From: a virus
Length of the DNA: 30,433 bases
Reading direction: 5' to 3' (one strand)
IMG/VR virus record: IMGVR_UViG_3300032288_001757
Span: 1 to 30,433 of that record
The notes under the pieces are model-generated. The model worked only from the letters and a program-made list of their open reading frames with translations, was not told the origin of the DNA and did not search any database. The translations under genes were made by a program, and so were the position numbers. This document shows positions 1-30,433 of the stretch, in pieces (the stretch's first letter is position 1; every line of letters begins with the position of its first letter).

Positions 1-442
1 AGTCTTTAGAAATGTATTGGTTATTGGTTATTAAGTTATTGGTTATTGGTTTATGGTTAGTGGTTAGTTGAACGCCCGTTGATTTTATTTCAACGCCCGT
101 TGAACGCCCGTTGGAATTCGCCCTTAAATCAGCGCTTTTGCGACCTGCCCGACTAGCAATTTCAAGTCTTTCTTTATAAGTTTGTATCTCACGATCTGAC
201 CTTCCTTGAACATAACCAGCTTCAGTTTTAGTCCAAAAGTCCAAAAGAACATTTCGCATAGCTTGTTTTTCATCTTCAGTCCTCGCATTAAATAATCTAA
301 AAAGTTTATCTTCATCCGCAGGTAGCGGCTTTTCGTCTAAATAATATTGATCTAATAACTGTCGATAACAACCATGCTCTAGTAGTGATAAATGGCTTGT
401 ATCTTTGCGGTAATCCGCGATGTTGTATTGATAATAATGCAA
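1..442 (-). CDS. DUF1376-family phage replication protein (partial, TTG start)
   Basis: The reading frame is open from a TTG at 440-442 to the left edge, so the C-terminus is missing. The N-terminus (HYYQYNIADYRKDTSHLSL, then LLEHGCYRQLLDQYY and PLPADEDKLFRLF) fits the DUF1376 (YdaU-like) domain found in prophage replication modules, where it sits at the place of initiator or helicase-loader genes. TTG is preferred because a TAA codon lies directly before it in frame and AGGAAA sits just upstream. After about residue 100 the protein becomes a low-complexity linker rich in NGRSTGV and ITNN repeats. The exact biochemical role of DUF1376 is not established. A nuclease gene lies directly upstream in the same direction. 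The family call is firm; the replication role rests on context. Confidence 0.82.
   Translation of the reverse strand, partial: MHYYQYNIADYRKDTSHLSLLEHGCYRQLLDQYYLDEKPLPADEDKLFRLFNARTEDEKQAMRNVLLDFWTKTEAGYVQGRSDREIQTYKERLEIASRAGRKSADLRANSNGRSTGVEIKSTGVQLTTNHKPITNNLITNNQYISKD
15..113. repeat. Iteron-like repeats inside the replication gene (candidate origin)
   Basis: Three copies of AACGCCCGTTG lie at 71-81, 92-102 and 103-113; the core CAACG-CC-CGTTG is an inverted repeat. Next to them is an AT-rich tract with two exact copies of TATTGGTTATTGG at 15-27 and 37-49, then TGGTTAG repeats. The repeats encode the STGV and ITNN linker of the DUF1376 protein. In lambda the origin iterons lie inside gene O next to an AT-rich tract, and this arrangement is similar. 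The repeats are seen directly; the origin function is inferred. Confidence 0.4.
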
Positions 443-493
443 TTAGTTTCCTTTCTCTTATCTTGTATTGCTTTTCGCACTATAAACCTAAAT

Positions 494-850
494 TTATTTA
501 TCTTGCAAGTATTTTTGTATTATTTTTTGCCCTTCCTCAAATCCATAGGCCACTTCCGCACCATAACCCATTGATTCTGCTAGGTTTAAAAACTGTGCCT
601 GATTTTGTTGTAATTTTGCACTTTTATCTTTTTTCATCTCAATAAATAGTCCATGTAGGCCATTAGCTGGAATCATAAGGAATAAGTCTGAAACGCCTGC
701 CGTAACCCCTTCAGCCTTTAATTTTATGGCCGTTCCTATATGCCTTGCGCCCCCATTTGGGATGGCAAATAGGCATTTAGCCATCAATGGATACTGAAGC
801 CGAAACCATTTAATAAGCAAGGACTGTGCCAGGTGTTCTTGATTGCGCAT
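494..850 (-). CDS. VRR-NUC domain nuclease
   Basis: A 118-aa protein that matches a single stand-alone VRR-NUC domain of the PD-(D/E)XK superfamily. Visible motifs are FAIPNGG (28-34), GVSD with the acidic residue D55, and IEMK with E71 and K73, followed by Q84 in the helix after the core. Phage VRR-NUC proteins are associated with Holliday-junction or flap cleavage during recombination and packaging. The ATG at 850 is chosen. A GTG five codons earlier (865) is possible, but it falls inside the -35 box of the opposite promoter and neither start has a clear Shine-Dalgarno site. The gene is the first of the leftward unit that continues into the DUF1376 gene. Confidence 0.9.
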   Translation of the reverse strand: MRNQEHLAQSLLIKWFRLQYPLMAKCLFAIPNGGARHIGTAIKLKAEGVTAGVSDLFLMIPANGLHGLFIEMKKDKSAKLQQNQAQFLNLAESMGYGAEVAYGFEEGQKIIQKYLQDK

Positions 851-858
851 AAAAAAAA

Positions 859-886
859 TTGACACAAATATTAAAAAGGGTATATT
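859..886 (+). promoter_or_regulatory. Strong sigma70-type promoter for the rightward early operon
   Basis: A perfect -35 box TTGACA (859-864) is followed after 16 bases by TATATT (881-886). Transcription would begin near 893, about 24 bases before the first gene at 917, which has a good AAGGAAA ribosome site. It would drive the secreted peptide and the recombination genes. Confidence 0.75.
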
Positions 887-890
887 AGCA
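882..890 (-). promoter_or_regulatory. Extended -10 promoter for the leftward nuclease/replication genes
   Basis: On the minus strand the bases read TGCTAATAT, an extended -10 (TGn followed by TAATAT, 887-882). It lies almost on top of the -10 box of the rightward promoter, so the two should compete for polymerase. No convincing -35 box is visible. The predicted start near 875 would leave a very short leader before the VRR-NUC gene, consistent with the lack of a Shine-Dalgarno site there. Confidence 0.4.
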
Positions 891-916
891 CCTGTAACAA
901 CAAAAAAGGAAACGAT

Positions 917-1174
917 ATGAAACTATTAACCGCACTATTAATCGCACTACCAATCGCTTCATTCGCAGGCGAACCAGCTAAACTCCGTTATAATTGGGTT
1001 GAAAAAAAATGGAATTACGCACCCAAAGAAGCCAAACTTAAATATAATTGGACTGCCGACCAATACGAGTTTGTTATGCCAAACTCACAATTAAAACTTA
1101 ATACTCAATCTAATAACTATGAGTATGTTCAAACTCAAATTAGCAATCCTTATCAATCTGAAATAGGGGAATAA
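917..1174 (+). CDS. Secreted small protein with three YNW-type repeats
   Basis: An 85-aa protein. It opens with a classical Sec signal peptide (MKLLTALLIALPIASFAG, probable cleavage after SFA at residue 17). The mature part is three imperfect repeats of about 17-19 residues: KLRYNWVEKKWNYAP, KLKYNWTADQYEFVMP and QLKLNTQSNNYEYVQ. The pattern KLxYNWxxxxYEY suggests alternating beta strands with exposed aromatics. It is the first gene after the strong promoter, so it is probably made early and abundantly and exported to the periplasm. No function is recognised. Possible roles include changing the envelope or superinfection exclusion, but this is only inference from location. Confidence 0.8.
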   Translation: MKLLTALLIALPIASFAGEPAKLRYNWVEKKWNYAPKEAKLKYNWTADQYEFVMPNSQLKLNTQSNNYEYVQTQISNPYQSEIGE

Positions 1175-1175
1175 T

Positions 1176-1289
1176 ATGACAACACAAAATAAGAAATTAG
1201 TAGTTTATGCCATTGCCGTATATGCATATTTTGGCTTGTGGTTGTATGTATTGTATCCTTTACTAGACAAATTCTTAAAAAGCGTATAA
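1176..1289 (+). CDS. 37-aa single-helix membrane peptide
   Basis: The frame encodes 37 residues (MTTQNKKLVVYAIAVYAYF, then GLWLYVLYPLLDKFLKSV). Residues 8-30 form one hydrophobic segment, with lysines on both sides. The ATG is one base after the stop of the secreted repeat protein, and AGGGGA within the end of that gene serves as ribosome site, so the two are probably translationally coupled. Inner-membrane location is likely. The function is unknown; pairing with an exported protein suggests an envelope task. Confidence 0.65.
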   Translation: MTTQNKKLVVYAIAVYAYFGLWLYVLYPLLDKFLKSV

Positions 1290-1323
1290 TATGACGACAA
1301 ATCAATCACTTACGGGAGCTGAT

Positions 1324-1677
1324 ATGGCTGACCAAGTTGCAATTGAAAATAAGATACATATTCAAGCTTTGCATCATCCTGATCCTGATTTTTATGGTGA
1401 TGATGATCAAATTAGGAATATGCAAGAACTTATTGAATATTACCTAACTTTCCAATGTCAAAATTGGGGCGACCTATATGCTGACGCTGAAAATTCAGGC
1501 CCATTTATTACTAAAATTCATAGCATTTTATTTAATGCTAAAGATGATGAATTAGGCCGTATTCGTGATGAATTTAATAAAGCTATTAAAGACATGGCCA
1601 AGTATGTTTATAACAACCATGAAACTAATAGTTGGGCTAAACGCATCTATGATGCTACAATAGAAAATATCGTTTAG
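1324..1677 (+). CDS. Hypothetical acidic early protein
   Basis: A 117-aa protein from the ATG at 1324, which has GGGAG five bases upstream. An ATG at 1291 in the same frame would add 11 residues, but no ribosome site is evident before it. The sequence is acidic and mostly helical in appearance (ELIEYYLTFQCQNWGDLYAD, FNKAIKDMAKYVYNN), with no signal peptide or membrane segment and no motif I recognise. It lies between the membrane peptide and the ERF gene in the rightward early operon. A role in DNA metabolism is possible from context only. Confidence 0.75.
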   Translation: MADQVAIENKIHIQALHHPDPDFYGDDDQIRNMQELIEYYLTFQCQNWGDLYADAENSGPFITKIHSILFNAKDDELGRIRDEFNKAIKDMAKYVYNNHETNSWAKRIYDATIENIV

Positions 1678-1701
1678 AAACTTTTATAAGGACAAGATAA
1701 G

Positions 1702-2244
1702 ATGAAAACTTCCGATAGCATTAAACATATTGCTGAAGCTTTAGTGTCGGCGCAAAAAGAAATTAAATTTGCCGTTAAAGATTCAACCAATCCTCACTAC
1801 AAATCTAAATATGCCAATATAAATTCAGTTATTGATGCGGTTAAAAAACCACTCAATGATAATGGCATAGCAATACTTCAATCATTAAGTCCTTCCGATG
1901 ACGGCAAACTTCACTTAACTACCCGTTTAATCCATAGTTCAGGGGAATGGATTGAAGATACTGCCGTCTGCCCTATTCAAAAGCAAGATCCACAAGGTTT
2001 AGGATCAGCCATATCTTATATTCGCCGTTATAGTTTATCTGCTATGTGCGCCGTTTATGCCGATGATGATGATGGCCAATCAGCCGCTCTCAATGCCGCA
2101 GATTATCTTCAAAAAATTAAAGACAGTCAAACATTAGAAGAGTTGCAAGCTAACTATAATTTTGTTATGGGTGAAGTTAAGAATGATCGCACTTTATCTA
2201 AAATGGTGATTGATGCTAAAGATAAAAGAAAGGCGGAACTATGA
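1702..2244 (+). CDS. erf: ERF-family single-strand annealing protein
   Basis: A 180-aa protein of the ERF family, ring-forming single-strand annealing proteins typified by Erf of phage P22. The family signature is clear at residues 97-125: PQGLGSAISYIRRYSL, then DDDDGQ. The N-terminal part has the usual lysine-rich stretch and NPHYKSKYANI. It would anneal the 3' tails produced by the exonuclease encoded three genes downstream, giving recombination or genome circularisation. The stop overlaps the next ATG (ATGA at 2241-2244), indicating coupling. Its length is slightly short for the family and the C-terminal tail is brief. Confidence 0.92.
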   Translation: MKTSDSIKHIAEALVSAQKEIKFAVKDSTNPHYKSKYANINSVIDAVKKPLNDNGIAILQSLSPSDDGKLHLTTRLIHSSGEWIEDTAVCPIQKQDPQGLGSAISYIRRYSLSAMCAVYADDDDGQSAALNAADYLQKIKDSQTLEELQANYNFVMGEVKNDRTLSKMVIDAKDKRKAEL

Positions 2245-2414
2245 TTGACGGCTTAAGAAACAGTAATTTTTTTGGGGTGAAGCTACCCTATTCGGATCAA
2301 GAATTAATGGCCGTAGAAGCCCGCAAAACACGAATAGAAGCCCTTAAAAGAGAGCTAGGTAATAAATATATATTAGCCCCTTTATATGGCAAGATTAAAA
2401 GCCCTCGACTATGA
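2241..2414 (+). CDS. 57-aa hypothetical protein between erf and the nuclease-like gene
   Basis: A short frame that starts MIDGLRNSNFFGVKLPYSD and ends GKIKSPRL. It overlaps its upstream neighbour by ATGA (2241-2244) and its downstream neighbour by ATGA (2411-2414), which supports it as a real coupled gene. The middle (ELMAVEARKTRIEALKREL) is a likely amphipathic helix. No motif identifies it. Its place inside the recombination block suggests a small accessory factor. Confidence 0.65.
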   Translation: MIDGLRNSNFFGVKLPYSDQELMAVEARKTRIEALKRELGNKYILAPLYGKIKSPRL

Positions 2415-2857
2415 ATGGGGCTTATTCTTATAAAGAAAGAAATAATATCGTAAATATAGCTGAAGTATTGTTTGAAGCTTATTGTCAATCCAAAGGTTAT
2501 TTTTATAGAAGATTAGGGTTTGATGAGAAAAACGATCCTATACCTAATTTTTATGACCTTAATACTTTTATTAGAAATATGCCTGATTTTTATATTAATA
2601 ATAATGGCAAAGCTGGGTTAATAATGGTTAAGGGAACGGCTAATATTAAAGCTTCAGAAATTAAAATGCTTCCAATGTTTATGGAATGGTATAGCTCTGA
2701 AAGATGCCCATTATTATATGCATTTTGTTTTAAAGATCAAAAACCATTATTACTACATCCTGATAAAGTTATATTTTTGTATGACAATGCAACAGATCAA
2801 CAATGGCATGACGGCGTAACTTATAGAAACTTAAATTTAAACAAGGAAACTATATGA
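2411..2857 (+). CDS. PD-(D/E)XK-like nuclease-fold protein (degenerate site)
   Basis: A 148-aa protein. The core MPDFYINNNGKAGLIMVKG (57-75) has the layout of a PD-(D/E)XK nuclease: P58-D59, a short turn, then a beta strand ending in V73-K74. The residue where the second acid should be is M72 instead of Glu or Asp. The following helix (KASEIKMLPMFMEWY) and strand fit the fold. It may therefore be a small restriction-like nuclease with an altered site, or a non-catalytic relative. It lies between ERF and the YqaJ exonuclease and overlaps the latter by ATGA. Confidence 0.6.
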   Translation: MNGAYSYKERNNIVNIAEVLFEAYCQSKGYFYRRLGFDEKNDPIPNFYDLNTFIRNMPDFYINNNGKAGLIMVKGTANIKASEIKMLPMFMEWYSSERCPLLYAFCFKDQKPLLLHPDKVIFLYDNATDQQWHDGVTYRNLNLNKETI

Positions 2858-3513
2858 AATTAGAAGATAGAATTATTAAAGGTATAGAGCAAGGCTCACC
2901 CGAATGGATGGCTTTAAGAATAGGTCGCATAGGTGGTAGTCGCATGGCTGATCTTTTAACTGAAGGCAAATCAGGCGAATCTTTAACACGCCGTAAATAT
3001 AAAAATGAGCTTATAAGAGAAAGATTGACAAGTAAAAAATTAGATACCTATAAAACGCCTGCTATGCAAAGAGGAATTGATTTAGAACCAATGGCTAGGG
3101 CATGGTATGAAGTCCATCATAATGTGTTTGTAGATCAAGTAGCGATTGTTTTGCATCCTACTATTGAAGGTGGTCAATGCTCACCTGACGGCCTAGTTGG
3201 TAATAATTCTTTAATTGAGATCAAAATACCCAATCCTGAAAACCACCTAGATAATATTCTAACAGGTGGTAAACAATTAGAACAATATTATGACCAGGTA
3301 ATGTGGCAATTAGCCTGTATGCCTGAAAGAGAATTTTGCGACCTTATATCTTATGATCCTGATATGCCTGATCATTTACAAGGGTTCGTAAAGCGTATTT
3401 ATCGAGATGATAAATATATAAAAACAATGGAAGATAAGGTGATCTTATTCTTGCAGGAAATAGAAACTACTGTTAATAACTTAAAGGAAATTAAAAATGG
3501 CAATAACCCATGA
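2854..3513 (+). CDS. YqaJ/lambda-exonuclease family recombinase
   Basis: A 219-aa protein with the YqaJ viral recombinase domain. Key residues are visible in order: GSPEWMALRIGRIGGS (14-29), RGIDLEP with E78, CSPDG with D112, IEIK with E122 and K124, and DQVMWQLAC with Q148. These match the metal-binding site of lambda Exo-type 5'-3' exonucleases. It would process double-stranded ends to give 3' tails for the ERF protein encoded upstream. The pairing of an exonuclease with an annealing protein is the usual two-component phage recombination system. The start overlaps the preceding stop (2854-2857) and the end overlaps the SSB-like gene by 17 bases. Confidence 0.92.
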   Translation: MKLEDRIIKGIEQGSPEWMALRIGRIGGSRMADLLTEGKSGESLTRRKYKNELIRERLTSKKLDTYKTPAMQRGIDLEPMARAWYEVHHNVFVDQVAIVLHPTIEGGQCSPDGLVGNNSLIEIKIPNPENHLDNILTGGKQLEQYYDQVMWQLACMPEREFCDLISYDPDMPDHLQGFVKRIYRDDKYIKTMEDKVILFLQEIETTVNNLKEIKNGNNP

Positions 3514-3724
3514 TCTAATCGCTAAAACAGGCGAATACACTAACGCTAATGGCGAAACAAAAGCTAGATGGCAAAAAGTAGGTGTAGCTATGAGCAATAA
3601 ACAAGGTGGAACTTCACTCTTGATCGAAAGTATCCCTGTTAATTTTGACGGCTGGCTTACTATGAGAGAACCGCAACCTAAACAAGGTGGTAATGCAGAG
3701 GATAAAACTGATCTACCATTTTAA
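3497..3724 (+). CDS. SSB-like small protein with DLPF C-terminal tip
   Basis: A 75-aa protein. It has a short beta-rich body (GETKARWQKVGVAM, TSLLIESIPVNFDGWL), then a Gln/Gly/Pro linker and an acidic end, EDKTDLPF. An acidic tail closing on D-L-P-F copies the C-terminal tip of bacterial SSB, which docks host repair and replication enzymes. The body is shorter than a full OB-fold SSB of roughly 110 residues, so this may be a minimal SSB relative or a protein that mimics the tip. It is the last gene of the recombination block, which fits handling of single-stranded DNA. Confidence 0.65.
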   Translation: MAITHDLIAKTGEYTNANGETKARWQKVGVAMSNKQGGTSLLIESIPVNFDGWLTMREPQPKQGGNAEDKTDLPF

Positions 3725-3743
3725 TGATTTTACTGATGGTTTG

Positions 3744-3764
3744 TTTCATTCAATATGAAATAAT
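3744..3764 (+). promoter_or_regulatory. Possible extended -10 promoter and inverted repeat before pqqA
   Basis: In the 85-base gap before pqqA there is a perfect 6-bp inverted repeat, TTTCAT (3744-3749) and ATGAAA (3755-3760). It overlaps TGAAATAAT (3756-3764), which reads as an extended -10 element. No good -35 box is seen. The gap is large for this compact genome, so pqqA may have its own promoter in addition to read-through. Confidence 0.35.
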
Positions 3765-3809
3765 CTATTTGTAGAGTGAAAACCTACATTAACTTTTAAG
3801 GGGCATATT

Positions 3810-3881
3810 ATGTGGACAACTCCATCAGCAACAGAAATGAGATTTGGCTTTGAAGTTACAATGTATGTAATGAATAAGTAA
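3810..3881 (+). CDS. pqqA: Phage-encoded PqqA, peptide precursor of pyrroloquinoline quinone
   Basis: A 23-codon gene with a strong ribosome site AAGGGG six bases before ATG. It encodes MWTTPSATEM (1-10) followed by R11, F12, GFEVTMY (13-19) and VMNK (20-23). The length equals the classical PqqA (23 residues in Klebsiella). W2, P5, R11, G13, E15, V16, T17, Y19 and N22 fall at the same positions. E15 and Y19 are the residues whose side chains PqqE crosslinks to build PQQ, with PqqD as chaperone. No pqqB-E genes are present here, so the host would process the peptide. PQQ serves periplasmic methanol, alcohol and glucose dehydrogenases. The gene follows the recombination block and ends just before a terminator. 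I read it as an auxiliary metabolic gene boosting host PQQ supply. Confidence 0.92.
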   Translation: MWTTPSATEMRFGFEVTMYVMNK

Positions 3882-3907
3882 TGATCATAGTAACAGATTG
3901 TTATTAG

Positions 3908-3939
3908 TAAAAAAGAAGGGGCTTAATTGCCCCTTTTTT
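3908..3939. terminator. Bidirectional intrinsic terminator between early and late units
   Basis: The stem GGGGC (3918-3922) and GCCCC (3929-3933) encloses a TTAATT loop. It is flanked by an A-rich run on the left and six T on the right, so it reads as a terminator on both strands. It closes the rightward pqqA transcript and the very long leftward late transcript, which converge here. Confidence 0.85.
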
Positions 3940-3969
3940 ATTTGATACGATATGATATCAATTATAAGA

Positions 3970-4167
3970 TCATTTAATATAATGATCGCCTGTATTGCCG
4001 TTTATGCCAATTAAATCCATACGATCCTCATCCCAAGTATCTGATGCATCGTCTGAATCAAAATACTTTTCCTTGCGGCCAAACACTAAATCATAATTAT
4101 CATCATATTGTTTCTTTTGTTTCAATTTGTTGGTTGATCCCTTACCAGCTTCAGAATATTTACTCAT
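3970..4167 (-). CDS. Small conserved-type phage hypothetical protein
   Basis: A 65-aa hydrophilic protein. The N-terminal half (MSKYSEAGKGSTNKL, QKKQYDDNYDLVFGRKEK) resembles a short protein that is widespread in phages of aquatic bacteria, with the pattern GKGS-(x)n-Y-(x)2-NYD-(x)2-FG-K. The C-terminal half is acidic (SDDASDTWDEDRMD). It has no membrane segment. It is the last gene of the leftward late unit, overlapping the HNH gene by 8 bases and lying some 30 bases before the terminator. The function is unknown. Confidence 0.8.
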   Translation of the reverse strand: MSKYSEAGKGSTNKLKQKKQYDDNYDLVFGRKEKYFDSDDASDTWDEDRMDLIGINGNTGDHYIK

Positions 4168-4519
4168 AGTTTTCCCTCACCCAATTAGAAAAGTTAATTA
4201 ATTCGTCTTTATTAGCAGTCGATTTCATAGCATTAGCTTTAAAAGAAATAATTTGTATATTACCTTTAATATAACCTTTTGTATTATCTATGCGATCAAT
4301 ACTTGGGCTTAAATCTCTATTTTTATCAATGGTAATTTTTAACGGCAGTCCCAAAATGGGACATATTTCAGGAATAATTATATCGGATAATTCTATATTG
4401 AATTCTATGCCTTTAGATTTGGCACGATGTTTAGCAAGTAAAAATATATCTTTTTCTCGATTGTTTGATTTCCAATCGCGCAAATATTGTTTTCTATTGC
4501 TCTTATTTTTTAAGGGCAT
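4160..4519 (-). CDS. HNH-type homing endonuclease-like protein
   Basis: A 119-aa protein. The segment EICPILGLPL (51-60), SPSIDRIDNTKGYIKGNIQI (71-90) and ISFKANAMKS (91-100) is the pattern of small phage HNH nucleases. D75, R76, N87 and N96 are at conserved places. Only one cysteine is present, so no zinc knuckle is formed. The N-terminal part is basic and would bind DNA. Its ATG shares one base with the stop of the small membrane protein upstream. It may be a free-standing homing endonuclease or a nuclease that assists packaging; most HNH genes of the second kind lie next to terminase, which is not the case here. Confidence 0.8.
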   Translation of the reverse strand: MPLKNKSNRKQYLRDWKSNNREKDIFLLAKHRAKSKGIEFNIELSDIIIPEICPILGLPLKITIDKNRDLSPSIDRIDNTKGYIKGNIQIISFKANAMKSTANKDELINFSNWVRENYE

Positions 4520-4692
4520 TATTTTTTAAATTTAGAACTCGCCCATTCATAAATTCTAATGCAATACCAAATAATTGATAATAATGCGGCAATAGCTGGT
4601 AAAAATTTCATAACAGTTCCCAAAACTGTAACTCCCGAAACTGTATCTAATATATGTTTTGTGTGTTCGTTTACTTCATCTAAATGCTTCAT
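4519..4692 (-). CDS. 57-aa single-helix membrane protein (holin-like candidate)
   Basis: The frame reads MKHLDEVNEHTKHILDTVSG, then VTVLGTVMKFLPAIAALLSI, then IWYCIRIYEWASSKFKK. A hydrophilic amphipathic N-terminus is followed by a hydrophobic stretch at about residues 21-46 and a basic end. The stop overlaps the next ATG (TAATG at 4517-4521). One membrane segment with a charged tail is compatible with a small holin or antiholin, but no endolysin is seen nearby, so this is only a possibility. Confidence 0.7.
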   Translation of the reverse strand: MKHLDEVNEHTKHILDTVSGVTVLGTVMKFLPAIAALLSIIWYCIRIYEWASSKFKK

Positions 4693-4707
4693 TTAAATAA
4701 CTTTCTA

Positions 4708-4905
4708 CTAATTAATAACATTTTTCTCAATAGCCAAGTAAAGGCTACCATCATTGTTGCCGCAAGATATATAAGCATAAGAACCACAAGATAATAAAAA
4801 TACCAAGTAATTTTTACCATCGTAGTGATCAACATCAACGCTTTTGATTGTTTTATTTTGTAGAAAATCGAAGAGGTCATCAATGGTTTCATGGGAAGTT
4901 TGCAT
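4708..4905 (-). CDS. Small hypothetical protein
   Basis: A 65-aa protein beginning MQTSHETIDDLFDFLQNKT, with a beta-rich middle (YLVFLLSCGSYAYISCGN). It overlaps the end of the GT9-like gene by 17 bases and lies 15 bases before the membrane-protein gene, which matches the spacing of this operon. A competing frame on the same strand (4689-4892) has a poorer composition and conflicts with the neighbour. No family is recognised. It does not look secreted. Confidence 0.6.
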   Translation of the reverse strand: MQTSHETIDDLFDFLQNKTIKSVDVDHYDGKNYLVFLLSCGSYAYISCGNNDGSLYLAIEKNVIN

Positions 4906-5332
4906 TTAAACTTTCAATCACTATTTCAGGATTAACAAATTTGTTTGCATCATGCTGTGTATCTTCCCACCATAAAAATTGATTTTCAACCAAATTACTT
5001 CTATCTTTTAGTAAATTTATATTTTCAGGGTGTCCAAAGATCAAAGGATCAGAAACCGACCATAGAACTATACCATATTTTTTACGATCCCATGCAAAAT
5101 GCTGAAAAAAAGAATCGCAACTTATCCATGTTTTGCATTGATCAACAAGCTTTCCTAACTCATCTAGTGATAAATTTTTTCTAAAATCATCAACTAATTG
5201 TTGTTCGCCTTCAATGCCAACTTGAACTATTGGTTCTTTAATCAGTCTAATTAGTTCCTTCCAATAAGGATAATTTTTAGCATTAGTCTTGCCACTTTTT
5301 AAAGCTTTAGAATATGGGCTAATGATAATCAT
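4889..5332 (-). CDS. GT9 (heptosyltransferase)-like C-terminal half
   Basis: A 147-aa protein that reads as the C-terminal, donor-binding domain of a family 9 glycosyltransferase. Visible pieces are ISPYSKALKSGK near the N-terminus, PIVQVGIEGEQQL (34-46), and WISCDSFFQHFAW (69-81) with D73, S74 and H78, which correspond to the D-S-G-x-x-H signature of ADP-heptose LPS heptosyltransferases; the glycine is replaced by Phe. The matching N-terminal half is the tail of the preceding gene, with which it overlaps by ATGA (5329-5332). The two may assemble into one enzyme. Sugar and acceptor are unknown. Confidence 0.68.
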   Translation of the reverse strand: MIIISPYSKALKSGKTNAKNYPYWKELIRLIKEPIVQVGIEGEQQLVDDFRKNLSLDELGKLVDQCKTWISCDSFFQHFAWDRKKYGIVLWSVSDPLIFGHPENINLLKDRSNLVENQFLWWEDTQHDANKFVNPEIVIESLNANFP

Positions 5333-6297
5333 AAATATAACTTTCTATAAGCATCTTCTAAACTACCTTTCCATTTCCATTGATACATTTTAATATAAAT
5401 ATTCCATGTATCGAGATCACCAAATAATGCATGAGCTTCAGCAATAGAACGACCAGGCACTATTTCAGGAAAGCAAGTAAATATTTCAGGATTTTTAATG
5501 TCGGGTAATACGCGTTTAAATATTATATGATCGCCCATACCGCCATTTAATATCACAATAGTTTTATCACTATAATTAATTAAATTATTAAATACAGTTT
5601 CATCTTGGCCATAAAGAATCTGATTGGTTTCACTTCTAATACCACCATTAGGATTTTTAAAATGCCAAGTATTAGCATTAGGAACGGCTAAAATTTTATA
5701 GCCTTTTTTAAATAGCCCATAAGTAAATAAAGTTTCTTCTCTATGTGCTACTCTTGAAAGTCCTAAATGATAATTATGCACGCCAGCACGATAAAGAAAA
5801 GAACAATGAAGATGCTCAACTTCTTTGACCTTATCAATAAATGACCATTGAATATTAGGCTCTCTATTAATAAGTTCTATTTTACCTGTCGGCTTTATCG
5901 CTTCCTGTTTAATGGGCGGCGTTAAAATTGCACCGCCTATTGCGCCTACATTTTTATGAGTATAATTAAAAAGATTTTGTAAAACATTAGGTTCAGGAAT
6001 AGCATCATCATCAACGCGCCACACCCAATCATAGCCCATTGTATTAGCCATTTGATGTATATAATGCTGACCTTTTTTATGCGCATAAACCCATTCCCAT
6101 TTAATGCCTTTGATTGATAGCATTTGAAAAAAATAGCTATACACCAATTCATTTCGCATATCTTGTGGTTCATCATTATCATCAAAAATAACTAACTTAT
6201 CGACCTTTTTTGTTTGATTAATAACGGCATTAAGCGTTAGAGGTAAAGTCGTATGATAACGACCGCGAGTTGCAATTGAGCATAAAACATTAGCCAC
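5329..6297 (-). CDS. GT2 glycosyltransferase fused to a GT9 N-terminal segment
   Basis: A 322-aa protein. Residues 1-240 form a family 2 glycosyltransferase: CSIATRGRY (6-14), KLVIFDDNDEP (34-44) for nucleotide binding, WRVDDDAIPEP (93-103) with the D96-D98 metal site, and AHREETLFTYGL (184-195). From about 245 a different unit begins, IVILNGGMGDHIIFKRVLPD, with the glycine-rich GMGD motif (253-256) that opens GT9 enzymes. It breaks off at the stop, and the rest of the GT9 appears in the next gene. It overlaps the methyltransferase gene by 8 bases. The enzyme is probably cytoplasmic and modifies virion protein or host glycan; the substrate is unknown. Confidence 0.82.
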   Translation of the reverse strand: MANVLCSIATRGRYHTTLPLTLNAVINQTKKVDKLVIFDDNDEPQDMRNELVYSYFFQMLSIKGIKWEWVYAHKKGQHYIHQMANTMGYDWVWRVDDDAIPEPNVLQNLFNYTHKNVGAIGGAILTPPIKQEAIKPTGKIELINREPNIQWSFIDKVKEVEHLHCSFLYRAGVHNYHLGLSRVAHREETLFTYGLFKKGYKILAVPNANTWHFKNPNGGIRSETNQILYGQDETVFNNLINYSDKTIVILNGGMGDHIIFKRVLPDIKNPEIFTCFPEIVPGRSIAEAHALFGDLDTWNIYIKMYQWKWKGSLEDAYRKLYL

Positions 6298-6919
6298 GAT
6301 CCCACCTCATAATCATAAGATTAAATTTATTGTTTTCATTAATTTCAGGTAAAGTTTCTGAAATAAATCCATGCTCATTAATATAATTGTATTGAAAATC
6401 GGGAAAGTGTGATTCGTTTAAGCCATGAAGTTTATGATGCTCACCCCAAAATCCTACAGGCTCATTATGTGGAGTGGTTAATAAAAGGCGTTTACAATGT
6501 TTCTTTAATTTTTGTGCTATTTCTAATCCATTATCAATATGCTCAATTAATTCAAAAGCAATAATAGTGTCATATTGAGCTAAAGGGTAGGTATTGATAT
6601 CAGCGTTTGTAAAAGATGCGTTTAAACCCCATTCCTGTTCGTTTGCAACCTCTATAATAATAGGATCATAATCTAAACCAAGATAATTAATGTCATTTGG
6701 AAGGAATTGTGATCCGTAACCTGTTGAGCAACCTATTTCAAGAATATTTTTACCTAATAGATTGCGGTTAGCCCAAAGATAACGAGTAGCTTCTCTAGGA
6801 AATACGGGATCGCCTTTAAGAAAAACCGCTCGCTCGTAATTATTTGTTAATAAAAATCTATAATAATTTTTATCATGTTGTTTAAAGTATGGTAACGCAT
6901 CTTGTATTGTTTTATCCAT
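6290..6919 (-). CDS. Class I SAM-dependent methyltransferase
   Basis: A 209-aa protein with a Rossmann methyltransferase core. Motif I is ILEIGCSTGYGSQFL (59-73). The acidic residue after strand 2 is D83 (YLGLDYDP). Motif IV-like IIAFELIEHIDNG follows, then LLLTTPHNEP. The acceptor cannot be told from the sequence. Members of this type with a trailing H-x-L-H-x-x-(N/S) helix (HHKLHGLNESHF) occur in glycan and lipid modification clusters. Standing between the fibre genes and two glycosyltransferase genes, it may cap or modify a sugar chain. No DNA methyltransferase motif such as DPPY is present. Confidence 0.85.
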   Translation of the reverse strand: MDKTIQDALPYFKQHDKNYYRFLLTNNYERAVFLKGDPVFPREATRYLWANRNLLGKNILEIGCSTGYGSQFLPNDINYLGLDYDPIIIEVANEQEWGLNASFTNADINTYPLAQYDTIIAFELIEHIDNGLEIAQKLKKHCKRLLLTTPHNEPVGFWGEHHKLHGLNESHFPDFQYNYINEHGFISETLPEINENNKFNLMIMRWDRG

Positions 6920-6930
6920 ATTATTCCATG

Positions 6931-7473
6931 TTATGTTGTTAATTGAGTTCGTTGTTGATAAATAGTATTTTCTGTAATTGTAAAATAACTATCACCTGAA
7001 TTGGCGGCAGTAGTGCCATTAAAAAATAAATCAACACTTCTATTACCACCCATTGAGCCAATATTTATAATACCAATTTCAACAACAAGTATATCACCAT
7101 TAACAAAAGATGTTGATGTAGGTGTTACTGAAGCTGTAACGACTGTTTCTGAAGTGCCTAATTCTACTGTAGCTGAAGCCTGCCCCAATGATGCACTTAA
7201 TGATCCAGCACTATATTTATAAATACGCATGCCTAAAGAAGCGTTTGCTTGTGCATTAGATTCTTGACCTCTTAAATTAAAAGATACCGAACCTGATAAA
7301 GTAAATGTCAATAGAGGTTTTGTGGCCCAATAACCTAAACTAATCCAAGTGCCACTTGCAATTGTAGTTCCTGAAGTAGTTGTAACACCCGTTCCTCTTT
7401 CAAGAGTTAAAACTCTATTTATTGTAGAAGATATACCTATATTTTTATTAGTTAAATAATATACAGTTGCCAT
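6931..7473 (-). CDS. Beta-rich virion/fibre-associated protein
   Basis: A 180-aa protein dominated by Ser, Thr, Gly and Val in alternating patterns (FTLSGSVSFNLRGQESNAQA, TVELGTSETVVTASVTPTS), as in jelly-roll or Ig-like folds. There is no signal peptide. It starts one base from the end of the collagen-like gene, so it is probably made with it. Likely a decoration or fibre-tip protein. The closing segment, SGDSYFTITENTIYQQ, looks like the last strand of a trimeric beta domain. The family is not recognised, so the role is inferred from composition and context. Confidence 0.68.
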   Translation of the reverse strand: MATVYYLTNKNIGISSTINRVLTLERGTGVTTTSGTTIASGTWISLGYWATKPLLTFTLSGSVSFNLRGQESNAQANASLGMRIYKYSAGSLSASLGQASATVELGTSETVVTASVTPTSTSFVNGDILVVEIGIINIGSMGGNRSVDLFFNGTTAANSGDSYFTITENTIYQQRTQLTT

Positions 7474-7474
7474 G

Positions 7475-10400
7475 TTAGAATTCTAATGTAACCGCTAAAG
7501 CTGGCACTGTGCCTGATACCGCAGTTATTTCCAACCAAACAAAAGAACCTGCGGGAATATTAGGATTAGCAAAGCTTGTAGTTGATGTGCCTGTGCTTAT
7601 GCTTGTTGTTGTAATTGCTGACGATGTTACCGCCGTTCCTGCCGCAGATTGATCAGAGCCATATTTAATATTAAATGATACGCTTGGCGTTGCTGATCCC
7701 AATGGAAGCACCGAAACAATTTTAGTTATAGTTCTAGCTAAAGTTGTATAAAATAAAGTAACATCAACATCGGCTGTAGTTGGATAATTTAATAATGATG
7801 ATTTAGGCCCCATTGCACCTACTTGGCCACTAAAACCACTTATACCTGAAAATCCTGATAATCCTTGCGCACCACTAAATCCACTAAATCCTGATACGCC
7901 TGATCCGCTAAATCCTGAATAGCCACTAATACCGCTACCACTAAATCCTGAATAACCGCTAAAGCCCGATTGACCAACATTAATACCAAAATAAGCAACT
8001 GATTGAACAATATCAGTCGTAACACAAGCGCCAATAGTAAATGAAGTGCCATTAGTTGCAGTTACATCACTTGCGGCTAATCTAGCACCATTACGATATA
8101 CATCTAAATAACCAACTGTATATGAAACAGTAAATGTAGTTTGTCCATTGGTTGGAGTAAAATCAGTAACAGTTCTAGTAGTTGATGTAGCATTAATTCC
8201 GCTATAACCACTGTAACCTGAAAAACCTGAAGTTCCAGCCCCGCTATAACCACTATAACCGCTAATTCCCGAACCTGAATAACCTGAATAGCCACTAATA
8301 CCACTAGCCCCATTCGTTCCATTAGTTCCTGAAAAACCACTAATTCCTGAAGCGCCCTGCGCTCCACTAAATCCGCTAATTCCTGAAACACCTTGTGCGC
8401 CACTAAATCCACTAATACCACTAAACCCTGAAATTCCTGATTGGCCTGCAATTCCAATATTCCAAGATGCAATAGTGCCTGATCCGCCAGTTGTATCCAC
8501 ATTGACTGTAAATGATGTCGTTGTATAAGCTGTAATTGCGCCTTCCATAAAATTAGATGGTGTTGCTGAAGATGCAACTCTTACTCGCAATCCAACCGCA
8601 AAAGCATTTGTGCCTTGTGATTGATTTACAGTAAATACTTTTGAACCTGTGCCAATAGTTGTTGAAGTTGTAGAAGTTAATCCAGCATAACCTAATCCAC
8701 TAAATCCTGATATGCCACTAGCACCACTAAACCCACTTATACCTGAAGCGCCTACAGCACCACTAAACCCACTTATACCTGAAGCTCCACTAAATCCACT
8801 AATACCACTTGCGCCATTCGTTCCATTCGTTCCTGAAATACCTGACCATCCACTAAAACCACTAATACCTGAAGCGCCTTGCGCACCACTAAACCCACTT
8901 ATACCTGAAGCTCCACTAAATCCACTAATACCTGAAGCGCCTTGCGCACCACTAAAACCACTAATACCTGACGCACCATTGATACCACTATAACCCGATA
9001 AACCTTGTGCGCCTGAATATCCACTATAACCACTTATACCGCTCGCACCTACAGCACCCGAATATCCACTAAACCCACTTATACCACTAGCGCCATTTGC
9101 GCCATTTATGCCTGAATAACCTGAATACCCACTTATGCCACTAGCGCCTACAGCACCGCTATAACCACTATAACCACTTATTCCACTAGCTCCATTAGTG
9201 CCACTAAAACCTGATATACCTGACGCACCATTGATACCGCTAAATCCTGACAATCCTTGAGCGCCTGAATATCCTGAATATCCTGACAATCCACTAACGC
9301 CTTGTGCGCCAGTAGCTCCACTATATCCGCTAAAACCACTTAAACCTTGCGCACCACTAAATCCTGATAAGCCACTAATGCCTTGCGCGCCACTATATCC
9401 GCTGTAACCGCTAATTCCTGACGCACCATTAGCACCGCTAAATCCGCTAATACCACTTGCACCATTAATGCCACTGTAACCTGATAAACCTTGTGCGCCA
9501 CTATAACCTGAATAGCCTGATATTCCTGATCCTGAATAGCCTGAATATCCACTTATACCTGAAGCTCCATTAGCTCCATTAATTCCTGAATATCCACTAT
9601 AACCACTAATGCCGCTTCCACTGTAACCTGAATATCCTGATATGCCACTAGCACCATTAGCTCCACTATATCCACTAATTCCACTAGCGCCATTAATACC
9701 GCTAAATCCTGATAACCCTTGTTGGCCTGAATATCCTGAATATCCACTATAGCCACTAATGCCAGCAATACCTTGAGCGCCACTATAACCACTTAATCCA
9801 CTAGCTCCTTGCGCGCCACTAAAGCCACTATAGCCTGAAAAGCCGCTATAGCCACTAAATCCTGACACACCATTAACAAGCGCAAAAACTAAATCATGGT
9901 TATTAGAAAAGCCTGTAGTTCCTGTGCCTACACTTGCAATTAAAGTTACAGGATATTCCCAATAAGAAGTAGAAGTGCCTGGATTATAATGAATAGGCGT
10001 GCCATTGATTTCCCAAGTTTGAGAATTAGCACTTGAAGTTTGATCTTGAATAATAAATTGTTCGGTTTGTTTTAATAACGCTAAATAAATATCAATATCA
10101 TCATTAGTTCTAGTAAAATGCGAAACAAAAATTGCAGTTGCACTTATTTGAGTTGCATTATTCCAAGATAAATAACCATTGCCTGGATAACCTGAAATGG
10201 ATGTTGTATTTGCATCATATTCAAAAAAGCTAGATGAAGCTCCAGGCGTGCCGCTATAACCACTAAATCCTGAATAACCTGATATGCCTGATGCGCCAAC
10301 TTGTCCGCTATATCCGCTAATGCCGCTAAAGCCACTAAAGCCACTTAAACCTGATGCGCCAACTTGTCCGCTAAAACCACTATAGCCTGATATACCGCTT

Positions 10401-11437
10401 GCACCATTTTGACCTGAATATCCACTAGCTCCATTAATACCGCTGTAACCACTAAATCCACTAATACCACTACCTGAATATCCTGAATAACCTGAATAGC
10501 CTGATATTCCTGACGCTCCGTTTGTGCCGTTAATGCCGCTATATCCACTATATCCTGAAATACCACTAGCGCCAGTAGCGCCCACTGCGCCGCTGTATCC
10601 TGATATTCCACTCCATCCTGAAATGCCACTAGCGCCATTTTGACCACTATATCCACTTAATCCATTTATACCTGAATAACCGCTTATGCCTTGTTGGCCG
10701 CTAAATCCACTATATCCACTAATTCCGCTTGCGCCTGTAGCACCGCTATAACCCGAAAGTCCACTAGCTCCATTAATTCCACTATAGCCACTAAATCCTG
10801 ATTGGCCAATTTGACCTGAATATCCACTGTAACCTGATATGCCACTACCTGAATATCCTGATATACCTGAATAACCTGAATAACCTGAATAACCGCTTAT
10901 ACCTGATCCTGAATAGCCTGATATGCCGCTATAACCTGAAAAACCACTTTGACCATTTATACCTGAATAGCCTGATATACCGCTATATCCGCTAATGCCA
11001 CTAAATCCACTTTGACCTTGTTGTCCACTATAACCGCTATAGCCTGATACTCCGCTACCACTATAGCCTGATTGTCCTTGAGCGCCGCTGTATCCTGAAT
11101 ATCCCGAATAACCTGAAATGCCTAATCCTGAAAATCCGCTTATACCTGAAAATCCACTTATTCCACTATAACCTGAAATACCTGAATAACCACTATATCC
11201 TGATTGACCACTTAAACCACTTGTGCCAATGCCACTATAACCACTAAATCCGCTGTAGCCCGAATATCCTGATAGTCCTGAAGCGCCTGTTACACCGCGA
11301 TCAACAACGACTGTCGTTGTAGGTGTAGGCGTTACTTCAACATTAAGCGTAGTGCCTTGAGATAGTGTTACATCGGTTGAATTAACTGATACGGCTACCT
11401 CATTTGATGGTGCTGGAGTGATTGATAATGTAGCCAT
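7475..11437 (-). CDS. Giant collagen-like fibre protein (Gly-X-Ser repeats)
   Basis: A 1320-aa protein. After a short beta-rich N-terminus (1-47) it consists of Gly-X-Y triplets, mostly G-Y-S, G-F-S, G-I-S and G-A-S, at about 48-395, 525-913, 1000-1080 and 1156-1208. Three non-collagen domains interrupt them (about 396-525, 913-1000, 1080-1156) and a beta-rich domain closes the protein (1209-1320). Proline is almost absent, so any triple helix would not rely on hydroxyproline. It probably forms trimeric flexible fibres on the virion, like other phage collagen-like proteins. The second interruption domain and the C-terminal domain are Thr/Ser-rich sandwiches. Repeat number is expected to vary between relatives. 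Confidence 0.88.
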   Translation of the reverse strand: MATLSITPAPSNEVAVSVNSTDVTLSQGTTLNVEVTPTPTTTVVVDRGVTGASGLSGYSGYSGFSGYSGIGTSGLSGQSGYSGYSGISGYSGISGFSGISGFSGLGISGYSGYSGYSGAQGQSGYSGSGVSGYSGYSGQQGQSGFSGISGYSGISGYSGINGQSGFSGYSGISGYSGSGISGYSGYSGYSGISGYSGSGISGYSGYSGQIGQSGFSGYSGINGASGLSGYSGATGASGISGYSGFSGQQGISGYSGINGLSGYSGQNGASGISGWSGISGYSGAVGATGASGISGYSGYSGINGTNGASGISGYSGYSGYSGSGISGFSGYSGINGASGYSGQNGASGISGYSGFSGQVGASGLSGFSGFSGISGYSGQVGASGISGYSGFSGYSGTPGASSSFFEYDANTTSISGYPGNGYLSWNNATQISATAIFVSHFTRTNDDIDIYLALLKQTEQFIIQDQTSSANSQTWEINGTPIHYNPGTSTSYWEYPVTLIASVGTGTTGFSNNHDLVFALVNGVSGFSGYSGFSGYSGFSGAQGASGLSGYSGAQGIAGISGYSGYSGYSGQQGLSGFSGINGASGISGYSGANGASGISGYSGYSGSGISGYSGYSGINGANGASGISGYSGYSGSGISGYSGYSGAQGLSGYSGINGASGISGFSGANGASGISGYSGYSGAQGISGLSGFSGAQGLSGFSGYSGATGAQGVSGLSGYSGYSGAQGLSGFSGINGASGISGFSGTNGASGISGYSGYSGAVGASGISGYSGYSGINGANGASGISGFSGYSGAVGASGISGYSGYSGAQGLSGYSGINGASGISGFSGAQGASGISGFSGASGISGFSGAQGASGISGFSGWSGISGTNGTNGASGISGFSGASGISGFSGAVGASGISGFSGASGISGFSGLGYAGLTSTTSTTIGTGSKVFTVNQSQGTNAFAVGLRVRVASSATPSNFMEGAITAYTTTSFTVNVDTTGGSGTIASWNIGIAGQSGISGFSGISGFSGAQGVSGISGFSGAQGASGISGFSGTNGTNGASGISGYSGYSGSGISGYSGYSGAGTSGFSGYSGYSGINATSTTRTVTDFTPTNGQTTFTVSYTVGYLDVYRNGARLAASDVTATNGTSFTIGACVTTDIVQSVAYFGINVGQSGFSGYSGFSGSGISGYSGFSGSGVSGFSGFSGAQGLSGFSGISGFSGQVGAMGPKSSLLNYPTTADVDVTLFYTTLARTITKIVSVLPLGSATPSVSFNIKYGSDQSAAGTAVTSSAITTTSISTGTSTTSFANPNIPAGSFVWLEITAVSGTVPALAVTLEF
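7815..11310 (-). repeat. Collagen-coding short repeat tracts
   Basis: DNA tracts of 9-bp units encoding G-(Y/F/I/A)-S triplets lie at about 10250-11310, 8700-9865, 8205-8440 and 7815-7970, with larger repeated blocks coding for NGASGISGYSG and AQGASGISGFSG. Synonymous Gly and Ser codons alternate, so long exact repeats are limited. Recombination between units could change fibre length. Confidence 0.85.
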
Positions 11438-11438
11438 A

Positions 11439-11918
11439 TTAATTTATTACGCCATCTGAACGAACCAAGAATAATAAGAATATGATTGAATCCTGCGCTG
11501 GCGTTGATCCAACGGCAGGGAATGATATTTTAATACGACCTGAAAAACCTACGCAATTTTCAGCATTAATATCTAATTGCGGATCGGATGCTATAACACC
11601 CCATGATCCTTCATCAATCACTAAAGTAAATGTGCCTGCGGCATCATCTCGATTGGTAATAGTAAGAGGAACGGCTGAAGGCGGCGGAGTATAGTCTGCA
11701 ATATCAAAAGTAAGGCCATAACGACTATCGCGAATATTGCTTACTTGTCTACGAATAATAGAAGCTGAAATAGTAGCGCCTGTTAAATCAACAGGAAGAT
11801 CATTGGAAGTGAATACAAGATTCCAATAAGTTTGTTGATTATAAACTAACTCACCAGCAATAATTGGATTGTCAAAACCGCTTACTTGCGCAAGGGTATT
11901 TTTGTTAAAGATAGCCAT
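11439..11918 (-). CDS. Putative tail/baseplate appendage protein
   Basis: A 159-aa protein. The stretch AGELVYNQQTYWNLVFTSND (21-40), VDLTGATISASIIRR and the later GTFTLVIDEG and GRIKISF segments give an Ig-like beta-sandwich appearance, resembling N-terminal domains of phage appendage or upper-baseplate proteins that anchor fibres. It has a good GAGGAAAAC ribosome site. It directly precedes the collagen-like gene (1 base apart), so it may be the adaptor by which that fibre is attached. No enzyme motif is seen. Family assignment is tentative. Confidence 0.62.
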   Translation of the reverse strand: MAIFNKNTLAQVSGFDNPIIAGELVYNQQTYWNLVFTSNDLPVDLTGATISASIIRRQVSNIRDSRYGLTFDIADYTPPPSAVPLTITNRDDAAGTFTLVIDEGSWGVIASDPQLDINAENCVGFSGRIKISFPAVGSTPAQDSIIFLLFLVRSDGVIN

Positions 11919-11940
11919 GTTTTCCTCACTAGGTTAATAA

Positions 11941-12000
11941 CGCGCCTATATGCTTACAGAGCGCGGATGGTCTTATCTTATTAATGGTTTATTTTACCAT
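11941..12000. other. Intergenic gap with two small hairpins
   Basis: The 84-base gap between the oxygenase and appendage genes holds two inverted repeats: CGCGC/GCGCG (11941-11945 and 11961-11965) and ATGGT/ACCAT (11984-11988 and 11996-12000). Neither is followed by a T-run on the minus strand, so they are poor terminators. They may be processing or attenuation points before the fibre genes. Confidence 0.3.
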
Positions 12001-12002
12001 AA

Positions 12003-13145
12003 CTATTTAAAATAATCACCAACCATCCATGTAACAATAGAATATCTTATACCTTTTGTTACAGGCTCAACCCCATGTGGCATAAATGATGGGAATACTA
12101 TAACTGTGCCAGGTGTTTGTTGAGGATATAATCTTTGATGGCTATTTTGTATATAAAATTTACCGCCTTCAAAATCATCATTTAAAAATGCTAATACAGT
12201 TAATTTTCTAGTTTCGTTTGAATGTTGATGAAAAGTATCAACATGAGTTTCATATTTGCCATGTATGTCATACATTAAAAATTCTGATTGATTTGAATGC
12301 GTAATATGATATTGCCATACTTGATGATTAACTTGTAAGCCAATAGCAGTTAATGTAGCACCTATGCCTGCAAATATAGGTAATTGTAATCTTTGAACAT
12401 TACGAATATCTAAATTTATATTTTTTTCTAAATCTCGACCATTACCAATAAAAGGAAGTTCTTTTTCTACTTCAGGTTTTGCATATTCCTCAATGAGTTT
12501 TTTACAAAACCCTTCAGAAATTGCATTATCAACTTTATAACAATCATCAAAATTTTGATTTTGAATAGTTTTGCTTAATCCTAATGATTCTCGTTTATCA
12601 TATTTCCATTCAGCATAAGGGCCATTTTGATCTACATAATGCAAAAATACTTGAGCTTGCCATTGTCCTTCAATATAAGGTTCTCGCCAATGCCATTTAT
12701 CGCAACCGCGATACATAACGGCATCGCCAATTTCCATATCTATTTTACTTACATTAACTGTTTTATCTTCATTATCGCCCATATAAATAGGCCATATATC
12801 ACCTTTAAAACCTAATGTAATTGTGGCAGATATTTCACAAGCTGGTCTATCTCTATGATTTTTTAATTCCTCGCCTTGTTGATTATAAAGACGAGCATAA
12901 GAATAAGTAGGATATAATTTTAAACCTGATTGTTGCTCAAAATAAGGAAGCATAGCTTCAAGTAAATTATCAAATATTTGAGCGCCATGCACCGCTTCAG
13001 ATAATGGGCATTGCTTATCTTTTATTGTCTTTTTTAATTTTACTAATTCTTTTAATTCATTAGTTAATATTTCACAATATTGTTTATCAAGTGAATTTTT
13101 AAGATAAACATATCCATCATTTTTAAAATTTTCTTGTATTGTCAT
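12003..13145 (-). CDS. Tandem double 2-oxoglutarate/Fe(II) oxygenase
   Basis: A 380-aa protein with two double-stranded beta-helix oxygenase domains. The first has NHRDRP with H97 and D99, then KWHWREP with H152 and R154. The second has THVDTFH with H301 and D303, then MPHGVEP with H357 and R367 (GIRYS). Each set gives a plausible H-x-D...H iron triad with an arginine for 2-oxoglutarate. The second domain is of the prolyl-4-hydroxylase type (ND-D-FEGGKF, GTVIVFPSFMPHGV). Such enzymes are common in phages of aquatic bacteria, with unproven substrates. It is placed between two fibre genes. It could hydroxylate a virion protein or alter host metabolism. Confidence 0.88.
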   Translation of the reverse strand: MTIQENFKNDGYVYLKNSLDKQYCEILTNELKELVKLKKTIKDKQCPLSEAVHGAQIFDNLLEAMLPYFEQQSGLKLYPTYSYARLYNQQGEELKNHRDRPACEISATITLGFKGDIWPIYMGDNEDKTVNVSKIDMEIGDAVMYRGCDKWHWREPYIEGQWQAQVFLHYVDQNGPYAEWKYDKRESLGLSKTIQNQNFDDCYKVDNAISEGFCKKLIEEYAKPEVEKELPFIGNGRDLEKNINLDIRNVQRLQLPIFAGIGATLTAIGLQVNHQVWQYHITHSNQSEFLMYDIHGKYETHVDTFHQHSNETRKLTVLAFLNDDFEGGKFYIQNSHQRLYPQQTPGTVIVFPSFMPHGVEPVTKGIRYSIVTWMVGDYFK

Positions 13146-13159
13146 ATCATATCCTTTTT

Positions 13160-13378
13160 TTATGGCGTTACATCAATAGAAGGCTCTGTAGGTGTTAATT
13201 TAATTGTGCCATCATTATCAAAATAATAAATATCTGGTATTACATTATCTTCACAAGGTATCCAATATAAAGGTAAAGATACTTCAAAAGTTTGATTTTC
13301 TACTTGAGCAATTCTTTCCCCTATTTCTTGATTTTCAAAGTAAACTTTTTGAATAGGGCATATTAAAGCATTTTTCAT
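13160..13378 (-). CDS. Small phage protein, hypothetical
   Basis: A 72-aa protein with MKNALICPIQKVYF, ERIAQVENQTFEVSLPLYW and PDIYYFDNDGTIKLTP. The order IAQVE-(x)n-TFEV-(x)3-LYW-(x)2-C-(x)n-YYFD resembles a small protein found near tail-fibre genes of many aquatic phages. It is probably a compact beta structure. It lies 14 bases from the oxygenase gene and 15 from the glycine-rich fibre gene. The function is unknown. Confidence 0.75.
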   Translation of the reverse strand: MKNALICPIQKVYFENQEIGERIAQVENQTFEVSLPLYWIPCEDNVIPDIYYFDNDGTIKLTPTEPSIDVTP

Positions 13379-13393
13379 ATTTTTTCCTTTTTG

Positions 13394-14236
13394 TTATGCA
13401 ATATATTCAAGAATAACTACGCCACTTACACCGCCTGTTCCAGTGCTTCCAGCAATGCCAATAGGCGCACCAGGCCCAGGTGATCCAGCTAGGAATGGCG
13501 CATTAGGCCCTGAAACGGCATATGTAATTGCGGCAGGTGCGGCTGTGCTGACGACAACCGACCCACTTATTAATCCTATTGGAGTATTATTTCCAACAAC
13601 TGAATTAAAGGTTCCTGCTTTTATAGTAGTCCCGGACGATACTGTTCCTGTTCCATCAGTGCTTGTTACAGCTGGATTTCCACCGCTACCACCTGTTGCA
13701 CTTATAGCTGGCCCAAAAGATGAAGTTCCGCCAGCCCCGCCAGAAACTCCATTAGGCGCATTAGCCGCACCAGCACCACCAGCCCCAACTGTAATTGTAA
13801 CAGGTGCAGACACAGGAACTTCTGCCCAAGCGAATCCCCCTCTGCCACCAGTTCTACCAGAAATACTTGGACTTGTGTAAGAGCCACCACCACCACCACC
13901 ACCTACTACCATTACTCTTACTTTATTTGTTGTTGTAGGGCAAGTCCAAGTAGCAGGTGATGTATAAATTTCAGTTTGTAAATTGCCTGCGGCGGAAGCA
14001 ATTGTAATTGATCCTGCGCCATTAGTAATTGTAACGCCTGATCCAGCAGTTAAAGTAGATTTAGTTAAAGTATTACCTGTGCTATTGCCAATTAATAATT
14101 GACCATTGGTATATGTGGTTTGATTAGTGCCACCATTAGCTACGGGCAAAGCGCCTGTAACGGAAGTTGTTAAATCAGCCTGACCTGAACTATTTACCTT
14201 ATTAGCAAATTGACTTAAATTAAACGCTTGTGTCAT
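13394..14236 (-). CDS. Glycine-rich tail fibre/adhesin
   Basis: A 280-aa protein. The N-terminal part contains ALPVANGGTNQTTYTNGQLL (29-48), a motif repeated in many phage tail fibres. A central beta domain follows (TSPATWTCPTTTNKVRVMVV). The C-terminal half is very rich in glycine, alanine and serine (VVGGGGGGGSYTS, GAGGAGAANAPNGVSGGAGG), as in polyglycine-II adhesin tips. It probably forms the receptor-contacting tip of a fibre attached to the hub protein encoded directly upstream, from which it is separated by ten bases. Confidence 0.82.
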   Translation of the reverse strand: MTQAFNLSQFANKVNSSGQADLTTSVTGALPVANGGTNQTTYTNGQLLIGNSTGNTLTKSTLTAGSGVTITNGAGSITIASAAGNLQTEIYTSPATWTCPTTTNKVRVMVVGGGGGGGSYTSPSISGRTGGRGGFAWAEVPVSAPVTITVGAGGAGAANAPNGVSGGAGGTSSFGPAISATGGSGGNPAVTSTDGTGTVSSGTTIKAGTFNSVVGNNTPIGLISGSVVVSTAAPAAITYAVSGPNAPFLAGSPGPGAPIGIAGSTGTGGVSGVVILEYIA

Positions 14237-14246
14237 TTATTTCCCC

Positions 14247-17200
14247 TTATGCCGCCCCTGCGCGAGCGTATGTTTGTTGTAATAAAATTGTTGTATTATT
14301 ATTGTAAGCAGTTGTTAAAACATAATTGTTTGTGCCTTCAGTATAATCAACGCCTGATCTTAATAAAGTTCCATTTGCATATATATTTAATGCGCTAGGT
14401 GTAAATGGGAACGAATAAGTAAATTGCCCATTCACTGTAAATGTAATGACATTTTGCGGTGTGCCTGTAGGCGTTGTTAAATTATTGGCGCTAAACTGTA
14501 TTATAACTAATCTTCCTGTAGTTGTGCTAGGAAAATTTGTAATAGAATTATTTATAACATCAAAGTCTTGCTCATTAACAACTGCGCCATTAATAAATGG
14601 TAATTCATATCCTGAATGAAAGCCCCATGTTGTAGGCGTGTATATTGTAGCGTTAGTTAAATCTGCTTCCCAACGGCTAAAAACAGGATAACTTGATCCT
14701 GAAGCCCTGTAAGTATAAATTTTATTACCAATAGATGCCGTTATAGCACCTGTAAATGTAATAGTGCGAGTGCCATAATTAACTGTAGAAACTGTGTAAG
14801 TAGTTGGTGTGCCTGTATTGCTAAATGTTAATAAATCACCTGCTCTAATTAATTGTTGCGGCATTTGAGCTATATCCCAAACAATACTTGATGCACCTAC
14901 AGTTGAAACTGTCAATTGAGTAGGATCGTAATAATTGCCGCTTGATGTAGCTCTAAATGAAATAATAATAATCACATCATTTAAAGTAACGCCTGTGCCA
15001 AAAGTAACTGTGCCTGTAGCGCCACTTGTATCTGTATATAAAGATTCATTTTGCAATAAGCCGTTTCTAAATACTAAACATTGATCTTTAATATAAGATG
15101 ATGCTCTAGTTACTGTAAATACAGTTTGGCCTGAAGTAGCTGTAAATGTGGCAATAGTCATAAAGAAACTATCAGGGCTAGTAAATCCAACAACTCGCCC
15201 ATAAATATCAACTGTTATTGTTGCGGCTGATCCTGTAAATGTAGGTGCGCCACCAAAATCTAAAAATTGATCTAAAGATGCAATAAGTCTGCCATCATTT
15301 GTATTATTAATGGCTACTTGACCTGTGCCAACTGTAGTCGTTCCTGTCGATATAACTTGGCCTGTAGGTTGATCTAAATCAATAATGTTTGGATTTAAAC
15401 CATTTGGATCAAGCGCTGACCATATTGTAGGATTAAATTGTATAGCAGTTGTAGGGACAAAAGCACCTGTGCCTGCGGCGTATGCGGCAAAATCTGTATC
15501 AAAACTAAATTTACGGCTTTGACGATTAGCATAAGCTAAATAAACATTTGTGCTAAAAGCAGGATCAGCTAAATACCAATTATATAAAGCAGGATTAGTT
15601 GACGCAGTAGTTCCTGATTGATTACATAATCCAAAATAAAGTCTGTTAGTAGGGCTAAAACTAAAGTTACTTGTGCCTGTTATATTATCTGCATAAGCTA
15701 CAGCAAGATATTTGTCTGTGTATTGAAATGTTCTTGGTCGCCATATAAGTTTTGCTGAAGCTAAAGAATAATTACTTGAAGCTAAACTATTAACCATTCT
15801 TACAAAGAAATACCAATCACCCGCAGGAATATCAAATAATTGAACATCAGGCATAGCAATATTATTTGTATAAGGATTGCCATTAGCATTAACCGCAGTA
15901 GTTCCTGCAAATATATATTGACTTGATGTTGGAAATTGAAAAGCAGAATACCATACTTCAGCATATTGAATAATGCCAGCGCTAGATGATGTAATATTAA
16001 CTATAAATGATGGATTGGCAATATTAGAAAAAGTAGTTCCAATAATAGGCGCTGGAACTGTGCCAAAAATTGTTGGGCTTGACAATCCTGTATTTGGTGA
16101 TTCCTCAAACGCAGTAATATTTTTATCATCATAAACTGTAGGATTAAATTCAGATAAACTTAATGCGGCAGTTACTTGACCTGAATCGCTAATCTTTTCA
16201 GTAACTTTCATTATTCTAAATAATTTAGCCACCCATCCATAATTAGCATTAGTTATTGTAACAATGTCGCCCGCTTCTAATTGTAAGCCTATATAGTTAA
16301 TTTCGCATTGAACTTGAAGATCATCTCTAACGGCTTCTAAAAGCCTATTTGTAATATATTGAGCTTGAACATTATTATTTGTTAATGGTAAAGAAATAGA
16401 TTGTTTATTAACAGGCTCATTAGGATAAAGTAATTCAGGCTTAATAACAGAAAGATCATAAGTTACGGAAGCAAAAGAATCAACTTGCGTGCCATCAGGA
16501 AATTTAGTTTCAACAATATTAAATGCATTAGAAGTATCAATCGGCGTTACTTGAATAGTTGAAATTAAATTACTATTATTAATATTCATAGCTACTGTAT
16601 AAATAGGCGTTTGAGTAACAATAGACCAAAGACTTAATATTTCATTGTAACGAACTAAACAATCAGAGCAATTAGCCATATACTGAACATTGCTCATAAT
16701 TTTATTGTTAGTATCTATTACACCATTAAATTCAAATCTTTTAATAGTTTCAGTTAATCCTGAATAAGTTTTATAACTAATTAATTGATCAGAATAAGTA
16801 TTAAGTGTTGTTAATGATGCTGTATCAATTTGACTTATTGGAATAGCGGCTCCATAACGAGTGGAAGTAAAATAATCTAAAAAGCAATCACCTGGTTTTT
16901 TTCTAGCATTTATAATTTGAAATCTTAATTGTTGAAGTGCAGTAATATTTTTATCTGCATTGTATTTAATATGAACTATTGCAAAAGCGCAATTAGTCAT
17001 TAATTTATCTTTATCCCATTTGTAAATTAAATTAGAAGCTTGCATAACTTGAATAGCATTAAAAGAACTATTAGTTTGACTATATGATCCATTTCTATAT
17101 AAATAAATATCTATATATCCTGAAACATCTTGAATATAACCTGTGCTTTCATCTTGAAGGCCTGTTACTTTATAAGTTTGACCAGGTGTAATGCTAAATA

Positions 17201-17654
17201 TACAAAGTTTTCCAGCATAATAAATTTTGCCAAAAGTAATCGTATCAGGCGTGCCACCTGTTTCAGTATTAGTTACTTCACATAATGATATTACATAATA
17301 TAAATCTTGATTATCAGTTGAAATAGAAAGGTCTGTAATAATGCCGCCTGTATATGCAGTTCCATAAATAACAGGAAGTTTATTATCGCCTGCGGCTGGT
17401 AGTGTTGTTGGATTGCCTGGATTTTTTTCAGTTACGGAAGTTGAATTAGGTAAATTTGGTGCAAAAACTTTTGATATAACTGAAGATATAACCATGTTAA
17501 TACCAAAACCAATGACAGCGGTTGCTACAGTGCCAAGCCCCAAAGCTCCAGCTATTACACTAGCAATAATAGAACCTGCCGCATAAGAAGGCTCGCTTAA
17601 TATATAAAACAATAAGCAGTTAATAATAAAAATTATTATTTTCATTGCATCCAA
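14247..17654 (-). CDS. J-like central tail hub / host-specificity protein
   Basis: A 1135-aa protein in the lambda gpJ position. The N-terminus is hydrophobic (IIIFIINCLLFYIL, then SEPSYAAG) like a signal peptide, followed by a Gly-rich hydrophobic segment (GALGLGTVATAVIGFGINMV) typical of J-like hubs. The hub core continues through LPVIYGTAYTGG and GDIVTITNANYGW (about residue 470). After 530 come fibronectin-like and fibre-like beta domains, including two QTxFTV...FRNG/YANG modules (about 830-903 and 1066-1135). It should close the tail tip and bind the host receptor. It overlaps the GNAT gene by 13 bases. A second ATG three codons in (17645) is also possible. Confidence 0.87.
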   Translation of the reverse strand: MDAMKIIIFIINCLLFYILSEPSYAAGSIIASVIAGALGLGTVATAVIGFGINMVISSVISKVFAPNLPNSTSVTEKNPGNPTTLPAAGDNKLPVIYGTAYTGGIITDLSISTDNQDLYYVISLCEVTNTETGGTPDTITFGKIYYAGKLCIFSITPGQTYKVTGLQDESTGYIQDVSGYIDIYLYRNGSYSQTNSSFNAIQVMQASNLIYKWDKDKLMTNCAFAIVHIKYNADKNITALQQLRFQIINARKKPGDCFLDYFTSTRYGAAIPISQIDTASLTTLNTYSDQLISYKTYSGLTETIKRFEFNGVIDTNNKIMSNVQYMANCSDCLVRYNEILSLWSIVTQTPIYTVAMNINNSNLISTIQVTPIDTSNAFNIVETKFPDGTQVDSFASVTYDLSVIKPELLYPNEPVNKQSISLPLTNNNVQAQYITNRLLEAVRDDLQVQCEINYIGLQLEAGDIVTITNANYGWVAKLFRIMKVTEKISDSGQVTAALSLSEFNPTVYDDKNITAFEESPNTGLSSPTIFGTVPAPIIGTTFSNIANPSFIVNITSSSAGIIQYAEVWYSAFQFPTSSQYIFAGTTAVNANGNPYTNNIAMPDVQLFDIPAGDWYFFVRMVNSLASSNYSLASAKLIWRPRTFQYTDKYLAVAYADNITGTSNFSFSPTNRLYFGLCNQSGTTASTNPALYNWYLADPAFSTNVYLAYANRQSRKFSFDTDFAAYAAGTGAFVPTTAIQFNPTIWSALDPNGLNPNIIDLDQPTGQVISTGTTTVGTGQVAINNTNDGRLIASLDQFLDFGGAPTFTGSAATITVDIYGRVVGFTSPDSFFMTIATFTATSGQTVFTVTRASSYIKDQCLVFRNGLLQNESLYTDTSGATGTVTFGTGVTLNDVIIIISFRATSSGNYYDPTQLTVSTVGASSIVWDIAQMPQQLIRAGDLLTFSNTGTPTTYTVSTVNYGTRTITFTGAITASIGNKIYTYRASGSSYPVFSRWEADLTNATIYTPTTWGFHSGYELPFINGAVVNEQDFDVINNSITNFPSTTTGRLVIIQFSANNLTTPTGTPQNVITFTVNGQFTYSFPFTPSALNIYANGTLLRSGVDYTEGTNNYVLTTAYNNNTTILLQQTYARAGAA

Positions 17655-18076
17655 TTTTCTTCAATTTTATTAAAACCAAATCTTGAATAATTAATATCAG
17701 GGCTTGTAATCATTTTTGTTATAGTAAAAAGTTTAATTCTACCTTTTGCTTTTAATTCTTTAGCGTAATCAATATAAGCTTTTAATAATTTATACCCTAT
17801 TGTTTTATGTCTATATTCAGGTTTTACATACCAAGCTAATTCATACATAGCTAAAGTTTGATCGCACCATATGATAGGACTTATAAATCCCATAATAAAA
17901 CCTATATTATCTTCTATAAATATAACGCCTTGACCTGCTATTATTCCATTAACTAACTTGTTAAAGTATTCAGGATTATCTATATCTTTGTATTGCTGAA
18001 TAGGGCTTTCATCCCTAAACATTCTCATCATTTCTGTTAATTGTGTAATATCATATTTTGTGGCTTGTCTTATCAT
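17642..18076 (-). CDS. GNAT-family N-acetyltransferase
   Basis: A 144-aa protein starting MIRQATKYDITQLTEMMRMF. The start at 18076 is preferred over a start 28 codons upstream because it gives an ATGA overlap with the preceding stop (18073-18076) and a normal GNAT N-terminus. The core GFIMGFISP, ELAWYVKPEYRHKTIGYKLL and the C-terminal YSRFGFNKIEENW follow the GNAT order; the acetyl-CoA loop (R/Q-x-x-G-x-G/A) is seen as RHKTIGYKLL. It lies between tail-tip genes where lambda has K. It may acetylate a virion or host protein. The substrate is unknown. Confidence 0.85.
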   Translation of the reverse strand: MIRQATKYDITQLTEMMRMFRDESPIQQYKDIDNPEYFNKLVNGIIAGQGVIFIEDNIGFIMGFISPIIWCDQTLAMYELAWYVKPEYRHKTIGYKLLKAYIDYAKELKAKGRIKLFTITKMITSPDINYSRFGFNKIEENWMQ

Positions 18077-18822
18077 TGTGTTTTTCCGAATGGATAATTT
18101 ATACTTGTAATAAAAGGAACTCTTAACATTGATGTGTCTGTAGGCGCAAAAAACTTCCATGCATTATCATTAGTAAATCTTCCAGCCGTTCTATTTTGTA
18201 AAATAATTTGAATGCTAGACGCTGAAATAGAGATAACACCTACATACATTCTAATTTCTTCCATCCATTGCTCTGATATACCATAAGAATTTACATAGCC
18301 TGTAAAAAACTTATATAAGCCGCCTGTGCCACCTGTTGTTATTAATGCGCCATTAGTATTAAAAAATCCATGCCACATTTCAATTAATGATCCTTTAGCA
18401 TTAAGACTTAATATCCATCCTAATAAAGCGGTATCAATACCCACAATAGTAATTGTGGTTTCATTAGCGGTTGATTTAATATCTCGTATTACATCATTAA
18501 TTTTTACTAATGTGCCTAAAGCATTAAATGGTTGAGCATCAACGGCTGGAATAGTTAATTCGGAAGGTGCAGTAGAGAAACGATAAATAAGAGCTTCAGT
18601 AGCATAACCATTGCCACCTGCTATGCCTGTAGCTACAAAAGAAACGCCTACAGTATTGGATGAAGCGCCGACTGAAGTCCAATCAGTCGTTCCTACTTTT
18701 TTAATAGTATATGTAACGCCAATAACAAGATCACCTGCTAAAACATTTTGTAGCGTAGTGATACGGACAAAGTCCGCCATTCTTATATTATTGGTATTAT
18801 CGACAGGCGTTATAACATTCAT
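18073..18822 (-). CDS. Tail tip protein (minor tail, L-position)
   Basis: A 249-aa protein, between the M-position tail gene and GNAT/J. An inserted module (GDLVIGVTYTIKKVGTTDWT, SVGASSNTVGVSFVATG) is a small beta repeat seen in other phage tail proteins. The body resembles tail-tip/hub-wedge proteins, ending NAWKFFAPTDTSMLRVPFI and NYPFGKTQ. No cysteine cluster is present, so unlike lambda gpL it cannot hold an iron-sulfur cluster. It overlaps its upstream neighbour by ATGA (18819-18822). Confidence 0.72.
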   Translation of the reverse strand: MNVITPVDNTNNIRMADFVRITTLQNVLAGDLVIGVTYTIKKVGTTDWTSVGASSNTVGVSFVATGIAGGNGYATEALIYRFSTAPSELTIPAVDAQPFNALGTLVKINDVIRDIKSTANETTITIVGIDTALLGWILSLNAKGSLIEMWHGFFNTNGALITTGGTGGLYKFFTGYVNSYGISEQWMEEIRMYVGVISISASSIQIILQNRTAGRFTNDNAWKFFAPTDTSMLRVPFITSINYPFGKTQ

Positions 18823-19502
18823 AGGACATCTTCAAAAGCTTTAAAAGTTCCTGACCATTGTATAAATGAATCGTTAGTCATAGGCACTAAAGCATAAGTT
18901 GGATATTCTCTTAAAATAACAGGAAATGTTGTCCCTGTATAAGAATTGCCACCCAATGATATAGTCGTTCCATATTGACCTATGACGCATTGAACAGTAG
19001 AAACTACGGCATCAATAAGATTTCTGTGAACAGGAATAGATACAGTTGAACCTGATCCTCTTTGAACATCGGCAGTTGCTATATAAGCATATCGACCTAC
19101 TTGGCAAAAATCGCCTGTTTTTACAATATAAGCGTTTGATGCAATAGAAGGTAAACTTCCTAATACTAAAGTTTTATTTGCTGAAGCTGAAGTCCATGAG
19201 CAAGCGCCAATTTGACCTGATGACATATCGCCTTGATAAGCAATATAATTTACCCATCCTGTAGAGCCAAAATTAAGATATTGCTCTGTAGCTTTATCTG
19301 CTACGCGTAATGCTGACAATAATTGTCTATTTTGTGAATAAAGCAAATAATTCATTGGCTTCATTTCAAAAGCAAAAGGTTGAACAGTAAGAAGTTCGGA
19401 AGTGGATATGCGTTGGTTACGACTAACCATTTGACCTACAAACTTTTGGTCATTAATACCTACGGATTCAGCAATAGAAAGTATAGTGTTTAAAGTAGTC
19501 AT
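18819..19502 (-). CDS. Tail tip protein (minor tail, M-position)
   Basis: A 227-aa protein directly downstream of the tape measure gene, three bases from its stop. This is where lambda-type phages encode gpM or a distal tail protein that starts tail-tube assembly on the tip. The sequence is mixed alpha/beta with FAFEMKPMNYLLYSQNRQLL near residues 43-62, and later beta strands (FPVILREYPTYALVPM). No catalytic motif is visible. The assignment is mainly positional. Confidence 0.7.
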   Translation of the reverse strand: MTTLNTILSIAESVGINDQKFVGQMVSRNQRISTSELLTVQPFAFEMKPMNYLLYSQNRQLLSALRVADKATEQYLNFGSTGWVNYIAYQGDMSSGQIGACSWTSASANKTLVLGSLPSIASNAYIVKTGDFCQVGRYAYIATADVQRGSGSTVSIPVHRNLIDAVVSTVQCVIGQYGTTISLGGNSYTGTTFPVILREYPTYALVPMTNDSFIQWSGTFKAFEDVL

Positions 19503-19505
19503 ATA

Positions 19506-21305
19506 TTATCTGCTTTGAGGTAATGATCTTTGCGCTGATTGATTAGCTGACCAAATTGTTTCTTTATTTTTACTTAAAAATTGAATGCCTGATTGTGTAT
19601 CAATAGCACTCATATTTTGTATGTAAGGGCCATTATACACGATTTGAGTTCCACCGCTTAAATTAGAACTTAATTGATTATTAGGAATAATAGTGCCTGC
19701 GGTTTCAGGAATAAATAATTCAGGGCCACGCTCACCAACCATATATGAATTATTAGAACTTACATTACCACCTTCAGCTTTTCCACCCCAAAAAGCAGTT
19801 GAGCCAAATACAGGTGTAGAACCGCCACCAAAAAATGAACTAAAAAATCCACCTAAACCTGATCCTTGAAATATAGCTGTAGCTTGCGCTTTTAATTGAA
19901 TTTTAATTAAATCACTAATAATGCTACGAGCTAAATCACTAAAACTTAATTTACCTGTTTGAACAAATTTTTCTATAGCACTTTCCATATTTTGTGTTAC
20001 AGATACAAAAGCTTGCTCACCTAATAAAGCGGCATTAGTAGCATTATCAATATAAGAAGCAAAAGCTTTTTTCCAACCAAATTCAAAAGTTCTTTGTGAT
20101 TGAGCAATAGCGTATTGTTGTTTTGCTCTATTTATTTCTGTTTGCGCCCATTCGTTAGCTTGCTCTTGTGTCATTTTGCGGCCATATTGATCGCCTAAAG
20201 TTAATTGCAAGCGTTTTTGTTCAATATCAAATAACTCTAATTTTAAATTTCTTTCATTTTCACTTAAAAATACTAAATCAGATTCTAATTTATATCTTTG
20301 CCTTTTAGCTTCAGAAATCATTATTTCTTTTCTGTAAAATTCCTCTTGTCGTTGCAATGCTTCTTTTAGTCGTTTTGCTTCAGCTTCAGCTTCTTTATCT
20401 CTTGCCGCCGTAACTTCTCTAATATCTTTTTTAGGTGCGGCTATACCGCCAATACCTGACATAATGCCTGGAATATTTGCACCTTGAACTGATCCATATT
20501 CTCTTTCGCTTGGAGCTACATATTTTTGGAAGCCTTCTTTATCTTTCCAAGCCGCCCACCAACCTGCTTCTTTTCTAATTTCTTGAAACCTATCAATAAG
20601 CTTGCCTTGTTTATTAAAAAAATCTTCTAAAGTTTTAGTGAAAGCTTCAAAAGCAGGCGCAAGAGAATTGGCAAGATTTACTTTTAATTGTAAAAATAAT
20701 CTATCTAATCGATCAACTGAATTACCTATGCTTTTAAATGTTTCATCAGAATCTTTAAATTTATTTTTAGTTCTTTCAAATTCATCGGCCATACCTTTAA
20801 TATCAACACCACGAATAGCTCGGCCAAACATATCCATAGCAGTAGCATTTCGTTTAGTTGTATCTTCAACATCAGCTAATGCTTTAACAGTTTTTTCAAA
20901 TAATTCTTGAGGGGAAAGTTGTCGTAAATCTTTTAAAGATACGCCAATAGATAAAAATGCTTTTTGTGCTTTTTCTGATCCTTGCGCGGCTTCATCAATC
21001 TTATTGGCGAATGATGCCATAAGCTTACCAGCATCTTCACTATTACCACCATTAGTTGATAAAGCTTGTGCCATTCGTAAAACAGATTGAACGGACATAT
21101 CATTAGCTTTTGCGACATCATTTATTTTGTCAGCAAAATTAATAGCTTCACGAGCGGTTGCGGCAAAAGCAGTTCCAACAGCCACTAGAGATAATTTAGC
21201 GCCTGTGCTAAAGCCTTCTACTTTGTCTTTAGCTTTACCCAGATTGGCATTAAATTCGCCAGCATCAAGCCCAAGTAAAACTGCTAACCTTGAAATAATT
21301 GCCAT
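19506..21305 (-). CDS. Tail tape measure protein
   Basis: A 599-aa protein. The N-terminus (LLGLDAGEFNANLGKAKDKV, then a hydrophobic segment LVAVGTAFAATA) is typical of tape measures. Long charged helices follow (KEAEAEAKRLKEALQRQEEF). Around residues 407-530 is the lambda-type TMP C-terminal domain (FEFGWKKAFASYIDNATNAA, FSDLARSIISDLIKIQLKAQ, GGFFSSFFGGG). The end carries AEGG-(x)n-MVGERGPELFIP, a frequent tape-measure tail. With about 0.15 nm per residue the tail would be near 90 nm, so a medium-length siphovirus tail. It follows the tail chaperone genes, as usual. Confidence 0.93.
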   Translation of the reverse strand: MAIISRLAVLLGLDAGEFNANLGKAKDKVEGFSTGAKLSLVAVGTAFAATAREAINFADKINDVAKANDMSVQSVLRMAQALSTNGGNSEDAGKLMASFANKIDEAAQGSEKAQKAFLSIGVSLKDLRQLSPQELFEKTVKALADVEDTTKRNATAMDMFGRAIRGVDIKGMADEFERTKNKFKDSDETFKSIGNSVDRLDRLFLQLKVNLANSLAPAFEAFTKTLEDFFNKQGKLIDRFQEIRKEAGWWAAWKDKEGFQKYVAPSEREYGSVQGANIPGIMSGIGGIAAPKKDIREVTAARDKEAEAEAKRLKEALQRQEEFYRKEIMISEAKRQRYKLESDLVFLSENERNLKLELFDIEQKRLQLTLGDQYGRKMTQEQANEWAQTEINRAKQQYAIAQSQRTFEFGWKKAFASYIDNATNAALLGEQAFVSVTQNMESAIEKFVQTGKLSFSDLARSIISDLIKIQLKAQATAIFQGSGLGGFFSSFFGGGSTPVFGSTAFWGGKAEGGNVSSNNSYMVGERGPELFIPETAGTIIPNNQLSSNLSGGTQIVYNGPYIQNMSAIDTQSGIQFLSKNKETIWSANQSAQRSLPQSR

Positions 21306-21307
21306 GA

Positions 21308-21616
21308 TTACTTACCTTTAAATCTATCTATTTTAAAGTCAGGCGCTTGGCTCATAAATGTAAGTAAAGAATCGCTAGGATCAGTTTTTTCTATACCATA
21401 AATATAATCGTAAGCGCTACCTAAAACGCTTTTTAGAGTATAGGGTGAAGTATTGTTGGCTCTTAAATAATTGAAAACTCCCGATGTGAGAGTTCCTTGC
21501 ATAGTTAATAAGCTTCTATTTCCAATCAACCCATCAGCAAACATGACTGTTATTTCATTCATGGTTGCTTCATCTAAAGCGTCTATATCTTGTATTGTAT
21601 GCCCGTTAAAGACCAT
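21308..21616 (-). CDS. Tail assembly chaperone, T-like part (probable frameshift product)
   Basis: A 102-aa frame from the ATG at 21616, directly before the tape measure gene. The frame stays open upstream to 21667, overlapping the end of the preceding gene in the -1 frame, and the extra residues (KVASSLRTQVRAAMVFNG) look like continuous protein. The ATG has no good ribosome site. It is therefore probably made as the C-terminal part of a G-T fusion, as in lambda. The fusion would bind the tape measure while the G part recruits tube subunits. Confidence 0.72.
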   Translation of the reverse strand: MVFNGHTIQDIDALDEATMNEITVMFADGLIGNRSLLTMQGTLTSGVFNYLRANNTSPYTLKSVLGSAYDYIYGIEKTDPSDSLLTFMSQAPDFKIDRFKGK

Positions 21617-21648
21617 AGCCGCTCTAACTTGAGTTCTTAACGAGCTTG

Positions 21649-22119
21649 CTACTTTGACTTTATGTCTTTATAGTCAGGGCTAATAACCTCGTTAATTTTT
21701 TCCACTAATGTCATTTGAACTGACAATGGAAATTCAGCTTCTACATCTTCATAAGTTATATCTTCTAATGATCCTGTTTCAGGTATTAGAAATTTTATAT
21801 ATTCAACTATTCTATGTTGCAATACATGTTTATTTGTAGCAGTTTCTCTTATTGATCTGCCTTCAATAATCATGTCGTTATCTTTAACTTCTACGCCTTC
21901 TTTGTCTTTAAGGCTTTCAAATTCTTTGAGCATATTTTGATATTCAAGCTCAATTTTTTCTTGATTAGGATTTTTAAAGTAATTATAAATAGCTTCTATT
22001 TCTGCTACGCTTGGAACTCTTACTTTAAATGTATGATCACCTAATACAAACGATCTAGTTAATACCGATAATCTATTTTCCTCGTATTTTTTACCAAGTG
22101 CTGATCCTAATTTGCTCAT
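21649..22119 (-). CDS. Tail assembly chaperone, G-like
   Basis: A 156-aa acidic protein in the lambda G position, two genes before the tape measure. It begins MSKLGSALGKKYEENRLSVL and has FVLGDHTFKVRVPSVAEIEA (25-44), the pattern of phage tail assembly chaperones. The C-terminal end contains two A-AAG tetramers (at about 21658-21661 and 21652-21655) just before the stop, where a -1 shift would join it to the downstream frame. It should keep the tape measure soluble until tube polymerisation. Confidence 0.75.
   Translation of the reverse strand: MSKLGSALGKKYEENRLSVLTRSFVLGDHTFKVRVPSVAEIEAIYNYFKNPNQEKIELEYQNMLKEFESLKDKEGVEVKDNDMIIEGRSIRETATNKHVLQHRIVEYIKFLIPETGSLEDITYEDVEAEFPLSVQMTLVEKINEVISPDYKDIKSK
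21652..21667 (-). promoter_or_regulatory. Candidate -1 ribosomal frameshift region
   Basis: The zero frame (ATA AAG TCA AAG TAG) and the downstream -1 frame are both open between 21667 and 21649. Two A-AAG motifs allow the Lys tRNA to slip back to AAA. The P-site codons (ATA, TCA) fit poorly after the shift, so this is not a perfect X-XXY-YYZ heptamer. Confidence 0.45.
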
Positions 22120-22128
22120 ATCTTTTCC

Positions 22129-22683
22129 TTATGTTGTTAATTTTTTAGCTTTATATGCATCCATTTTTTGTTTAATTAAAATGCCTAATCTTGCTGATAC
22201 AGCTTGCGCTTGTGATTCTAAAGATGTGCGCATAAATGGTTGGGCTGACATTTTGGCCGTTCCAAACTCATTAGCAATAGCTCTAGCATCATGCATGACG
22301 CCAGCTTCATTATAAAACTTTCTTTTGGCCTTTTTATATTCACTACCTTTTAAAGTTCCATATTGCGCATGGAATTGTTGCTTTAATTTTTTTGGAATTG
22401 GTCGAGATGAAACAAGCGATATAACAGAATCTTTTGGAGTTACATATCTTGACTTCATATCTTTTCTAGTAGGTCGCCTTGCGGTGATATACAAAGAACG
22501 ATCCAATGCGCCTGTGTCTTTAGGTGATAATGCTTTAGCCATAGCCAAAACAGGTTGCATAGCTTCTCTAACAGCTGGTATTAATACTTTACTTTTTCCG
22601 TCTTTATCGCCAAATTGCTCTTGAAATTCTTTAAAAGCATCAAGAGTTTCTTTTAAACCATTGACGGCAAATTTAACACTCAT
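22129..22683 (-). CDS. HK97 gp10-like neck/tail completion protein
   Basis: A 184-aa basic protein. The start MSVKFAVNGLKETLDAFKEF and the segment PAVREAMQPVLAMAKALSPKDTGAL (37-61) followed by a C-terminal EFGTAKMSAQPFMRTSLES are the pattern of the HK97-gp10 family (G-x-L-x-x-S ... G-x-P-F-M-R). These proteins act at the head-tail joint or tail terminator. Here the gene lies after the tail tube gene rather than in the neck block, a displaced order. It is separated by nine bases from the G-like chaperone gene and ends the small-gene group. Confidence 0.85.
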   Translation of the reverse strand: MSVKFAVNGLKETLDAFKEFQEQFGDKDGKSKVLIPAVREAMQPVLAMAKALSPKDTGALDRSLYITARRPTRKDMKSRYVTPKDSVISLVSSRPIPKKLKQQFHAQYGTLKGSEYKKAKRKFYNEAGVMHDARAIANEFGTAKMSAQPFMRTSLESQAQAVSARLGILIKQKMDAYKAKKLTT

Positions 22684-22910
22684 TATTCTGCCTTAATAAT
22701 TTTTTGATAGATCGTATTATTAAGTTTAATAGCGTAATCAACGGCTTGTTCGGGTGTCATTTTGTCCGCATGATTTTTAGCAATATCATGGGCCAAAGCA
22801 ATACCTGTTAATCGTTGTTGAGCAAAACCAAACCAATTCTTTTGACCTGAATTGGCTTGGCTTACTAAATAACTTAATAGATCATCGCTATTCTTGATTT
22901 GTGTCGTCAT
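22683..22910 (-). CDS. Small tail-region protein, hypothetical
   Basis: A 75-aa helical protein (DDLLSYLVSQANSG, NWFGFAQQRLTGIALAHDIA, MTPEQAVDYAIKLNNTIYQK). Its start lies within the end of the preceding gene (23-base overlap) and its end touches the gp10-like gene. It has no signal or membrane segment. It lies between tail tube and chaperone genes, where small assembly factors are common. I do not recognise a family. Confidence 0.7.
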   Translation of the reverse strand: MTTQIKNSDDLLSYLVSQANSGQKNWFGFAQQRLTGIALAHDIAKNHADKMTPEQAVDYAIKLNNTIYQKIIKAE

Positions 22911-23112
22911 TGTGTTTTACCTTTTCTTTTTTTGTGTTTTCATAAGGATTAACTTTTGCTAGCGCCTGTAAAGCAACATATTCTGCGCTATCAGGATTAG
23001 CTTTTGCTAAAGCATCAGCAACTTCTTTTGCATCAACAGGCAAACCCAAAGCTACTGTATCAAGGCTTTGATAGGTGCTAGTTAATATTTCAATAGCTTC
23101 AGATAATTTCAT
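22888..23112 (-). CDS. Small tail-region protein, hypothetical
   Basis: A 74-aa protein following the tail tube gene. The N-terminus is helical (MKLSEAIEILTSTYQSLD), the middle is alanine-rich (KEVADALAKANPDSAEYVAL) and the C-terminus is highly charged (TKKEKVKHNDDTNQE). It may be a tail-tube assembly helper. It overlaps the next gene by 23 bases in another frame. No family is recognised. Confidence 0.7.
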   Translation of the reverse strand: MKLSEAIEILTSTYQSLDTVALGLPVDAKEVADALAKANPDSAEYVALQALAKVNPYENTKKEKVKHNDDTNQE

Positions 23113-23125
23113 TTTTTAATCCTTA

Positions 23126-23620
23126 TTAAGTATTATTTGACCAACCATATTGATTGCCGCGTGGATGGATTGTAAATGTGCATTTAGCTTCAGCCGTTGG
23201 GTTAGGATCAACGCTAAATTGACCTACGCGACCATTAAATGCGTAATTAACAATATTTGTGCCATCCGTAGCAGAGATCACAAAAGTTCTATCAATAGTG
23301 CCGTTATAAGCATCGGCACGCATTAAAAGAAGGTTAGTGTCTGAAGGATTCCATGCCGCAGTAATTGTCATTGATGTTGGAGCGGCTTGTGTAGGAATCT
23401 TGTCTGATTGACGAGAACCTGCAACATTATAGTTTGCCATTGCATCATCTTGACCAAAAGCTGGGATAGCTTCTACAGGTAATAAGTTTGCTGAAACCGC
23501 AATACCTGATACTGAAGCATAAACAGAAAGGTTAGCTGTTGATAAAGCAGTTGGTGTTGCGCCTGATTGACAATAAAGACTTGCGCTAAAACCTGGTAAA
23601 ACTTTATTTGGAAGTGCCAT
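23126..23620 (-). CDS. Major tail tube protein
   Basis: A 164-aa beta-rich protein in the tail tube position. It shows alternating strands and Ser/Thr/Ala-rich loops (LPGFSASLYCQSGATPTALS, TSMTITAAWNPSDTNLLLMR, DGTNIVNYAFNGRVGQFSVD), a usual layout for siphovirus tube proteins. It comes after the tail terminator candidate, with a good ribosome site (GAGGAAATAAATT before ATG). It would polymerise as hexameric rings around the tape measure. Confidence 0.82.
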   Translation of the reverse strand: MALPNKVLPGFSASLYCQSGATPTALSTANLSVYASVSGIAVSANLLPVEAIPAFGQDDAMANYNVAGSRQSDKIPTQAAPTSMTITAAWNPSDTNLLLMRADAYNGTIDRTFVISATDGTNIVNYAFNGRVGQFSVDPNPTAEAKCTFTIHPRGNQYGWSNNT

Positions 23621-23654
23621 AATTTATTTCCTCACATTAAAAAATTAAAAATTC

Positions 23655-24077
23655 TTATGTTGGTATGTATAAGGTGCAATCCATAAAAATATTAAACAGA
23701 TTGATCTCATTGTCGTATCCATTATATAACCATACTACATCAGCTTTAGATATTGGAAATTTTGTGCCACTAGGGTTTCCAAAAATTCCGCTATAACCAT
23801 GTAACGCTTGCAAAATATCATTAGCAGTTTCAAAGCTATTTGCCATCGTGGTAGAAAATACACTTATTTGAAAAGTAGGTGTATCAATACCTTTAACACT
23901 TTGTGTTTGGCCTGTATAAACAGGTTGATGAACATTTCTTAATTGCCATGTAACAAAGTCATTCTGTGTAGCAAAATTTCTATTGAAATTAGCATAAACA
24001 GGTATAGGCGATATTATATCACTTAACTGCCATTGTATGGCTTTTGCATAATCATTTACATCCATTTGAGAAGCCAT
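23655..24077 (-). CDS. Tail terminator/completion protein
   Basis: A 140-aa protein before the tail tube gene. The profile MDVNDYAKAIQWQLSDIISP, then PVYANFNRNF, FQISVFSTTMANSFETANDI and ALHGYSG matches tail completion proteins (N-terminal helix, beta sheet, central helix), resembling the SPP1 gp17 group. It caps the tube and joins it to the neck. It lies one base after the adaptor gene. Confidence 0.78.
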   Translation of the reverse strand: MASQMDVNDYAKAIQWQLSDIISPIPVYANFNRNFATQNDFVTWQLRNVHQPVYTGQTQSVKGIDTPTFQISVFSTTMANSFETANDILQALHGYSGIFGNPSGTKFPISKADVVWLYNGYDNEINLFNIFMDCTLYIPT

Positions 24078-24078
24078 A

Positions 24079-24423
24079 TTAAACCTTTGTCGTAGGATCG
24101 GATCGGTAACACATTAAGGTTACTGACATTCTGTCGTTAGATTCAATGGCATCGGTAATACGCCAATCTTTATCTCGCCAAGTAATCGAATATAAATCTT
24201 GATTATCCACAATATCTTTTAAATTAGGTGTGTAGTTAAAAGTAAATTGAATTAAATCTTGATATACGCGATAACGCTCTGTAATAGCAAGCGAATTTTT
24301 TACATCGGATACTAAAGGCCGAGTGGTAAATTTAGGTGCAATGGTTGTCGTATATTCACCATATAGATCAGTTCCAAAGGTGAGATCATTAACAACCACA
24401 TTTTCATAGCGCTTAATGGCCAT
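24079..24423 (-). CDS. Head-tail adaptor / head closure protein
   Basis: A 114-aa protein, beta-rich, with WRDKDWRITDAIESNDRMSV (84-103), the pattern of head closure proteins, in which a strand carrying a W-R-I/V core is followed by a long strand (TLMCYRSDP). It stands between the connector and tail terminator genes, in the classical neck order. It closes the portal channel after packaging. Confidence 0.8.
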   Translation of the reverse strand: MAIKRYENVVVNDLTFGTDLYGEYTTTIAPKFTTRPLVSDVKNSLAITERYRVYQDLIQFTFNYTPNLKDIVDNQDLYSITWRDKDWRITDAIESNDRMSVTLMCYRSDPTTKV

Positions 24424-24431
24424 TTATATTC

Positions 24432-25097
24432 TCACATTACAAGTGGTTTATATGGTCTTAAAAGTGCATCCACTCCATAAGGAATGTTTTGTAGTTTAGA
24501 TAAAGTTGTTTCAGCACGATTATTATATAAGTGTGTTAATAACAATAAACCTGCCTGTTTAATTACAGGGTAGTTTTGTAAAAAGTTAGGATTTTGTGTG
24601 TATTCAACAACAAGCGGACTTGTTCTATTCATACTAATATTGCTAGGTGTGCCATTAGGCAAAATAACTTTATTGCCTGTAACATCATAATAATAATCAG
24701 TTGTAGGTAAAGTAACTAAAACGCTTGGGCTATTACCATTAAAATAAGCAACTTTATTTATTGCAACGCCACCTGAATTAAAGTTATCTCTATAAGATAC
24801 TTCAGGCAAATCTAGGCAAACAGGGCTTGCATAGATTGAATTTACATTGTAATAAACGCGATATGAAGTAGGGAAGATTGCCATACCAAGATAATCCTCA
24901 ATATGCATTCTTACCGCTACTTCTAAACCTTCTAAATAACTATCTTGTGATTCATCACCAAACAAATTTAATTGATTAGTAATTTCATCAAGCGTTAGCC
25001 AATTAGTTGTTAAATCGCGCGCAATTTGCTCAACCTTTGTATAGTTAAAAGGATTGCGAGTTGCCGCATAAGGAACTTGCCCTAGCGTATCAGCCAT
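24432..25097 (-). CDS. Head-tail connector protein, HK97 gp6-like
   Basis: A 221-aa protein. Helical segments LTLDEITNQLNLFGDES and SYLEGLEVAVRMHIEDYLGM (55-74), then a C-terminal helix KQAGLLLLTHLYNNRAETT and VDALLRPYKPLVM, follow the gp6-like connector layout (DDE-LI...A-x-x-IE-x-x-L-G ... LL-x-x-H-x-Y-x-NR-E ... LL-x-P-YR). It forms the ring below the portal. A central beta insertion (VCLDLPEVSYRDNFNSGG, VLPNGTPSN) makes it longer than the usual 100-residue gp6. Confidence 0.85.
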   Translation of the reverse strand: MADTLGQVPYAATRNPFNYTKVEQIARDLTTNWLTLDEITNQLNLFGDESQDSYLEGLEVAVRMHIEDYLGMAIFPTSYRVYYNVNSIYASPVCLDLPEVSYRDNFNSGGVAINKVAYFNGNSPSVLVTLPTTDYYYDVTGNKVILPNGTPSNISMNRTSPLVVEYTQNPNFLQNYPVIKQAGLLLLTHLYNNRAETTLSKLQNIPYGVDALLRPYKPLVM

Positions 25098-25100
25098 TTA

Positions 25101-26156
25101 TTAAACCCCTACTAAAAAGACACCTGCAAACGGATTGCGAACAGTAGATGCTAATCGTTTTTCAGCATATAGCGTTACAAAGCCTGGTGCAGTTTGATCA
25201 AAGCGTTTAATATTCATTTCCTCTGCATCAGCAATTGTTAGGAATTGATCCCAATTTGCTAATACGCCTGAAATCTTACCTGCCGCAGGTGCGTCTAGGT
25301 ATGGATTAGGAATAACAGGGAAACCAAATAAATTAGCTATTGCGCCACCATCTTCATCGCCTACTTCTACAAACATTGGTGCGCCACCTGTTGATCCTTT
25401 TAATTTTCTCAATTGAGCAATTAAAGATGGATGTAAATGCCATGCAGTTGTTGGCATACTCCAATATTGACCAGGTAATAAATTAGCCGCATTTACAATG
25501 TCGTCATAAGTAATTGCTGAAGCTGAAAACTCTTCTTTTAAAATAGTATGAATACCATTAGTTATTGCAGTTCCGCTAGTGCCATAAGCCGCCGCTGAAG
25601 TGGATGTTAAATAAGTTACTAAACCGCGTAAACCATTCGTTCCGCCTGTTGATGTTGTTAATGAGCCTGTTTGATCGTTATTAGTAGCCATAGATTGCGC
25701 TTCTAATTGACTAAATTCGAGCATCAAATCATTCACAATTGCAGTTTCAAGGCCATTAATATCTGACATAACCGCAGTTCTAATTGGTAATTGTGCAGTT
25801 ATAACTCTTGTTGGAAGTTGCCAAAAAGAAGTAGCAATATTAGGGCTACCGCTATCAGGCGTTACTGCATAAAGCCAAGGGTTAGTAGAATTAGCCGCGT
25901 TACCTGTTTTAGCAACAAATTGAGCCGCAGAAGTATTTGTGGATTGAATTTGACGAGAACCTTGTCTGAAAGGATTAGCATAACGGAGTGCCGCGAATGC
26001 ATCGTCAAAGTAAACTTTACCACCAATATTTAAACCGCTACCTGTAAGCGCTGACGCTTCCTTAACATCTTGGGCTTCCTCAAACAAATTAACTTTAGCT
26101 TCACCTTCAGTTAATGCTTGTTTAATGCCATTAAAAATTCTTTCAGATGTGTTCAT
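25101..26156 (-). CDS. Second HK97-fold major capsid protein paralogue (no delta domain)
   Basis: A 351-aa protein with the HK97 capsid fold, clearly related to the gene upstream. Both share KEASALTGSG (here 32-41), then a G-G-K/R-x-x-x-D-x-x-F-x-A-L-R-x-ANP block, FVAKTGNA/FRAKTGNA, P-x-RTA-x-x-DI-x-GLE and a closing GFVTLYAEKRL/GSITFYGEKRL. The first 31 residues are short and charged, so the N-terminal scaffolding domain of the other copy is missing. It could be a minor or vertex shell protein, or a second subunit co-assembling with the first. It is preceded by a hairpin and a good AGGAAA site. Confidence 0.85.
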   Translation of the reverse strand: MNTSERIFNGIKQALTEGEAKVNLFEEAQDVKEASALTGSGLNIGGKVYFDDAFAALRYANPFRQGSRQIQSTNTSAAQFVAKTGNAANSTNPWLYAVTPDSGSPNIATSFWQLPTRVITAQLPIRTAVMSDINGLETAIVNDLMLEFSQLEAQSMATNNDQTGSLTTSTGGTNGLRGLVTYLTSTSAAAYGTSGTAITNGIHTILKEEFSASAITYDDIVNAANLLPGQYWSMPTTAWHLHPSLIAQLRKLKGSTGGAPMFVEVGDEDGGAIANLFGFPVIPNPYLDAPAAGKISGVLANWDQFLTIADAEEMNIKRFDQTAPGFVTLYAEKRLASTVRNPFAGVFLVGV

Positions 26157-26184
26157 TTTTATTTCCTAAATTGATTAAAGGATT

Positions 26185-26204
26185 GGGCGATATTGCTACC
26201 GCCC
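26185..26204 (-). promoter_or_regulatory. GNRA-capped hairpin between the two capsid genes
   Basis: In the late mRNA GGGCGGUA pairs with UAUCGCCC (8 bp with one G-U pair) around a GCAA tetraloop. A GGA/UCC pair flanks it across symmetric AA/AA internal positions (26180-26209). The bases after it are AAUCC and UUUAAUC, not a clean U-run. It may act as a weak terminator, an RNA processing site or an mRNA stabiliser that sets the ratio of the two capsid proteins. Confidence 0.6.
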
Positions 26205-26225
26205 TTTCCAAGATTACATTAACTA

Positions 26226-27569
26226 CTATTTTGTAGCAGTATCAGTTGATCTATAACGAACTAAAGCGAAAGGATTAACTACGCTTGTGCATAGACGCTT
26301 TTCACCATAGAAAGTAATAGAACCTGGCAATGTTTGATCGTAACGGCGTAAAACCATATTTAAACGATCAACGATTGCATGGCAACGATCCCAATCACCA
26401 AAATACATTGGATAGAGAGAATCTGTGCCAGCCGCACCATTGATAAATGGCACATCTAGGTATTTATTAACTACTACATCAAAGCCTAATAGTGAACCTA
26501 CAATGCCATCTTCACGAGCTAAACCATCAACATAGATTGGGCGACCTTGTTGGTCTGTTAAACCACGAATACCTGCCAACATGAGTGGGCTGATAACGAA
26601 TTTAGCAGTTGGTGTCCAATATTCTTGTGGTAAAGCATAGATGAAATTAACAATGTCAGCATAAGTTACTTCATTAACACCTGCGTTGCCGTTAGATGTT
26701 AATTGGTCGTAAGTTGCTACATCATGCAAGCCGCTTGATGAACCTGTGCCTGATGATCCGTAAGCTGAAAGTGATGTAGTTCCACCTGTGTAAGATGCAT
26801 TCGCACCTGGATATTGATTTAAACCGCGTAAGCCGTTTGAACCACCATATGGTAATGAAGTAGCACCTTGATCATCGTTTTGGATCATTGAGAGAGCTTC
26901 TTGTTGAGAAAACTCTAACAACATATCTGAAACAACATTAGATTCTAGGCCATCAATGTCATCAAGAGCCGCAGTTCTAATTGGGAACTGTGTATTTAAA
27001 TCTTGAAGTGTTAATTGCCAAATTGTTGTCGCTTCAGTAGTTGGGTTAGCACCTGATGAAGTGTTGTTATTGATTGGATAACCCCACATAGCACCAGCGT
27101 TACCTGTTTTAGCTCTGAATTGATAAGTTGCGCCGTCAGTAGCAACTGCACGAGAAACACCGCGCATTGGGTTTGCTAAACGGAGTGCAACGAATACAGG
27201 ATCATAAGCTGTTCTACCACCAACGCCTGCGCCTGAACCTGTTAATGCTGAAGCTTCTTTTAAGTAAGCGCTATATTGGCCTGCATCTTCAAAAAGTTTA
27301 ATTTCTTTTTCGTTGCGGCCACCAGCTTTAACGAATTCAGCAAGTTGAGATTTAACCATACGATTAACTTCTTGGCTGATTGATTTGTAAGTTTTGATGA
27401 CTGAAGGAGCTTGAACTGAAGCAACTTTAGCTTCAAGTGCCGCTACTTTTTCATCGAATGAAGCTACTGTTTCAGCAAGTTTAGCATCAACTGAAGTAGT
27501 GATCTCTTCAACTTTTGCTAAATTAGCCGCTTCAATAGCATCTAATTTTTCAATAATTTTTTCTGACAT
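26226..27569 (-). CDS. Major capsid protein, HK97 fold, with delta domain
   Basis: A 447-aa protein. Residues 1-100 form a charged coiled coil (AKLAETVASFDEKVAALEAK) and linker, the scaffolding delta domain normally removed by the prohead protease. The shell domain begins around 104-113 (KEASALTGSG), giving a mature chain of about 340 residues. Landmarks are FPIRTAALDDIDGLESNVVS, GLRGLNQYPG and the final GSITFYGEKRLCTSVVNPFA. It directly follows the protease gene with three bases between. It should build the icosahedral head, with or without the downstream paralogue. Confidence 0.93.
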   Translation of the reverse strand: MSEKIIEKLDAIEAANLAKVEEITTSVDAKLAETVASFDEKVAALEAKVASVQAPSVIKTYKSISQEVNRMVKSQLAEFVKAGGRNEKEIKLFEDAGQYSAYLKEASALTGSGAGVGGRTAYDPVFVALRLANPMRGVSRAVATDGATYQFRAKTGNAGAMWGYPINNNTSSGANPTTEATTIWQLTLQDLNTQFPIRTAALDDIDGLESNVVSDMLLEFSQQEALSMIQNDDQGATSLPYGGSNGLRGLNQYPGANASYTGGTTSLSAYGSSGTGSSSGLHDVATYDQLTSNGNAGVNEVTYADIVNFIYALPQEYWTPTAKFVISPLMLAGIRGLTDQQGRPIYVDGLAREDGIVGSLLGFDVVVNKYLDVPFINGAAGTDSLYPMYFGDWDRCHAIVDRLNMVLRRYDQTLPGSITFYGEKRLCTSVVNPFALVRYRSTDTATK

Positions 27570-27572
27570 GAT

Positions 27573-28385
27573 TTATCCTTTTAAACGATTGTTAAGTTTT
27601 TTGAGTAGTTCTCTTTCCTCAAAAGCTTTGAGTAATTGATCTTCCTCATTTACCACCGCATCAGCATCACTCTGAATAGGTGCTTTTTCAACTTCAACTT
27701 TAGGCTCATCACGAGTTGCTAAAATTTGTTTGAAAATTGAAGATGCGGTGGTCGCATCTTTTCTTGAAAGTTTTGCATCACGCAATGCCTTCTCGATTAG
27801 TTTTAAATCAAGCGTTCCATCCTCGCGGAAGCATGATTCTAATTTCGAAATATTGCATTCAAGATTGTTTGGTTGCATAACAATTGAAACTTCTCTTAAA
27901 CCGCCTTTAGTAATTTGGAAATAACCTTCCTCATCGGAATCCATATCCATCATATTGCCTTCTTTATCTGTCATACAATATTCGTCAGCATAAGCGCCAA
28001 CAGAAACACCGCCAACCATGTTTGGTGATTCTTTCATAATTGTATAAAGGTCTTTACCCGCAGTTGTATTAGTAAATAAACGGCCTTTTGCATCCATACC
28101 TTCATTCGTGAAGATAAACTCTTGCCACTCGCCGACAGGCATGGACATATCGTTATGTTGGAAATACATTGGGAGCGGTTTGCCTTCTTTAGCAAACTCA
28201 TCAGCCCATTGTGCAAAACCTTCAGGCTTATAATTAAATTTACGGCCATCAGCACCTTCTCTAGCGCCCCAAGTCGTTACAGTAGCTTCAATAACGCCAC
28301 TATCTTGCGTAGCTTCATCAGATTTAATACCTAATGCAACTTTTGATTCGAAAAAGAACTTTTCGAAATTTGATTTGTTAATCAT
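27573..28385 (-). CDS. Prohead protease, HK97 gp4/U35-like
   Basis: A 270-aa serine protease. YFQHNDMSMPVGEW (74-87) carries catalytic H77, GGVSVGAY (125-132) carries S128, and GGLREVSIVMQPNN (161-174) carries the acidic E165. The N-terminus DSGVIEATVTTWGAREGADG is the usual first strand. The C-terminal 90 residues are helical and charged and probably target the enzyme into the prohead. It would cut the delta domain off the major capsid protein encoded directly downstream. Confidence 0.92.
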   Translation of the reverse strand: MINKSNFEKFFFESKVALGIKSDEATQDSGVIEATVTTWGAREGADGRKFNYKPEGFAQWADEFAKEGKPLPMYFQHNDMSMPVGEWQEFIFTNEGMDAKGRLFTNTTAGKDLYTIMKESPNMVGGVSVGAYADEYCMTDKEGNMMDMDSDEEGYFQITKGGLREVSIVMQPNNLECNISKLESCFREDGTLDLKLIEKALRDAKLSRKDATTASSIFKQILATRDEPKVEVEKAPIQSDADAVVNEEDQLLKAFEERELLKKLNNRLKG

Positions 28386-28488
28386 TGATTGGCACTCCCT
28401 TTTTTTTCATTCCGTTAGTTTCAACAGGTTGAGGTTTTCTCTTTTTAGCCTGTTGGGTTAATTTATCGAGCAACTCTTTTAATGTCAT
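28378..28488 (-). CDS. 36-aa lysine-rich protein between portal and protease
   Basis: A short frame, MTLKELLDKLTQQAKKRKP followed by QPVETNGMKKKGVPIND. Its ATG shares one base with the portal stop (TAATG at 28486-28490), the end of the portal gene supplies GGGAAAAG as ribosome site, and it overlaps the protease start by 8 bases. The strict coupling supports a real gene. It is basic and probably helical at the N-terminus. The function is unknown; a small head-assembly factor is conceivable. Confidence 0.55.
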   Translation of the reverse strand: MTLKELLDKLTQQAKKRKPQPVETNGMKKKGVPIND

Positions 28489-29897
28489 TAGGCTTTTCCC
28501 GCCTGACCTGTTTTGCCAACGCTAGAAGTGTTGCCACCGCCACCTGTATCTTGAGGTGAAGTGCCGCTAATAGGTTTAGCTTGTTTTGATGTATCTTTTA
28601 ATTCGTCTGCGCCATCCATATTTTGTTTACCAAGATATTCGCGCGCTTCATTAGGTGTCATTATACCATTATTCACACCTGCTACGGCGTAATTCATTTG
28701 GTCTAGTGGCGCACCTTTTAAAAAGTCTTGAGTTTGGAATTCAATGCATAAGTTTGGATAACCTGCAAGTAATGAAGTTTTAAATTTTTGTTGAATATTA
28801 GTAATGACAGGCAACATTGTTGATTTATAGAATTCATCTAGCATAGTTTGAGTATTATTGTATTTACCTTCCTCAATTCCAATCATTGCAGGTGGCACGC
28901 CAAACAATCCGCATATACGCTTCATTGTTTGTTGTTTTAATGCACGCGCATCAGCATCTTGAAGTGTTAGCATATCTAATGGCATATATTTCATGCCGTT
29001 ATCTAATAACATTCCTTGACCTGGTTTAGACAAATCAGTTGATGATGATCCTGTTAATGATGACCATGCTTCTTTTAATCGTGCCGCAATTTCTTTAAAT
29101 TTAGAATCAGGAATAACTTGATCTGTAACAAACATTCCACTTGGTTTAGCACCATTAAGCATAATAAAGTTTGAATAGAGGTCAATATCTTGATCTAATG
29201 ATACAAGTTCGGTAGCCAAAATTCCTTTATTAAAGCCTGCGCTACCTTGCCAAGCCATTTCACTTGCATGAATAACTTGGAAATATTCTAATGGCTCATC
29301 CTTATTGAATCCATATGTCGATGTAGATAAGCGATAGGTCGGATATCTAGTCGGTGTTATTTGAGCGGTTATTAAGGTTGAATCTAAAAGATACATTTCC
29401 ATTGGGGTTAGCGTAGGATTAGTTTGTTCCTTGCGCCATAAAGCAGTAAAAGTTTCGCCTGATAGGTCATACCACATTGACCATTGATACCAAAATTCGT
29501 ATGCAGATTGATAATTATTTGGATTAGTAAGCAAGTTATAAACGGCTTTTGCTTTAGCTTTATCTCTTGCTGAAACTTTAGAATCGGTTACGGCATCAAC
29601 TAATTTACCATTTTCATCATAAGCCATAATCTTAATTGGTAATTGAGCCAATGCTCTTGCTTTTGCATTAACACAGGCCATAACAGTCGAGTTACGGCTT
29701 AACATTGACATATCAACTACTCGGCCTGCTGTATTAACAGAGCTTGTAGTTACATATAATAATTGGTTATTTGATTGTTGTTTTTGCCCTGAAACATTGC
29801 GTAAGATGTTGTTTCCTAACGCAGTTTGGCCAAATAGGGTATTACTTTCTTGGGCGTTTTTGTTTGACTTTCTTTTGAAAATATCCGTTATAGCCAT
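28488..29897 (-). CDS. Portal protein, HK97 family
   Basis: A 469-aa portal of the HK97 (PF04860) type. Typical segments are MLSRNSTVMACVNAKARALA (66-85), QLPIKIMAYDENG, the central YFQVIHASEMAWQGSAGFNK, and the clip/stem region KRICGLFGVPPAMIGIEEGK followed by NNTQTMLDEFYKSTMLP. The tail has NGIMTPNEAREYLGK and a disordered Gly/Ser-rich end. As a dodecamer it forms the DNA channel at one head vertex and the docking site of terminase, encoded just upstream. Confidence 0.93.
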   Translation of the reverse strand: MAITDIFKRKSNKNAQESNTLFGQTALGNNILRNVSGQKQQSNNQLLYVTTSSVNTAGRVVDMSMLSRNSTVMACVNAKARALAQLPIKIMAYDENGKLVDAVTDSKVSARDKAKAKAVYNLLTNPNNYQSAYEFWYQWSMWYDLSGETFTALWRKEQTNPTLTPMEMYLLDSTLITAQITPTRYPTYRLSTSTYGFNKDEPLEYFQVIHASEMAWQGSAGFNKGILATELVSLDQDIDLYSNFIMLNGAKPSGMFVTDQVIPDSKFKEIAARLKEAWSSLTGSSSTDLSKPGQGMLLDNGMKYMPLDMLTLQDADARALKQQTMKRICGLFGVPPAMIGIEEGKYNNTQTMLDEFYKSTMLPVITNIQQKFKTSLLAGYPNLCIEFQTQDFLKGAPLDQMNYAVAGVNNGIMTPNEAREYLGKQNMDGADELKDTSKQAKPISGTSPQDTGGGGNTSSVGKTGQAGKA

Positions 29898-29906
29898 ATT
29901 TTTCCT

Positions 29907-30433
29907 TTAAATGCTTCTAAACCCAAACGAGCTTGAAACGAATGGATTGTCTAATGAGCAATGCATAGCGATGATTAGCGCTATTATACCATCAACCTTT
30001 GCTGATTTATCAGCTTCATTCTTTCTTATTTTGATATTTCCATTTACATCTTCATAGACTTCGCAATTGCCTAATTGCCATCCAAGAAATGGATTGCCAC
30101 TATGTTTTATTTGATGTTGCATAATTAATTTTTCAGTATGCTTTGACGGGTTATTTAAAACGGCCATCCCTTGTCCTACTTTTTTGACAGGAATACTGTA
30201 ATCATACAATCTTGCTACTAAAGAAGCGGCGTTATAAGCATCATACCCTACTTCTTTGACATTATAAAGTGTAGCTTGTTGTTTTATGTATTCAGATATT
30301 TCTCGATCATCCATAACATTGCCTTCGGTAATCTTTAAAATACCTGATCGAACTGCTTGATCAAAGATTGGTCGGTAATGAGTTGGAATTAATTCTAAAC
30401 CTTCTTCGGGTAAAAAGAATTGAAAGTGGGCAT
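29907..30433 (-). CDS. terL: Terminase large subunit, C-terminal part (partial)
   Basis: The frame is open from the right edge, so only about the last 175 residues are present; translation does not start at the ATG at 30314. The visible part is the RNase H-like nuclease domain: HFQFFLPEEGLEL, then VKEVGYDAYNAASLVARLYD, with an Asp of the metal site, and near the end KVDGIIALIIAMH, in which the Asp is the last catalytic acid. This is the HK97-type (Terminase_1) order. The enzyme cuts concatemeric DNA and drives it into the prohead. It is followed after nine bases by the portal gene, as usual. Confidence 0.9.
   Translation of the reverse strand, partial: AHFQFFLPEEGLELIPTHYRPIFDQAVRSGILKITEGNVMDDREISEYIKQQATLYNVKEVGYDAYNAASLVARLYDYSIPVKKVGQGMAVLNNPSKHTEKLIMQHQIKHSGNPFLGWQLGNCEVYEDVNGNIKIRKNEADKSAKVDGIIALIIAMHCSLDNPFVSSSFGFRSI

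Follow-up and report, generated by a model that had tools for sequence, protein, structure and literature searches.

A solitary pqqA gene in phages of methylotrophic bacteria as a candidate source of the PQQ precursor peptide

Introduction

Is a 23-residue PqqA peptide encoded in a viral sequence a genuine gene product, and if so, why would a phage carry this one component of PQQ synthesis? The question is raised by a short frame in a viral sequence of 30,433 nucleotides (IMG/VR record IMGVR_UViG_3300032288_001757), the whole of which is referred to here as the window. OM43 and Methylopumilus-type bacteria oxidise methanol in coastal seas and lakes, where this is an important carbon flux. One PqqA is consumed for every PQQ formed, whereas the enzymes of the pathway are not consumed. 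In the host, the chaperone PqqD hands PqqA over to PqqE, and PqqE cross-links a Glu and a Tyr of the peptide. Cleavage and oxidation follow, with a protease, PqqB and PqqC completing PQQ (PMC10906245).

The pqqA gene and its signals

The frame on the plus strand of the window comprises 24 codons, reads MWTTPSATEMRFGFEVTMYVMNK followed by a stop codon, and is located in an intergenic position between a small SSB-like gene and a convergent gene. The features of the region are:

1702..2244, plus strand: ERF single-strand annealing recombinase (Pfam PF04404, 91.9 bits)
2854..3513, plus strand: YqaJ-type recombination exonuclease (Pfam PF09588, 65.9 bits)
3497..3724, plus strand: small SSB-like gene upstream of pqqA (the gene in the same place beside pqqA in MW202481 is annotated as putative ssDNA-binding; weak phrog_37570 match)
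3798..3803, plus strand: ribosome binding site AAGGGG, 6 nt before the ATG of pqqA (from the sequence)
3810..3881, stop included, plus strand: pqqA, 23-residue PQQ precursor (PF08042, TIGR02107, conservation in 257 viral copies)
3912..3939, plus strand: intrinsic-terminator hairpin behind pqqA (11-bp stem, -21.4 kcal/mol for 3882-3950, z -5.6)
3970..4167, minus strand: convergent small gene marking the far limit of the pqqA cistron (from the ORF list)

A sequence-only reading of the window had described a 23-codon gene with an AAGGGG site and the classical PqqA residues W2, P5, R11, G13, E15, V16, T17, Y19 and N22, and all of these were found as described. The profile search that it had proposed gave scores well over the cut-offs, with 41.3 bits against Pfam PF08042 (cut-off 21.1, E 1.4e-10, model positions 1-19 of 19) and 38.5 bits against the NCBIfam PqqA equivalog TIGR02107 (cut-off 20, positions 1-21 of 21). 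The PqqA motif pattern matched the window once and none of 100 shuffles. The E-x-x-x-Y motif characteristic of PqqA, whose Glu and Tyr give rise to PQQ, is present as E15-V-T-M-Y19, in which we take Glu15 and Tyr19 to be the cross-linked pair. Judged from its sequence, the frame encodes a full-length and complete PqqA. The predicted hairpin starts 30 nt past the stop codon, its 3' arm and tail are U-rich, and it is likely to be bidirectional, also serving the convergent gene.

The phage and its host

The window is viral, as evidenced by profile matches to portal, major head protein, tape measure and terminase, and pqqA closes a run of recombination genes in which it is preceded by the ERF, YqaJ and SSB-like genes. 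As expected of an auxiliary metabolic gene, it thus resides on a genuine phage genome with structural genes, and it also occurs in isolated phages (see below). By blastn, 92% of the 6.5 kb from 494 to 7000 aligns at 81% DNA identity with P19250A, a phage of the freshwater methylotroph Methylophilaceae bacterium IMCC19250. On this alignment the window phage is a relative of P19250A, which provides independent confirmation of the methylotroph host of Methylophilales type that had been proposed from the sequence alone.

The pqqA genes of the window and P19250A are identical at 62 of 69 bases and their peptides differ by the single change S6A. The intergenic DNA just before and behind the gene has diverged and can hardly be aligned up to the hairpin, while the terminator is kept. 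For phages MEP301, MEP401, MEP402 and ctXG6705 (a Manatee Spring phage), the part of the 6.5-kb region recognisable by blastn consists of pqqA and a few flanking bases only (73-87 nt).

Two other segments of the window merit mention. Positions 4199-4407 match, at 71% on the DNA level, a Rhizobium phage RHph_N3_13 gene that bears the annotation "postulated decoy of host sigma factor protein"; a frame of the window that overlaps this segment (4160-4519, minus strand) had no Pfam match. Positions 7475-11437 (minus strand) encode a protein of 1320 residues that consists mostly of SGYSG/SGFSG-type repeats and is a candidate collagen-like low-complexity tail or fibre protein.

pqqA in isolated methylophages

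A tblastn search with the window peptide against 50,697 phage records retrieved nine records of isolated Methylophilales/Methylophilaceae phages (P19250A, Venkman, MEP301, MEP401, MEP402 and four of Melnitz) as well as the metagenomic phage ctXG6705. The taxonomy lists further methylophages (MEP431-434, Venkman EXVC038S) beyond those compared here, and we do not claim universality. Cultured phage-host pairs in this set are Venkman or Melnitz with H5P1, MEP301 with FZCC2181 and P19250A with IMCC19250. The Melnitz peptide is MKWTKPVAQEMRFGFEVTMYIMTR. In P19250A the gene lies unannotated at 28085-28153 on the minus strand, and the site is likewise without any annotation in Venkman, MEP301 and MEP402. 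Melnitz and ctXG6705 have a "hypothetical protein" annotated across pqqA on the opposite strand (L006 5001-5066, L007 2119-2187), and these antisense annotations are probably not genes.

The carriers represent more than one lineage, since Venkman and P19250A were placed together at the genus level by the authors of Venkman (PMC8163748), while the record taxonomy lists Melnitz under Kyanoviridae and MEP402 under Zobellviridae. Carriage of pqqA is a general trait of cultured methylophages and not peculiar to the window phage, a point that the sequence-only reading had missed.

Occurrence and conservation in viral records

To estimate the spread of the gene in IMG/VR, we used a pattern in which W2, P5, G13, E15, V16, T17 and Y19 were fixed. 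At least 120 contigs contained the pattern; a sub-pattern that matched 16 of 120 contigs was again found in at least 120, and a further sub-pattern, present in 18 of 120 of that class, was found in 46. This gives a rough estimate of about 2,000-2,300 contigs with pqqA, from 46/(0.133 x 0.15), with an error of perhaps a third and with the contigs counted being fragments that are partly redundant. Environmental viral records that carry the gene number in the many hundreds.

The 257 viral copies that we examined fall into 184 distinct DNA versions, which encode 88 distinct peptides. All 257 encode 23 amino acids with a stop at codon 24, and all contain Glu15 and Tyr19, both of which were fixed by the search pattern. 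R11 and F14 were also invariant, neither being fixed as such by the pattern (F14 was left free and was found in 257/257). Two IMG/VR-wide scans, one for a codon 15 starting with a base other than G (E15 replaced) and one for a codon 19 starting with a base other than T (Y19 replaced), yielded no copy, each scan covering only some of the possible codons. A motif resembling a ribosome binding site precedes the gene in all 254 copies with readable upstream DNA. Terminator-like sites were located within 120 nt behind pqqA in 53 of 124 viral copies; the same kind of site turned up in 5 of 620 shuffled sequences and in 11 of 122 stretches from upstream of the gene.

At the 14 codons that the pattern did not fix, the pN/pS ratio was 0.255 for the phage copies (114 distinct sequences) and 0.182 for the host copies, with about 0.6 synonymous differences per site among the phage genes. 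Together with peptides identical to those of hosts, the ratio indicates a homologue of a host gene that is maintained by purifying selection across unrelated methylophages. A set of related phages without a conserved frame had been named beforehand as an outcome that would speak against a functional gene; the opposite was observed.

The nearest neighbour of 126 phage copies was another phage copy in 83 cases and a host copy in 20, with ties in 23, which suggests that pqqA may have been exchanged among phages, with some fresh capture from hosts. We claim no number of captures, as a gene of 69 nt whose synonymous sites are close to saturation cannot support a tree.

The viral gene is solitary. 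Exactly one copy of pqqA was present in each of 25 viral records, the window record included, and none of these contained a PqqE over the cut-off. Neither did tblastn identify PqqB-E in the window, so that the lone peptide gene described in the sequence-only reading is borne out; the usual pqqBCDE company of pqqA is absent there, but such company is not obligatory. No pqqB-E genes were found nearby in 256 of 257 viral loci, and PqqB adjoins pqqA in the remaining one (L340), which is probably host DNA. Host contamination of viral contigs as the source of pqqA was rejected on this count. The families adjoining pqqA vary by lineage and include the YqaJ exonuclease (39 loci), an endolysin (24), the major head protein (15) and a translation repressor (phrog_242, 12).

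Host copies of pqqA

A pattern scan of named genomes gave, among the matches listed, mostly Methylophilaceae and a few other Betaproteobacteria. The gene was present in 149 of 150 Methylophilaceae genomes, in up to 12 copies each, and pqqB-E were located within 8 kb of it in only 28 of 120 host stretches. Several pqqA copies alongside a single pqqBCDE set have already been reported for Methylophilaceae (PMC4109929), and a methylotrophic production strain has five copies (PMC9851590).

Host and phage genes thus encode the same 23-residue peptide, often identically (the window peptide occurs unchanged in the host loci L158, L163 and L233), and host copies too are often solitary and away from pqqBCDE. 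They differ in that the phage copy sits among phage genes and that its DNA has diverged mainly at synonymous sites. The window gene differs from the host copies compared at 4 or more of 69 nt, the nearest being 4 nt away.

In five Methylophilaceae-type contigs (L146, L149, L214, L224 and L232) two tandem pqqA genes are situated about 200 nt apart, the first of which encodes a distinct Q4/C21 peptide.

Proposed function and alternatives

We consider it probable that the phage pqqA is functional and serves as an auxiliary metabolic gene whose sole contribution to a cofactor pathway is the substrate that the pathway uses up. Because each PQQ costs one PqqA, the peptide needs fresh synthesis, whereas enzymes already present at infection can persist. 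Once host gene expression has come under phage control, PqqA would be the first component to run short and the PQQ enzymes would outlast the shut-off. The 23 codons of the phage gene would then restore PqqA, with the host PqqB-E performing the chemistry, so that PQQ synthesis could continue and the PQQ-dependent methanol dehydrogenase could be kept running, providing energy and carbon for virion production. PqqA added to a cell extract gave PQQ in 70-80% yield (Wang 2021, as cited in PMC9851590), which shows that the peptide is able by itself to drive synthesis when the enzymes are at hand. The transcript of xoxF, which encodes a methanol dehydrogenase, is more abundant than any other in an OM43 strain in culture (PMC5120137). 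The idea of substrate supply put forward in the sequence-only reading therefore stands up, whereas expression in infection and processing of the peptide are steps that we infer.

Counting against substrate supply is that the hosts already own 1-12 pqqA copies, and limitation by PqqA during infection is likewise something we infer. The multiple host copies may nevertheless be read as consistent with peptide supply being a matter of dosage. Enzymes can also limit PQQ, since in Acetobacter overexpression of pqqAB raises PQQ by only 29% as compared to eightfold for pqqABCDE (PMC7936290).

The PQQ could be destined for other quinoproteins, or for use as an antioxidant or signal, instead of methanol oxidation. 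PQQ has several enzyme partners, and only 1 of the 38 larger viral records tested encodes a PQQ methanol dehydrogenase of its own; the other 37 lack it, which leaves the host enzyme as the basis of the link to methanol oxidation. However, wherever the host of a carrier is known, the carrier is a methylotroph phage, and on one contig pqqA is accompanied by both a methanol dehydrogenase and a formate dehydrogenase, which makes such alternative uses unlikely as the main role.

Another explanation is that the phage PqqA acts as a decoy or inhibitor that occupies PqqD, PqqE or a regulator and shuts down PQQ synthesis or its regulation. A lone peptide could bind PqqD unprocessed (Kd of PqqA-PqqD about 0.4 uM, PMC10906245), and there are no biosynthetic enzymes beside the phage gene. 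The cross-linked residues would be dispensable for a decoy, yet the two scans, with their partial codon coverage, found no copy in which either was replaced, and the frequent letter-for-letter identity of phage and host peptides implies that the phage peptide should be a substrate. We regard the decoy as quite improbable.

A neutral passenger, that is a host gene recently acquired and without effect on the phage, would cost little to carry at only 72 nt, and the nearest host copy is just 4 nt away. It is contradicted by the low pN/pS ratio (0.26) at about 0.6 synonymous differences per site, by the universally kept length and ribosome binding site, by the retention of pqqA while the adjoining intergenic DNA diverges and by its presence in unrelated phage lineages, and is hardly credible. 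Integration into a host pqqA that is restored by the phage copy, as for some phages with tRNA genes, was rejected as extremely improbable: several scattered host copies could serve as attB and 2 of 25 viral records contain a serine recombinase (PF00239), but none contains a tyrosine integrase (PF00589), the serine recombinase was not found in the other 23, including those of P19250A, Melnitz and the window (where neither integrase profile had a match), the window copy is no closer than 4 of 69 nt to the host copies compared, and the whole gene with its ribosome site is retained, not the 3' end alone.

Returning to substrate supply, a broader proposal, which we favour with less assurance, is that pqqA is a near-universal and host-defining gene of methylotroph phages, repeatedly captured and exchanged by unrelated lineages as the consumed part of PQQ synthesis. 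It would represent a "substrate-only" class of auxiliary metabolic genes that gene callers systematically miss due to their length, and the viral influence on methanol oxidation would be much more common than recorded.

Relation to earlier work

A phage pqqA has been reported in detail once, in the Lake Baikal T4-like phage VP_266, along with a methanol dehydrogenase gene (Coutinho et al. 2020, PMC7678222), a report that the sequence-only reading did not mention. Both cases involve a phage-borne pqqA, a Methylophilaceae host and a proposed boost of methanol oxidation. However, VP_266 is a single large T4-like population with a methanol dehydrogenase gene as well, whereas pqqA is the only PQQ-related gene found in the window phage, a small P19250A-like phage, and is here found to be widespread. 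The same study stated that the genes it reported are all lacking from P19250A; for pqqA this is incorrect, as the gene is present at the site given above.

In a 2026 study of reservoir sediments, pqqA, pqqE and pqqD were listed among viral contigs as phosphate-solubilisation and phosphorus-cycle genes (PMC13188868). The viral contigs are thus said to carry pqqA, but it is one list item there, is not itself analysed and is absent from the listed transcribed viral genes. The pmoC gene of large methanotroph phages (PMC7674155) offers a parallel in that one part of a host pathway is on the phage and the rest comes from the host; PmoC is an enzyme subunit, whereas PqqA is a consumed substrate. pqqA was unmentioned in the searched text of the papers on Venkman, MEP301, MEP401/402 and Melnitz. 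We found no paper on phage-encoded pqqA as such in the literature accessible to us, with subscription papers and PMC11118758 (on phage ribosomal peptides, mentioning pqqA once) as possible prior art. Within the limits of this search, what is new is that small phages can have pqqA as their only PQQ gene, that the gene has gone unnoticed in isolated methylophages from several lineages, and the test of its conservation.

If supplying the PQQ pathway through 23 codons is routine for methylotroph phages, a viral influence on the methanol flux has been overlooked even in phages that have been isolated and sequenced. The gene would also be an unusually clean case of which pathway component a phage takes, namely the consumed peptide and not an enzyme, and could serve as a short marker by which uncultured phages are linked to methylotroph hosts.

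Other pqqA-bearing contigs

One sequence filed as "Acinetobacter phage MD-2021a" (CAKLQF020000010.1, L008) contains a pqqABCDE operon and ppk, and was set aside as apparently chromosomal host DNA that was misfiled. A search of the large pqqA contigs for AmoC/PmoC gave no matches, and neither did its control.

A putative viral contig of 72 kb with pqqA (IMGVR_UViG_3300025120_009955, contig positions 28000-46000, L353) encodes a PQQ methanol dehydrogenase (TIGR03075, 608 bits) and the alpha subunit of formate dehydrogenase (TIGR01591, 885 bits), and further a quinoprotein-associated SoxYZ-like carrier and CsgG, with features at 5990-7864, 7944-10784 and 14071-14790. It is possible that this is a phage set for methanol and formate oxidation, the viral nature of the whole contig being putative.

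Two very large IMG/VR contigs, L274 (339,794 bases) and L377 (216,820 bases), contain a different type of PqqA, also of 23 residues, and are perhaps jumbo phages of another PQQ-using host. In L377 the gene adjoins repeat proteins that resemble curli subunits.

Follow-up and report, generated by a model that had tools for sequence, protein, structure and literature searches.

A Gly-X-Ser collagen-like protein, the proposed tail fibre of a lambda-like phage, and its linkage to a sugar-enzyme cassette

Collagen stability is classically attributed to proline, hydroxyproline and, in bacteria, charge pairs. Natural collagens also contain one-residue interruptions, and in mimivirus the modification of collagen proceeds via lysine hydroxylation. 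Mimivirus collagen is described as being modified by the virus itself, through hydroxylation and glycosylation, and BclA-type bacterial collagens as collagen-like proteins which carry sugars (PMC8968730). In Gram-positive collagens, Thr makes up 48% of Y positions and Pro 31% of X positions, according to the same account. Phage collagens are exemplified by EPclA and EPclB, side-tail-fibre proteins of E. coli O157:H7 prophages, in which collagen is combined with globular domains; they are reported to be high in X-position Pro, to have 22% charged residues and, as recombinant proteins, to be unglycosylated (PMC3368898). Protein enzymes which add sugar to Ser include the autotransporter heptosyltransferases TibC and AAH, of which TibC is described as placing heptose onto Ser, not Thr (PMC4358343). 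These are single-protein enzymes acting on autotransporter adhesins; the TibC/BAHT family is defined by a TibC N-terminal domain and a GT9 domain in one protein.

The window analysed here (30,433 nucleotides; positions 1 to 30,433 of IMG/VR record IMGVR_UViG_3300032288_001757) comes from a lambda-like relative of Methylophilaceae phage P19250A (KX815270). Its collagen-like gene (Table 1) has a syntenic homologue in that phage, P19250A_0023, which encodes 1,201 aa of the same composition (281 triplets, Y = Ser in 225 of 281, 4 Pro in the tracts) and carries the annotation 'tail length tape-measure protein'. In both phages the gene is followed by the same three cassette genes. As in EPclA/EPclB, collagen tracts and globular domains are combined in one protein. 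The gene follows that of the tail tip within the late tail module, as expected of a tail fibre, and PHROG tail-fibre matches were found for its product.

Table 1. Features of the fibre locus; coordinates refer to the window
Feature	Coordinates	Strand	Remarks
GT9 C-domain-like protein, cassette gene 3	4889..5332	-	147 aa; Glyco_transf_9 18.5 bits, below cut-off 22
GT2 glycosyltransferase, cassette gene 2	5329..6297	-	Glycos_transf_2 29.7 bits, cut-off 23.3
SAM methyltransferase, cassette gene 1	6290..6919	-	Pfam Methyltransf_23 43 bits, cut-off 27
180-aa protein directly downstream of fibre	6931..7473	-	between fibre and cassette; absent from P19250A
Gly-X-Ser collagen-like protein, proposed tail fibre	7475..11437	-	1,320 aa
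C-terminal part, proposed host-binding tip	7478..7801	-	residues 1213-1320; unconserved in syntenic relatives
Gly-X-Ser tract 4	7802..7975	-	residues 1155-1212
Globular domain D3	7976..8191	-	residues 1083-1154
Gly-X-Ser tract 3	8192..8455	-	residues 995-1082
Globular domain D2	8456..8689	-	residues 917-994
Gly-X-Ser tract 2	8690..9871	-	residues 523-916
Globular domain D1	9872..10234	-	residues 402-522
Gly-X-Ser tract 1	10235..11296	-	residues 48-401
N-terminal part, proposed attachment end	11297..11437	-	residues 1-47; kept in closest relatives
159-aa protein directly upstream of fibre	11439..11918	-	95.6% identical to P19250A_0022
2OG-Fe(II) oxygenase	12003..13145	-	next upstream after the 159-aa gene; outside conserved set
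Tail-tip protein	14247..17654	-	P19250A homologue annotated host specificity protein J

The open reading frame runs from an ATG start to a stop codon with no internal stops. Open reading frames of 66-157 aa in other frames of the repeat were dismissed as mechanical, since the conserved protein sits in a single unbroken frame. An initial annotation had described a nearly proline-free collagen-like protein with Ser-rich Y and aromatic or aliphatic X positions, and the counts bear this out. Counting only runs of at least 4 triplets, there are 286 Gly-X-Y triplets across the four tracts. Ser occupies Y in 217 of these, and X is chiefly Tyr, Ala, Ile or Phe; the commonest triplets are GYS (73), GIS (43), GFS (41) and GAS (32). 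Pro occupies 2 of the 572 X/Y positions, and charged residues only 1 (a single Lys); 16 of the 18 Pro in the whole protein lie outside the counted triplets. The protein therefore nearly lacks both the imino-acid and the bacterial charged-residue helix stabilisers looked for in a collagen-like protein, in contrast to EPclA/EPclB, and its Ser-rich Y and nearly Pro-free X positions also differ from those of the Gram-positive collagens. The long stretches with Gly as every third residue are nevertheless collagen-like: the longest such run is 93 triplets, whereas shuffling the protein 2,000 times gave no run above 11. The tracts are interrupted nine times by a step that is one residue short, of the form G-S-G-(I/V)-S-G. 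Each of the four commonest triplets is encoded by 11-17 different DNA 9-mers, so the repeat is maintained in the protein and did not arise recently as a repeat of DNA. The protein matches Pfam PF01391 with 355 bits (cut-off 27.2); since its Pfam and PDB sequence matches are driven mostly by Gly periodicity, they are no proof of a triple helix. The initial annotation had suggested that such tracts might adopt a distinct kind of triple helix or another fold.

All four tracts and three globular domains of the initial annotation are present, but the terminal parts (residues 1-47 and 1213-1320) had been omitted from it. These ends are modular. Among nine relatives compared, the N-terminal part is 89-96% identical in L020, L012 and L098 and 29-54% identical in the other six. 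The C-terminal part is only 24-27% identical in the first three; that of P19250A_0023 also differs (27% over 99 residues), and among survey collagen ORFs this part was matched in 2, including the identical L009. A conserved attachment end and an exchanged, variable tip fit a tail fibre. D1 has matches in 31 survey collagen ORFs. Its AlphaFold2 model has a mean pLDDT of 95.9 and gave 45 BFVD matches but no PDB matches at E <= 0.001; the matches found are viral proteins only, mostly named collagen or tail fibre. Relatives of D3 occur in the tail fibre of a Roseobacter phage and in S-SKS1.

Family searches with the 180-aa protein gave no matches. The 2OG-Fe(II) oxygenase was considered as a fibre hydroxylase and dropped. 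It is present in L011, L013, L026 and L049 but absent from P19250A and L010, and distant relatives are found in 354 phage records, mostly cyanophages; hence it is not tied to the fibre.

The cassette downstream of the fibre consists of a methyltransferase, a GT2 glycosyltransferase and a GT9-like half-enzyme. Genes 1 and 2 overlap by 8 bases, genes 2 and 3 by 4. In other phages the methyltransferase is fused behind an additional GT2 domain, and GT2 and GT9 parts are fused in L086; fusions and overlaps together indicate that the cassette is one unit. D96-D98 and E187-E188 are invariant in the GT2 family alignment, and the GT2 protein has a C-terminal extension resembling a GT9 N-domain. Other Glyco_transf_9 scores fall on both sides of the cut-off of 22 (31.7 bits for the fused relative L086, 14.7 for L125), and a profile for gene 3 matches heptosyltransferase I with E 0.022. 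Sequence searches of PDB with the GT2 protein and its family matched nothing informative. AlphaFold2 modelled L086 with partial confidence (mean pLDDT 70.7) and the top 50 Foldseek matches of this model reflect its GT-A part, so the GT9 half is unconfirmed by fold. The highest-ranking PDB matches given by Foldseek for the GT2 part include Ser/Thr polypeptide GalNAc-transferases, but chondroitin polymerase and hyaluronan synthase rank equally high, and the GalNAc-transferase matches could stem from the general GT-A fold. Whereas TibC and AAH are single proteins, the window has a GT2 enzyme, a split GT9-like enzyme and a methyltransferase; the TibC N-terminal domain was unmatched in these cassette proteins, which thus fall outside the TibC/BAHT family. 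Among scanned proteins it was matched only in L317, a cassette-less locus where a GT4-GT9 protein with this domain adjoins a Gly-X-Ser collagen.

Gly-X-Ser (GXS) collagens are a discrete phage class, common in viral contigs. In the survey, 75 of 349 loci were excluded for want of a collagen ORF of at least 15 triplets, loci sharing their last 40 residues were counted once, and those with <2.5 kb downstream were dropped from flanked counts (GXS 111 to 44; proline-type, or GPX, 109 to 53). Of the 44 distinct flanked GXS loci, 22 have the cassette no more than 2.6 kb downstream, versus 0/53 GPX, 0/11 other and 0/5 Gly-rich loci; these counts are taken over related sequences, and P values on them would overstate. 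When every locus that supplied the collagen query or an HMM seed is removed, the figures are 19/40 GXS versus 0/52 GPX. Nowhere in the available DNA of 109 distinct GPX loci was the cassette found. In the reverse search, by GT2 family alone, 54 loci had 2.5 kb or more of upstream DNA, and 51 of them carry a GXS collagen; two of the rest have no collagen, one is Gly-rich only and none is GPX. A further 26 of 80 GT2 loci, with <2.5 kb upstream, were set aside (11 GXS, 13 none, 1 GPX of 8 triplets, 1 Gly-rich). As in O-glycosylation systems, dedicated glycosyltransferase genes are linked to the gene of their putative substrate. The enzymes seen with proline-type collagens are 2OG oxygenases, and PLOD- or GT25-type glycosyltransferases once each.

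At 14 of the 44 flanked GXS loci, the available DNA contains none of the cassette genes. Their median Ser fraction is no lower (0.89 versus 0.84), so Y-position Ser is independent of a cassette found nearby, a point against the cassette as the reason for the serines. Among 50,697 phage records the GT2 gene was found in P19250A only. The cassette also occurs in phages that have no homologue of the window's portal, which was matched in 3 of 34 cassette-carrying records searched, many of them fragments; a tail-sheath search gave one weak match and none above cut-off. Single-linkage grouping by shared neighbour genes was useless for counting phage lineages, as it yielded one 84-locus cluster. The Gly-X-Ser fibre is not a one-off, being of a class common in viral contigs and also present in a cultured phage, P19250A. 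No account of phage collagens of the Gly-X-Ser type, or of sugars on them, turned up in a literature search covering few subscription journals.

The protein is probably a long, collagen-like tail fibre of a siphophage, a trimer in which the phage cassette O-glycosylates the Y-position serines; the sugars would stabilise and shield the shaft. Collagen-like segments joined by small beta domains would form the shaft, with the N-terminus anchoring the fibre on the tail and the exchangeable C-terminal end making contact with the host, presumably a freshwater methylotroph by analogy with P19250A. The GT2/GT9/methyltransferase cassette would draw nucleotide sugars from the host and put O-linked sugars on the serines. 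Stabilisation by sugar is proposed because the tracts are nearly without proline or charged residues. The initial annotation's view of Ser hydroxyls as open to glycosylation gains genetic support from the reciprocal linkage with glycosyltransferase and methyltransferase genes, from which we infer the modification itself. A bolder reading, which we offer tentatively and with some doubt, is a third collagen chemistry in phages of freshwater bacteria, in which sugars that the viral cassette adds to Y-position Ser and methylates replace hydroxyproline in triple helices nearly free of proline and charge. GXS and Gly-Pro collagens would then have evolved side by side in viruses, as separate lineages with modification enzymes of their own.

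The cassette could instead act elsewhere, on DNA or on host surface glycans (in superinfection exclusion or receptor change), and be linked to the fibre through a shared host-range region. Phage glycosyltransferases are described in serotype conversion and DNA modification (PMC12619734), and collagen-like genes are reported in a variable genome island of freshwater phages, with a suspected role in host recognition (PMC10202952). Cassette action elsewhere is unlikely, as proline-type collagens do not have the cassette in the available DNA at any of their 109 distinct loci and the link is seen in both search directions. That link would be left unexplained if the shaft were an unmodified, weakly stable triple helix which works at lake temperatures because the globular domains serve as clamps and trimerisation points. 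Several clamp-like domains do break up the tracts, and additive host-guest values of ~25 per triplet are low (the median for GPX phage collagens is 35.5) but perhaps enough in the cold. EPclA is reported to be trimeric and stable without glycosylation, but its authors ascribe this to much X-position Pro and many charges (PMC3368898), both nearly missing here; we give an unmodified helix about the same low probability as cassette action elsewhere.

The least probable reading is that the tracts form another Gly-rich structure (e.g. a polyglycine-II-like bundle), or are flexible. By host-guest values, aromatic or beta-branched X residues with Ser in Y are indeed ill suited to collagen. However, the period of exactly three persists for hundreds of residues without turns, the one-residue interruptions resemble those of natural collagens, and D1 is common to viral proteins named collagen.

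A widespread viral class with hundreds of exact triplets and nearly no proline or charge makes other stabilisers of the triple helix testable. The linked cassette is a concrete candidate answer, and cultured P19250A is suited to examining it. If the serines are glycosylated, such fibres could protect virions or help them to bind their hosts, and the cassette would offer a means of adding sugars to repeat proteins. What is new here is that the cassette link is specific to the Gly-X-Ser type, which suggests a collagen held and coated by sugars.

In the virus record (30,433 bases), the minus strand runs from the terminase end through the portal, the head protease and two major-head-protein-like genes to connectors, tape measure, tail-tip protein and a 280-aa Gly-rich tail-fibre-like protein (PHROG and Pfam). 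A 2OG-Fe(II) oxygenase and a 159-aa protein come last before the Gly-X-Ser ORF, which is followed by a 180-aa protein and then by a methyltransferase (MT), a GT2 glycosyltransferase and a 147-aa protein that matches GT9 weakly; these last three are here called the cassette. The initial annotation described a 1,320-aa, almost proline-free protein built on Gly-X-Ser, and ORF, triplet and composition counts confirm this. The protein is collagen-like by periodicity, with a putative triple-helical fold, but in composition it fails the imino/charge test for collagens. By position and modularity it is a putative tail fibre.

Coordinates of features in the window and in surveyed loci
Locus	Position	Strand	Feature
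Window	7475-11437	-	Gly-X-Ser collagen-like protein
Window	12003-13145	-	2OG-Fe(II) oxygenase
Window	17642-18160	-	GNAT acetyltransferase, within the tail operon, flanked by two tail genes
Window	25101-26156	-	match to major head protein family phrog_10
Window	26226-27569	-	match to major head protein family phrog_10, adjacent to the preceding
L020 (KX815270)	21390-24995		P19250A_0023, annotated as tail length tape-measure protein
L317	2019-4364	+	GT4-GT9 fusion, 781 aa, with TibC N-domain, near a Gly-X-Ser collagen
L134	9156-11316	-	three consecutive LamG/ConA-like lectin genes directly downstream of a Gly-X-Ser collagen
L031	6896-10093	+	1,065-aa protein containing 19 stretches of RCC1 repeats, encoded downstream of a Gly-X-Ser collagen
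L036	3323-5691	+	radical SAM-methyltransferase fusion and nucleotide-sugar epimerase behind a Gly-X-Ser collagen

The N-terminal half of the oxygenase matches PHROG families named 'ferrochelatase', and phage genes annotated 'ferrochelatase' also match it; the name looks wrong for this gene because its Pfam match is an oxygenase.

Methylophilaceae phage P19250A was reached through both the collagen protein and its 159-aa neighbour in a search of 50,697 phage records. Its gene 0023 is syntenic and encodes 1,201 aa with 281 triplets, 225 of which have Ser at Y; homologues of all three cassette genes come directly after it. Despite the annotation of gene 0023, the tape measure of P19250A is likely gene 0015, which lies in the usual place. 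P19250A likewise has two genes at the major-head-protein place, the first annotated as capsid protein. A search of IMG/VR with the collagen protein gave 11 loci. One of these (L009) encodes a protein 100% identical to that of the window, and two (L017 and L019) carry a collagen of Thr type, not Ser type, and none of the cassette genes.

Three of the nine relatives compared share the first 47 residues at 89-96% identity, and in these three the ends past the final tract do not exceed 27% identity. The most shared of the globular domains between the tracts is D1, which is matched in 31 of the collagen ORFs surveyed, against eight each for D2 and D3 and two for the C-terminal part. A conserved N-terminus, a divergent end and shared globular parts fit a tail fibre whose parts can be exchanged. 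D1 is predicted with high confidence (pLDDT 95.9) to form a small domain of mostly beta structure. It has no match in the PDB at E <= 0.001; the majority of its 45 BFVD matches, from phages and giant viruses, are named 'Collagen triple helix repeat'. It may serve as a clamp or in trimerisation.

Gly-X-Ser collagens are a class and not an oddity. At least 120 IMG/VR matches were found with each of three patterns: G-(Y/F)-S, G-P-X and a composition-free pattern of nine in-step Gly codons. The last contributed 98 new loci (10 Gly-X-Ser, 23 proline-type, 34 other, 6 Gly-rich and 25 with none of these), and across 67 of its loci the share of Ser at Y has two peaks: below 0.1 in 50, 0.6-0.9 in nine and between these in eight. 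The mean triplet value, computed from host-guest numbers, is 25.3 in the window, and its median is 24.1 in 118 Gly-X-Ser loci versus 35.5 in 109 proline-type loci. Charged residues have a median share of 0.019 in the former and 0.103 in the latter. Both known stabilisers are therefore scarce in this class.

The cassette follows collagen type. Profile searches seeded with the three enzymes of the window and close relatives covered all ORFs of 349 loci; in 274 of these, a collagen ORF reaches 15 triplets or more. Counting distinct loci, a cassette gene is present anywhere in the locus DNA in 49/111 Gly-X-Ser, 0/109 proline-type, 0/41 other and 0/6 Gly-rich loci. Where at least 2.5 kb of downstream DNA is available, a cassette gene lies within 2.6 kb downstream on the same strand in 22/44, 0/53, 0/11 and 0/5, respectively. 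Removal of all collagen-query loci and HMM seeds leaves 19/40 Gly-X-Ser versus 0/52 proline-type loci (Fisher P 6e-9, an overstatement because the sequences are related). The Gly-X-Ser set was collected by the G-(Y/F)-S pattern and is so biased to aromatic X. When the 123 downstream proteins of 53 proline-type loci were run against Pfam, 25 of the 60 families matched, which may share members, included the oxygenases 2OG-FeII_Oxy_3 (6) and 2OG-FeII_Oxy_5 (2) and the glycosyltransferases Glycos_transf_1 (2), Glycos_transf_2 (2), GT_PLOD (1) and Glyco_transf_25 (1). Proline-type collagens therefore have other, scattered enzymes. The 2OG oxygenases and single PLOD-/GT25-type glycosyltransferases after proline-type phage collagens possibly represent a collagen hydroxylation route in phages.

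The same linkage is found starting from the enzyme. The GT2 alignment alone was searched in IMG/VR; 577 of the best 600 stretches code for relatives, of which the 80 closest to the window GT2 were retained. Gly-X-Ser collagen is present in the locus DNA of 62 of these 80. Upstream DNA reaches 2.5 kb or more in 54 of them; in this subset a Gly-X-Ser collagen is present in 51, a Gly-rich ORF in one, neither in two, and a proline-type ORF in none. For comparison, a Gly-X-Ser ORF occurs in 2/109 proline-type loci. Genomes of 84,980 species yielded only three loci, all on MAG contigs: one with the whole cassette and a Gly-X-Ser collagen (L435), one with cassette genes and no collagen within its 4.6 kb (L434), and one with two cassette genes and no collagen in its DNA (L436). 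Among cultured phages, GT2 was found at E <= 1e-5 only in P19250A. The cassette is therefore essentially viral.

The gene contexts make the fibre the probable target of the cassette. The collagen seen beside the cassette is nearly always of Ser type. The window's portal is matched in just 3/34 cassette records, many of which are fragments, and one match is at 20% identity; the cassette also occurs at loci without the 159-aa gene in their upstream DNA. Against the fibre as target, 14 of the 44 flanked Gly-X-Ser loci have no cassette gene, and their Ser share is no lower (0.89 vs 0.84). With at least 4.5 kb downstream, a cassette gene is present in 21/28 Gly-X-Ser loci. In 25 of the 32 Pfam families matched by the 32 downstream proteins of the 14 cassette-less loci, there is one Glycos_transf_1 and one Glyco_transf_9, both from the fusion at L317. 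In favour of the fibre, the fusion at L317, a Gly-X-Ser locus without the cassette, has a TibC N-domain, and TibC substrates are modified on Ser and not on Thr (PMC4358343). Glycosylated virions as such are known in mycobacteriophages (work cited in PMC12619734).

In the GT2 alignment, D96-D97-D98 and E187-E188 are invariant, as expected for a GT-A enzyme. A G-(L/M)-G-D-H motif in the final third is reminiscent of the GT9 N-domain; the 147-aa protein weakly matches GT9 C-domains. GT2 and the 147-aa part form a single chain at L086 and L125, with GT9 scores of 31.7 bits (above the cut-off of 22) and 14.7 bits (below it). Separate MT genes encode a protein of about 420 aa in 23/43 cases, and the three of these proteins scanned (L038, L096 and L066) are GT2-MT fusions. 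The GT2 and 147-aa genes overlap by exactly 4 bases in 34/38 close pairs, and MT and GT2 by 8 bases in 25/39. Because of these fusions and overlaps, we read the cassette as one pathway that would make a short, methylated glycan. The earlier proposal that the Ser residues of the tracts are open to glycosylation gains strong, if indirect, support from the cassette linkage found both ways.
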